Origin: Isoetes taiwanensis
Taxonomy: Eukaryota > Streptophyta > Lycopodiopsida > Isoetales > Isoetaceae
Reading direction: 5' to 3'
DNA: 64,000 nt
NCBI GenBank assembly: GCA_021234155.1
Contig: JAJEKV010000002.1
Coordinates: 23,696,942-23,760,941, forward strand
A program made the translations under genes and the position numbers. Shown in pieces: positions 1-64,000 of this stretch. Position 1 is the stretch's first letter; every line of letters starts with the position of its first letter. The notes below the pieces were generated by a model. The model was not told where the DNA came from. It saw only the letters and a program-made list of their open reading frames with translations, and did not search any database.

Positions 1-1139
1 AAAGGGCTACTCACGGGGTCATCATCCCAGTTCGATGGGGCAGGTAGGGATCACTCCCCCTCCGAGAGATCTACATGCCGACTCAAGGTGACTAGAGGGC
101 CACCGCCTCGTTGATTCGACCAACCCACTGGAAAGTGTACACCACTTCACGGGTGTCGAGCCCATGCCTTACCCGCACTCAGTGGTAAGCCATTAGGCCT
201 AGTCACAATGATCCCTGGTAGGCCTTACACACCAGAGGGATCGTTCAAGAGTCAGAACACGAACCTCCTTCTTAGCCCGGCCGCCCCTTCACCCACAACC
301 AGGTGTGGTTCTTGTACACAGGCGAATCTATGGTGTGCTAGAGAGGCTAATCTAGGAGCATCTACTACCAAGCTTGAAGTCTCTACCCCCCTTCCCAATA
401 CAAGGAGTTCACAGAGATACATCATCCATATACATCACAGAAGAACTAAAGAACATAGATCTAATCTATATCATAGAGTTAGGTTCTTTAGTTAGAGTCT
501 GGTATCTACTCATCTAGAGATCTAGATAGCTGCTAAAGGCGATTTAATAGGCTAAACCCTACCGATACAATGACCGGAAAGCGGTTTAGACCATTAAATC
601 GACTACATACCTGATCCATGAGTTGCCCCTCGACACTGAAGTTCGACCATCCCTCTTTGAGCTGCTTTCGAATCAAGGGAAACTAATGGTGCCATTCTCT
701 CGAGGCCGGAGTGCGGGAGGCTGATTTTGACTCCTAGAGCGACCAAAGCAGAGCTCTAAAACCCTAGGAACGAAAATGGGCAAGTTAGGGTTCTCCTACT
801 TAAATAGGCAAGGGTTGGGGCTTAGGGTTTCCAATTATCCCTTTAGGTATGTGGGATAATTGGAAATGGGCCCACTTGCCTTTAATGGCTAGGTGGCCAA
901 ATGTGCCTACATGGAAATGTGTGCACCTAAATGTGCCCACATGGAAATGTGTGCACCTTAATAAATGTGCATGTGCACATTAATAAGAAATGCACATACC
1001 TAGCAAGTTGCCCCTAGGGCTACTCACTGGCTACACGCGTCGCGCATTACCCGTCGGTTGGGTTGGCGTTAATGCGGCGTGACGAACGATGCAAGATATC
1101 GATCCGGGGACCGGGTATCTTTGGCTTTGGAACGTCACA
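1..1139 (-). mobile_element. LTR of Ty3/gypsy-like element A (cut by window edge)
   Basis: This block is repeated, with small indels and substitutions, at about 9946-11066, so the two form a direct repeat bracketing about 8.3 kb. On the minus strand the LTR begins TGTGACGTTCC at 1139, directly after a purine-rich tract, and continues past base 1. The partner LTR is about 1.6 kb, so roughly 470 bp lie outside the window. Parts of it match, in reverse complement, the LTR of element B at 36421-38013, including the CCCTCTGGTGTGTAA segment and the TGTGACGTTCC terminus. A and B therefore belong to one family, inserted in opposite orientations. It is the downstream (3') LTR of element A. Confidence 0.85.
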
Positions 1140-1152
1140 TTCTCCCCACCTT
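1140..1152 (-). other. Polypurine tract of element A
   Basis: The minus strand reads AAGGTGGGGAGAA immediately before the LTR start TGTGACGTTCC. This is the expected place and composition for the plus-strand primer of an LTR retrotransposon, and it fixes the element's orientation as minus. Confidence 0.75.
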
Positions 1153-4100
1153 GAAATGATGCTGTCCGCAGCATCGTGGGTCTCCCCACCTTGGAATCTT
1201 CCTAACCTGCAATCAACCTGATGCATACGATATACTACTATAATACTTACACATTTATTAAGATTACCTTAAGGTAATATTTTTAAATCATTATTACGCC
1301 GTTACATTATCAAATAACTTGTCAATTCGTAACTTCTATTAAAACAGGGTACTTATTAGTCCTCGTTATTATAGCATTTAGTTTATCACAATTTAACACT
1401 TTCATATACAATTATTATCTAAGGTACTCTTCATTCCTTGCAACACATTCCAACAAAATTTGTGTTGCAAGTCCTCGCACCTTAAAATCCTGCATTAATT
1501 TTACAATATCTATAATTACATACTTACTATCTTAATTGTTAGAATTACTCTAAGGTAATGTTTAAGACATTACTGTACTATTTCATTACCCAATTAACTT
1601 ATCACTTCATAACTTAATCTACGCAAGGTAATTATTAACCTTACTTAATACAACATTTAAGTTTATCAAAGTTTATCAATTTCATACAAAATTTACACTT
1701 CTAAGGTACTCTTCACCCCTGCAACACACTAAATTTGTGTTGAAGTTTTCGTAGCTCGACCTCCTTGCCCTCCGGAGCGCTCTATTGGCCTGCAGGTCGA
1801 CCTACGTTATTACCATTTTAATTATTAATAAAATTTTGGTTATATGGTGACCACCCCACCTATCTACATGGATGCATGGCTAATCTCCCGGCGTAGGAAG
1901 AGGGTGAATCTTCCATTATGGCCGTGGAGACAGCGCCTATATGCCTATATGCCGCTCATGCCTACACCCTAGTTGCCCAGCGTGGAGGATAGGTCCTTCC
2001 CCTATGTGGGCGTGAAGGCCAGATTCCTCCTATCAAAGCATATATGGGGCTAGAGGTGCTTTTCCTATCAATGCATTCCTGAATGACCTCCTTTCTCTCG
2101 AGGTCGTCTACTTCGGCGGGGGGACAGTAGACTTTCTAATCTACCTTCCACTCGTCCAAAGCGAAACGCTGCGGTCATGCCTACATTGACATTACACCGC
2201 GCCCTAGAGATCATTTGTAGTGGTCTCATCATCGGTAACAACGCATGCAACCCCTACCTAGCATAGGTTGCATGCGTAGATTAATCTTAACTATACAAGC
2301 ATTTAATCTACACACAAAACGACATGCCTGAGCCGATTTTTGCTGGCTCCTTTAATGCATGTGATTAACATAATTACCCTAAGGTAATATTTATGAATTA
2401 ACATTATCATAGTATCGGATACATTAATCTTTGCAATATTTAACGACTTTTAGATCGCGCTTATTTGAACAATAACCCTGATTTAGACCTATTGTTACAT
2501 AGACAAGGTTTTAATTATCATACACAAGAATTAGATGTGCTTATTCTCTTCCTTGGGTTCTGCATTACCCTTGGAAGTATATCCCTAAGATGCACTTAAG
2601 TATATTTGAATTCTATTCTCTATCTATATTTATAAGGACCCCAAGGTCATATGGCTATCCTTGGAAGGAATTGCATCCTTGCGAAGGATTAATTAACATG
2701 CTACCTCACATTATCGTTGTTATTTAACTTATTTCCGTATGATACATATACGTATAGTAATTCCATGCAATTATTAGGATCTATATTTAACTTATCTATA
2801 AGACACATTAAAGCTTATAATGCATGCGCACGCCTTACCTAGGCTAGAATGCATCCACCCATTGAGCCAGCGTCGAGTAATTTGGAGATGACTTGGTCGT
2901 TGCATTGCTCCCATAGTTTTGCTCCACTTCATTGGTGTAGATAGCTACTGCGTCAGTCTCGCACGTTGAAGACCTCCTGAGCTATCTATCTATCTATCTA
3001 TCTTGCGCTCTATTCGCTTCGGCCATTGCCAGAGTGAACTCTATTCTACGGGTCAGTCAATTCGATGCAAGTACGTTCAATCATAAGATTGAGCCCTCCC
3101 ACTTTCTTCAAAAAGAAAATGGTCCTGCACCCCTTCAATGACGTTGTACACAACATCATATCTATTCTCTCCCCTTAAGAGGTTATATGCTTCTTACTTA
3201 GCACATTAATATGGATGCACATATTATGTTATCATTTATTTCAATATAGCTATGGGTTACCTACTTAGTTAGAACGATTCTAAACCACAAGGTTTTGTCA
3301 TCATGACAATTCCTTTTGTCTCAAAAGACTATTTGATTACTATAATTCTTATTTTAGATGTACCTTGCATGTATTATTCTTTTATATTCTAGAGATTCCC
3401 CCTTTCTTAGTTATTTAAACTCTTGGAATATTCCTACCAATCGAATTGATGTCATCGTAACAAGTTGGCCGGACTTGTTAGATTACTTCTTTTCTTTCGG
3501 TTGGATTATTCTTTTGGAGGTACTAGATTTATACATGGTCAACAATTATCCTAGTAATGATTCCTTCTTAGTGAGGAGATCAATCTCACCAAGTGGTTTC
3601 AATACGTTGGATGTCTGTTAACAATCGTGTATAATTATAGTTACTCCTACGCATTTCCTTCCCAATCTTGACGCTTAGCTCAATATTGGGGCAATTCTTT
3701 CAACGAGAATATCTGGAAATGCTTTCTAATCCCAATATGGATGTTACCGTCCATACATTTAACCTACTAGGCCCCATGGCCTTAGATCCCCGAGCTTGCT
3801 AGAAGCTCATCCACTCGTTGTCTGCTTGAAGTAGCAAGGTAACGTTCTTCCGAGTCGCTCGATACCTCAGTCTCCTTGACGGTGGCTCCTCTTTGATGTA
3901 GAGGTTGACTTTGTTCGTTAGAAGCCTCGCATTGCTTGATGGTGGCGCTTTTCAAAAGCCTGAAGGTGGCGCCGTTGAAAAAGATCTTTCATTTTGAACT
4001 CTTTGTCTTGGCAGCTAAAGGACGACTCTGTATCCGATATTGTTTCTTCGACTCCATCGATGTCTCATACGTTGAGTCCTCTTGTCGCCCCTGCAATTGC

Positions 4101-7100
4101 CTGGCATCTCTTCCTTTGATCTGTTACGCTATGGGAAGGAAGGAATAACAAGGGAACTATACATGCAAAACATATAGCTTACATAGTTACAATTACTACT
4201 AGAGCTATTAGGTCTCCCTTGTGCCTCCCTTCGAGTTGCACACCTACTCCTTGGTGATGTCATCGGTGTTCCTCCGGGTGCAATGGTGTTGACGATCTAT
4301 ATCCTCCTATTTGTACGTTGGCTCGTACTCCGGGGTCATTTGTTGATATACCTGGGCCCTCCGATGTTTGTCGGCTATGGCACAACATGCTTTGCATCAC
4401 ATTCTCACTAAAGGTGTGCTGGTCGTTGAAGCTTCGACATTTCGGTCTGCTTCCTGATCCTGTTTTCGGGCGGTAGTTGTTCCTCCCTTCGTGATACTTG
4501 AAGCTATTTGGAGGCGTCTCTTGAGGCTGTGCGCGATTCCTTTAGCTATACTCCTCTGGCAGTGATGACTTTATCATCCTCGAGCTGCTTCTAAAGTATA
4601 GAAATGATGGCGATTGTTTCCTATTTTTCCAACATTTTTATAGAAACGAATTTAGTAGAATTGGATGTTTTACCATAAAATTGAGGTTTTTACTATAGAA
4701 TATCCATTAATTTGGCGAATTTACTATAATTGGGATGCAATATTATCAAATTTTGGCGATTTTATGAAATTCTTTAGCGTACGTATCCTAGTAAACCATC
4801 GAACCCAAATTTTAAAAAATAATAAAATATAGCAACTTTACGAAGTTTCACACCTTAAAGTCATCACTGTCCTCTGGAGTTGTTCTCTTCTGCAGTTGTT
4901 CTTTGAATCGTCCATCCTTGGGTTCACCAAGTTGCATGCAAGTCCGTGTGCAAGTCATCGGCTCGCCTCGCCTAGATGCTTCTCCATCGAGCTTCCAAAC
5001 TTCCTTGTTTGATCCCCTCGATCACACGGCTTGGACGTTGTCACCGTTCCACAGTGCTATGCCGTCTTCTTGTCTTGAGAAACCTTCCGGTGGTGTTGAT
5101 TGTGCTCGTCAGTTTTGATCCTCCTGTTGCCTCTAGGGAGCTCGTGGAAGAAGTCGGTTGCTAGCACTTCTCCAGCTTTCAGTTCCTGACCTTTGTTCCT
5201 CTATGCATGTCGGTCTCTCTGGTAAGTAAAGCATCATGGCTCTCCTCCCTGCTGGCTATATTGTCGGGATGATGGATCCTTATATCTGCGCAGGTTGACC
5301 CTTGAGTTGAAGAAGTACCTGCCTTGGATATGCTCTTGTCGTTGAATAGCCTGGCTATTATCTTGAACTCTCTTTTTGCCGAAGGTGCTTCAGTTGCTAT
5401 CCTTGTCGTTAAGGTGTCGAATGCTTCTACTTGGGCATTTGATGTCCCACCTGTCGGAGGTACGATCGGCTTCTTTTCTTCTAATTACTGGTAGGAGTAC
5501 CTGACGAAGCCATCACCTAGTTGTTGAAGGCATATCTCGTCGTCGCGGTGCCTTTCGTAAGTGCATCTCCATCTAATACACGTGTCATAGCGCATCACCC
5601 TATATTACCACAGGGTAGAATTATGGTCGTCGAGATGTTGCCTTCTTAGTTGGCTCGTTGATGTCGGGTCATTCCTCCTTCTATTGTTGAGGCTACTCGT
5701 GTCATAAGTTCGTCAAGTGTTGCTGCTGCCACAAGATGTAGTGTTGCGTCGGCGATGTCACAGTGCGCCCGATGATCTTGACATGACCGGTATTGTCTCT
5801 TATTCGACATTGGGTGGGCGGTGTCTTCTACTTGAGGGGCACTTAGGAAGTGTTTGGAGTCAACGGTTTGCTTGGCCTCCGGTCGTTTCTCCCTCGTACT
5901 TGCTCTTCCATTTTGATCTTGGGCTCTATGCTTCCTCTTTTGGTAGTCGAAGTGAAGGAGCTTCCTGATCTAAGCGCTAAATCCGTAAAACATGACTCTA
6001 AACTCATGTTTCTCCACTGTATTTGTGAGCACCCGAGATATATAATAGACATATACGCATTTACATTGGGATTTTAATTCATCGACTTTTTCAAAACAAC
6101 TACGAAGATCTACTTAATTGTTTATACTCCTTTAGGGTTTCCCCTCCTCCTATCGCATTTGACCCTTTGGTTTCTTTGCATCTTCTTTGTTACGGTTGAC
6201 TCGGGATTCCTTTGAGATCTTTGCTACTATTGTTGAGCTTCATGTCGATCCGGGCTCGTCCGCCCGATTCGCGAAGAGTGTTCGTCGATGTGATCCCTTG
6301 AGAAAGATGCTCCTCCTTAATGTGTATATTCGTCGTGAGGAATGCGGTGACGCTCAAGCGTCCCTACATGCGGTGTGTCGTTGCAAGGTTGCCCGATGTC
6401 GCGTGCCTTTGATCGCTTAAGTAGGATCACGGCTGTTGCGGTTGGGCATTCTTGAATGTCTTGAAGCTCACGAGATCGCGGTGGTGCGGTGGCGGGCAAT
6501 GTCATTCCTCATGAGTTGAATTTACGAGTCGCGACTCATTACACAGGCTTTGCTTCATCCCTAGGTGGCTCTCCATTGCTGGAAGTGTGGTCATCTCTAT
6601 TGCCCCTACCATGGCTCCTTCGTTCGCCTTTGCATGATTTGTGTCTGCTGGCTGGGTCGTCTCCTCCGTCCTTTGGGTCCTATCCATTCGAGTCTCGCAC
6701 TCCTTGGGCGGCGTAGTAAGGCCGTCCTTCCTTTGGTTTCTAGGTGTTCACGGGTCCGAAATTCTGTTTGAGCAGAATATTCTCCTCCTTGATCTTGCCC
6801 TAGTGCTGATATAGGCCTTGAGTCGGAGATGTTCCACGATATCGTCTCCTCCCCTCATGGTCTCCTACTTTTTGGAACAGATGAAAGTTCTCCTATTTGG
6901 TGCAAGGGGGCTGGAAGCTTGTCTGATTAGCCTTAGGTGCTTTGTTGTTGCCTAGCTTGGTCGGCTCCTTTTGTTGGCGTTGCGACATTCGCTTGAGCTC
7001 TTTGGGCTGCAAGGTCGAGGTGGTCTTCTCTCCGGTTCCTATATGCTCTGTGTCGCCATGACTTCTCTCCTCGGCGGAAGGTTATGCCCTCGGCCTTAGC

Positions 7101-8146
7101 TCGTGATGCTAGCATTGGCATCGATGTCTAGCGTGTTTCTCGCTTTTTGTATTTTCTTTGCCTTGCATTCTTCCATTTGAAACTTCGTGGGGTCGAGTTG
7201 GTGAAGGCGTCGAGATCCTCTTCGATGTGAGCTCGTGGACATGGTAGGTAGGGGAGGTTGACATCTAGTTGACATCTAGAAAATTCTTGATGCCGTTGGT
7301 TACCAATTATTCTTCCCATTTGATGAAGGCCGATGATAGGCGGTGGTGTCCCGTTCTACTCGTTTGTCGGTTGAGGTGTTTGTCGTTGTGCTTCCCTCTC
7401 TTGGGTACGCCTTTTCGGTCTCCCCTCCTTATCATGTCTACGTACATCTTTGGGACCTTGATGTCTTCAAGAAGTTAGCCTCTATCTCTTACGTGGCTCG
7501 GCCCCGTGCTTGAAAAGCAACGCCTTCGTATTTCCTAGAGTCTAAGGTCTACTTGAAGGGCTCTCCTACAACATTACGGGCTCTATAAGCAAGCAAGGTG
7601 GCTCGGCGGCATTCTTTGGAGACATATCTATAATCTACAAGTCTATGGATATTAGGGCGTGTGGTATGGCATGACATGAGGATTGTTTTGCAAGACCTCC
7701 ATGATGTTTTGAGGCATACTCTAGGGTCCTAGCAAAGTTGGTTTAGGGAGTCCAATCTCTACACATGGGGCGGCTTGGGCAGCTCTAGACTCTAGCTCCT
7801 TTCTAGGTACCACAGCAATAGGGAGTGTTAATGTGGCGGAGAATTAGGTCAAGGTTTATGCCTTTGGCATGGCTTGAGAGGTGATATATAAAGCAGTTGG
7901 ACTTGGGTTGCTATCTTTGAGGTCTAGATGACTATAACTTGAAGGGGTGTTCTTGGGCACTTCTATCTAGGAGTAAGGTATCAAGCTTGAGCGAGAGCAA
8001 TACTTGCGAGCTACTAATGGGGTATGCTTCTATCTACAAACAAACTACCAGTTTGGAAAAACAATTCAAGGGTTTGAGCAATTTTGGTCATTTCAGGCGA
8101 TTTGGAGCTCTGTAGCTCAAGTTATGGAGGTTCAAAGTTTGGAGGT
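1153..8146 (-). mobile_element. Decayed interior of element A
   Basis: This stretch lies between the polypurine tract and the palindromes and histone relic of element A. No ORF of useful length survives on the minus strand, and I could not find an aspartic protease DTG, a reverse transcriptase F/YxDD box or an integrase motif. It may be a non-autonomous derivative, or the pol region may be decayed beyond reading by eye. 1210-1800 and 2280-3300 are AT-rich, while 3700-7500 is richer in GC. A short CTAT microsatellite lies at about 2983-3002. Short minus-strand ORFs such as 6933-7121 (charged, Ala/Arg/Gln-rich) could be gag remnants, but this is not demonstrable. Confidence 0.5.
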
Positions 8147-8206
8147 CTCACAGGTTGCGCCCTGCTCAAAAACTAAAGTTTAGTTCTTTGACTAGGCCTT
8201 TGTGAG
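8147..8206. repeat. Palindromic module A3 of element A
   Basis: An imperfect inverted repeat opening CTCACAGGTTGCGCC and closing GGCCTTTGTGAG, with a central AAACTAAAGTTTAGTT. The same design occurs at 8358-8420 and 9167-9253, and in element B at five places. 8207-8357 separates it from the next module and shows nothing recognisable. Confidence 0.8.
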
Positions 8207-8357
8207 ACATTAACTATAAATTGGGTTAAATGTGTCCAATTTGGGTGATCTAAGGGTCAAATCATGCTAGTCTCATCGAGTTTGGCAGAATGGACCCCTT
8301 ACTTGGTCAATTTGGAGGTGTTTTGGTCTAGTTTGGACATGGTCTAGGTATGAAGGT

Positions 8358-8420
8358 CTCACAGGTTGCGCCTCGCTCAAAAACTAAACTTTAGTTTCTT
8401 GACAAGGCGCGAGCTGTGAG
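8358..8420. repeat. Palindromic module A2 of element A
   Basis: It opens CTCACAGGTTGCGCCTCG and closes AGGCGCGAGCTGTGAG, so the two arms can pair over roughly 16 bases. The centre AAACTAAACTTTAGTTT is itself palindromic. It lies just downstream of the histone-like relic in element orientation. Confidence 0.85.
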
Positions 8421-8594
8421 ACATCACACAGTGCGAGAATATCCTATTTTACTAAAATAAAACTACTACTTGCTAACTTCGTCCTAATTAAGCAAGATTT
8501 GACACATAAACTACTCAAAATTATCATGTATTAACAAAATTATTGATTATTTACAACATATCTACTAGGGATCTCCCTTAATTAAACTAGCTAA

Positions 8595-8810
8595 TTACAT
8601 GCCTTCCCTCATGAGGTTTACTCGCTTCGCATGAACAGTGCAGGCTGTTGAGTCTTCAAAATGTTGGACCAGCTTCTGCTCTGCTGCTTCTTGAGCCTTG
8701 GCCTCCGCTCTGGTTACGTCTTCTCCTCTTCTTGTTTCCTTGGCCTCCTTGGCCTCTGGTAACATTTAGCCTTGTCGAGAAAGTCGGTGATGCATTTTAG
8801 TGCGCATCAT
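8595..8810 (-). pseudogene. Histone H3-like relic in element A
   Basis: On the minus strand, a start at 8810 or 8807 reads MRTKMHH, reminiscent of the H3 start (M)ARTKQ, and soon hits a stop. The last 33 codons, ending in TAA at 8595-8597, read AQEAAEQKLVQHFEDS, then CTVHAKRVNLM. This matches the C-terminal half of the H3 fold (H3: ALQEAAEAYLVGLFEDTN, then CAIHAKRVTIM) and the homologous gene in element B ([26 protein letters not shown]). The part between tail and helix 3, including alpha-N and alpha-1, is deleted. It sits between palindrome modules, at the same relative position as the histone-like gene of element B. The sequence shows a relic. Descent from an intact retrotransposon-borne H3 is inference. 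Confidence 0.82.
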
Positions 8811-9166
8811 GTCGATCGGAGTCCTGGTGTGTATCAATATGCTGTCTCTATCTAGCTTAAGGGTCTTGGTTCTAAGTCTAAGGCTTAGCCCTTAATATTA
8901 TCTAACATTATTAAAGCTTAAATCTAATTAAGAATTATAATTCAAACACAAACGATGCCCGCCCTCAGTGGTTGGCACGGGGGGTTTTGGGGGGGTTCAA
9001 CCCTGTGGGTGGGAGGTTCAATTCTCGTTATCGCGGGAATCCTTTTAAGATGAGGTTCAAATAGACTGAAAAACTAGACTAATCTAGCTAACTCCTAGGC
9101 TAAAATTCGAATTACCAAGTTACTTTTTAAAATTTCTCAACATTTCAAGCTGTTTTGGATCAATGT
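8811..9166 (-). other. Leader segment of element A, no gene seen
   Basis: The stretch between the first palindrome and the histone relic. It is AT-rich around 8890-8960 and holds G-runs at about 8978-8996. No TATA box like those of element B could be identified. Confidence 0.4.
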
Positions 9167-9253
9167 CTCACAGCTTGCGCCTCGCTTCAAAACTTCTTCA
9201 ACCAGGCGCGAGCGTTTTGAAGTGTAGTTCTTCAACCAGGCGCGAGCTGTGAG
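9167..9253. repeat. Palindromic module A1 of element A (longer variant)
   Basis: It opens CTCACAGCTTGCGCCTCG and closes CAGGCGCGAGCTGTGAG. The right arm is partly duplicated (CTTCAACCAGGCGCGAG occurs twice), making this copy about 87 bp rather than about 62. It lies between the primer binding site and the histone-like relic. Confidence 0.8.
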
Positions 9254-9441
9254 AACCTGGTTGGCTCATTCTTTTTAGTCTTATTAAGTTTCAGTTTATT
9301 TAACTGTTGCTAGCTTACTAGCTTAGCATAAACTACCGAAAATGAGGAAAAAATATTCCCCTTTTCGAGGTTTAAGGATCCTATCAAGTTAGTACTACTG
9401 GGAGCATGGCCAGTGCTTTGCTCTTGGTCTCCAAGAACATT

Positions 9442-9453
9442 GCTCACGATACC
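9442..9453 (-). other. Primer binding site relic of element A
   Basis: The minus strand reads GGTATCGTGAGC, a mutated form of the tRNA-iMet-complementary GGTATCAGAGC seen in element B at 38015. It lies two bases inside the LTR end. The following bases, a LTR-proximal run with AAGACCAAGAGC, also match the element B leader (38030-38060). Confidence 0.7.
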
Positions 9454-9455
9454 TT

Positions 9456-11066
9456 TGTGGCGTCCCCTACTCATATACGGTGCACTCACAGGTATACAAC
9501 GAGGAGTTCATCCCCATACCGGCTCCATGCTAATATAGGGCCCTCCGCGTATCACTTTGCAACCTTGAAGAGTTCGATTGGGAAGAATGAAGGGTCCTTT
9601 ACCTGTCTCCCTCGGGGCCTACCTAGGCTGCGGAGCGTGAACATACATGTCGGGGTACATACATCAACATCATATGACCATCACGAAGGATGGTCCTCCA
9701 CATATCTGCATAGACAAAGATCGGCCACATCACATAGGGAATCCTACCCAAGGCTCGAGACTCAAAGGGATGGCCCGGCGGCTTGGGTCTCCAGAGTTCA
9801 TTGCGGAGGCAGAATTCATGGCAATGGATTTGGGCGGCATAAGCTTTATGGCATAGGGTTGTCCACTCCATCCGCCCCTCGTGCACACTGCGAGTAAGAT
9901 GAAAAGTGTCGGGACTGGCTGTAGCCAGCCGGATGCATAGCCAAAAGGGCTACTCACAGGGTCATCATCCCGGTTCCGATGGGGCAGGTAGGGATCACTC
10001 CCTTGAGAGATCTACATGGCGACTCAAGGTGACTAGAGGGCCCTTTGCCGGTATTCCGGTGAACCCCTTTGGAAAGTGTACACCACTTCACGGGTGTCGA
10101 GCCCATGCCTTACCCCTTTTCGGTGGTAAGCCATTAGGCCTAGTCACAATGATCCACTGGTAGGCCTTACACACGGAGGGATCGTTCAAGAGTCGAACCA
10201 CGAACCTCCTTCTTAGCGGTCGGCCCCTTCACCCACAACCGGGTGTGGTTCTTGTACCACAGGCGAATCTATGGTGTGCTAGAGAGGCTAATCTAGGAGC
10301 ATCTACTACCAAGCTTGAAGTCTCTACCCCCTTCCCAATACAAGGAGTTCACGGAGATACATCATCCATATACATCACGGAAGAACTAAAGAACATAGAT
10401 CTAATCTATATCATAGAGTTAGGTTCTTTAGTTAGAGTCAGTATCTACTCATCTAGAGATCTGAATGGCTGCTAAAGGCGATTTAATAGGCTAAACCTCT
10501 TTGATACAATGGTGGAAAAGCGGTTTTAGACCATTAAATCGACTACATCCCCTGATCCATGAGTTGCCCCTCGACTGAGTTCGACCATCCCTCTTGGGCC
10601 GCTTTCGAATCAAGGGAAACTAATGGTGCCATTCTCTCGAGGCCAGTGCGGGAGGCGGATTTTGACTCCTAGAGCAGCCAAAGCAGAGCTCTAAAACCCT
10701 AGGAGCGAAAATGGGCAAGTTAGGGTTCTCCTACTTAAATAGGCAAGGGTTGGGGCTTAGGGTTTCCAATTATCCCTTTAGGTATGTGGGATAATTGGAA
10801 ATGGGCCCACTTGCCTTTAATGGCTAGGTGGCCAAATGTGCCCACATGGAAATGTGTGCACCTAAATGTGCCCACATGGAAATGTGTGCACCTTAATAAA
10901 TGTGCATGTGCACATTAATAAGAAATGCACATACCTAGCAAGTTGCCCCTAGGGCTACTCACTGGCTACGCGCGTCGAGCATTACGCCGTCGGTTAGGTG
11001 GCGTGTGTGGCGTGGCGAGACGATGCGATTATCGTCACGGGACCGTATATCTTTGTCTTTGGAACG
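9456..11066 (-). mobile_element. Upstream (5') LTR of element A
   Basis: On the minus strand this begins near 11066 (CGTTCCAAAG, with the terminal TGTGA lost or mutated) and ends GACGCCACA at 9456, next to the primer binding relic. 9946-11066 repeats 1-1139. 9456-9945 matches the 3' third of the element B LTR in reverse complement (for example the segment around 9740-9900 against 37550-37720). Telo-box-like AAACCCTA and the long run from 10700 to 10960 are shared by both LTRs of A. The ORFs in this interval are not believable genes. Confidence 0.83.
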
Positions 11067-11204
11067 ATCTAACGATATTCAACGTCAATAATGTTCTCAA
11101 CTTCTTACAACATCAGGATACTCCAGGGCACCCTAACATTGTCCAAATGTTATAACAATATATAATACAATTTCATTATAATGGGAAAATTTTTAGTAAA
11201 CTGG

Positions 11205-11460
11205 AATTTTTTTTTAGACCTTATGCAGGGGTTCTATACATGTGTACAGTACTCCTATATCATACATATGTTCTATACACCATGAAATATTTAGAAAACA
11301 TATTTACTCGGTATCATACACCTTCTGCATGTGTTAGGTACATAGGTATGACACCCATGTATCATACATATATTTTTAAGATACATGAATAGATTTAGAC
11401 CTTCTGCAGGTGTATGATACACGTGAGTAGTACACATGTATCACACATATGTTTGTAGCA
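11205..11460. repeat. Short degenerate tandem repeat
   Basis: Two related units begin TTTAGACCTTATGCAGG (about 11213) and TTTAGACCTTCTGCAGG (about 11395). Between and around them are many variants of GTATCATACATAT and GATACA. No coding content is visible from here to 11640. Confidence 0.55.
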
Positions 11461-11639
11461 TACAAGCCTTAACCAGTCTTACATCCTTCTTTGGCAACTG
11501 AATAAATGCACCTACTGCTTCACCAATGTTATCTGCACCCCAACATATGATTGAAAGTTCAATAGATGGCAATTTCGTGATCTCTGTTGCTACATTCAAT
11601 GGATCAACATCCTTGCCATGAAGGGTGGCTCTCTTTACC

Positions 11640-12045
11640 CCAAATGGCATGTATAATTGCCCTCATTGGCGCTCCCCAAATGGCTCCATGGGGGTTGCCC
11701 CCGGGGGTATACCTGCCCCCCCCCTCCCCCCCACCAACCCCCTATTTGGGGGGTTTACCTACTCCCCTTGGCAACCAACTGAAATGGGGGTATACCTGCC
11801 CCCCAGCACCCCCCAAATGGCGCCATTTGGGGGGTATACCTGCCTTCCCCCCTTTGGCACCCCCCAAATGGCGCCATGGAGCCATTTGGGGGGGTATACC
11901 TACCCCCTCTGGCACCCCCCAAATGGCGCCATTTGGGTGGTATACCTGCCCCCTGGCACCCCCCAAATAGCGCCATGAAGCCATTTGAGGGCTCTAAATG
12001 GCGCCCCAAATGGCTCCTTTGGGGGTGCGGGTGGGGGGGAAGGTA
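11640..12045. repeat. Array of CCAAATGGCGCCATTTGG palindromes
   Basis: About six units of some 55-60 bp, each combining C-run, AAATGGCGCCATTT, G-run and GGTATACCTGCC. A perfect 26-bp palindrome, six Cs AAATGGCGCCATTT six Gs, occupies 11809-11834. The proline- and glycine-rich ORFs on both strands here are by-products of the repeat. Confidence 0.85.
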
Positions 12046-12349
12046 TACATGTGATGAATGGCTCTAACAAAAAAACAATGCATATAAAAAGACTTACCTG
12101 GGTATGATGGTCACCATTTTGATGAAAAAACAATCGGCGACTGGAGTATATGGATCTTATAAGAATATTGCAGCGCTTCAAAAAGAAGCGCCCAAAAAAC
12201 CCTGTGCAAACAACTAATGTACCTGAAAATAAATGACTGCAAGTAGCTGCCTAGAAGTGCCGATCGGTAAGGAACCGTCGAAGACCCTGCATCTGCCTAA
12301 AGAAATGATATGTCGAGCAGCAACAACAAATTTGGAATTTCAAGTTTTG

Positions 12350-12765
12350 AATTTCATATTTGGGGGGGCATAGGGTTTTCAAATTTGGGCGGGTGGAGGG
12401 GTTTCAAATTTGGGCGGGCATTTTTAAATTTACATCCGCCTTCCACAAGCTTCACCATACCCACCATGACGCCACCTACATCCCGCCTTTGCTTCCCCCG
12501 CGCTTTGCAAATGCGATTACCCGATTTCGCTGCCCGGTATTAACTGCTAGATGGCCTATTGGACCTAGCGCCCGGCCCTCTTTGCTAGATGGCTGCGCAC
12601 CTACATCCCTTTGCTTCCCGCGCTGCGACCGCCCGGACGCCCGACTTATTTGCGGCAGTATTTCTGCTAGATGGCCCATTGGACCTAAGCGCCCGGCGCC
12701 CGATTACTCTTTGCTAGATGGCCTAGCGCCTAGTGCCAGCACCAGCGCCACCACTTAGCGCCTTT
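12350..12765. repeat. GC-rich tandem repeats with GCTAGATGGCC unit
   Basis: TTTCAAATTTGGGCGGG is repeated at 12378-12420. TGCTAGATGGCCTATTGGACC and variants recur near 12545, 12585, 12665 and 12712, with CTTTGCTTCCCGCGCT between them. The interval looks like a degenerate minisatellite. 12046-12349 before it shows no gene. Confidence 0.6.
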
Positions 12766-12884
12766 GTTTTCATCACTCTAGACACTAAAGATATCAGGAA
12801 TCATGAAGGCAAGTGGTCTTCTTTTACTTGATTTTTTAGTTTTGCTAGTCAAATAGCACCAGTTTCTTGAATATATGTTAGCTT

Positions 12885-13330
12885 GATGCATATTGAGGAT
12901 GCAAATGGCGTGCAACCTTAGCATGGTCTGCTTTACTAAATGCATGTTGAGGAATGCAAATGGTGCCATGGCGCCATTTGCATGCCATTTGCATTCACCA
13001 CCATGCATTTGGTCTGCTATATCAAATGCATGCTGAGGATGCCTCATCATGTTTGGAAATGGCACCTTGAGGATGCAAATGGAGCCATGAAGCCATTTGC
13101 ACCATAACACCAAACCCCCTTTTTTTGCTTGGTGCAATGGGCCATTTGCACCCCTAGCGCCCCTTTTTTTTTTGGAAATTTTTTTTGGGTCTTTGGGGGT
13201 GCAAATGGCACCATGTTGCATCCTCAAGGTGCCATTCCAAGCATGCTAAGGATGCAAATGGCCATTTGAATTCACTAGCATCGCGAAAAAATATGTTGAG
13301 GATGAGTTCACCGGCATGCATTTGAAGTGC
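12885..13330. repeat. GAGGATGCAAATGG-type repeat cluster
   Basis: At least six variants of TTGAGGATGCAAATGG(N)GCCAT are present (about 12892, 12948, 13030, 13072, 13190 and 13248). The inverted GCAAATGGTGCCATGGCGCCATTTGC lies at about 12956-12981. The AAATGGNGCCAT core resembles the array at 11640-12045 but in a different context. Confidence 0.65.
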
Positions 13331-13400
13331 GCTATAGCAAATGCGTTGGGTATGCCCCGAGATTTCTTTTGTGGAGTAACCTTCGTCGGCTTAGTACCCG

Positions 13401-13404
<4 letters not shown>

Positions 13405-13431
<27 letters not shown>

Positions 13432-14330
13432 GAAGGGCGACAAACTTTATTGAAACTCCAAGCCAAAAAGCAAAATACAAATGCACGGAGGCCGGGAATA
13501 AAGTCTCGAGTATAATCATGATCCTTGAGTAGAACCACCATCCTATGCATAAGACAACACACTCAAATAGGACTCAAATATCAAGCGCGGCTTGGCGGGG
13601 AGCAAGCGAAGAGCAATGGTAAGCCTTAACAATTCTAGCTTGTGCGTCTTGGAGGACAACGGCGGGGAGGAATATCAAACCACGAAAGATAAAGCGGTCT
13701 TACAGCGCTTCGGATGGACCATAACAACCATCGATGCTAAATGAAATGCTTGGCTCATAACTTATTCCAAGTATCGGATAAGAGCGGCCGGAAGCACTAG
13801 CGACTTGTCAATGTCATATGAAAAAGAAAGCGGCCAAGACCAAGCGGCTGGGAGATGAACATATAAAAGAAACAATGCTCAATGGTCTCGTCCCTTTGCT
13901 TGCACCGTGGGGCGAGTGTCGACACTTCGAGGATCAAATCTGTGGACAAACACATTCACACGAGGACATCTGTGAAGAATCTTCCACCAAAGCACAGCCA
14001 CCTTAGGATGGAGTAGTTTATCCCAAGCCCAAGTCCACACAGGTGAAAGCTGAAGGAACCACCTAGTGGATGGCGGAAGGATATCACTATTGACAAGCAG
14101 CCTATATATAGAATTCACAAGCCTATGCTCATGAATACTCTGGTGAGAAACCAACATGCACCCTTCAATAGCCTTTGGAGCAACCAATGGCAGAGTACTA
14201 GCAACCTTTTGCCAAATAGGTCTGTCCCATCGAGACAATGAGAATTTTGTTTGAAAGATTTGCCATGTCGCTAACTGGCCAGAATCATACCATGCCGCAA
14301 CTGTCAAGATTCCTGCTAACCTCCAGCGCC
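13405..14330 (-). pseudogene. 3' end of a plant L1-type LINE, decayed
   Basis: On the minus strand the unit ends in a poly-A (T-run 13407-13431 on the plus strand) preceded by CAATAAAGTTTGTCG, a typical plant LINE tail. Upstream, the minus ORF at 13879-14307 contains WDKLLHPKVAVLWWKILHRC, which resembles the zinc-binding RVT domain (zf-RVT) found C-terminal to LINE reverse transcriptase. The order (zf-RVT, short 3' UTR, poly-A) fits a 5'-truncated LINE insertion. No reverse transcriptase core remains in the window. Confidence 0.75.
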
Positions 14331-17180
14331 GTTGAGTTAATAGTCACGACGAAATTCAAAATATGGCTTACAACTTTGACGAAGAGTGGGGCAGGATTTG
14401 ACCTTCTTATGAATGTTGGCAAAGAAAAGCATGATCCTATTAATGGCAGTGATTCAATTCAGCAACAAATTTCGTAATTTAGCTTCATAAACAAATTTTC
14501 TTGATGTGTAAATTTGTCAATTTCAGAAAAACTTGCTAATTTAAGTTGCATTATTTTTTTTTGTTGTTTTTTTCTCCCCCTGCTATTAATGGAGCCAAAT
14601 TTGGGCAAAATATGTGTGAAAAATGCTAAATAGCGCCACATTATCGTATAAAACACCTTAAACAAGGTGCTACACGACGCGAGGGTTGCATGCGATGTGG
14701 GGAATGTGTTTTCATGGTTTACGTTTTTTTTGGATTTGCATACTAAGTCTTTTGGTTTTGTATGAAGCCTTGTAAATACTATGAATATAGGGTGTCGTTT
14801 TCTTACTGTAGGAGTTTTGAGTTTTGTTTGTAAAGCTGTGTAGATCAATTCATACAGCTAAGGAAGGAAAGAGAAAGTATTGATAACTTTATACTGGTCG
14901 CTCATTATGACCTTTTCATTGTGGGCTTTTGGCTGTCCAAACCCTTTTCTTTTAAGCACGTACGCCTTTTTATCTAAGCCTTTTTTGGGTATATAAAAAT
15001 GAAGAAGTGGGTTTTGTTATCATGAACTAAAGCTCTATTGATTCTCCTTGTATTAGCTATGCAAAATTAGGACTACAACATGTACAAAATCTGGTACACA
15101 ACATTGCTCGTTATTTCAAGTAGCAATTTGGAACACTATCTTGCACTCCTCTTCGCTTAAAAACCATGGCAACTGAAGATTCAACACCATCACCTCACGA
15201 ATGGGGCGCCAAATCAAAAGACAACAAGCCCGACAAGAGGGTAGAGGATGATGCAAATTAGACATAAATGGAGCACTAAAATCATAATAAAGAATTTCAT
15301 TTGAAGAGACCCAGAATATACTTTGCTCAAATTATGCGGTTGGTTGCATAGCTGCTCAAATTATGCGAGTTGGGTTGCATAACTTCTCAAATTACCCGGC
15401 TACTTTATGTTAATTTTTATATGCTTTTAGTGAATATGCATAGCTCTTCATCTAAATAAGTTTGTCTCTCTCTTGAGTATTTGGCGTATATCATGATAAC
15501 AACTTAGATTCGGCTTTAGTTCGGAGAGACCAACTTTTCTTTTGATTGAGGTGTTTATATAGCGAACATCTTGCGATAGCAGTGATGAAGTATGATGCTT
15601 ATCTATTTAATAAACTATATCTACAAAAAATGGATTTATCGGGATGGGCATGCTTTGCAATTAAATCCTTAGCGGAATATTCAAATGAGCGGGACAAGAT
15701 ATATCTCAAATATATTGGTCTTCTTCTTTGAACATTATACAACAATAATACCTAATGATATGATGGTTTGCATTTTTACTTCTCATGGATTTGATGATTC
15801 AAAGACGTTAAACCACTCTATTTGATGAAACATTAACATCTCTATTTAATGAAATAGGTAGTTTCAATGAATTTTTGCATATGGGGGAATGTGAGCCTAA
15901 ACTTCATAATTTTCTCTCTCCTCATAAAAGCAAACTTCATCAGGTTGGACCTAGAAAGTTTGTAAGATTGCACTAAGAATGGACCTATCATGCATACTTT
16001 TATTGAACTCATTATAATGGCGCCAACATGATATTTAGAACTTAGCGGAAGCCTTAAAATCTACGGTCATGTTGAAAGCACTAAGATGCATAAATTAATG
16101 TTGGTTCTTGTGAGCTAGTGTTACAAGTAATAATACAATACACAATGCATTTTGTCCCAAACTATTCATTACATGGGGAGTGCAAGTGAAGTGTAGGGAC
16201 CTCTTGTATGCTTTTAGCATCCATATCCTTCATTACCAGTCTCAGTCTTGCCTAGGAACATCGTCCCAATATTTAATGGAGTTAAATCCCACGATTACAA
16301 TAATCTTAATGCATTGCACGGAGATCTAGCGAATATACCCTTTGAGCATTGACATATAAGACCCCATCATTTAATGTCTATTTTTACCAAGTAATGCGGC
16401 ACTACGGGGATTCTCATCTTCTTTGGAGTCTCTCTCTTGAGTATTTGGCGTAGCTGTCTGTTTGCTTTGCTTGTTCAACAATAAAGTTCGCATTCGGCGG
16501 AGACCTTCTGTTCAATCACCCTTTTGTCCATGGAACATCTCATTTTCTTCTAAGATATCACGGAAGGAAGAAATTTATGATTGGCTTAAGTAAGGCAGGA
16601 TGTCCATACCATTTACCACCATTTTCCGCCATTTTGCACTCCTTGTTCTTTATTCCTTTATAACCATCACTATTATATCCACGCTTCTATAGAAACACAT
16701 TCTCTAAATCAAGCTGAATTATCTAGTTCCCAGAGCCTATAAGATCCCTAGATGCATTGGGCATGTGTAGGGTTTGTAGCATAACTCATTCTTAGAATTC
16801 CAGTTGTGCGCTAACCCTCTGAAGCCTGCAACCATCTTATTCATACCATTAGTTCATCGATTTCTCAGCTAATGTCCTAATTATCTCATTTCTCATTAGC
16901 TCCTTGCACAAGACAACTTTTCACCTACACATCCCGAGGATTGTAAATTCGTCTTGAAAACTTGATGGAAACCTTGCATGTTGTATCTTGTAAAGAACCT
17001 TTTCCCTCCAATTTTAAGGCAACTAGATCACCACACTTCAGCATAATCTGAAAGTGTTTTATAAAAAATTATTATTATAATTTATCCTTCTCCTGCGCAG
17101 GTAATGGAATGTTACACCTACAAGAAGTGTAGATGAATTTAGAGGATCATCCATTCTCCTGGTTGTGAGCACAAGCTGCA
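14331..17180. other. AT-rich stretch without recognised gene
   Basis: No ORF with recognisable domain content. A segment with CTCTCTCTTGAGTATTTGGCGTA occurs twice (about 15465 and 16430), each followed by a related sequence (CATTCGGC or ATTCGGCTT, then GGAGA), which suggests a dispersed repeat. AAATTATGCGGTTG-like units repeat at 15335-15405. Confidence 0.45.
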
Positions 17181-17189
17181 AAGAAAATG

Positions 17190-17522
17190 CTTACTTGTCA
17201 GACAATTGGATTCACTGTTGTATCAAATTCTGTCGTTGCTCCTTCCCAAACAATTCTTCCATCGTGAAGGAATAAAATCCTTATGTCATGAAACACATTT
17301 GTCAGCATTTTTGTATATAAATGGTGGGTTAGACATAAGTTGTTACCTATCAACAGCTCTCCGTATTGTGCTATGTTAATGGGTTACAACCACATATGAT
17401 GAAATTTTGCTCGGGTTTCCACTGACATCACGGCCTTTTATGTGGACAGAATGTATGAGATCCTCAACCACCGTCGATGCTATGGGATCCAATCCTGCAG
17501 TTGGTTCATCATACATCACAAC
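17190..17522 (-). pseudogene. TGD3/ABCI13-like ABC ATPase gene fragment (two exons)
   Basis: The minus-strand exon 17522-17347 is framed by TTTTGTAG and a GGTAAC donor. It encodes VVMYDEPTAGLDPIASTVVE (Walker B, D-loop region), continues to SSYVVVTH, then an in-frame TAA where family members have Gln, then HSTIRRAVDR. The next exon begins at 17279 and reads ILFLHDGRIVWEG, then TTVNPIV followed by TGA. These are signatures of the plastid ABC transporter subunit TGD3 (ABCI13), the ATPase of the TGD1-2-3 complex that imports ER-derived lipid into chloroplasts. Only the C-terminal part of the nucleotide-binding domain is present. Walker A and the ABC signature were not found upstream. The kept intron means it is a genomic fragment, not a retrocopy. 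The stops mark it as a pseudogene or a transposon-captured piece. Confidence 0.8.
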
Positions 17523-19900
17523 CTACAAAATAAACATCAACACTTAGAACTAAACACAAAATGAACACAACTTTAACTTCTACGATGTTGCATAGCTATG
17601 AAAATGCAAGCAAAAGAGCCAAAAGAGCCAAAAGGCACAAGTTTTCAATCTCAGAAAAATGATCGATTACTAAACTTACATACCTAAAAGAGTCTGTATC
17701 CTCCTGTATAGAAATTACATGGTCTCAAAACAATGCATTCCAAAAGAGTCTAAATCCTCATGTATCAAAAATGCCCACAATAAAGCAATGTTTGGTTGAG
17801 ATGCAAGGGTTTAATCTTACGCCACATCTAATCCGGCATCCTTGGACATCTTAGAATCATGCATATAAAATACAAAATAGAAATCCCATTTATGCGGCAA
17901 GTTCTCATTTCCATAACCGGTGCTACTATCCTCTTGCAAAGAGGCATATCCCTAATGCATGTTTCTTATTCCTTGAAAGCACAATAAATCACAAAGCGAA
18001 CCCAAATGAAATAAATCTCCTTGAAACCCCTAAAATCCGAAGCAAACAAATTCTCAAAACACACTTCTTTTTTGGTGGCGTAGATGCCTTCTTAGAAATG
18101 ACTCAAAAGGAAAGCCTAAACTTCGTAAACCAAGCTGGGAATACATTTCTACATGGATTGAAGACTTGAAAAGCGATTACCCGATTTTGTCGTTCAATCA
18201 AGCAAAAAAATGGAATAATATGCAAATTTCCGGAATCGATTCTGGCCTGAAGAGGTCGATTTGTAAACTGTTTTCGTATGTATCCTCTGTTAATCTACGA
18301 AGTTAAATTTGAAGCTCCGGCACGCTATTAGTTAGGAGCCTTCTTCAAATGTAATGGAGAAGAGTGGTAAAAGTTTTACACGAAGCTCCGGCTGCTTCTG
18401 CAGCCGGCGTCAAAGCAATGTCGAAAGCAAAGGCGAACAAAAACTCTTAGCGCATTTGAATGAATGGAGAAAATGAAGGAAAAGCGGCATCTTGAGGAGC
18501 ACAAAAAAATTTATTGGATCCTATAGGTTCTATTACTAATCGGTGATCTTAGCAAAGGGAAAAATACATCCGATATTGCAATACATTTTAAGAAAGCGGC
18601 TCCATCGCCGAACAGCCCGAACTACTTAGGTTAGCGGTTTCGGTACAGCAACAACAAAAATGACCGGTTCACGGCCAATAATGGGTTTTAGCGCCTACGT
18701 CAATGGCATATTTCCGCATATCTTGGCATATCGTGGAATATCACCGAAGTAAACCCACAAAAACAAAGGGTTTGCCCCTTAGCAAAACAAAAAAATGTCT
18801 TAAAAACAATTTCATCCCTAATTGGAATCACGAAATTTCTCATTTTAATGAAATTGTGCTTCTTTGGATTTGATGGTGTTTGTTTGGGATGAGCCCAGGT
18901 AACAGTTTATATCACAACATGTGTTACATTGAATGAGTTAATATGTGAATGGAAATAAACTAATAACAATTAGAAATCCAATTGCATGGAATTGGCTTCA
19001 TGAGCTAGTTGTTCAACATACCACAATGTTGAAAAATGCAAGCAGTACCTGCTTCACATATCAACTCTCTGATTCTGTCTGTTTGGCTAACAACTATAGC
19101 AATATACCTGCAACATAGATGCTTAACACCCAGCTATATGAAAAGCTCAACCAAAAATTTTCACTTGTTCTGCAATAAATGTAAATGGAGAAGGTTGCTG
19201 AATGTTTACACTTTATAGCATTATGTAGCATATGTTCTTAGCATGGCAACAATCAATCCTTGAATAAACATAAAAGAAAAATTCCAATCTCTCTATCAGT
19301 CACAAATCAGCCTTTCGGTCCTTTTTGAGATAAGTACTTTCCACAGTATAGTTGGCAATGTTTTATAGTGGGAAAAGGGTACATCAGACCAGATTTATAG
19401 GTAGCTACGATAATTTCTAGCACTTCAGCTTTCACCATGATTACCTTTCAGATGACTTGGAATCCAATCTCCACTCTTATCTCTTGTTCAAATGCTACAT
19501 CTCCAATTTTGTTCATAAAACTGCAAGCAATAAATCCATAATAAGCAATAAAAGAATTGCACCTATTGTCCAATAGACCAAGATATTGATAAATGGTACC
19601 AGAACTTTGTTTTTCAGCTGGTCTGTTAACAACAACTCCAAATCTCTGAGTACTTTCGAAGAACTAGATGGCATTTAGATTCTGAACAGAATTTTTTTCA
19701 CATATGCCTGTCTAAAAAAAAAAAAAAATAGCAAAAAAGCACGTCAGAGATCATAGAAAAAAAAAACCTACGAAACAAATTCCTTGACAGAGAAGATGCA
19801 CATAGTTTTATCGATCAAAATACAACAACTTTATACACCCATAATGAAGATGTCCAGATAAACTATCATTTGTAGCAGTCGCCTGTAAGATCATTATAAC
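17523..19900. other. AT-rich stretch with an unassigned exon-like block
   Basis: Mostly non-coding. On the minus strand, 19436-19515 is framed by a TTGCAG acceptor and a GTAATC donor and reads MNKIGDVAFEQEIRVEIGF before a stop. Another stretch near 19620-19680 reads VLRDLELLLTDQLKNKVLV. I do not recognise them. They may be further pieces of a captured gene. Confidence 0.3.
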
Positions 19901-19919
19901 ACCAAACATCAATGTCGCA

Positions 19920-20350
19920 ATAGTGACATACCTCAATATTGATCCCGTTACACAAGAAATATATTCTATCATATGTAGCATCAATGACTCCTTACAATAT
20001 GTTGAAATAAGAAGAACCAAAGTTGAGCACAAATACTATGAAGGCAAACACTTCTACAAGAAGACGATTCCAATTGCCTTGTCAAATGCAATCACTGCAC
20101 ACAAGTCACAAGGAGGAAGCATAGAGGGAAAAGCTATCATCGTTGTCAGAAAAGCATTTTCTCCTGGTCTACTATACATAATGTTCTCCAGAGTTAAAAC
20201 GAGAGATTAGTTAAAAGTGGTGAGGCCAATACAAGCGACAGACTTCGTACCAAACAACAACCTTGCATGGGTCGTTTGGCAAAGACTAAAAAACTATGAA
20301 CATAAAAATACAAAAAAAGAAAAAGAAAAAGAAACTAAACTCCTTGATAT
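19920..20350 (+). pseudogene. C-terminal end of a PIF1/Helitron-type helicase
   Basis: The frame reads IALSNAITAHKSQGGSIEGK, then FSPGLLYIMFSRVKTRD, a TAG, then LKVVRPIQATDF. HKSQG and LLY-SR are the last motifs (V/VI) of SF1B PIF1 helicases, and the arrangement is as in Helitron Rep-helicase proteins. Walker A, Walker B and the Rep HUH nuclease are absent from the surrounding sequence. The fragment could come from a Helitron or a cellular PIF1. In a repeat-rich plant a Helitron is more likely, but no Helitron 3' hairpin with CTRR was confirmed. Confidence 0.7.
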
Positions 20351-21060
20351 TTGCAGAGTTACAATGGCCAACGACAAAGGCAGCAGCAGCAAGGCCGACA
20401 AGAACACATCGAAGAAACGTCCACAAGCTAGCCAGATAAGTACTCCAAACAAGCTTCAACTTGGATCTAACCGAATACCAAAACCAACACGAATTTGTAC
20501 TTGTAGTTCTACAAGATATATTACGAAGATATAGAAAAAAACAACAAAACAAAAAGGCGAAGCCATCATCGTCTAGCGCAACAACCAAAACACTAGACAG
20601 CTCCACGACGCGCTATGTAGACATTTGTGGAATCGAGCCCAGCAAATACGTAAAAGGTTGGCAAACAATTTCAAAACTCCAAAGCTTCACACAAGAAGCA
20701 ATCGAGCAAAATAAAGGCCTTCAAGCAAGAAAACAACGAAGAATCAGCTGAAGATAAACCTAAAAAAAAAAAAAAAAATAACACTATCATTAACCACAAT
20801 GAATACACATATCAACTAAGAATACTTTTCACAGGGTTTGTCAAACACATCCTAAGGAAAGAGAATATCGAGGCCAACTACGACAGCATGACGAAAAAAC
20901 AAGGAATACAACACCTTGCAACCATCTTAGGGGGCATCACCACCTACCAAGCTTCCATATTGTACATCTTGACCGTAGATGAATGTCTATCTCTTATTTG
21001 GATAAGTATTGAGTGTATTCGAGTATTTTGTTCAAGTGTTATTAATTCAGTAGCTTTTTG
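20351..21060 (+). pseudogene. Lys/Ser-rich ORF remnants after the helicase tail
   Basis: Frames 20217-20534 (from MANDKGSSSKADKN) and 20461-20751, then an open stretch 20780-21060 reading YQLRILFTGFVKHIL and DECLSLIWI, look like one decayed coding region with frameshifts. No family is recognised. It may be the tail of the same element as the helicase. Confidence 0.3.
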
Positions 21061-22054
21061 AAGGGAAGTTTCTTATATACATATAGTATTTATGCTTAAT
21101 ACAAAAACTTTTTGAAGGGAAGTGTAACCTTTCCATACATATAGTATCAACAAAATTCTTCATAGAATGTAACCCTTAAATCAACACATGTGTATATGTG
21201 ACTCCTAGTGATTCTTCTACAAAACCCACGTAAATCAATAAACCTGGGCATGTAGGAGAGCCAATGCAAGGATCACGTCATTCTTCACATTCTACTGAGT
21301 ATGCCAGGCATAAGATATCTATGCCGCATAACTCATAAAACATTAGAATAATGAGAGTTGCAAAATAATTACATAGTTCGAAGGCATATTACTTACCATG
21401 CAATAGGTGGCCCACGCTTTCGATGCAAGCTGGCCTCCACGAGTCTCCTGATGAAGAACATGCACAAACCCCCCATGATTTTGAATTGGCTTATTGTGTT
21501 GGTTTAGTGATCATCCAATCTCCTGCACGTTCCATTAGGTTTGCTGAGGCACCAAATTTTTGTTGGAGCCAAGGACCCAACCTGTATTAATGATGTGGTT
21601 AGTAATTATACTTCATAAGGACCTTCTAAAATTATAGAAGAGCAAGATACCTATGAATATGTGCACTGAGTAGACGAGACCTTTCAACAAGTGGAAGCAA
21701 CAACACCCAATCATCTTGATCAGGTGAAAAGTCCAAGTCGGGTCAGTAAAGTGGGCTGCAGTACATGGAGTGGTACTACACGAAGAAAATACCTATACAC
21801 TTTCAGACAAAATATAACATGCGGTAAAGACAAATCAAAGTATGTTAATTGACTTATTTGTATGTAATGGGACAAACAATGACACTCAACCTCTTCAATC
21901 CATGGCCTCCTCTGGAGGAAATGGACTAGATCAAACAACTCCAACTTTGCAAAATCTCGCTTGCTGGTAATGATACGAGCTCGAAATTAAGTTCCCGCTA
22001 CAACTGCTCCACCCCATCGGCAGAGTTGTCCAACAGTGCCGGATCTAGAAATAA
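21061..22054. other. No gene recognised
   Basis: Non-coding sequence. The short ORF at 21720-21944 has no recognisable domain. Confidence 0.4.
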
Positions 22055-22725
22055 TGTGACGCTTCCCGAACCTATACGATGCTCCCATCATATGAATACA
22101 TGAAATTCCCCTCCCATTGTGACTCCATCACCAAGGAAAGGACATCCGTCTGACTCGGACCACTTGTGATGGGCAAATGTCTGGGTGAAGGACACGAAGG
22201 TGTCATTTGTCCTACGCCTTCTATGGGAATCCTATACAACATAAGCGTACATACATGTTAGCACCTGGCAACAGTACAAATAAATAATATACCACCATGA
22301 GGGGTGGCCCATCCATCATCAATACCGATATACATAAGAAATGCACCATAAATAAGGCTCTACCCTGGACTCAGACACTGTGGGGTCGACTGACGGTCAA
22401 GGCCACCGGATAACAGTAGGCAGAAGTATAACATGGCGTTGGCTAGCACAGAACTATGGCTAGGGTAGTCCACTACATCCGCCCCTCCTGTGCACACTTT
22501 GCAGATAGGTTGGATCATGTTATGGCGTGGTTGTAGCCTTCCGAAGATGCAATCTCATGGAGTCACCCTATGAGACTACTCTAGGTTAAATCTCCTCAGT
22601 TTGATGAGGCAGGAAAGGGATGAATTCCCTCCAAAATTACGATGGTTCCATGGGTGTGCTAGAGGATACGTGCGCACACGCATCTGTACCCGACTTACCC
22701 CCCTGAATCTGTACTTATAGTCGGT
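22055..22725 (-). repeat. Inverted LTR arm, left
   Basis: This is the reverse complement, with scattered differences, of 22800-23460. On the minus strand it ends GCGTCACA at 22055, like the LTR ends of elements A and B. It contains the CAGGAGGGGCGGATGTAGTG segment related to 37576-37600 of the element B LTR. It is an LTR fragment of the same superfamily, but no primer binding site adjoins it. Confidence 0.75.
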
Positions 22726-22799
22726 CACTGCGTGTGGTCCGGATATGGGTCTGACACCTTCTGGGTCGCAGGATACATACCTATATGGATGCCCTGGAC

Positions 22800-23460
22800 T
22801 CGGTATAGATTTAGGGGGGTAAGTCGGGTACAGATGCGTGTGCGCACGTATCCTCTAGCACACCCATGGAACCATTGTGATTCTGGACGGGATTCATCCC
22901 TTTCTTGCCTCATTGGACCGGGGAGATGTTATCTGGAGTAGTCTCATAGGGTGACTTCATGAGATTGCATCTCCAGAAGGCTACAACCATGCCATAGCAT
23001 GATTCAGCCTATCTAGAAAGTGTGCACAGGAGGGGCGGATGTAGTGGACTACCCTAGCCATTGTTCTGTGCTAGTCAATGCCATGTTATACTTCTGTCTA
23101 GTGTTATCCAGTGGCCTTGACCATCAGTCGACCCCACAAGTCTGAGTCCAGGATGGAGCCTTTTTTATGGTGCATTTCCTATGTATATCAATGTCATATT
23201 ATTGTTCGTATTGATGATGGATGGGCCACCCCTCGTGGTGGTATACTAATTATTTGTATTGTTGCCAGGTGCTAACATGTATGTATTCCCATAGAAGGCG
23301 TGGGACGAATGACACCTCTGTGTCCTTCACCCGGACGCTTGCCCATCACAAGTGGTCCGAGCATCACAAGTGGTCCGAGTCAGACGGAGGGCCTTTCCGT
23401 GGTGATGGAATCGCCATGGGACGGGAATTTCTCGTATTTGTACGATAGGAGCATCATAGG
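22800..23460 (+). repeat. Inverted LTR arm, right
   Basis: The plus-oriented partner of the left arm, separated from it by about 75 bp. It matches the element B LTR 3' half (GCACAGGAGGGGCGGATGTA; the AATGACAC block at 23309 against 37871). ATCACAAGTGGTCCGAG is tandemly duplicated at 23347-23380. The arms could form a cruciform of about 650 bp per arm. The ORFs here are artefacts. Confidence 0.75.
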
Positions 23461-26400
23461 ACCCTCAATTGACGCTCTCGGCCTAATTTTGTGTCGTAAA
23501 ATGCTGAACGTTTGGATACAAACCAACAAAATTAGAGATACAAGTCAAGAAATAAGAATAGATAGATCAATAGGTATTTATCCACAGGGACCCTTCAATG
23601 GCCGGTGGGACAGATTGTACATAGTGCAACTCTGGGCAATCTTGAACTCAGAATATACATGTCCTAAAAACTAGTTTATTACCACTAGACCAAAGGCCCA
23701 GGCACAATACTCAAAGACAATGGACTTGCACATAGTACAAAACAATGCGTTCCTTCGACCACTCCATTCCAGGAGTGTAACACCCACGAAGCAAGTCACC
23801 TGCAATAATAAGGAACTTATATGGGTGGATCCCCACTCATGCAGTCAAGTCATCAATGTGACATCTTAAGGCTCAACCCAGAAATATGTATGTACTACCA
23901 ACTCATCTAGCACTAGTATGTCCAACGAATATGTCCCCACTCTCTGGTGCTCAGAAGCCCAATCTCAAATTCTCGAATTGGATGTGCAATGAGTTGGATA
24001 ACTAAGATCTCGCGCCCATGCTCACCAAGCTGATAGGTGAAGATCCACCTGCACAACCCTTGTGCCATTCTAAATCATCTCCCTGTTCATGTGCTGGAAG
24101 GAAGGGAGGTCTGAATCTAGCTCCAAGGTTGTCTATACCATCTGACAAGATGGACTCTGGGGGAGGGGGGGGGGCTGCCTGTCTAGGGTTTACTATCTGA
24201 ATCAATTAGAACATGGTTGGCCTTGCTTTTGCATCTAGCGGATGCCTAGTGTGCTGAATATGTCGGATGTGCCCGAGGTAGCTCAACATGGATGGTTGTT
24301 GCGATGTCTACACACAACTTCAATGCTTGAAGCTAGCAACTTAACTCTTGGTGCTTAGATGACTGCTTCTGCAATTCCTACATGCAATGATTGTTCATGA
24401 GCTTCACATGTAGCCCCTTGTCTTATGAAATGAGTGCCTTTTATAGTTCTCGTATATCATGGCCCCGATGGGAGGAACCTTCTTCTCGAGCAGAATTTCT
24501 CTTCTCTAAGGCATTGGATATTCGTGGTCATCTTTATAATCTCTATGTGGACTTATGTTATAGTTTTCCTGATCTTTTCTTAAAGTGCTCGCTATCATGG
24601 ACATGGACCATGGTGTCCAGTCTTTTCGATATTGTGGTCAGATCTGTGGCGAGACTCTATTTGCATAGCGAGGCTGCCAGCCATCAACACTTTTCAGACG
24701 AGGAATTTGGAATTGCTTACGAGCGGCTTGCTGTAAGGTTTAATTGGCGGCCATAGGTCTGCCTTGCTAAGCATGTTGCAACTACCTTCGTTCTTGCTAC
24801 CTTTCAGTGGAGATCTATCGACCTTGCCAGTGGATCCATTTGGTGCAGTGGAATGGAGTCTATGACAACGTCTAGCAGAAGTTTACCTGATACATTAGAC
24901 ATGACCTGAGATGAAAATGCGTAGAAAGTTTGTGTCTATTTGTACAAGAACATAACACCCCATAATTGGAACAAGCAAATGGCCCATGAGCCACGTGAAA
25001 ATAAGTATGCCAATGTTGTCAGATGGGAGCAATTGAAGATGAACTCTCAAAATTTCTCAGCGTTGCAACTATCAGGGCAAAATATGTTGGTTTGGCTACA
25101 TCTGCTTTTGCAGGCACATTAAGTGGTGATACTAATATGCAATGGAGGTGCTTGATTAACAGTCTCATCTATGTCCATGTCCACATTGATAGACATGTAC
25201 ATATTCATTAATAGATGTCAAAGTTTTTCTCACGGAGACTTTTTTTTTTTTGGGTGGGGGTAATCTTATATAATAATGGGCTTACCGTACTCTTTGTATT
25301 GGGTCCAATAGATCTTGCAGTCTTTATGGACTAAAGAAAGAAAGAAAATCGAAAGGAGCATCTGATCTATGTCAAGGCTACATTTGTCATGAATCTAATT
25401 GGTTATGTAATTATTAAATCTGTTCAATATTATTTCTTGTCCTATTCAATTGGCATTTGGCTATATAATAGAACAAGACAATCATCCTTTTTTGTGCTTT
25501 TTGAGGTGGCTTGTATCTTCAAGCTCGATATCCATGTTTAAAGACAACTTGACCGAGCATCATATCATGTAAGAACAAAGAAATAGCAAATATGGTTAAT
25601 GCTAATTGATATGTCAAGACTTTAACAAGACACAACCTTCATTAATTGATGGGACGTCTATCTTCAACAACCAATATTTTGACTTCACTTACAATTGAAG
25701 ATTCCTTATTTGTTGCTCCCATATATTCCTTGTCCCAAACTACATGTGGCATTACCTAGGGACCACTAATTTTAATTCTAAACATGTTTTTAGTAAAATG
25801 ATAATAGAGCATCCTAATAGACATAAGTTATTCTATAATGGTCATGATAAAACTGATCAATTCGAATATCTACTCATTATCTTTGTTCAGAATATGTAGC
25901 ATAACTTTGATCTTTTGACCAAAATCAAAGATCCTGTATCTATTCATCACTTTCCAATATTCTTCTTAGGAATCATGTTTTCCATTATTTAAGGTCAATT
26001 ACAGCACAAAAACGTATTTCATCTATGCTCATAGTGTGAAAGATTTTATTCCCTAATTAATGTACTTATCATGATAATGGAGATCAATTAGAATATCTGC
26101 TCGTTAAGTATTATGATGCGTGCAAGTGGTCATTACTGGTCTTCCAAGGAGTTGAGATAATAATTGAATTACACATTCCACATAAGCTTCAATTCACGTC
26201 CCTTATCCACAGAAATATAAATTAGACTTATAATCACAAGATTTATGTAGCCAAAAGAACACAATGCATATCTAGACAATATGGTGACTTTCTAGCAAAT
26301 TAGAACTTTTACTTTTGAAATTTGTTATTTATTAAACTTGTTATGTTATATCGACTTTGAAAAGTGATTGTTAAAGTACAAAGCCAATAATGATGAAGTA

Positions 26401-26735
26401 CAATTAGCAAAATATTTCTCATACATGACTTTCCTGTACTTTATTCTAGATCTTTTAAATGGGTGGAATGACTAGCATAATGATAGTCTAATAATCTAGA
26501 AGAATATACTGCAAGTATGTTTTAAACGTGCTACAAAATTTAAGATAAAGCTTTCTTTTGTATATACCAATCCTTCATTTACTGCTTTTCTAATCTTTAA
26601 CTTGCTAATGGGCCATACTTTAGAGTAAAGCATAATATATAGGATTATTTTCGTTGTTTTCATCTGCTATTGAGCATTTAAGTTATATTTTTGTGCTTAG
26701 GGCCTTCAAGTAGATCATAGAAAACTATAAGCAGT
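23461..26735. other. Long stretch without recognised gene
   Basis: AT-rich, with no convincing coding region. The plus ORF at 24391-24756 (121 codons) has no recognisable domain. An exon-like stretch at 25023-25130 reads DELSKFLSVATIRAKYVGLA, unassigned. A G-run lies at 24157-24172. Confidence 0.4.
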
Positions 26736-26739
26736 TGAA

Positions 26740-27250
26740 GTGGTATGTTCTTTGTGTTCCCTTCTTGGATTTTGCAGTAATTGTAGGATATTTTAGAAAA
26801 ATTTGTTTGTCTGCCTTCGTCAATTTATTTGTTATTAAAGAGCATATTCCTTTCCAGAAGTGGTTATAATCAGCATGTGACTTTTCAAGCTTTGAATGAC
26901 CCTACTACTAATCCTCACGTACTACATTTGCCCAAGTTTGGAGTATCTTACTTATTATGTGTCGATGCGAGTGGTATAGCTTTGGGTGTAGCATTTGATA
27001 CAAAAGATAGATAAATATGAAAAATATCCTTGACTCTAAAACTGATTATAGTGTTCATGGCGAAGAATCTTTGGTCGTTATACATGCTTTATTTGACCAT
27101 CAAGGCATTAAAAATCTCGAAAAACTTTATTTAAGTGACAACATAAATGGGTTGCTTTTATGCAATGAAATTAATTTATTTTAGATTATTAAGTTATACT
27201 GGGGAATGACATTTTGGATGCCATTTTGACACAATGAGAGTGCCCCCCTA
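26740..27250 (+). pseudogene. Gypsy-type reverse transcriptase/RNase H boundary relic
   Basis: Pieces in shifted frames resemble the connection and RNase H start of Ty3/gypsy Pol. SFLDFAVIVGYFRK corresponds to the SFLGxAGYYRRF region. VTFQALNDPTTNPHVLHLP and LLCVDASGIALGVAF correspond to the segment F..LK..LT..PVL..PDF and to TDAS..GIGAVL. Many stops follow. It is a very old copy, unrelated in detail to element B. Confidence 0.65.
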
Positions 27251-30200
27251 GCCGGCAGCAGCCTTGTGCTCGAATGGTAGATCATGCAATTTCCCAACAA
27301 GATGGAAATTGGGGAGCAGGTTCTAGTGCAAATTAAATGTTTTATGCACAATTTTTTGAAGATCTATGCACAGTTTTGTGTAGGTTCTTGCAAATACACA
27401 AAGGCATAACACAACATTTTCCTTCCCTAAATTTAAGCTCTGCGTCGTCTACCTCTTAACAGTCCTTCAAGTATAATTCCTGGTGCAAAGTCTGGGGAGT
27501 TCACCTTTGACTGGTATATAACCCATGAGATTTCAACGAAGGGGTTTCTTTTGGACCACTTTTGTATGTACCATTTCATGATTGGTTAAGTGGACAGGTG
27601 GCATCACAGAATTACATGATAGTCTAAAACTGCAACCTGAGAGAAAGGTGTATATCGTTTGATTGAATTGAATTGTACTTCATCGTTCACGGAGATCAAA
27701 AGGTCTCCCTGGACGAAAATTATTGAGTTTGTATATGCCATCTTCTCAAGTAGTCAAAATGTACCTTATTCTCATTTGGATGAGGTGAATGCAACAAAAG
27801 GATATATTTTCATACATAGATTATGGACAATCCAAAGTAGCGGATAAAGACATTTCTATTATAATATTAGGCTTATCAATGATCATCAAGATTGCAGGGA
27901 AGATACCAATTCAATCTATTGTTGAGATGACATCTTTTTTGACGAATAGACAAATTGTTTGCGACCCACGCTCAAAGTTTATAGTGATACTCTACCTGCA
28001 AGTAATGTTATTGTTGAGTAACAAAAACCTAAGAGGGCTTGCAAATTTGAGATGCCCTGGATACTTTTCATAAGAAATTATCTAAGTTGTGATATCCAAT
28101 TTCCATGAACAATTTCACGTTTTTTAAGTGGAGAATTAGAATATGTGTCAAAAAATGATGATGTGGTCATTGTCGCATACTTTTTTAAAAGCTTATCAAG
28201 GGAAGGATTTGTCTATAAGTCAACCAAAATTGCTCAATATTTTAATGTATTAATTTAATCGATACATCTACTAGTTGTTCTCAACAAAACTTTGGAGACT
28301 GCTTCATGGGTTTATGACAATTTCTTTTTGTTTTCCCTTAATGTGCCAATTCATTTATTCATCACACTCATCTAGAACACATTTATCCTATATTATAATG
28401 TTATCTCGTATGTCCTTCTTGCATCAAATGTGATCGAGGGCTTAGGTTTTGCCACGTGGCATTTGATCGTGGCAGGTGGCATGCCGGATGTGTATTTGAT
28501 GCCCCAATCGATGGTCTTATCACACAACATTGTTTTTTCAGGCAAAAGGATGCCATGTAGGGTTTTTTTTCTAGCAGGGTTGCCTAACCCGAGGTGCACA
28601 CTTTCCTGAAATTCTAGCTATGCCTCGTGTCCTGCCACGTCACCTGAAATCATTTTGAGCCGTCTGATTCTCTAATTTCGAATTCTAGGGCCAGAGAAAT
28701 TAGAAAACCCAAGTAATTCTCTGCCGAAGTAATTTCTGGCGCAAGTAGTCGCCGCTGTTAACTGTCCAGATCCTTGACGCATGCTTAATTGTCTTTCTTC
28801 TCTTGTATTTTTTGACAAAGATGAGGGTTCTTTTGCAAAGTGAAGGATTTGGAAGACTCCTCCGTTTTGCTAACAATTATGACGAGTCTTTAAATCTACC
28901 AGTAATTCTTGATGATTCTTGAATTTTACCACATAGCCCGGTATGAGCCAACGATCCAAATCCGACTCCATACAATCCGCATGTAAGTTTGCTCTGACCT
29001 AGGCCTCAGTTTTTGAGATACAGACCACATTCGAGGATAGAACTGCTCAACAAATAGGATTATCTTACTTGCCTGCCTATCAAGGAATATTAATATAGAA
29101 TAATTTATGGATTTCTGAGACCGATAAGTTTCTATAACTTTAAGCTTCTGTTGAGATACAATCACTTAGATTTCATGGTTGCATATGACTGATTCCATCC
29201 AGTATGTATGCAAGGTGCATTTTGTGGCAGCATGCAACAAGGTGCCTATATTTCATAGAATACAGAGTATATGCCGAAGGAAGCTTGACGGTTTTTTTGC
29301 ATAATGCCGTCAGACCTTGCTATTGATGAGGCGGTATAATTGATGCAGATCTCAAGTCAGAAAACCTGGTCTTAGATGACGACCTTTCCATTAAAAGCGC
29401 CAATTTTGGACCAGGTTCTTGCTCCCAAATTCAGAAGTTTCTCTGAACCAGGTAACAGTTTCGTATTATTTATCCAGCTAAGGAGGCTTATTTGATGCAT
29501 TTTCTTGTTTGTTCCTATTCTCTACGGTGGGCAGGCCATTTGAGCTGCAGGATTCTTTTGCAGTTCTTTTTGTAGACGAAATTTGGAATGTTCTTAAGAA
29601 CCGTCTTGTCGTTGTAGCTGCATTTTCTATTCAAGTAACTCCTTTAACACTAGAGTGGTCCCGTGATCCATTCCTGGTCCATGGACCAGAATTGGCCCAG
29701 TTGACCCACTGCCACTTAAACCAGTATATCTGAGAATAGAAGTTTCAATTTCGCGATATATTGCCACCATATCAATCTTTACTTGATTCTTAATGACTTT
29801 GAGAATTTCAAGACCAATGAACTTCCCTATATGTTGTAGTGATTGTTCAAATATTAGAGAATTTGACAGTTTTTGCAACAGTCCAGGACTGCATTCTTGG
29901 GTTTTTCTAGTATAAACAGGCCTAAATCGTGTTAAAATTGGAAGTATTTGTCTATTTATGATAGAACACATTGATTTGTATGTTTTCAGTTTTGGTTGCT
30001 ATCATCTAACATCCATGGAAGCCGGCAAACCCTATTTTGTTCAAAAATGCTGCTTGGTTTATGAATTATTTATCTCTTATTATTACAAGTTTTGGCTTAG
30101 TTCTTGTGGCCATGGGTTCTTAACTATATGAAGTACAATCTTATGTTTTTTTGGAGTGTTCATAAGTTATATCGACTTCAAAATCTAAAAGAGAATTTCC

Positions 30201-30975
30201 TATACAGAATTTAGGACAAAATTTTATGTTATAATGCTCCAAAATCACCACCTGTAAGTATCACGAGGGTAACAAATATTGCATATCAATTGCTGGCATC
30301 GCCAATGGTTGCACGTCTCGCATCCTACATTTTGCAAGTCTCTACCGTTAGAGAATCCCTTACAGGACAAGGGATCTGAGAGCCTACTACCAGGGTTTTT
30401 CCTCCCATGTGGGGGTTTTTTCATCCCAGTAGTAGGGACACATTGTATAGTAGCATTTGTCTTTTTGGTGTGGTTTTATCTGCTTTGTGTACTGCATGTA
30501 CCGTCTCATAGGTCAAGTTTGGCCTCCGCGGACGTTAAAATATACTTCCTTCCTTCCTTCCTTCCTTCCTTCCTTCTTATATCTGCATAGAAAATTACTC
30601 TACAACTTGCATATAGTGTAACTAGGGTTTAACCATGGAATTAACTAGATTTAAAAATGATGTACATCCATAGGATTAACACGTTAGAGGTTAAAGATTT
30701 GAGTTAATTCCAAAATTATAAGCTAAAAACTCATCACTTACTAGCTAGTGATGTTTATTGATGAATGAAAGTGAAGATCGTGAAGTTTAAGTATAAGAAT
30801 AAAAAATTAAATCGTATTACCTTTGATGCGTCTTTCTCAGCTTTGTAGAGAACATGCTATATTTCTCCAAATACGCCTTTCAAATGGTTCAAAATATGAC
30901 AAGGGACATATATATAGGTCCCTTATGTAGGTTATGTGGCTTTCTTGCAAAAAGATACAGAGAAACATGGTTATT
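27251..30975. other. No gene recognised; dispersed repeats
   Basis: 27660-28290 may continue the decayed pol, but no integrase motif is readable. 29646-29725 starts TTTAACACTAGAGTGGTC and contains the palindrome TGGTCCATGGACCA. The same opening occurs at 62805, so it is a dispersed repeat. A TTCC microsatellite lies at about 30547-30576. Confidence 0.45.
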
Positions 30976-32230
30976 TTTTACTAGTATAAAATTGGTATAC
31001 TAGTATAAAATTGGTATATCCATTGCTGCTACAAATCATTAGAGTTTTAGTAGGATAATCTTACAAGTAGGTCATCTTTCATGTACACTATATTTTTCAT
31101 GAATGCGGGCCTTCCTTTGCAATATAACTCTCTATTTTCATATTGAAATAACGTATTATTTGAAAGATACGAATATAATTAAGCATGAACCATTTATGGT
31201 CCATAACTAGACCAATTGTATAGAGCATATATCTCTCACTAGTCTTATTCATTTTGTCCCCATAATGATACCAGGGTTTCTTACCTTTAATAACATAATT
31301 TTTGAAAGGTGTGAGTGGAAGTCCATGTAGATTCAATTGGCGAATAAGTACCCCATAATTTCATAGTTGTTTGTGCTTAAACATTGCCCTCAAATTATGC
31401 AAGCTCGTCTAACCAATTAATTTTATCCTATAGAGAATTGTATGCATAAACTATATTCTAAAGTTGAGATCAAAATTGATTAAGATGTTGTCTCTATTAA
31501 TTTTTAAACTTTCAGTCCTATGGACCAATAATGGTCTGCAAGTGGAACTACACATAGTAGTCTAACTTGACTTTTTATGGTCATAAACTTCCATATTTTT
31601 CTTTGAATTTTTTTGCATTGATTTCATGATATGGAACATTTTGAGAATGCGATTTTTCAAAGTCACATCTTGAGGCATAAATCTAGAATAAACATAGAAG
31701 ACATATTTAAATTTAATGCTATAAAGTTTAATCCAAATCTCAAGGTTGTGATCAAACAAATATTTTCATTATTAAAGTAAATCAGAAGCTATTCATATCC
31801 CAAAATTCAACTTGAGATCAATTAACATAAGAAAGTTATTGATTTTAAATGGACCTATGGACCAATAATGGGCTCAGGTATAGAAACATTTCTTGATTTC
31901 TTGTGACCATGTCTTTTGCGTTTTTAATGAGCTTTTTTTTGCATTGGCTTCATATCATTTTGAACATTCATACTATGATTTTTTATAGGACATCATAGAG
32001 TTAGTTTTGCTCTATATGGGGAAATATTAATCATTATTACAAGTTACCTAAAATTGAGATCAAAAGTGAAGTCCAAACATCAAATCCTAGGCCAACCAAC
32101 ATTTTTATGGGATGGAGGAACTTGTCAATTGCTTATATATCAAATATTAGCTCAAAATGCATTTCCCTGTGAAAATTGTCGTATTTAAACTACAACTGCC
32201 TTCTGGGAACCATAATTGGTTTTGAGGAGA
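30976..32230 (+). repeat. About four degenerate 340-bp tandem units before the LINE
   Basis: The marker GGACCAATAATGG and variants recurs at about 31192, 31521, 31858 and 32202, a spacing of 329-344 bp. A second shared block, T-rich then GCATTGRTTTCAT then GAACATT, occurs at 31600-31640 and 31925-31965. The array ends about 180 bp before LINE ORF1. By position it resembles the monomer-type 5' UTR of some LINEs. Confidence 0.6.
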
Positions 32231-32409
32231 CAGAAAGCAGTTTTGACCCTGTCATATTTGAATGGCGCAAGTGTTCCTGTTTTCATCTACCAGATTTCTT
32301 GGCTGCACAGTCGAGATCTGAGCTATAGCATCCAGTTTTGGCTCATCGGCCTGGGGCTGCCACATCTGCTAGGACAACAAATCGGCCTGCCTTCTATTAT
32401 TTGAAAACG

Positions 32410-33482
32410 ATGGCAAAGAAAAAGACAGGAGCATCTGAACCCATCTCTGATGTAAAAAGCAAGAACATATATGACAAAATCGATGATGGAGCAGGATGTT
32501 TGGGCTCTGAATCAGGTCAAGGAAATATAAAGAAAGGAAAAAACAGAGATGGGCACTCTGGCTCTCTGGGAACAGACTTGAGGCCTGCCAAATCGGGCCC
32601 TACAAAAAGCATAAGAAGTATACCAGAATCAGAGGATTCAGAATCAGAATCTGATAGCACCGAGCCTGTAGCAGAACCGAAACATGCCACTACTCTGCAG
32701 GAGCAACCTGGGTTTTTGCAGCAACCGAACTTCCCAGCTATCGGGACCTCAAGTAAGCTCTCATTTTCCTTTTCCTGTTCATACTTTCAATCAGGGGGAT
32801 TCAGGACAAAGCGGCCAGATTCTGCTACTGCTCACAAATATGAATAGCCTTATGTTGAAAATGCTTGACACACTGGAACAGAACAAAAGAGAAGCAGCAA
32901 TCCGAGATACTGAAATAGTGAATGTACTTAGGCAAATCAGCAGTAATCTCGCAGAATTGAAGCAAGAAAATACACAGCTAAAGCAGGAAATAGCAGCTAT
33001 GAAAAACAATACTCCACCTGTGAAAGAGCACGGTGAAGAAGATGAGCTTTAAAGGATGTTGTGGAGAATTTAATATGAGAATGGATGATATGCTGGAACA
33101 GCAGCAGAGGCAGCAAAAGGCATTGAATGGCTTGGCAGAAAAAGAAGAAGAAAACACTAAAGAGGAAGTTAATGCATTTTTTGCTCAAAAATTGAATATA
33201 ACACAAAGTGGCCTGCTTGAAGCATACAGAGTAGGCAAATTTAATGGTAAGACTCGCAATATAGTTGTCAAATTTGCAAGCAGAGATGATAAATTCAGAG
33301 TCATGCAGAAAAGGACACAACTGAAAGATTTAAAGGAAAAAGTATGGATAAATGAGGACTTGACACAGATGCAATTTTTGCAGCATAAAGAACAAATTCA
33401 AAGGATGAAAACAGCTAGGCAAGAAGGGAAGAAAACCTACTTGAAAAATGGCAAAGTAATCGTTGAAGAACACATCGAATAG
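32410..33482 (+). pseudogene. LINE ORF1-like protein (frameshifted)
   Basis: The start chosen is the ATG at 32410 (MAKKKTGASEP). A Lys- and Ser/Glu-rich N-terminal part, including SEDSESESDS, is followed in other frames by a coiled coil (TLEQNKREAAIRDTEIVNV to LAELKQENTQLKQEIAAM) and a C-terminal domain. The latter reads EAYRVGKFNGKTRNIVVKF, then EKVWINEDLTQMQ. This resembles the RRM and C-terminal domains of L1-type ORF1p nucleic-acid chaperones (the R-G, IVVKF, I-EDLT pattern). The frame changes twice (about 32750 and 33040). The TAG at 33480-33482 ends it, and ORF2 follows in the same frame with no gap. Confidence 0.75.
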
Positions 33483-36420
33483 GAACAACAGACCATCAGG
33501 ATATGCTCGTGGAACATTAATGGCAAGGCACGTGAAGCTGCCAAACTTGACGATGTTCTCGCAACTTGGGATCTAATTTTCTTTCTTGAAACACATGAAC
33601 ATGAGGAAGACGGACTTCCAGATATACCTGATTTTTAGTTGCTTCATTCAGTCTGGAATGTCAAAGGATGGAGACGAAAAGGTTTTGGCGGGATTGCATG
33701 CTATGTTAGAAATTCTTTTGCACACATGATTACCATAATAAAAAAAGACAAAGCAAAGCAATATTTATGGGTTGAGATATCAGGACATCTGCAGAAGCTA
33801 TACGTGGTTGGATGTTATTTCCCTCCACGAGAATCACCTACATATAGGATACAAGACATGGACAAAGGTGACCCATACCACCACATAGAGCAGGACACTT
33901 TAGACTTGATGGCACATGGAGATGTCATATTAATGGGAGATTTTAACGGCAGGGTAGCAGAAAAACAAGCAAGCATGGTTAATACAGAACATGACCCATT
34001 GTGGATGGAGGCTTTGGATGATGATGATATCCAAAAGACGGGATGGTCTAGAAACACTAGTGATATATATAAACATATTACACCGCAAGGTGGACATCTT
34101 TTGAGCATGTGTAATGGTTTAGACTTGATGATTTACAATGGGTTCGATAAATATCCCAAATCTGCAGCATGCACTTCAAAAGGACCCTCAGGTGAGGGCC
34201 TTAGTGTGGTTGACTTTGTTTTAACAAAAGCTCATATGGCATAATATATTTCAGATTTTTACATGGCCGATGTTAGGGATTATGACCATGTACCTCTTGT
34301 CATTGAAATGCAAATTACAAGCAAAGAAAGGCATAATGCCAAGTTTGATACCATAAATACAGTGCGAATGAACCATCGCAAATCTGAAGCATATGAGCGC
34401 ATATGTGAGAAGAAAGCAGCCGAAACATTGCGACCAAGAGATGCCAATGGCATAAGCACAAAGCTCACATCACTGCTTCTAGAGGCCGCTAAACAATGCT
34501 TCATGTCACATCGCAAAGCTAAGGGGCTCCCTTGCAATAGTTGGTATGATGAAGAATGCAAGAAGAAAAGAAAGGAGCTGCACGCTACAAACAATGAAAA
34601 TAGGATATGCATCAGGAAGGAATATCGCAAGCTTATTACAAAGAAAAAAAGAGAGTATATGCATCAAAGGCAAATAGTTTTGGTAGATGAAATGGTTGCT
34701 AATCCAAGGAGATTTTGGGCGCGCTTAAAACCTAGGAAGCACCAATCCTATGACCTAGATATAAGTGACCTAGTGAGGCAGCTACATAAACTATACCATA
34801 TAGATGGTATTGATAGAACCATGCCTAACGATGGGACAAAGCTACAAATAACATTAACTGAAGTGGCCTTGGGGATAAAGAGACTTTCCAATGGAAAAGC
34901 TGCAGATGCAACAGGCTTAGTTGCAGAGATGATCAAATGGGCCGACCTTACAATTTACAGCAAAATCACAGAAATGATGAATGATGCTTTAATGAATGGC
35001 CTTCCTGCTGATTGGCAAGTGAACAGAGTGACACCAATTTATAAATCAGGGGATCCATATAACCCTAGTAATTACAGAATGATCATGGTAGGTAACATTT
35101 TTGCTAAGTTGCTCGCCACCATTCTAGAGCAAAAAATTAGCAAATGGGCTGAAGAAAATGATGTGAGAGCCAAAGGGCAAGCTGGGTTTCGCCCAAATAA
35201 GTCCACTATTGACCACTTGGTCACTTTTAGAGCAGCAGTAGATGCAGTTAAGAAGACAAGGAAACCATGCTTTGCACTTTTTGTAGATCTTACAAAAGCT
35301 TTCGACATGGTTAAGAGACGTAATATATATAACAGAATGGAAAAGTTGGGAGTATCTCTTGAATTAAGAAATGCGGTCACTCAGTTGTATCAAAAGGTAA
35401 CGATTCAATTGTCGTACCCTTTGAGTAATAAATGCAAAGATGAGGTCACTAGCAATATGGATGTTAAGCAGGGCTGCCCCTTATCTCCAACCCTTTTTGG
35501 GCTTTATATAGATGAATTGGAAGAGTGGATGGGACGCAATGGCGGAGATGGTACATCCATTGCAGGATATATTATATTATTGCTCTTATATGCAGATGAC
35601 ATAGTGCTCTTTGCTAGAACAGTTGATGCTATGCAAAGACATCTAGATGCCTTACACGCTTTCTGCCAAAAATCAGAGCTACGAGTCAATCTAGACAAGA
35701 CCAAGATCCTTATCTTTGGAACGCGGGTACGTGATTATGATTTCTTTTATGAAGGAAACAAGGTACAAATTGCACATACCTATAAGTATTTGGGGCTCAT
35801 AGTTGATCATAATTATAGCTGGAGTAAAGCAGCAGAACAAAGAGCAGATGGGGGGTTGAAAGCATTGTACGCTTTGCAGAGGAAATGTAAAAAAGCGGAA
35901 AATTTTTTATTGGGGACTGAAGAAAAAACTGTATTATGCACTTGTCCAAAGCATTATCCTATATGGATGTGAGGTATGGGGGCCAGGTCTCTCTCTGGAT
36001 GCTTGGAAGAGGATCGAGAAGGTACAAAAGAAATTTTTGATAACAGAATTAGGTTGTAAAATGCAAACACCTTATCCTATGCTGCTAGCAGAAGCAGGCA
36101 TGATGCCCCTCGAAGCAGAAGCATTATGTCAGACATTGAGGTATGTGAAAAAGGTGCTCAAGATGGACGACAATAGTCTTCCCCGCCTTTCTATGAGTCA
36201 AAGCAGCCAACAAGGTTGGTTTACAAATATTCAAGAGTGGCGAACTAAATGGGGGATCGTTAGATGAAATGCCTAATGAAGGGAACAACATAAGAGCTTG
36301 GGTACATGCGAATGTGCAATGAAAATTATGGCACACCGCTGGCACGAAAATGGACTTCTATAGGAGGATCATAAATCCGTCTTCGCAAGAAGCACCGCAC
36401 CTTAGCAAAAATCTCTCTCC
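33483..36420 (+). pseudogene. LINE ORF2: AP endonuclease and reverse transcriptase
   Basis: The endonuclease part reads ICSWNINGK, FFLETHEHEE, GIACYVRNSF, LYVVGCYFPP, DVILMGDFNGR, SVVDFVL and YDHVPLV, the APE-type metal and active-site blocks. The reverse transcriptase follows in the same frame: GKAADATGL, DWQVNRVTPIYKSG, AGFRPNKST, FALFVDLTKAFD, VKQGCPLSPTLFGLYID and LLYADDIVLF (catalytic YADD). Stops at 33636 and 34242 and a +1 shift near 35905 break it. The thumb-region continuation KLYYALVQSIILYGCEVWG is at 35925-35985. Together with ORF1 it is an L1/jockey-like non-LTR element. Element B's LTR at 36421 interrupts its 3' end, so the tail and poly-A are missing. Confidence 0.9.
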
Positions 36421-38013
36421 TGTGACGTTCCAGCATAATATATGCCCCGAATATGTATATTATACTGCCACGTCACCCGTACATGTCACGGATTACATGT
36501 ACTTGGTGGTTGTAGTAGGTTGCACCTAGGGGGCAACTTTGAATATTGTGCATGTTAAATAAACATACACAATTAATAACCCCCATGGACCCCATTGCCA
36601 AATGGCTAAACCCCATTTGCCAATGTTTTAACCTAACCTTAAAAGGGTTTCTATATAAGGGTTCCCCCTTAAACCCTAAACCCTTTCCTCCCTTTGCATT
36701 TTAGGGTTTTCATAGAGCTCCTTTCCCTTTTCGCATTTAGGGTTTCCTTGAGCCATTTCGGCCAAGTCAAGACCCCATTTCGCATTGCTTGGCTCTGAAA
36801 GCCGTCTTTGCACAACAGATCATCGAGTAGCAGCCATCTTCAGCAAGATCAGGAGCATGGATGCGTTCCGAGGATCCGGAGCAGGTCAAGGACCAGGTAT
36901 CTAGACATTCTGTTGTGCAAAGCCGTCTTTGGGCTAGGCAATGAGGTAGTTTAGCATATTCATTCAGCCATAGAGGCCTTATAGATCCCAAGATCATAAG
37001 CCCTAAGTAAGGAACCTAACTCTGTTGTTTAGGTAGATAGATTAGATGATATTCTTCATTTCAAGTTCTGTGATGATGTTGGTATTTCATTCTGTGACCT
37101 TCATGTATTGGGAAGGGGGGTAGAGACCTAGCAGCCTTGTAGAAGATGATCCTAGATTAGTATCATTAGTACCCAATTATTGCGGCCTGTGCACAGGAGC
37201 CCACGGGGTTGAACGTGGAGGGACCAGACCGGCAGACAAGGAGGTACTTGTCCCAACACAGATCAATCCCTCTGGTGTGTAAAGCCTACCGGGGATTCTA
37301 GTGAGCTAGGTCTAATGCCTTGCCACTGCGTGTGGGCAAGGCATGGGCTCGACACCCGTGGAGTGATGCGTCACTCTCCATTGGGTTCAAGTCGAATAAG
37401 GGCAGTGGCCCTCTAGCCACCTGTGTTGAGCATGGAAGCCTCTGGGGGAAGGGTGACCTTCCTCCTGCCTCATCGGGGCTGGGGAGATGCAACCCAGTAG
37501 TAGCCCTCTTGGCTATATACCCGGTAGGCTACGGTCCAGTCCCGATACTTATCAACCCACTCTGCAAAGTGTGTACAGGAGTGGCGGATGGAGTGAACTA
37601 CCCAACAGCCATGTTCCATTGCCAGCCAAATCCATTGCCATGAATTCTGTCTGCAATGACTTCTGGAGGCCAAGCTGTCAGTCGCACCCCTTGAGTCAGA
37701 GCCCCGGGTAGGATTCCCTTGTTGATATTGATCATACTGATGATGTTTGTATATGTGATGATGATGTTGTGCTCACCCTTCGAGGTGATTGTATTTATAT
37801 ACTGTTAGTGTGTGCTCATGTTTGTTTATTCATGCTTCCGCAGATAGGTCGACCTGATGGGAGATGGGTGAATGACACATCCATTCTTCCCTTGCTGGCT
37901 CATTCCACTGGGAGTGGAGTCAGGTGGATGGCCCCTGTCAGTGTAGCTGCCAGGGGGAATGCTCCTCCTTCGGATACGATGTGTGCATCGTATAAGGAGT
38001 AGGGGACGTCACA
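36421..38013 (+). mobile_element. 5' LTR of Ty3/gypsy element B
   Basis: It starts TGTGACGTTCC and ends GGGGACGTCACA, giving inverted TGTGACGT/ACGTCACA termini, and is 1593 bp. The primer binding site follows after one base. It inserted into the LINE. Blocks throughout match, in reverse complement, the two LTRs of element A. The 3' LTR of B is not in the window because the element is cut near 45640. Confidence 0.9.
36651..36683 (+). promoter_or_regulatory. LTR promoter: TATA box and telo-boxes
   Basis: CTATATAAGG at 36651 is followed by AAACCCTAAACCC at 36671. The telo-box is common in plant promoters of translation and histone genes. This is the likely start region for the genomic transcript. 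Confidence 0.6.
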
Positions 38014-38014
38014 G

Positions 38015-38026
38015 TGGTATCAGAGC
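38015..38026 (+). other. Primer binding site of element B
   Basis: TGGTATCAGAGC is complementary to the 3' end of plant initiator tRNA-Met, one base after the LTR end. It is the standard minus-strand primer site of plant Ty3/gypsy and copia elements. Confidence 0.92.
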
Positions 38027-38229
38027 ATGATCTTGGCAGACCAAGATCGAGCACTGACCATTTTCCCATAGGACTAACAGTAGATTCAAGCCTTGGGAGA
38101 TAGCCATCCAAGCAGGAACCTCGAAAATTGGAAAAAAATTTCCAATTTCTAGTGTAGTAAATAGGTTAATGCTAAGTTAGTAGTAAGTTAGCAGAAACCC
38201 AACCTAAAACAGCCAAGAACAGGTGAACC

Positions 38230-38293
38230 CTCACAGAGTGCGCCCAGACCAAATCGATTTGCAAACCAATTCTACCTTGGTGCACTGTGTGAG
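38230..38293. repeat. Palindromic module B1
   Basis: 64 bp, CTCACAGAGTGCGCCCAG to TGCACTGTGTGAG. The arms pair over the terminal 14-16 bases with few mismatches. The centre is ATCGATTTGCAAACCAAT. It is the first of five equal-length copies in element B. Confidence 0.85.
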
Positions 38294-38443
38294 TGGTGGA
38301 CCCTTGTTGACCTAGTTAAATGTGTAATTTAGCTAAAGTAATGGTACAGTTCAGCTTATCTCTTTGATTCTAGCTAGTTTTGCATGTTATAACACTAAGA
38401 AACCCCATGTAAATTGAGAATTGGACCCAAAAAGAGGTGACCC

Positions 38444-38507
38444 ATCACAGAGTGCACCCAGGCCAAATCCATTTGGAATCCGAATTGATCCTGGCGTACT
38501 GTATGAG
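38444..38507. repeat. Palindromic module B2
   Basis: 64 bp, opening ATCACAGAGTGCACCCAGG and closing CCTGGCGTACTGTATGAG. More diverged than the other copies. It lies about 100 bp before the TATA box of the histone-like gene. Confidence 0.82.
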
Positions 38508-38598
38508 TGGTGGATACTTTATAGCTAAGCAAACCTAAAGTACCCCTCAGATCTTCACTAATACCTTCTAGATTGGCCCAATATGAAATTACAGGTCC

Positions 38599-38628
38599 AA
38601 ACCCTAAAATTCCCCTGCCTATAAATAG
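38599..38628 (+). promoter_or_regulatory. Internal promoter of the histone-like gene
   Basis: A telo-box AAACCCTAA (38599-38607) and a consensus plant TATA box CTATAAATAG (38619-38628) lie about 110 nt before the ATG at 38729. The same TATA context, CCTATAAATAG, recurs at 40654 before the next ORF. Confidence 0.6.
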
Positions 38629-38728
38629 ACAATTAGGGTTCCTCATTTGTCCCCAGCGCCTTCGGAGAACAGCTCGTCCCAGAAAATGATTTGTAGGCGC
38701 CCGAGCCCGGATTGCTTCAAACAAAGAC

Positions 38729-39861
38729 ATGGCCCGCACCAAACAGATAGCCAGGATCACAGTGCCCCCTGGATATGTGAGCGCCCAAGAGCGAGCAGCT
38801 CGGCAGAAGGCCCGACGGGCTCAGGACTGAGCCGAGCGAGAGCAGGAAGAACAGGAGGCCCAACCTAACCCAGATGCCCAAGAGGAGGCCCCTGAGCACC
38901 AAGAGGAGTAGCGGCCCCGAGACCTTGAGGAGGGGGGTGAAGAACTCACAGCAGAAGAAGCCGCAGAGTTGCTGCAGAGGGAGCTCGAGAGAGAGCTCTT
39001 CAAGGACGTTGACAAGGAAGGAAGAGAAGAAGCAGAAGAGGGAGGAAAAGAAGAGGCGGCGGGAGGAGCGCGAGAAGCTGAGGGCAGCGAAGGGAAAAGC
39101 TTCTGCGCTGCCAAAGGACTCAAAGCGCAAGATGAAGACGACTCCCGCCAAAGGAGTCACTATCCAGGAGCCAGACCCTGAGAAGCCACCGTCCTCGTCT
39201 GACACGGAGTCAGATGAGGGAACTAGGGGGCCCGACCCAACTGAGGGCTTGGGACCCTCAAATACAACGGGAGGAGGACGATGTAGTAGCAAGGGCGCCC
39301 CCGTACCCTATGTGGCCGTCGCCAAAGCACCCCAGCGACAGCACCAAGAAGCCGAAGCCACAGAGGAAGTCGTATATACTCAAGCAGGACCTTGAGTATA
39401 GGAAGAATCTGAAAGAGTACACTTCATACATGAAAATGTACGAAGAATACTCTAAGTATTATGACGAGCACAAGGTCACGTTTGTCGAAGGAGGCCGGCC
39501 GACTAAGAAGAACACTCTGAAGCCGCCACCTGAGAGACCTGCTCCACCGAAGAAGCCCCAGAAGAGGAAGGCGAACTCCCGATTTTCCAGAGCTGCTCGG
39601 GAGATCCGACATTTTCAGCAGAGCTATGGCCTTCTCATCCCCAGAGCTCCCTTTGCGAGGCTGACACGGGAAATTTTGCAAGAATTCGACAAGGCCAAGC
39701 GAGTCACAGATGATATGTTACTCGCGTTACAGGAGGCAGCCGAGCAGCACGTGGTCTGACACTTCGAAGATTCTGTTGTATGTGCCATGCATGCAAAAAG
39801 AGTAACTTGTATGCCAAAGGATATAAGGCTAGCCCAATACATAAAGAAGGAGCCCTATTAA
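38729..39861 (+). pseudogene. Histone H3-like gene carried by gypsy element B
   Basis: The ATG at 38729 encodes MARTKQIARITVPPGYVSA. Nine of the first ten codons including Met, except positions 6 and 9, follow the H3 tail (ARTKQTARKS): K4 is kept, K9 is Ile. A long charged linker follows in shifted frames (Glu-rich, then KREEKKRRREEREKLRAAKG, then KKPQKRKANSRFS). From 39577 comes an H3 histone fold: AAREIRHFQQSYGLLIPRAP (alpha-N), FARLTREILQEF (alpha-1), LLALQEAAEQHVV (alpha-2), a TGA at 39757, then [20 protein letters not shown] and [11 protein letters not shown] (alpha-3). Loop 1 has the same length as canonical H3, which argues against CENH3. The whole unit is about 375 codons against 135 for H3, because of the linker. 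Stops at 38828, 38909 and 39757 and at least two frameshifts make it a pseudogene. It lies between the primer binding site and gag, with its own TATA box. Confidence 0.9.
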
Positions 39862-40006
39862 GACTGTTGTAAATAAATTTTGTTAATACAAGTTTGTAAT
39901 TTGGATGAGTTAATGTGTTTAATCAGGTGTAAGTAGGATGTGTTACTAAGTTCTGTACTTGGAATTAACAAATTTGGAGCAAAACCAAGTGTTTTTGACC
40001 CCACCC

Positions 40007-40070
40007 CTCACAGAGTGCGCCCAGACCAATTCGGTTTGCAAATCGATTCGACCCTGGCGCAGTGTGTGAG
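40007..40070. repeat. Palindromic module B3
   Basis: 64 bp, CTCACAGAGTGCGCCCAGAC to CTGGCGCAGTGTGTGAG. The centre is TTCGGTTTGCAAATCGA. It starts about 145 bp after the histone-like gene. The arms are strongly complementary. Confidence 0.87.
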
Positions 40071-40210
40071 TGGTCGAGCATGGTTTAATGCCAAATCTTG
40101 TTCAAATGCAGAAAGTAAGTATACCATTCGACTCAAACTCACCTTAATTAGTAGGATTTGATCCTAATTTGTAGAAATTGGCCAACCTTAACTCAAATGG
40201 AGCCCTACCC

Positions 40211-40274
40211 CTCACAGAGTGCGCCCAGACCAATTCGGTTTGCAAACCGATTCGACCCTGGCGCACTGTGTAAG
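40211..40274. repeat. Palindromic module B4
   Basis: 64 bp, CTCACAGAGTGCGCCCAGAC to CTGGCGCACTGTGTAAG, with the perfect palindrome CGGTTTGCAAACCG at its centre. Spaced 204 bp start to start from module B3. Confidence 0.88.
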
Positions 40275-40415
40275 TGGTCGACCCCAAAACTAGGCCAAAA
40301 CTTGTCCAAATGAGGCAAGTAAGGGCTTAATCCGACCTATCTCGACGAGATATGCATGATTCTACCCTTAGTTTCCATGTTTGGCATCATCCTTGACCCA
40401 AACAAGGCCCCACCC

Positions 40416-40479
40416 CTCAGAGAGTGCGCCCAGACCAATTCGGTTTGCAAACCGAATCGACCCTGGCGCACTGTGTGAG
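40416..40479. repeat. Palindromic module B5
   Basis: 64 bp, CTCAGAGAGTGCGCCCAGAC to CTGGCGCACTGTGTGAG, centre CGGTTTGCAAACCG. Spaced 205 bp from module B4. The regular spacing suggests that a unit of about 205 bp was amplified. Confidence 0.88.
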
Positions 40480-40654
40480 TGGTCACACTAAAATTGCCCT
40501 AACTTGTCCATACTTTCCGCAAATTAGGTGAAATTTGTTGCTATAGGACCCTTAGAATGCTTTCTTTAGCATAGTTAGCCTGTGAATTGCATAGTTAGAC
40601 CTTAGAATCATAGATATTTCCCAACTTTGAATTTTCCCAAAATTATGGTTTTGC

Positions 40655-40665
40655 CTATAAATAGG
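40655..40665 (+). promoter_or_regulatory. Second internal TATA box of element B
   Basis: CTATAAATAGG lies 109 nt before the ATG at 40774, the same arrangement as before the histone-like gene. It suggests a separate transcript for the accessory ORFs. Confidence 0.5.
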
Positions 40666-40773
40666 ACCACAGGTGTCATTTGCATCCTACACCCTTGTTC
40701 CTCACTCCAAGCCGATTTTTCAGGCCCCTAAGGCGCTTCCCCATATGTTTGATATCCCCAGCTGCTCATAGAC

Positions 40774-41151
40774 CATGGTAACCACTGCATTCAGGCGATG
40801 GTACAGTGCCACAGCTCATGTGGCCGAGGTGACATCAACTCCGTCTTTGCCGTCTTCCAGAAGGAACTTGATGTGGAAGCCACCGTCAATGCCACCCCTT
40901 TTTACCAATACATTATGTCTGAGTTCCATGCCAAGATAGGACCATCCTTGGTAGAACTCCCACCTTGCATAGGATATTTTGCCCCCAGCATGGCCCTTAA
41001 GTCAACCCTGCAGGATATCCCAAACATAGACAAGTGCTTAGAGAACAAAGCAGTTTGCCTACCCAATTACATGTCTATCTCTGTCAATAGGAGGAGGTAC
41101 ACTACAAGAGAATGCATGCTAGACGTCAGGCGGTCCAAGGTGGGTTTTTAA
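40774..41151 (+). pseudogene. Accessory ORF2 of element B, unknown
   Basis: The ATG at 40774 (MVTTAFRRWYS) leads into a frame broken after about 50 codons. The overlapping frame 40798-41151 reads TPFYQYIMSEFHAKIGPSLV and then a long run to CMLDVRRSKVGF. The two probably form one decayed protein. I recognise no domain. It has its own TATA box and follows three palindromic modules. Confidence 0.4.
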
Positions 41152-41154
41152 GTG

Positions 41155-41395
41155 CATAGTGACGATTGTAATGACGAGTGGGCTGACGTATAACCTGACG
41201 AACACTGTCTGATGCATATCCTGACGAGTAGCCTGATGCAAAATTTTCTGACTATTAGGCTAACGAAAACTCTGACGAACAGCCTGACGATTGGTCTGAC
41301 TAAATATCTGACGAGCAAGCTGACTAGTATCCTGACGTGAACGTCTGACGATTATACTGACTATTAATCTGACTATTTAACGTCAGACAAATAGT
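41155..41395. repeat. Array of CTGACGA/TGACG motifs
   Basis: About sixteen variants of CTGACGA or CTGACTA occur every 12-17 bp. The TGACG core is the half-site bound by TGA-class plant bZIP factors (as-1 type). It may be a promoter or enhancer for the next ORF. The even spacing is unlike the surrounding sequence. Confidence 0.7.
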
Positions 41396-41481
41396 ATACA
41401 ACAGCCATAGCTATTTTTCTATCTCTTCGAGGCCAAACCCAGATAGGGAAACCCTCAGTGCAGCCTTTAGAAGTTGAACCC

Positions 41482-42517
41482 ATGGCCATGGCAGCAGCAG
41501 AAGAGGAGCAGATGCACCTCGAGTACGAATAGGAGGGAGAAGAGGAGGAACACGGGTCGGATTCAGAAGGAGAGGCAACAGGCAGGGCAGCAGCTCCAAA
41601 GCTTTGAAGAAGGACTCAGAGCAACAAGAAGAGCCCCACCATTTGGGCAAGGAATAACAAGCTTGACCCTAGTGTTCATAGGAGGAGAAGCATACTTAAG
41701 CCTCCATGACATTAAAAATCTTCCAGAATGCAGAGATAGGGGTTTCAGAGTGGATAAAATTTTGCATCTCCTACGGCAACAACCAGATCTCGACGACTTC
41801 ATCGATCGAGAAAATCAAGACTTCCCCATCAGCATAAGGGAAGCCAGGACATACACCGGCGAGACGTCATCAGACATCGAGGCTTACACAGGCATCAGAC
41901 AAATGATGATCGAGAGGGAATTGCCGTTAGAAGAAGAGTTCCTGGCAATCCAAGAGCACATGGGCATCAAGGGTAAGTCGACATCAGCACTCTTACCTAG
42001 CTCATCGGCAATGGCACAAGGGCAGCATAGAGGCAGCATCAACCTGACGAAATTAGTGCACCAGGACTTCAGAGAACTGGAGGAGGTGCAGGTTGACAAG
42101 TACGCAGGAAGACATAGGGCAACCTCGACATCTGCTGAGGAAGCAGGGCATGATAAATCCATTACTCCTAGATGGAAGAATAGCGGTTATACACCGCCAA
42201 TTTAGCCCCTTTATGCTTATCGCCCTCTCGGGATTAGAAATCATTCTCGGATGGCCCCAAACGTCGACCATGTCGTCCTTATCAAGAGAACGATAGCATT
42301 AAGTATCTTCGACTTCGCAGTCCCCTACAGACGGCAGGGCAGGTTGGCAGTGACGGCAGCATATACTTCGGATAGGAGGATCGAGGACCTAGTGACAACA
42401 CTTCAAAAAGGCACGGCCACAAACATCCTCAGGAACCTAGGGAGAACAATCGGCACGGCCCAAATGAAGAAACTTTTGGAGGACAACCCTGATTATTTGA
42501 AGAAATTCCAGGAATAA
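41482..42517 (+). pseudogene. Accessory ORF3 of element B, unknown protein
   Basis: The likely start is ATGGCCATGG at 41482, giving an acidic MAMAAAEEEQMHLEY. The frame then shifts near 41590 into one that stays open to 42517 except for a TAG at 42203. The protein (about 345 codons) contains GEAYLSLHDIKNLPECRDRG, DLDDFIDRENQDFPISIREA, and at the end RIEDLVTTLQKGTATNIL and NPDYLKKFQE. No known Gag, Pol, Env or chromatin domain was recognised. Two ORFs between the LTR leader and gag, besides the histone-like gene, are unusual for Ty3/gypsy elements. Confidence 0.5.
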
Positions 42518-42695
42518 AATTAATAATGTTTTCAATTTTCTGATATCTTGAATGTAAAAGCAATAATATATCTATGAATATAAACCATGACCTTAATTAT
42601 GTTTTCTTGTCATATAATTTTGTCCCCTCAATTACATCATCAAACAACCAATGCAATGACAAAATAATGAACTAATCATCAGAGTATAATCTAAT
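42518..42695. other. Spacer before gag
   Basis: AT-rich spacer between accessory ORF3 and gag. No gene is seen. Confidence 0.4.
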
Positions 42696-43856
42696 GTGTA
42701 TGCAGCTAGAGTACCTAGAAATGTTGAACAACAAGGACATCAGGACCAAGAGCGTACTCCACCAAGGCATTTCCAGCCAAGAAAACTACGCCAAGAGTTT
42801 GATGCAGTAACTCCAGAGGAAGAGCTATCACAGATTCGATCCGACATTCATGAGATAAGGGCATTGCTGGCAGTAGCAGCAACAGGAGGGCAAGACCAGA
42901 ACGTGCCATTGCCAGAAACACCGGTCGGCCAAACAATACAACAAAGGAAGAGAAGCCGCAGAAGAAGGTTCCCTAGCTCGGGTTCCTCCGACTCTAGTTC
43001 AGACTCGGATTCCAGATCGGAAGAGCAGGAGGAGAGACAAGACCAAGCAAGAAAGCTCGAGCAGTTCTCAGGAGACACCAGATCCGGAATGGAAGCAGAA
43101 GCGTGGCTTCATGAAATGAGGGAATATGGTAATGCTTATAGCATGAAGGACAAGGACAAAGACTGAGTAGCTACAGCCAACCTGAAAGGAGCATCTAGGA
43201 TTTGGTAGAAGGGCTACTCCAAAGCACATGGACTGAGCAGGGACAGTTGCAGGTTCAAGAAGTTTGCTAAGGCTTTCAAGCGCCATTATGTGCCAAGAGA
43301 GCACAAGTGTCACATGATGCAGCAGTTCTACCGATTGCAGCAAGGCAACAAATCAGTTCAGAAGTACACGGAGGAATTCATAAGACTAAGGCTCTATGTG
43401 CCGAAGTTGAGTGAAAGACACGCAGTGGAGGGTTACATAGAAGGGTTGAATAAGGAGATTCGAAAGCTAGTACGAGCAATCAACCCTAGGACGGTGTCAG
43501 AAGCAGAATCCAAAGTGGTCAGCTTGCAAGGGACGGGACCCCAAGAGAATGCACCAAGGCAGCAGTATTTCCATGACAAGGGAAAGGGCACGGGAGGCTA
43601 TAGCCCAAAAGCAGCGAGCCCAGCAGCCAGCAGGCCTCAGTACAATGCTAATTACGGGAAGCAGGGCAATGCAAACTCTGGCAAGCAGGATAAGAAATAG
43701 GTGACCTTCAAAGAGCAAGGAGGGGGATCCAACTATTCCAAGGCAGTGAGACAGTTTTTACAATCCGTTCCCAAAGAAAAGAAGTAGGAGTGCATAGAGA
43801 AGCAGCTGTGCTTTAGGTGTTTCCAACTAGGGCATAAGACAAACAACTGCCCCCTG
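42696..43856 (+). pseudogene. Gag of element B
   Basis: One frame with a few stops (43164, 43206, 43698 and 43785). The N-terminal part has a coiled-coil-like segment and SSGSSDSSSDSDSRSEEQEE. The capsid-like part reads FKRHYVPREHKCHMMQQFYR and SVQKYTEEFIRL, typical of plant gypsy retrotrans_gag. A zinc knuckle CFRCFQLGHKTNNC (CX2CX4HX4C) lies at about 43811-43852. It packages element RNA into particles. The upstream start is unclear; translation could begin at 42696 or earlier. The gag frame continues in-frame into the protease. Confidence 0.85.
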
Positions 43857-45640
43857 ATGATGAATGCAGCATTAGCGGAGATGGGATGGGAGACACCAAC
43901 GGAAGCTGACGACGACGATGCACCGGACTATATTCATAGTGAGTGCCATATTTTTGCAGCCATTGGTACGGAGAATGCAGAAAGCCAGTACCAAGTAATC
44001 TCCACAACTGGGAAAGCCAAGGAGAAATCTTTCATAGTCTTGATAGATACAGGGAGCACCCATAACTTTGCATCGCCAAGAATGGTACAGACATTGAAGC
44101 TTAAGCCCTTGAAGTCAAATCATAGACCGGTTGTGTTGGCTAGTGGAGCAATCAGGCACACAGCAGGAAAAAGAATTAACTTCAACGTAGACTTGCCGGG
44201 AGTCAACATAGCATTGGGAGCTGAAGTGATGAACATCGGGAAATATGATTTGATAATAGGAATGGAGTATCTTGGACCAGCAGGAGTCATCATTGATTGT
44301 GGGAAACGTAAGGTGACCTTAACAACGCCGAAAGACAAGATCATCGAGATAGCAGGTAAAGAAGTAACACCAATTATGCAATGCATGTCGAGTGAGAAAT
44401 TACTTAAGTGCATAAGGAAGGAGCAAGTGGCCTACATCTTCAGACTCCAAGCGGACGAGGAAGAGACGGAAGAAGAGAAAGAGGCCAAACCATTGAAAAA
44501 GCTCCCAAAGCCTATAGCAAAGTTGATAAAGGAATTTCATGACTTGTTTTCTGATGAGATCAAGCAGCTTCCACCCTATAGATGAGTCGAGTGTGAAATA
44601 GCACTCGAATCAGGGACTAAGCCAACGAGCAAGGCACCTTATAGAATGTCAACCGAAGAGTTGACGGAGTTGAAGAAGCAACTGCAAGAATTGCTAGATC
44701 TAGGATTCATAAGACCTAGTGTCTCTCCTTTTGGAGCGCCTATCCTTTTTGTGAAGAAGAAGGATGGAAGCCTTAGGATGTGCATTGACTACCGCCAGTT
44801 AAATAAGCACACCATTAAGAATAAGTATGCCTTGCCTAGATCAGATGATCTCATGGACCAGTTGCAGGGAGCGAAGGTCTTTTCTAAGATAGACTTGAGA
44901 TTAGGTTATCACCAGATCAGGATCAAGGAAGAAGACATCCACAAGTCGGTTTTCAGAATGAGATATGGCCACTATGAGTTCACGGTGATGCCATTCAGTT
45001 TGTCCAATGCGCCAGCAACTTTCATGAGGCTCATGAATGACGTCTTCCGTGAATTCCTAGATTCTTTCATCATAGTCTTCTTCGACGACATCCTGGTGTA
45101 CAGCAAATCTCTGGAAGAGCACGCCCAACATTTGAGAAGGGTGCTCGAAAAGCTAAGAAGGCATCAACTCTTCGCGAAGCTATCTAAGTGCCACTTCGCG
45201 ACGGAAAGAGTGGAGTCTTAGGGCATGTGATTTCAGCGGAAGGCATCTCCACGGACCCTGCTAAGATTGAAGCAGTGATAGACTGGCCAGCACCAAAGAA
45301 TACGCATGAAGTAAGGAGCTTCCTCGGCCTAGCAGGCTATTATAGAAGGTTTGTCAAGAACTTTGCAAAGGTAGCAACGCCATTGACGGACCTCATTAAA
45401 GCAGGGAAGATAAAAGATTGGGCAATTCATTGGCAAAGCAAGGCCCAGAAAGCTTTTGACACATTGAAGGAAGCATTGACGACGGTGCCAGTTTTGGTCT
45501 TGCCAGACCCGGCCAAAGATAAGCTTGTGGCGACGGACGTTAGTAGAATAGCTACAGGTGCAGTCCTCATGTAGGAGGAAAGGGTAGTGGCCTATGTGAT
45601 GAATTTGAAACACAATATAACTGATAGATAATCTATTCAA
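43857..45640 (+). pseudogene. Protease and reverse transcriptase of element B
   Basis: This continues the gag frame. The aspartic protease reads FIVLIDTGSTHNFAS (DTGS active site) and DLIIGMEYL. After a TGA near 44583 the reverse transcriptase shows [51 protein letters not shown] and [14 protein letters not shown] (FFDD catalytic box). A one-base deletion near 45220 shifts into the frame with [19 protein letters not shown] and [17 protein letters not shown]. RNase H is only begun ([16 protein letters not shown]). The rest of RNase H, the integrase and the 3' LTR are missing, because copia sequence starts near 45645. Confidence 0.92.
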
Positions 45641-45644
45641 TCAA

Positions 45645-46180
45645 TGTTTTGAATAGAAACAAGCAATGAATTTCAAGCAATTTGCCTTATACGGTTTATC
45701 TTCCAACTTAGACAAAGATATATCAAACCTTATAAAAACTACAGTAGAGTTACAGGTATTGACCAAGCTATTGTAGCTTGGTTGACCTGCATCCGATAGC
45801 CCAAGCATTAGGTCCGATCACCATATTCACACCTGCATTCAACTTCAATACCATCCATTTAATACTTCTTATTTCTGTTATAGCCCCGGATCCGGACGCC
45901 TAGGCGAACCGATCGAGCTGGGCTTATCCTGTAGAACTCTAACAGGAAAGTTTAAACAAGGTTTCCCCCTTCGACCCATATTAGGTGTCCACTTACCTTA
46001 AATAACTGCTTCATCGAACCTTACCTTAAATAACTGCTTCATCGAACCTATGGTTTAATGGTCTCAAGGCACCTTTGAATGAAATTCCTTTACTTCCACT
46101 TGGTTTAGCATATTTCAACCTTAAGGCAATGTCTTCAAGCCCAACTGAATCAAACCATTATAACATGAATTATTCTAACA
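45645..46180 (-). mobile_element. 3' LTR of a Ty1/copia element (minus strand)
   Basis: On the minus strand the LTR begins TGTTAGAATAATTC at 46180, just after a purine run GAAGGGGGAA that also encodes the last residues of the copia ORF. The other end is probably TTCAAAACA at 45645, but without a second LTR this boundary is only a guess. It lies in the RNase H region of element B, so copia inserted into B or a rearrangement joined them. Confidence 0.65.
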
Positions 46181-46524
46181 TTCCCCCTTCATGTTATAAT
46201 CCAGACATCTGATTAAACACTTAAGCTCTGTAAACCTTTTTTCTGGCAATGCCTTAGTGAGTAAATCTGCTAACTGTTTCACAGTGTTCACATATGTCAA
46301 CTTAACTATGTTTTTCCCAACTATTTCCCTGATAAAATGCAGCTCCAAATCGATGTGTTTTGACCTCTCATGAAACACAGGATCCTTTGTCATTGCTATA
46401 CAACTTGTATTGTCACAGTATAACTCTGTTGCCTTGTCTTGACTGTGACCAAGTTCTATCAGGAGTCTTCTTTCCCATATGACTTCTTTTGTGGCACTAG
46501 ACATTGTCCTGTTCCCGAAAATTG
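46181..46524 (-). pseudogene. Copia RNase H C-terminal fragment
   Basis: The minus frame reads SSATKEVIWERRLLIELG, ELYCDNTSCIAMTKDPVFHE, RSKHIDLELHFIRE and TKALPEKRF, and ends MKGEC-stop at the LTR. These are the standard end motifs of plant copia RNase H (CDN, KHI-hFIRE, LADLLTKAL). The earlier part of Pol is missing. Confidence 0.88.
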
Positions 46525-47260
46525 TGAGAAGAGTGTCCAGGACAGCTGTTTGGAAGTTGGTGAAATCTAACAGAAGCAAGACATGTGCTCCTCGCTTCTG
46601 TTGCCATTTATGATAGAGATTGGTAAAGTATGGTTTGAGGCTATTGAATCTCCAAACCTCAGCCCTTTTCAGCATTTTGTTGATTGCTTTTGCATGCACA
46701 ACTTCATGTTTAAGTTGAATTAGAATACTTTCTAGTTCTGCTTAAGATAATTGGGATTCCTCATCCTCCTTGTTTACTGCTACTCCCATAGCTCGATCCA
46801 TGCTTCCAACATTGTTAAGTCTCCTCTGTGCATCTGTGTAGAACATCATAAGCAATTGTTAGATTAGCAACAAAAGCATGTTTAAGAATAGGAGTACCTC
46901 TGAACTCGTGACTGCCTCTCCGCTTGATTTTGTTCAATTGGTTTCCCTGTTCGGCATTGATCTCCTCAAGAATCGGGTGCGCCAGGTGAGTTTGCATTTG
47001 AATTGGGGATATGGATTGTGATCTAGTCGTTCGATCTCCTCCCGCCATCGGCATCAACTAGTCACCACAGGTAAAAAAGGAATTTTTATCCCTGTCTATT
47101 CCCTTCTCCCCTGTTTCTGATATGGCTCGTACCATGCCAATGATTTGTTCCTTATCCTGATTGGACATTCTGCCAAAATACATCAACATCCTTTTCTCAA
47201 AATCTTTCCCACTGTCCTCTTTTTCTGACCCAATTGTCCAATGGTTGTTGATGGCATATA
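46525..47260 (-). pseudogene. Unknown coding segments upstream of and in frame with copia RNase H
   Basis: On the minus strand a frame from about 46845 to the RNase H fragment is open except for one TAA at about 46743. It reads SMDRAMGVAVNKEDEESQLS, LIQLKHEVVHAKAINKML, EVWRFNSLKPYFTNLYHKWQ and VLLLLDFTNFQTAV. The ORF at 47057-46815 (GGDRTTRSQSISPIQMQ) and an open piece at 47100-47250 (FEKRMLMYFGRMSNQDKE) may belong to it. None matches copia Gag or Pol that I recognise. It could be captured host sequence. Confidence 0.4.
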
Positions 47261-47286
47261 TCCCACAAGCCTAGCTCAAATGAAAG

Positions 47287-47690
47287 GGCTATACTCAATG
47301 AGGAATATTCCTTTCAATGTAATAAGGAATATTCCTTGTAACTATGGGTGCACTTAAACAAACTAAAGAATATTCCTTTGAAGGTAATAAAGAATATTTC
47401 TGATAACTAGGCACTAAGGAATATTCCTTTCAATGCAATAAGGAATATTCCTTTCAAGGTAATAAAGAATATTCCTTGTTATCTTGAAATAACAAGGCAT
47501 GGTTTTTTTTTTCAAACTGGTTATACGATGATGATCCCCGACGTCACATACCATAGTCCCATTGTAAAAAAAAAACCATGCCCCTAGAGTTGCCCCTAGG
47601 ACCTATTTTCTAGGACCTATTTCAAGGTAATAAGGAATATTCCTTTCAAGGTAACAAGGAATATTCCTTGTTACCTTGATTTTGTAATGG
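47287..47690. repeat. Array of GGAATATTCC palindromes
   Basis: Nine copies of (A/G)GAATATT(C/T)C in about 400 bp, most spaced 22-28 bp, in the context AAGGAATATTCCTTTCAAGGTAATA. A perfect 34-bp palindrome lies at 47646-47679, centred on one copy. Inverted poly-T and poly-A segments with GGCATGG and CCATGCC lie at 47488-47502 and 47568-47582. It resembles a palindromic MITE-like element. The GAA-NN-TTC core also fits a heat-shock element. Confidence 0.75.
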
Positions 47691-48162
47691 GCCCATTACT
47701 AAAAAAAAGGGTGGACGAGGATTACATTTTGAACAATCATGACATTCTGGCCTGTAACTGAACATTACAAGCCAGAGAGCCATAACTTTTCATCATCTAA
47801 TCTCTATCCACACTCTTCAATGAAGCAGCAAAACACTATTTATATATGCGCACGACTTTTGTGATATATGCATGTGGGATATTGCGAACTTTGTGTTAGG
47901 GTTGTGCTAACTGCATACCAAGGAATTGGTCTCATATATTGATCAACCTATACATTTTACATTTGCAAAAATATTGAGGTGTGAAATCCCGAGGTGTGAA
48001 ATCGTATGCATGCAAACATCCCTTTTCTCTTCTGCCTCATTCCCAAAATCGTATGCATGCAAACATCCCTTTTATTCCCAAAATTCTGCCCTGCAGCTTC
48101 ATTCCGTCCATCTTCCTCTTCCTCGGGTTAGCTTCATTCCGTCCATTCCGCTCATTCCGTCA
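47691..48162. other. Spacer before small ORF, short direct repeat
   Basis: AAATCGTATGCATGCAAACATCCCTTTT occurs twice (about 48000 and 48047), and CATTCCGTC occurs three times before the ATG at 48163. An ATG at 47926 is in frame with the small ORF and would extend it, but that extension looks non-coding. Confidence 0.45.
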
Positions 48163-48459
48163 ATGGCCAGGTTCAAAACTACAGTTCGCAGGAGTACTCC
48201 AGCTATTGTGCCTGCTCCTTCACCGCCAGCTCGGTCAGAATCCGTGTCCTCATCAGGAGGGCATCCGGTTACAGTGGTGGCCAAGTTCACTCCACCACAA
48301 GTGGAGAAACTTATCACAGAGGCACAAGCTGTTTGTTCAATCTGGGTTCTCGAATGGGTTGATCGAGGTTACTCTGACGAAGAGCGCCTTCTGGAAATGA
48401 AGATGTATGCCATGGAGGACGACCTCCATATAGAGCTGAGGATGGCCCCGCAACCCTGA
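48163..48459 (+). CDS. Small ORF with an H3-tail-like N-terminus
   Basis: 98 codons, intact. The start at 48163 was chosen because the residues MARFKTTVRRSTPA follow the H3 tail pattern (MARTKQTARKSTGG: Met, A1, R2, K4, T6, R8, S10 and T11 agree, and K9 is Arg). After a Pro/Ser-rich stretch comes PPQVEKLITEAQAVCSIWVL and SDEERLLEMKMYAMEDDL, an acidic helical part that I do not recognise. No histone fold is present. It may be a fragment of another mobile element's protein. The likeness to H3 could be chance, because it is only a dozen residues. Confidence 0.4.
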   Translation: MARFKTTVRRSTPAIVPAPSPPARSESVSSSGGHPVTVVAKFTPPQVEKLITEAQAVCSIWVLEWVDRGYSDEERLLEMKMYAMEDDLHIELRMAPQP

Positions 48460-48819
48460 TTAGTTTTTAGATTTGTTTTTTTAATCCCGGGTTTCAATTG
48501 TAAAGCTTTTTGATATGAGAACAATTTTTTTGTAAAGCTTTTTGATTAACAGAACTCCTCTTCTCTACAACTGTTGTGACTATTTTTTTTGCTTTAACTG
48601 TTCTCTTAGTTTCCACTGTTCTTTTAGTTAACTGAACTATTTCTATCCTTTTGTGTACAGATATAAGAAACATGTTTCAACTCAAGTTTAGTTTGCAACT
48701 CAAGTTTTTGGTATTTAGTTTGCAACTCAAGTTAATGACAGTTTTTGTCATTAATTATAAAATGCAAAGTACATAGCAAAGTATGCCTTTACTGAAACCC
48801 TAAACCAAAATAACTTCTC

Positions 48820-49225
48820 TGCAGGTGGTGGTGGAGTGTGGTGGTGGGGGGTGGTGGAGTGGTGTGTGGTGGTGGTGGGGTGTGGTGGTGGGGGGGGTGG
48901 TGGTGGTGTGTCTGTGAGTGGTGTGTGGTGGTATAATGTGGTGTGGTGGACTGTGGTGGTGGTGGTGGTGTGTGGTGGAGTGTGGTGGAGGGTGTGGTGG
49001 TGGTGGTGTGGTGTTGTGGATTGTGGTGTGATGTCGTGGTGGTGGAGTGTGGTGGTATGATGTGGTGTGGTGGACTGTGGTGGTGGTGGTGGTGTGTGGT
49101 GTGGTGTGGTGGAGTGTGGTGGGGGGGTGTGGTGGTGGTGGTGTGGTGTTGTGGATTGTGGTGTGATGTCGTGTGGTGGAGTGTGGTGGTGGTGGTGGAG
49201 TGTGGTGGAGGGGTGTGGTGTGGTA
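48820..49225. repeat. GTG/GGT-rich simple repeat
   Basis: Almost entirely G and T on the plus strand, mixtures of GTGGTG, GTGTGGTGGAG and GGGGGG. Longer units (TGTGGTGTTGTGGATTGTGG and GTGGTGTGGTGGACTGTGG) are tandemly duplicated at about 49000-49200. Several G-runs could form quadruplexes. The His/Thr/Pro-rich and Trp/Val/Gly-rich ORFs are artefacts. Confidence 0.9.
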
Positions 49226-49645
49226 CAAGGTCACAAAACATATCACTCGAAACAATCAAGTAACTGTTTTGATTGACCAAAAAGGGTAAAAGGCTTCTTT
49301 AAATCAGAAATCTTTTTGTTTCAACTTTTTTTTTTGGAGGTAAGGTGTTTTTTGTATTCATAATTATAACTTATACATAGTCATAAAGTATACTATCAGT
49401 AGTATACTATTCAGCATAGTGTCATTTACACATTCCTTATGATAGGAAATGTTCACAAAAATGTGAACAAAAAATATATAGATATAAATCAGATACTCAG
49501 ACTCATGATCAGCTCAAATTCTGTTCTCGTATCTTCTACTGTGCATCAATCATAAATCAGAAATTAGAAGTTTCTTTAAATCAGAAATCAGAGGACTGCT
49601 GATTTCTACGTTCTTTCGGATTGGCATCACAATGCGTGACCAAAG
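49226..49645. other. No gene recognised
   Basis: AT-rich spacer between the GTG repeat and the Ulp1-like exons. Confidence 0.4.
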
Positions 49646-49651
49646 CATCTA

Positions 49652-51085
49652 TTAGAAATTGTCGTCGTGACAGGGCGTATTCATGAGAGAACCATTTAGA
49701 TGTAATCTGTGACATCCATAAATAAGGTTAGAAATATTTAAAGGAACATGAGATGCAGTACATACAAGGGAAGGCATACAACTTACTTCCATATCTCTAC
49801 CAGAGACAAGAGCTTCAACATATTTGTGCATAAATCCCATCACATACAACCCACATGATATTAAATCGGGCCGCTGTGGCACCTCTACTTGCTGAACCCG
49901 ATTAACATTATTTCTCTTCATGAAATCGGCGCCTCTAGATACTTGACCGATCGATAGGGTTAACATTTGTGTGTGCAGCCTACATATCACAAAATTTAGC
50001 AGACCGAAATAGCGAAGAAAAGCAAAGCAACAACTTAAAGTATTACATACCCTTTGATTGCTTTCTCGTTCGTCGCATAACCTGTAAGAGGATTCAAGAC
50101 GTAAATTGTTGGTGCAGGTAGGATCTTGGAATCAGATGGTACGAGCGTAAAAACAACCAGCACAAAATGGTCATTCTCAAGGATAGGTGCAAGGATATGA
50201 TGGCATTTAGCTACCACAATCCCCTTCATCCCTGATTTCACTATTTCAATGATGGTGGGTGATCCTTCAGCTGATTCACCCTTCCTTTTGCTGCTATTGT
50301 CTAAACCTTATGTAGTTGTAAGCAGGATAAAAAAAGATTTTGCTCTTCCACTCGGAAGGCAATGTCTCATGCAAGCACCTGAATTAGATTAAGGTTAACA
50401 TTAGAGACAAGGAATAGCAACAAATACAGCTCGGTTACAACCAGGTTATTACCTGCCATAAAGATCCACTAAGCGGCTACTCATTTTAGAGTTAGTTGCA
50501 CATAAAATTACTACGTCAGATGCAACCACTTTCATTTCAGCCGGCGGACAGTTCTTGAATGGCGTGAATGGCGTGAATTCCATAAGTTTATCCTTGTCAT
50601 CATTTCTGTTGTCAGATCCAAGATGTTAATGTCATATTAACAATTGATCCATGACAATAAAGCATAAATTGATATCTTCCAATCTCTGTTTCCAGTGGTT
50701 TAGACCTGCAAAACGAGTAAAATCTAATAAGCTACTGAAGTATAACTAAGTAAATGTAAGCTAGCAATTACCGTTTTGCAGCGGATGTCCCTGCTCTAGT
50801 TTGCACTCTCTTTTTTCCAGCTGTTTTGGCATCAGCTTTGACCATAAATTTAGTAGTTGCCTTGGCTGCAATCTCCAAGGCTTCTTCAACATCATCTAGC
50901 TCCATTGAATCGTCGCAAGTCTCTGAAGTAAAGAAAGTGCTTCATTCTAATATTTTGAAAGCAAGACAAAAAAAGAAACACGCACCTGCCAAAGAACAAG
51001 ACTTTTCCTCAACTTGAACTTCAACAACAGCTTCAGGACTGTTTTCAATGTCGTCACCAACATCTTCAGTAATTTTATCTGTAAA
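49652..51085 (-). pseudogene. Ulp1-like (C48) protease gene, several exons
   Basis: Minus-strand coding blocks separated by AT-rich introns: 51080-50990 (KITEDVGDDIENSPEAVVEV), about 50930-50770 (MELDDVEEALEIAAKATTKF), 50625-50455 (EFTPFTPFKNCPP, NSKMSSRLVDLYG), 50390-50040 and 49980-49650. The block at 50241-50040 contains VAKCHHILAPILENDHFVLV and the one at 49900 VPQRPDLISCGLYVMGFM. They match the His (H-F/W-hLhhh) and Cys (D/N-xxCG) regions of C48 SUMO-type proteases. The Asp after the His block appears as Asn (VLNPLTG). Such proteases occur in many plant MULE, CACTA and other transposons. Exon ends are approximate. Confidence 0.65.
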
Positions 51086-52290
51086 CACATCAACGTAACT
51101 TCAAAATATAAAAACTAGTCAAAAGCACGTTTGATTACTTTGTATAGCAAATTATAGGATATGGTGTAGGCGGTGTTTTGTAATATAAAATTGAACTAGT
51201 AAACGTGTGCCCAGTGTTGCCGGGCAAGTGTTGCCCCACATCAATTTGGTCCCATTGCTTGAATAATATTGCCATCTTCATAGTATACCCGCATTAACAT
51301 GTAGCTACATAATTAAATGTAAGATAGTTGCCACTTTGCATCAAGACCAACCAACACAAGCAATTATGTGTTTGGTGACTTCTGCTTTATGCAATTTATA
51401 CATAACAATTAGCAAACATGCAAATTCCCTCTATTTCTTTGCATTGACCTCCTTGTGTTTTCTGCATAAAGTACTTGTCTTTTTTCTGTTTGAGTGCACT
51501 TGTCTTTTTTCTGTTTGAGTGCACTGCTCTATTTATACTACATCCTTTCACATCTCTATACAAGAGTTTCTGTATTTATGAAATTTATGATATAGGCAGG
51601 TCATACAATCTTGAAGTGTGCCTTTTGCAACCTTCTACCTAAGCACTCCTTTTTTGCCAGAGAAAGACACAAGGATGTAGCCCAAATTTAGTACATTTTA
51701 ATAACATAGGAGTTTATGCATAGCTGTGACTTGTTCAGATGAAGGAAATTCATAACTATGCATGAATAGTGGTTGAAACTTCTATAAATTCTCCTGTGGT
51801 TGAAAATGTGGGCACCATGACTGATGCAAAACCATACGTAATATCGCCCCTTTTATAATTGCAGAACATAATACACCCCACAAAACAATGCGAACCATCT
51901 TTCTATTGTTACAAGTTAATGGAACCATCAAACACCTTTAATGGTTTGATGCATCGGTTACATTTGCGCTGTTATTATTTGAATTTCATTTGTTGCCGCC
52001 ACATAAATAACCCAACCAAGACTCTACAATCGTTCTGGATATGGCGTGCCCTTCATTCCGCTTGTGTTCTCCACTAAATATTACCTGTAAGATCCTCTTC
52101 CTATAGATATTATTTTGGACTTCCATTCAATATTAGAGTGTACCGCGATTTTGCAAAAAAGATCGAAAGCATAGATACTCGGGAGCTACTCAACTTCTCA
52201 TCTCTTTCACCAATAATGATAGCGATTTTTTTTGGCTTGACTCCACACATCCAACTACTCAAGATCTCAAGATGATAGAGTACTAAGTGT
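51086..52290. other. No gene recognised
   Basis: AT-rich sequence. TTTTTTCTGTTTGAGTGCACT is tandemly repeated at 51480-51525. The short ORFs are not convincing. Confidence 0.4.
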
Positions 52291-52299
52291 TTTTGTTTT

Positions 52300-53220
52300 T
52301 GGGTTCGATCGGCTTAACACATTAATCTATTGCTTCATTGAATTGCATCATGGTTTGCGTAAAATAGCGTTTTTGGAAGCCAAATTGAATCGCTTTCGAG
52401 AGTAAGGCATGTTATTAGGTGTTAATACAATCTATGCATTTAATTTATCAAAACTATTTCCCTGTGGTGGTGGTCGGGATCAAAACATGACAAGGAGTTA
52501 CCAGTTCTACAAAGACAGTAAAACTTCAAGAGGTTCGGGGCAAACAAAAGAACTAGGCGGAAATTATGCCGCGACAAGCAACCTCTGTTTCCACAACTTG
52601 ACCATCATGCAAATCAACAAAATGGTGAAGAATGTGCTATCAAGAGTTTGCAACTGGAAAATACTCATGGGAATCTCAAGAGTGTTAAGGTAAGCTGGCA
52701 ATCCTGTTTACGTAGGGTAAAGCATTAGCGTGGCAATAATGTTGATGAAGCAGGACAAACAAAACATTCAATCATTAGTCAAAACATACAATAGTCATAG
52801 TGAAGATGCCACCATCACTTCTTTAGATCTACACATTGGCTCCTCAATCAACTGATAGAGAGGATAGGTGGAAACTAAGAAAACCCTACTATATCAACAG
52901 ATCATAGAGCTTCAAAGACATACAACATTAAAATAGGGCTATCAGGTTATGGAGAGTATTTTTGCAGAATAGAAGCACAGAGTTTATGCACAAAGTGAAG
53001 CATTACAAGTACATAGACCATAAGAGCCTTTATTTGAGCCCTTATTTGATTATAGGATTGAAGATTTAATGTAGGGAAATGGTATTGGGGCCTCAGGAAA
53101 TTGAACCTGAAAGAGAGAGTTGTGAAGAAATGCCCAAGGCAAGGAGCGTTGATAAAAATTGTGCAAAAGATACTCTCAGGGAATACAGGCGGTAGGAAGG
53201 AGTTGGTTTGTGAGAGCACA
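52300..53220 (+). pseudogene. Degenerate upstream copy of a duplicated unknown gene
   Basis: 52300-52700 and 52930-53220 match 53540-53870 and about 54165-54480 of the downstream copy: the same intron-like flank (ATTGCTTC, then AGTAAGGC), exon text GSGQTK(E/K)L and a TAAGCTGGCAATCC-type donor region. Frames are broken. Confidence 0.5.
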
Positions 53221-53699
53221 ACATAGGCTGGAGTGCGTTCAAACTCTGTTCTAGTTCTCTATCTTATTTACAAGCTGGCTGTGGCTGTAGTGCAGAACAC
53301 ATAGTAATTTCACATTTTTTCAGGACAGTCTGATAGTCAGAATATGTAGTACAGTAGTAGCAAACTTTTTTATGGCTTGTTTTTGCATATATTACATTTG
53401 CGCTGAAATGTCTATTTAGGATACAACCAGCAACCAAGGACCAATTGGGGCTGCAATGGTTGTGTCCACATGTCCTTGGAGCAATCAAGATTTCGAAGAT
53501 GATGGGGTGTGTAAAATCTCCATCCCTACCTCTTTCCTTTCTTCATAAGTTTAACACATCAAGATATTGCTTCACGATTTTCAGAAAATTGCATATTTGG
53601 AGCCTAAATTGAAGCTATGTGCTGAAAGTAAGGCGCACGATTAGATATTGTTACTAAGGTTTTGCATTTGCTTTAAATACCTTCTTTTGACGTTCAGGA

Positions 53700-54516
53700 T
53701 CGAACAGCATATCACAAGGTTCAGGACAAACAAAAAAGCTAGAAGAGAAATCATGCCTGCAAAATCAATCTGCTTTCAAAGAACTTGACTATCATGCAAG
53801 TCAATGTAACGTTGAACAATCTGCTGTCAACGCTCAAGGGAAGCTCAAGATTATTCAGGTGAGCTGGCAATCCTATTAAATTTATTGGCACGAAGAAACA
53901 GCTTAGCTTTGATGCACTATTGATGTGTGTAGGATCGTAATGAGCAAATGGAACTGAGAATTTGCACATCCTTTATGAGCTTGAAAAGGAAGTAGCAAAG
54001 GATCATCCAACTGTCGAAGTTGTTCATCATTCAAATAATTATAATGAAGATGGACTTACTTGCAAAATCCAGGCATATAAACTAAGTAGTACAGAGGATG
54101 GATGGAAATCTAGTAAGTATCGCCATATGACGAGATCAAGGGACATTGTTGATGATGACACAAAGGTACAACACATTAAAACGGGACCATCATGTTATTC
54201 TACAGTATTTTTGCAGAATCGACAAGGTTCAAATAAGGAAAACTTTGCCCAAAGAAAAGTAAGGCAAGTACATAAAACTCAAGAGCCTTTATGTGATGTA
54301 ACTAATGTCAGGAATCGTGGGCATCTGAAAAGACAGAAATGCAAGGATGACACATTAGAACGCTGTAAAGAGAAAGATTTGATTACAAATGGAGCCTTAA
54401 TGCAGGAAAATGTTGTTGAGACCCCAGGAAATTGGACATGTCCACGAGAAAGGAAGAAAGTTACGAATGGCCCAAGGCAGAGAGTCTTAGATAAATGGCT
54501 TGCTGGCAAAAAGTAA
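53700..54516 (+). CDS. Unknown protein, last exons of the downstream copy
   Basis: An exon at about 53722-53858 reads GSGQTKKLEEKSCLQNQSAF and ends KIIQ before a GTGAGC donor. The last exon, open from 53962 to a TAA at 54516, ends in a basic, coiled-coil-poor tail with QEPLCDVTNVRNRGHLKRQK and RQRVLDKWLAGKK. No domain is recognised. The basic composition suggests a nuclear or DNA-associated protein, but that is a guess. The first exons are not identified; it may be a gene fragment. Confidence 0.4.
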
Positions 54517-54818
54517 AGGGGTCATGATTCTTTCCTGCTTTGCCATGTGTATAAAATCGCCTCTGTCAATATGCTTCTGAGGTAGTGAGAGTAAAAACTC
54601 AGACACACATTTGTGGAAGACTCATGGAGCAGCAATTGTCAATATGCTTCTGAGGTAGTGAGGCACTCACTCTTTTCGTTCTCTGCATACCCAAATATCA
54701 TGGTGTTCCATGTTACCACAGACATGTTCAACAGGTTTAAAATTCGAAGCGTGCATGCACCATGTTCCCACATTTAGCATACACACCTAACAATGTGTTT
54801 GCCAAAAATATATTTACA

Positions 54819-55294
54819 TCATTCCACCCTTAGAAGTTTGAGAAGAGTTTGAGAGTGGGCAGCTATTGCCTTGTTCAAGCTACCTATTTTCACAAATTTG
54901 CCTCCTAGTTGCTTGGCCTCTTCTTTTTCTGCAGACCTAGCACATGCCTTAAGTATGGCAAGATAAGTTAGAGCATGTGGTATAAAACCTTCATCCTGCA
55001 TGCACTTAAATAAATGTAATCGCCAATTTCGCCTCCCCCCCGCCCCAGATAGCCAAATATCAGGTAATTCCATGTCACAGTCGAATGGTGCAGCATGCTA
55101 TTAACAGTTCTATGAGCAGGCTCCATCCTAGTGCATTTAGCATACATATCCAACAAAGCATCTGCCACAAAAATGTCCAAATGACAGATACATCAAATGC
55201 TACCCTCGAGACAGGACAAGTCCATGAGCTGTTTGGGACAAGGTGCTCTGTATCACATATATTATCTACAACTTTGAGCAACCACCATGCATAG
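54819..55294 (-). pseudogene. PPR-protein fragment (PLS type)
   Basis: The minus frames give DIFVADALLDMYAKCTRMEP, STVTWNYLIFGYLGRG and CMQDEGFIPHALTYLAILKA. This is the order and wording of a plant PPR repeat pair (D-FV-NALLDMYAKCG, VTWN-LI-GY, M---G--P---T----LKAC). PPR proteins bind organellar RNA. Two frameshifts and the small size mark a fragment or pseudogene. Confidence 0.8.
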
Positions 55295-55774
55295 AGATTG
55301 CTAAGAAGGTTTGAGTTAAAATGCGAAGAATGAGATGATCAAATTTGGGCCCCAAAGCATGGTGGAAAATAAGAACTCAGTTCAGAAATCAGGATAAGGA
55401 TAATATATTAGCAGGCAAGACCGACAATGTGATCCATTGCACTGGGATCGGTGTCCTTACTTCTCTTCTGAACAAAGAGTTTTTTTGCCAGAACAGATCC
55501 CCAAGCATTTGAAAATCATTCCAGAAGTGCTCATTTCGGAAGCCCATTTTTATCTGTCCATTTCGAAGTTCTTATCTGCCCATTCTTATCTGTTCTTCCC
55601 AGAGCAGAGCCATGGCCAGAGAAACCGGATGGCTTTGATACCTAAAAAGGTCGAATAAAAAAAACAACAAAATGGAATTTTCCTCTGTAACCTCTTAGAA
55701 TGCCGGAAGACCACTGCTTTTCAGAACGCCGTAATGCCAATTCAATATCTCTAGCCGGGGCATAACCACCAACG

Positions 55775-56475
55775 CTACCCTGGACATAGACATGCTGGAT
55801 TCCCAAGTTTTTTCTCCATCGTAGATCGAATCGGACGACTATGAGGCTCTCCAAATGCACAAAAATCCCAGCTGGCTGCAACGTGGACAGTCTCAAATTG
55901 CTTCAAAGTCTCAACTCGCGTTTGTGCAAACGTGCTAAAAAAAAGAAACCCTGAAAAGGAGAGAGAATTACTTTCTGGGCTTTCAGCTTGTTGCTGCAAT
56001 AATAGCAGCTCGGCTTCAACAGCTGGGATCTCTTTTTGGGAAACAACCTCTGCTGCAAAATATTGAACATTAGTGAACTCTAACTACAACATATGCAATC
56101 TTAATGTAATCAGAATGTAATCAGAATGCAATCACCCTACCTTCAAAATTTCTGAAGTTTTATCCAAGTACCCCTCGGTCTCCAAATCCTGCACTGATTG
56201 CTTATGAGTTGTTGCAATTCTCAAAGGTGATGTAGATGTGGATGGACTTCCGACATCGATAGCAGCAGCATCTTTTGTGCCAGGTTCAGCAATTGGGATG
56301 TCTGAGAATGGTAAATGCAACCCCTTCCCAACAACATCCTTCTTTTCACCTACAACATAAGATTTTTCTATATTCAGAACTTAAGCATAGTGCACGAAAC
56401 ATGAATTGTTTAGTTTACCTGTTGTTTTACTTCTTGCTTTCTTGATACTACCCATATCTGCATTGACACAATTGG
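55775..56475 (-). pseudogene. Exons of a low-complexity acidic linker region
   Basis: Minus-strand blocks with good splice borders: 56470-56425 (MGSIKKARSKTT), 56350-56132 (LPFSDIPIAEPGTKDAAAID to LDKTSEILK, then GTAGGG) and about 56053-55965 (EVVSQKEIPAVEAELLLLQQ). They are of the same strand and style as the Ulp1-like exons at 49.6-51.1 kb and the RING-like exon at 57.4-58.3 kb, and may be parts of one gene interrupted by insertions. 55640-55900 is open but unassigned. Confidence 0.4.
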
Positions 56476-56893
56476 GATCATAAGCAAATAAGAAATGTAA
56501 ACACTTGATTCAGAATCAAGGGGAGATGTAGAGTAGATAGAAGCAAAATCTGAAGAAAAAACAATCAGATGAAAATCAAAACAGAACAAATGTTAATTAC
56601 ATGCAAGTAGGTTTTTACTACAGGCAAACTTTCTGCTGATAATGTAACGACAAAATAGAAGTACATTAGTGTGCATAGCTATCAGAATGTAAAGGGAAAC
56701 CAAATACTAAATTCAAATGCATTTCAGAACATATGTAAAATGTAAAGAACAAAATATTTTATCAATACACCATATCAAATACATCATTCAGCATTGAATG
56801 TAAAGGAAAGTCAAATACTAAATTCATATGCATTTCTGATCACATGTAAATGCAAAGTACAGTCATATGCAATACACCCTATTAATACACCAT

Positions 56894-57202
56894 GTAGGGT
56901 AAAAGCATGCTACGGTGTACCACTTTTTTGCCAGTACTTTTAAAATTGGTACTTTCTGTTTTCTCTTTCCATTAAAATCAATCGAAATTTTTTGAATTGA
57001 AGGTCAATAACATGTCAATATATAGTACTAGAGGATAACAATACTATTAGAGACTAATATAAATGAATTAACTCTCAAACTTATTATTTATTGCAGCATT
57101 TATGCAAGTTCCCAGTACCCAGTGCTGGGTACTTTTCTGGGTAGTTTCGCACTCCCTAAAAAGTACTTTAGATGGTACACCCTAGCATGCTTTCACCCTG
57201 TA
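56894..57202. mobile_element. MITE-like element with 27-bp terminal inverted repeats
   Basis: The left end reads TAGGGTAAAAGCATGCTACG. The right end, in reverse complement, reads TACAGGGTGAAAGCATGCTA. Both continue GGTGTACC with few mismatches. The interior is AT-rich with no ORF, and the length is about 308 bp. It lies in the intron-like gap between the RING-like exon and the linker exons. Confidence 0.65.
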
Positions 57203-57360
57203 AAGGAATGCCAGAAAAGCACTTCGTGGCACATGTAAATGTAAAGAACAGAAGCAAATACATTTTCTCTTTACAGTAAAGAAAAAACCACGCCAAATCA
57301 AATGCTAATACAATTATGTACATGATGGAAACTAACTACATCTAAGTACACTCAAACTAA

Positions 57361-58290
57361 TTATGTAATGAAAATAGAAATAGATGTACCTTCGGAAGGG
57401 ATTCCTAAGCAGTGCAGCAGGTCCTCGGACCATAAACAATCATGTACACATGTATTCGTCGTTGAAACCCTGAATACAAGACAAAATAGACAATATGTAT
57501 GACTACAAAGTGGAGATATTACCATGGTCGAGTCAAGGCAATCATTGCAGCTGCTGCAAGTATTGGTAATATGTGAGGATGAAGCGCTCCGTCTTGCTGC
57601 GAGTATGGGAGCGGGCTGCAGGACTATCGGGTCTGATCTTTCCAAATGCTTAGTCATCTCCTTTATTCTATTCTCACAGTTGGAATTAACTTCCATATCC
57701 TTGCTGATTTTTTCAATCGCAGCTTCTAATTCTTGCAAATCAGCCTTTAAACAATCAATGGGAATCATTAGAGCATCTAAGTCAGCAATATAACTTGATT
57801 TCTCCTCCTTTAAATGGGATGCCAAAGCCATTTGCACATCAGTTGGCTTCCCGCTTGCTTTTAAACCTGCCATAATGCTGAACTGCTCACATATTTTTGC
57901 ATCTTTATTATGCACAAGTCTTGTCAAGAAGCTCTTATCACTCTCATGCTTCAACAATTCAATTTCCATTGTTTTCCTTTTCTCTTTTAAAGTCTGTATT
58001 TCATCAAGCATGGAGGCAGAATCTAATGCTCTTTCTTTCCCTCCACCTTTTCATCATTTCCAACTGCTGCCCCAATTCTACCTGAGGCATACATTTAATA
58101 GCTTTAACATTGGAAGACTTTACTGTAGCTAATTCTGTCAGGTCAGATTCTTTTTGAGAGCCTTTTGAATGAAGACTTGCACTTGCTTTCACCTCATCCC
58201 AATCAATGCTTACTCCTTTGTAATGAAGTGCATATGCTCGGGCAAAATACAATGGAATGTGATGATTTGCAATGTCCTTCCTACAAAAAA
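57361..58290 (-). pseudogene. Coiled-coil protein with a RING-like C-terminus
   Basis: An exon from about 58290 (after TTTTTTGTAG) reads IPLYFARAYALHYKGVSIDW, and a frameshift near 58010 leads to the main frame. There a long coiled coil (LKEKRKTMEIELLKHE, then LQELEAAIEKISKDMEV) is followed by CSSCNDCLDSTM, PLCSHTYCLFCL and later CVHDCLW. The Cys/His spacing resembles a C3HC4 RING finger, with the last pair separated by an unusual insertion. RING proteins are usually ubiquitin or SUMO E3 ligases. It lies upstream of and on the same strand as the Ulp1-like exons. Confidence 0.5.
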
Positions 58291-58879
58291 CGTGCTCATA
58301 CGTAAAAAAAAATCGCCATCCAAATAAGCTTAATCTCGCGACTCTTGATAACCCCTAACGGCCGGGGCTTTAACCCCAAACATCCCGCACTATTTGCACT
58401 AGCCCCGAAACATGCTATCAAAATTATTGCTCCTCACCGCCTGATGCTTACCTTGTCAAACTTCGGGACAAGACCTCCCGATCCGAAGAAGACCCGCTTT
58501 TTTGAGTTTTCGGGCGGACAGTTCTAGTGGGGAGACCTTGGCATGGGCTTTCTGTGTTTGTTTGCAGGAGATTTCCTTGGAGATGTCTTTGTTCCAAGCT
58601 GCTTCATCATGATCTGTTCCCCGGTGCTTCACTCTCGAAAATGCAAGCTTTTGGCTATGGAAGTCCCGATCTTGGCTATGGAGGTTGAATATGGATGTCA
58701 AGCTTTTCGGCTATGGAGGTTCGGAGGGAGGGAGGTTGAAATGAGAGCGGGAGGAGAGTTCAAAATTATTTGCCCTATTAATGATTCATTCCAAGAATAA
58801 TAATTTTGGGAGGGATTTCCTTACATTTTGAATTTGTAAATGTAAAATACTGGCACTTTTTTTTCCCACCCTTTCATAA
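58291..58879. other. No gene recognised
   Basis: A spacer between the RING-like exon and the recombinase gene. It contains GGCTATGGA(A/G)G three times (58650-58725) and weak inverted pieces. No gene is seen. Confidence 0.4.
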
Positions 58880-60374
58880 CATCCTTGTACGCTCGCATAT
58901 GCCCGTTAGAATTCACAGGTTGACTTATTATATTCATATACACATTGATTTTTGACTCTCCAGTTTGGTCATACCTGCAAATATATGTTAATATAACAAC
59001 AAATAAAATAGACATAACGAATAGATAAGCATTACCTTTCATAACCTGGCGTGCTTCTATGACCAGTAATCGCCATGCCTATGTCAGAAGGAACACTAGC
59101 AGCTAAAAGACGTGAGACCAATGAAACCCTGCCAGACTTATTGCAGATTTCAGTATCGGGATGAACTGTCGCAGCCATCGTATTAAGCCACTTGGTAATC
59201 GAATTGATACCAACAGGTGTTACATTCTTTTTGTACCTAAGAATAGGCTGCAGAAAGAAAGGACGTGGCTGCGAATCATTTTCTTTGGCAGGCAAATGTC
59301 GAACATACTGCTTATAAGTCAACACGAAATCATGCTCATATGTCCAAACAGGTTGACGGAAGTGATGATCTTCAAATTTTGTGGCACTCGGATTATGGTT
59401 CTTACTCAAATGTTCTCCATATTTTACGAACTCCCCACCTTCATTAACCTCAAGAGTCATATCACAATCTTTGACTCTCCACAACTCCTTGTTTCCTCTA
59501 ATGCCAAAATGCGTCACCATATAATAAAACAACCTTTTGATACAACCTGTGGGATGCATGTTTTGATGATCTATATCATCCAAAATGTCCTTTTCCATAG
59601 AGAAAGTAATGGGAGGAGCTTTCTTCTTTGGCTTCTCATAATTTCCATCTTGTCTCAGCTTCTTGACCATGCAGATGAATGCCTCACGTGTCTGCGTAAA
59701 GATGGGATCGTACAAGATATTAAATGCAGGTAGATGAACACCTGTTTCTCCTTGAACCTTTTGCTATTCCCTACGCACAATCCTTCCGATGCCTCTCAAT
59801 AGAGAGTTAAGACTATAATACAAAACAAAAAATACATGGTTAAAACATAGACAACAAAAATATAATAAAATAGAAAATAATAAAACAGAAATAACAAAAA
59901 AAAACTTACGTTCCAGGTGGGTAGACCTTTCCATTCTTCTTCTTAGCCTAATAGAAAAAGATAAGGATAAGAAACAACTAAATATAAAATATAAAAAATA
60001 GAAAGAAGAAAGCCAAATTACCTAAAGAATAAACCGTATTGTTATCCTGTTAAGCTCAACCAAATTCAGCTTCTCAATTGGAATAGATACATCCATACCA
60101 AAATCTTTTCTCCACTCGTTGAACCTTCTTCTTGCCCAGCTATTAACAGTCCTTGATCGATCTGGACCGCCATTCAAAACTTCAGACAGCAAGTCCTCGT
60201 CAAGAGGAAGCCAATTCTCTTTTGGATCATTTCATCTTCGTCACTACTGTCGCCACCGAACTCTGCCAAGATGTTTTGGCTTTCTTCCAAGGTAACATGA
60301 CTTGAAGGCATTAAACAACTATCTCCAGGTAACAGACTGAATGTTGGCTGAGAAGAGTCACCCATGCTTGCCAT
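58880..60374 (-). pseudogene. Crypton-like tyrosine recombinase gene, N-terminal and core copy
   Basis: On the minus strand the start is the ATG at 60374 (MASMGDSSQPTF). Exons: 60374-60022 (SAM-like N-terminal domain, TVNSWARRRFNEWRKDFG), 59947-59910 (AKKKNGKVYPPG), 59812-59036 and 58974-58880. The long exon carries TLNSLLRGIGRIVRR, YDPIFTQTREAFICMVKKL, FYYMVTHFGIRGNKEL (first catalytic Arg), VSRLLAASVPSDIGMAITGH (His-box, then R), and across the last intron the catalytic Tyr (GYER|Y). The order matches Crypton-type, ZMYM/KIAA1958-like recombinases, which cut and join DNA via a 3'-phosphotyrosine. A frameshift near 60230 and TAG codons at about 60022 and 59766 disable it. The end after AYKDV is lost. 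Confidence 0.85.
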
Positions 60375-61023
60375 TCTGACAGACAACCATATTAAAAACA
60401 ATCCTTCCACCATAGACATTACATTAACTCAGTCTATGAACCTGTTCTTTGCAGTACAAATAACCTGCATTATAAACAAAAATAGAAGACATAAATAAAA
60501 AACAGAAGCATGTAACATAAAAATCAGAAGCATGTAATAGAAGGAAATAAATAAAAAACAACAGCTTTTTCTCACCGTAAGAATATACAATGATGATATC
60601 CTTGCTGTCACACAACCACACTGTACTTCTTAGTCGAGATCTGCAACAAACACACAAATATAAACACATGCAACCCAGAAATCACTAAATATATCACAAA
60701 CATTACCTGAAAGAACAAATATTACCTGCCAGAACAAGTCGAGCTGCCAGAACATTACCTGTCAGAACAAGTCGAGCTACCAGAATCAAGAATGCATGTA
60801 AAATAGATTATAAAGAACACTAGTTTCTCGCCAAGAGGTCTTCTAATGACATGCCAGAACAAAAAACCTAACAAAGGACAGAAATAACAAGTTAGATTTA
60901 AAAGAAAACAACAAAATAAACAAATTCTTGAAGCATATCCTCACCAAACAAAATACAACCGAGAAGAAAGTCGCCAGAAGCTACCGGAAGTGCTCTACTC
61001 CAAAAAAACTCCAACAAGTTTCA
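60375..61023. other. Upstream region of the recombinase, no gene
   Basis: AT-rich with repeated ACATTACCTG(C/A)CAGAACAAG (60722 and 60755). It probably contains the promoter of the minus-strand recombinase copy. Confidence 0.4.
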
Positions 61024-61247
61024 AGAAACTTGAAGAACTTGAAATTTTTTTAACGAAATCATATCTACCTATCTCATCGCCTAAGCAGTGCTACTACACC
61101 GACGAGAATCAGCTCGCCGGAATAAAGCAAGGGAATTCGCCGATTCTCGCTGGTGTAGTGGCGCTGCTTCTTCTGATCGGTTCCGGTGAGGCGCTGAGAT
61201 AGGTAGATAGGATTTTGTTAAAAAAATTTCAAGTTCTTCAAGTTTCT
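61024..61247. mobile_element. 224-bp hairpin element at the recombinase breakpoint
   Basis: Terminal inverted repeats of about 52 bp: AGAAACTTGAAGAACTTGAA at the left and its reverse complement at 61228-61247. Inner inverted parts TGCTACTACACCGACGAGAA and CTCGCTGGTGTAGTGGCGC are also present. The whole sequence can fold into one long hairpin. It ends exactly where the second recombinase copy begins. Confidence 0.8.
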
Positions 61248-62449
61248 AAGAACCATAATCCGAGTGCCACAAAATTTGAAGATCATCACTTCCGTCAACC
61301 TGTTTGGACATATGAGCATGATTTCATGTTGACTTATAAGCAGTATGTTCGACATTTGCCTGCCAAAGAAAATGATTCGCAGCCACGTCCTTTTTTTCTG
61401 CAGCCTATTCCTAGGTACAAAAAGAATGTAAGTTTCTTCCATTATTTTATTTTGTTAATTTTCTATTTTTTCTTTGCAGTTTTAAGCTTTTTTTGTGTTA
61501 ACATTTTAGGTGTAGTATGCTGTAACACCTGTTGGTATCAATTCGATTACCAAGTGGCTTGATGGCTGCGACAGTTCATCCCGATACTGAAATCTGCAAT
61601 AAGTCTGGCAGGGTTTCATTAGTCTCACGTCTTTCAGCTGCTAGTGTTCCTTCTGACGTAGGCATGGCGATTACTGGTCATAGAAGCACGCCAGGTTATG
61701 AAAGGCAATGCTTATTCTATTCATTATGTCTATTTTATTTGTTGTTATATTAACATATATTTGCAGGTATGCTCGAACTGGGGAGTCAAAAATCAATGCG
61801 TGTATGAATATAATAAGTCAACCTGTGAATTCTGACGGGCATATGCGAGCGTACAAGGATGTTCTTGCGGGTAAGATTCTTTGAACTTTATTTTTATTAT
61901 TTTTATTATTTGCTTTATTATATTTTTTAACTTTCTGTTTATATAGATGAAGTCACAAAACAGAATGCTGTTGGAACTTCAGTTCCGCCACTCAAGAAGT
62001 CTCTTCATGAGTTGAATGGAAATGTGACAGGATCGTCAGTTCTGCGTGCTGTAAATCAGAATGATATTAGTATCAAAGTCAATTCAGGAGCTGCCGTTAG
62101 TGCATCTGACCAGGGACAGTTAGATGGACATCGAGATGTTAGTTCTGCAGTAGTTCAGGTTGGTCCTGGCGAACTTTCAGAGAGTGGAGCAGGTGGTAAA
62201 TTGATAGTGTCAAATGGTCCAATTGTTAGACCCTCTATCGAGATCGATGACGATATCTATGATGCTTCGTTCTATGATGAACTTAGCAAGGTGTATCCAG
62301 ATAGTGCCAGGGCGATAGAGAAGTACACAGGGCCAGTCATAAATACACAAGGCACATTTAACAATTGCAACTTTAATTTTTCTGGTGGTGTGGACATGAA
62401 TCAGGTTCTTGATGTTCTCTCTGCTGCATTGAAGAAGAATCAGGGATAA
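61245..62449 (+). pseudogene. Crypton-like tyrosine recombinase gene, C-terminal copy
   Basis: Plus-strand exons 61245-61427 (SKNHNPSATKFEDHHFRQPV), 61522-61704, 61767-61870 (YARTGESKINACMN, with the catalytic Tyr first) and 61947-62449. It overlaps the other copy from SKNHNP to AYKDV. The last exon is unique to this copy: DEVTKQNAVGTSVPP, IDDDIYDASFYDELSKVYPD and INTQGTFNNCNFNFSGGVDM, stop at 62449. The C-terminus resembles no domain I know. A 5-bp deletion (LNT lost before MAATVH) breaks the frame, and the third donor reads GC instead of GT. The 5' half is absent. Confidence 0.83.
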
Positions 62450-63217
62450 GAAACTTTTTTAGATGAAACTATAATTTTGGATTTTGGCAGTGCAATGAAA
62501 CTGCAATGAAACTGCAATGAAACTGTAATTTTGGATTTTGGTAGTGCAATATAATTCTTATTTTGGATTATGTTGTGATTTTGGATATGAAACTTTTTTA
62601 CATGAAACTGTAATATTGGATTTTGGCAGTGCAATGAAACTGTAATTTTGGATTTTGGCAGTGCAATGTAATTCTGATTGTAATTTTGTGTTAATGTTTT
62701 ACTGGTTAAAGAATAGTGGTGCTGAAATTATATAGTGGAGCTCAAATTATGGTTTTGAAAACACACAGAAAATCAAAGTAATCGCACCCTGTAGTGGATT
62801 ACGGTTTAACACTAGAGTGGTCAGGTGATGGACCAGAAATGGTCCATTTGAAGTGTTCACTTTAAAATTCATATAAAATCCTTTTTTAGATGAAACTGTA
62901 ATTTTGGATTTTGGCAGTGCAATGAAACTGCAATGAAACTGTAATTTTGGATTTTGGCAGTGCAATGTAATTCTGATTTTGGATTCTGTTGTGATTTTGG
63001 ATATGAAACTTTTTACATGGAACTGTAGTATTGGATTTTGGCAGTGCAATGAAACTGCAATTTTGGATTTTGGCAGCGCAATGTAATTCTGATTGTAATT
63101 TTGTGTTAATGTTTTACTGGTTAAAGAATAGTGGTGCTGAAATTATATAGTAGAGCTCAAATTATGGTTTTGAAAACACACAGAAAATCACAGTAATCGC
63201 ACCCTGTAGTGGATTAC
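62450..63217. repeat. Tandem 350-bp repeats after the recombinase stop
   Basis: 62448-62804 and 62883-63217 are near-copies, each starting with multiples of GAAACTGTAATTTTGGATTT and ending CACCCTGTAGTGGATTACG. The 62805-62882 spacer begins TTTAACACTAGAGTGGTC, shared with 29646. These ORFs are artefacts of the repeat. Confidence 0.8.
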
Positions 63218-63317
63218 GTATTAGGGAATCTATGCCGCGAGTGCGCCGCCGAGGCTGGTGGCTCCATCGAGGAATATTCCGAGGGGGGATGCCCTCAAGG
63301 CATAGATTCCCTAATAC
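63218..63317. mobile_element. 100-bp element with perfect 19-bp inverted ends
   Basis: It starts GTATTAGGGAATCTATGCC and ends GGCATAGATTCCCTAATAC. The GC-rich interior contains GCGCCGCCGAGGCTGG and GAGGAATATTCC. It lies at the end of the second 350-bp repeat. A small MITE or a processed hairpin. Confidence 0.75.
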
Positions 63318-64000
63318 ATAATATACACATCCTATAGTTGTTGGGCTATGGGTATTATTCTGGCTATTATGCTCGTTGGCTGTTATGCTCATGATGGTTT
63401 GGTTTTTGAAGACCTCTTCATAAATATGTATTTTTGAATTCATCTCCAATCTGGAAATGCTATTCTTTAATTTTGGCCGCAAGTTCACTTATTTATAAGC
63501 CTTTTTCTGAGTGGGGGCATAATTTTGAAGCTTGAAGAATGTCTTGCTTATGAGAGAGCACTTTAAGATGCAAAAAAATGTCAGACAAATTATGGTTCAT
63601 GGGCATACTGCACAGGAGCTGCCTGTTGTTCAAACTGTTGAAACCAGAGGCATGTAAGTGCTTGTGATGATGACATTTTTGCCACTATTAGGTGAGGTCA
63701 TTTTGCAGTTGTCTTGATCCTCTATATTTTGTGAAATTGACTTCTTGGGACTTGTTTATTTTTTTAGTTATTTTATTGAAGAGAATGGGAGAATGACTTG
63801 ACATTCTCCATTTGCCTGTTATGTTTAAATAATTACCTTAACCAGTTTGTATATTGAAATGCAATTTACTGTATATTTGCTATCTTTATCATTGGACATG
63901 ATTGACGTTGATTCATTGGAAAAATTGGTGAACAAATGGTTTTAGCAAAGGCCTTTGTATTGTAATGGAAAATGACAAGCTACAACTTGCTTGAGAGCTG
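63318..64000. other. No gene recognised
   Basis: AT-rich sequence to the window end. No convincing ORF or repeat. Confidence 0.4.

Follow-up and report, generated by a model that had tools for sequence, protein, structure and literature searches.

Core histones encoded by viruses include the histone doublets of the Marseilleviridae and the H4 of bracoviruses. The genes we investigated share with these the presence of a core-histone homologue on mobile or viral DNA; however, the virus-encoded histones belong to DNA viruses, whereas here an LTR retrotransposon carries H3 alone. In variants of the CENH3 (CENP-A) type, the H3 fold is preceded by an N-terminal part that is long and divergent, and the element proteins resemble them in this respect, a likeness read with CENH3 left out of our fold tree. 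CENH3 is a host gene present in few copies, whereas the H3 genes described here are multi-copy and dispersed inside transposons, and we do not class them with CENH3.

The chromoviruses of non-seed plants (Tcn1, Galahad and related clades; PMC2864245, PMC3350952) are, as the available portions of the two papers describe them, similar in having LTRs, a primer binding site (PBS) of the Met-tRNA type, the order gag-protease (PR)-reverse transcriptase (RT)-integrase (IN), a chromodomain and a lycophyte host. The same portions of PMC2864245 and PMC3350952 mention no histone gene in the Selaginella chromoviruses, whereas the elements described here have H3 and a further two ORFs in the interval from the PBS to gag. 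Searching titles and abstract openings in open-licence PMC, a scope that leaves aside subscription journals and preprints, we found no report of a histone-coding retrotransposon. Within the literature searched, this is a chromovirus-type LTR retrotransposon with a gene so far unreported from such elements.

Our starting point was a window of 64,000 nucleotides from the lycophyte Isoetes taiwanensis, which contains a Ty3/gypsy element (element B) and a decayed relative on the opposite strand (element A). We regard it as close to certain that a Ty3/gypsy chromovirus lineage has, in the interval from PBS to gag, a gene for an H3 paralogue that is a regular part of the element and under selection, and that this lineage comprises two diverged families, B (the family of element B) and C.

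Results

The H3-like gene in element B

An earlier note on this DNA had claimed an H3-like gene between the PBS and gag of element B, with an H3-type tail start and a long charged insertion between tail and fold. Each part of this description is confirmed. By direct reading and translation, the ATG at 38729 opens MARTKQIARITVPPGYVSAQ; a long charged stretch with frame changes and stops follows; and the histone fold is then reached in a frame different from that of the tail (Table 1). When the fold segment was searched with an X in place of its in-frame stop, it gave a strong match to the Pfam Histone model PF00125 (E = 3.2e-23), and its score of 82.7 bits, against a curated cut-off of 26.4, identifies it as a core histone. 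Of 181 PDB matches, the best 60 are entries for histone H3 or for a histone domain (best E = 1.7e-23), which places the fold with H3 rather than with H2A, H2B or H4, and the identity with canonical H3 is 55% over 87 residues. The Pfam and PDB matches rule out a chance similarity to H3. The predicted structure of the fold segment has a mean pLDDT of 66 and a pTM of 0.33, with only the later helices predicted confidently. The window copy cannot make a protein, because it contains at least two frame changes and in-frame stops.

Table 1. Features of elements A and B in the 64,000-nucleotide window.
Feature	Coordinates	Strand	Remarks
5' LTR, element B	37003..38013	+	ends approximate; about 70% match to element A; full-length matches in fetched copies, e.g., L010, L011, L013, L026
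PBS TGGTATCAGAGC	38015..38026	+	direct reading; identical 12 bases after the LTR end in L029-L031
Two imperfect palindromes of about 75 bases	38228..38514 (38228-38297, 38440-38514)	+	self-comparison; 38228-38297 folded as hairpin
TATAAATA	38620..38627	+	109 bases 5' of the H3 start codon; possible promoter for H3
H3-like gene, element B	38729..39861	+	MARTKQ... tail, then charged middle and histone fold; frame changes and stops disrupt the gene
H3 histone-fold segment	39577..39858	+	one in-frame stop; PF00125 3.2e-23; PDB H3 about 2e-23
Three further palindrome copies	39999..40484	+	5' of orf2; self-comparison and hairpin folding
Second TATAAATA	40656..40663	+	5' of orf2
orf2	40798..41151	+	no Pfam match; dN/dS 0.18, 18 copies
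orf3	41474..42205	+	no Pfam match; dN/dS 0.31, 14 copies
gag region, broken in window copy	42251..43700	+	dN/dS 0.10, 13 copies
Aspartic protease (RVP_2)	43857..44585	+	1.3e-10
Reverse transcriptase (RVT_1)	44646..45574	+	1.5e-33 for 44646-45218
3' LTR, element A	1..1134	-	cut by window edge
Decayed H3 C-terminal part and some bases beyond, element A	8468..8693	-	about 0.8 kb after the element A PBS
5' LTR, element A (decayed relative, opposite strand)	9456..11066	-	approximate

Within element B the gene is situated 3' of the LTR end and the PBS, whose sequence we take to be of the initiator-Met tRNA type, and 5' of gag, PR and RT. Part of the gag region (43290-43697) is 43% identical to the gag of family C, whose ORF matches Ty3_capsid and Retrotrans_gag, and orf3 is weakly similar to a family-C ORF in locus L029 (tblastn 4e-4, 24% identity). 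A 3' LTR of element B was not found within the window. A copia-like RT/RNase H fragment, recognised by eye on the minus strand (46175-46699), lies just after the RT, and element B seems to be cut off there. The palindrome occurs in element B in five copies of about 75 bases, two before H3 and three before orf2; folding of one copy before H3 and of the three before orf2 gave stable hairpins, and the palindromes are possibly regulatory.

Element A retains an LTR pair with 92.3% identity (9944-11066 against 1-1134), and its LTRs are between about 63% (global alignment) and about 70% (local) identical to that of element B. Its H3 remnant occupies the position that matches the H3 of element B, and is detected by tblastn with 2.4e-7 against the whole window and 1.4e-12 against a 1.7-kb stretch alone, and by blastn with 2.3e-19 at 64.5% identity. 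Elsewhere in the window we observed a long inverted repeat (58878-61863) whose arms are 95-98% complementary over about 490 bases in three blocks, with an inner distance of about 1.8 kb; a 336-base inverted repeat (22379-23138), 90% complementary, with 88 bases between the arms; and a 72.5% match to the element-B LTR at 22360-22512.

Family B across the genome

We searched the I. taiwanensis genome (1,658,258,908 bases in 1110 contigs). The first-look candidates, which numbered 826 for the fold, 9014 for canonical H3, 12410 for the ORF of the family-C locus L030 and 3038 for gag, are not copies, and only the best were scored. The fold segment yielded 40 scored places, the window and 39 others with 79-94% identity. 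Twenty loci of about 10 kb each, the next ranks after the window by similarity of the H3 fold, were fetched, and 17 of them are collinear with the order LTR-H3-orf2-orf3-gag-PR-RT as far as each runs. The three that the script scored as non-collinear are L018 and L021, through a match to the repeated palindrome, and L022, where the 3' LTR scored best. An LTR match is present upstream of H3 in 17 of the 20 (none for L015, L018 and L021), and downstream of H3 orf2 was found in 19, gag in 15 and RT in 11. The two LTRs of L024 are 97.2% identical.

Since these loci had been picked by their H3 fold, the association was also examined in reverse, starting from 40 scored gag loci. Fifteen of these have one of the 40 listed H3 places 3-5 kb upstream in the same orientation; for another two the distance is 10 and 17 kb. 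Ten further gag loci were probed in windows of 551 bases, of which six contain H3 sequence and four do not; the two steps together cover 25 of the 40 loci, with the pair at 10 and 17 kb counted among the remainder. The expectation that other copies of the element carry H3 at the same place is therefore borne out, in 15 of the 40 gag loci and six of the further ten. It is possible that H3 is absent from some family-B copies, because four of the ten probed loci gave no H3 in the 551-base window and the tally takes in 25 of the 40 loci. That a host H3 pseudogene was inserted once by chance is ruled out by the H3 of element A, the 39 other places, the collinear copies and the selection described below.

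Of 21 family-B copies, 17 have the motif TATAAATA 5' of the H3 fold, at comparable positions, and four do not have it before the gene; in nine of the 21 it is also found before orf2, 0.86-1.07 kb 3' of the fold start. It was not found near the H3 gene in three family-C loci.

A sister family with a near-canonical H3 fold

The search of the genome with canonical H3 gave 150 scored places, which comprise 15 canonical genes (96-98% identity) and 135 places whose fold is 71-86% identical, a large number of them inside long open frames. Three loci of 8.5 kb (L029-L031), which represent family C, contain an LTR, a PBS of the family-B type, an ORF of about 410 residues and further ORFs. This ORF ends in a near-canonical H3 fold of about 100 residues, whose identity to canonical H3 is 81-85% across L029-L031, with PF00125 matches of 1.2e-41 in L029 and 2.5e-41 in L030 (141-142 bits); the fold is joined to a new N-terminal part of about 250-300 residues. 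A protein search with the whole ORF returned 5821 matches, of which the best 120 cover 23-41% of the ORF, by its H3 fold. For residues 1-260, none of 2034 candidates reached E <= 0.001 in a search of 5.8 billion proteins that reaches proteins sharing short exact words.

The L030 ORF gave 102 scored places, including L030 itself, with 77-100% identity. Of these, 68 have no in-frame stop, a count that leaves room for frame shifts outside the matched stretch, and 55 of the 68 match over residues 1-409. A PBS with an LTR end is located upstream in six of eight sampled family-C windows (none in the other two), and gag downstream in four of four. L029 and L051 are parts of one element, whose two LTRs are 95.7% identical over 1334 bases and which carries a stop-free H3 ORF. 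To the note's question whether full-length copies with both LTRs carry an intact ORF, the sister family thus offers one element with two LTRs and a stop-free H3 ORF, L029/L051; the window copy is broken, and no 3' LTR of it was found in the window.

In L029 the H3 ORF is followed by gag, protease and integrase with no RT between them, the gag-protease ORF running straight into the integrase (L029:5931-8075); L029 is apparently a natural deletion derivative. No match to gag or pol was found in L030 and L031 within the 8.5 kb of each. These two loci share 93% up to about position 4980, beyond which they have no plus-strand match to each other; they are possibly non-autonomous or interrupted elements.

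Both families are chromoviruses

The integrase of family B in L050 ends in a chromodomain (PF00385, 1.8e-9), and a chromodomain 95% identical to it (8e-38) is present in L049, with one stop just before it. In family C, the chromodomain of L051 is 64% identical to that of L050 over 47 residues (1.9e-18). All three integrase ends examined, from both families, thus carry a C-terminal chromodomain, and for this reason we classify families B and C, by sequence, as chromoviruses with their own H3. The Ty3/gypsy features comprise two LTRs (95.7% identical in L029/L051, 97.2% in L024), a PBS, gag, and PR, RT and IN domains, with IN following RT where L009 continues into L050 and L025 into L049; this layout is pieced together from several loci, given that L029 has no RT, L024 no PR and RT, and element B no 3' LTR.

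Selection on the element H3

The median pairwise dN/dS (Nei-Gojobori) of the family-B fold is 0.124 in 21 copies, and that of the stretch before the fold 0.125 (21 copies), in a codon analysis whose alignment columns were limited to those present in the window copy. The tail and middle of the protein, at 0.23-0.33 (15-18 copies), are under weaker selection than the fold. The corresponding medians are 0.10 for gag (13 copies), 0.17 for the protease (11) and 0.095 for RT (11), whereas the noncoding controls from the same loci gave 0.83 for the leader (18) and 0.84 for a spacer (16), and reading the fold in the wrong frames gave 0.92 and 1.53. The constraint on the fold is therefore close to that on gag and RT, unlike the noncoding controls, and in family B selection has preserved the H3 fold with roughly the same strictness as the element's enzymes. 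It is the source copies that are under selection; copies once inserted decay.

For family C, 17 ORFs (the three loci and 14 added ones, the latter chosen as stop-free) gave a dN/dS of 0.057 in the fold; elsewhere in the protein the values were 0.069 (residues 1-200), 0.103 (first 30 residues) and 0.236 (linker). Drift of the element H3 is ruled out by the values for the two folds. Repeated fresh capture of host H3 could be suggested as the cause of low dN/dS; however, the N-terminal part is shared, and all 17 ORFs have the derived fold residues F54, T86, F87, A107 and L124, which are absent from host H3. Because these changes are common to all and absent in host H3, the 17 ORFs descend from one element H3.

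Tail and fold residues

The element proteins share the H3 fold with canonical plant H3 (host loci L046 and L047). Of the 20 fetched family-B loci, 19 have a readable tail start, which is H3-like in 18, the reading of L018 having begun further in. Compared with the start ARTKQTARK, family B retains ARTKQTAR, with K4 kept in all 18 readable fetched tails and in the window; position 9, readable in 17 fetched tails (L017 is frame-shifted there), is K in two (L011 and L015) and I in 15, as it is in the window. Family C has a short xTK start alone. Unlike canonical H3, family B has a long charged insert, has lost the RPGT of the aN region, and has K56 replaced by Q or R, K79 by D, and R63 changed. 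Because of the changes in RPGT, K56, K79 and R63, the family-B H3 may not form ordinary nucleosomes.

Family C departs from canonical H3 by its new N-terminal part and by fixed changes that include S86T and S87F; residues 86-87 are adjacent to the loop that determines which chaperone H3.1 and H3.3 use. Charged linkers are present in the H3 proteins of both families. C110, H113, R116 and D123, which we take to be residues of the H3-H3' interface, are kept in the five family-B and nine family-C folds compared; D123 is lost in L027 of family B. The nine family-C folds also keep R63, K64, R69, R72, R83, K115 and K122, to which, as to the interface residues, we ascribe presumed roles in the dimer and in DNA contact.

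Discussion

One or more captures of H3

In a tree of the fold sequences, family B forms one group and family C another; family C is close to canonical H3, and family B is placed on a branch of 0.97. Independent uptake of H3 by the two families, or a later replacement of the gene, is favored by this distance and by N-terminal parts that look unrelated by eye. The AU-test disfavors a single clade of B and C (p = 0.0175), although the family-B branch is very long and the group was named after a tree had been seen. The two are, however, related elements, with the same H3 position, the same PBS, a similar LTR end, gag, a chromodomain and an orf3-like gene. We give independent uptake, which is compatible with any function of the protein, slightly less than an even chance. 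Judging from the sequences, the candidate histories are one ancient capture with divergence, two captures, or replacement, and the lineage may have acquired H3 on more than one occasion.

We also noted several H3 proteins with long tails (P0003-P0024, source 'ena'), which come from single contigs. P0003, P0005 and P0017 share a distinctive fold and form one group in the tree (support 100/100), and P0003 and P0005 have repetitive tails. An origin of P0005 from the I. taiwanensis genome was rejected, its best match there being canonical H3 with 79% over the fold. These proteins could represent a further instance of H3 genes that are multi-copy or mobile. Scans of viral contigs found no relative.

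What the element H3 may do

That both elements in the window carry broken copies, as is often found for old transposon genes, would fit a passive transduction, in which a host H3 was caught once and has hitch-hiked without function. This is contradicted by the dN/dS of 0.124 and 0.057, against 0.83-0.84 for the noncoding sequence of family B, and by the similar constraint on gag and RT, and we consider it extremely improbable. Selection shows that the element H3 protein mattered, not what it does. The roles suggested in the earlier note (altered nucleosomes, a mark for or against silencing, compaction of particle DNA) are accordingly conjectural. Taking the evidence together, we lean, if only slightly, toward a selected chromovirus H3 whose nucleosomes would resist silencing. 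The mechanism, which we put forward tentatively as the best of several, is that the element H3 enters nucleosomes and resists H3K9-dependent silencing. It would pair with host H4 and enter chromatin via the conserved H3-H3' interface. Nucleosomes with this H3 would lack silencing lysines, given that family B has mostly I in place of K9 while keeping K4, and that family C is without the canonical tail. On new cDNA or at element loci, such nucleosomes could resist H3K9-dependent silencing and favor expression, and the integrase chromodomain may read or avoid the tail of the element H3. The TATA-like motifs before H3, and less often before orf2, suggest internal transcripts in family B, with H3 made apart from gag-pol. 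The anti-silencing reading is weakened by the two of 17 readable family-B tails that keep K at position 9.

An alternative explanation is that the protein compacts newly made cDNA inside the particle or pre-integration complex, either together with host H4 or by means of its basic linker, acting as a nucleoprotein rather than as an epigenetic variant. The charged linkers of both families, the location of the gene before gag and the loss of several features of ordinary H3 in family B are consistent with such packaging; however, the strict selection on the family-C fold (0.057) and the kept interface residues suggest a full H3 function, and the ARTKQTAR tail kept by family B would be unnecessary, so that we think this explanation unlikely. 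We assign a similarly low probability to a role in integration, in which the element H3, by its tail or its fold, would act with the integrase chromodomain to tie the integration complex to chosen chromatin or to compete for host readers of H3. There is a precedent in the chromodomain of MAGGY, which, according to PMC3350952, recognises H3K9me2/3 and directs integration; a chromodomain is present in the integrases of both families, and the family-B tail keeps K4. Nevertheless, family C has no ARTKQTAR tail, only the short xTK start, which argues against targeting. Returning to resistance to silencing, the elements may represent a chromovirus clade with its own histone-based chromatin system, in which H3 is loaded on element DNA and would be unable to take the usual silencing marks; we hold this with less than even confidence. 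Expression of the H3 variant is possibly driven by a promoter of its own, and the chromodomain integrase possibly reads or avoids it.

Some of the unusual plant H3 variants found by searches may be such elements. I. taiwanensis, a host with many transposon-borne H3-like frames, provides a natural series of H3 folds under selection beneath very different tails. The contest over silencing would become directly testable here, with a family-B tail that keeps K4 and mostly drops K9, and an integrase that carries a chromodomain. Our findings suggest that the H3-carrying elements manage chromatin themselves; if this is true, a retrotransposon providing itself with a core histone would be a novel strategy by which selfish DNA copes with chromatin.
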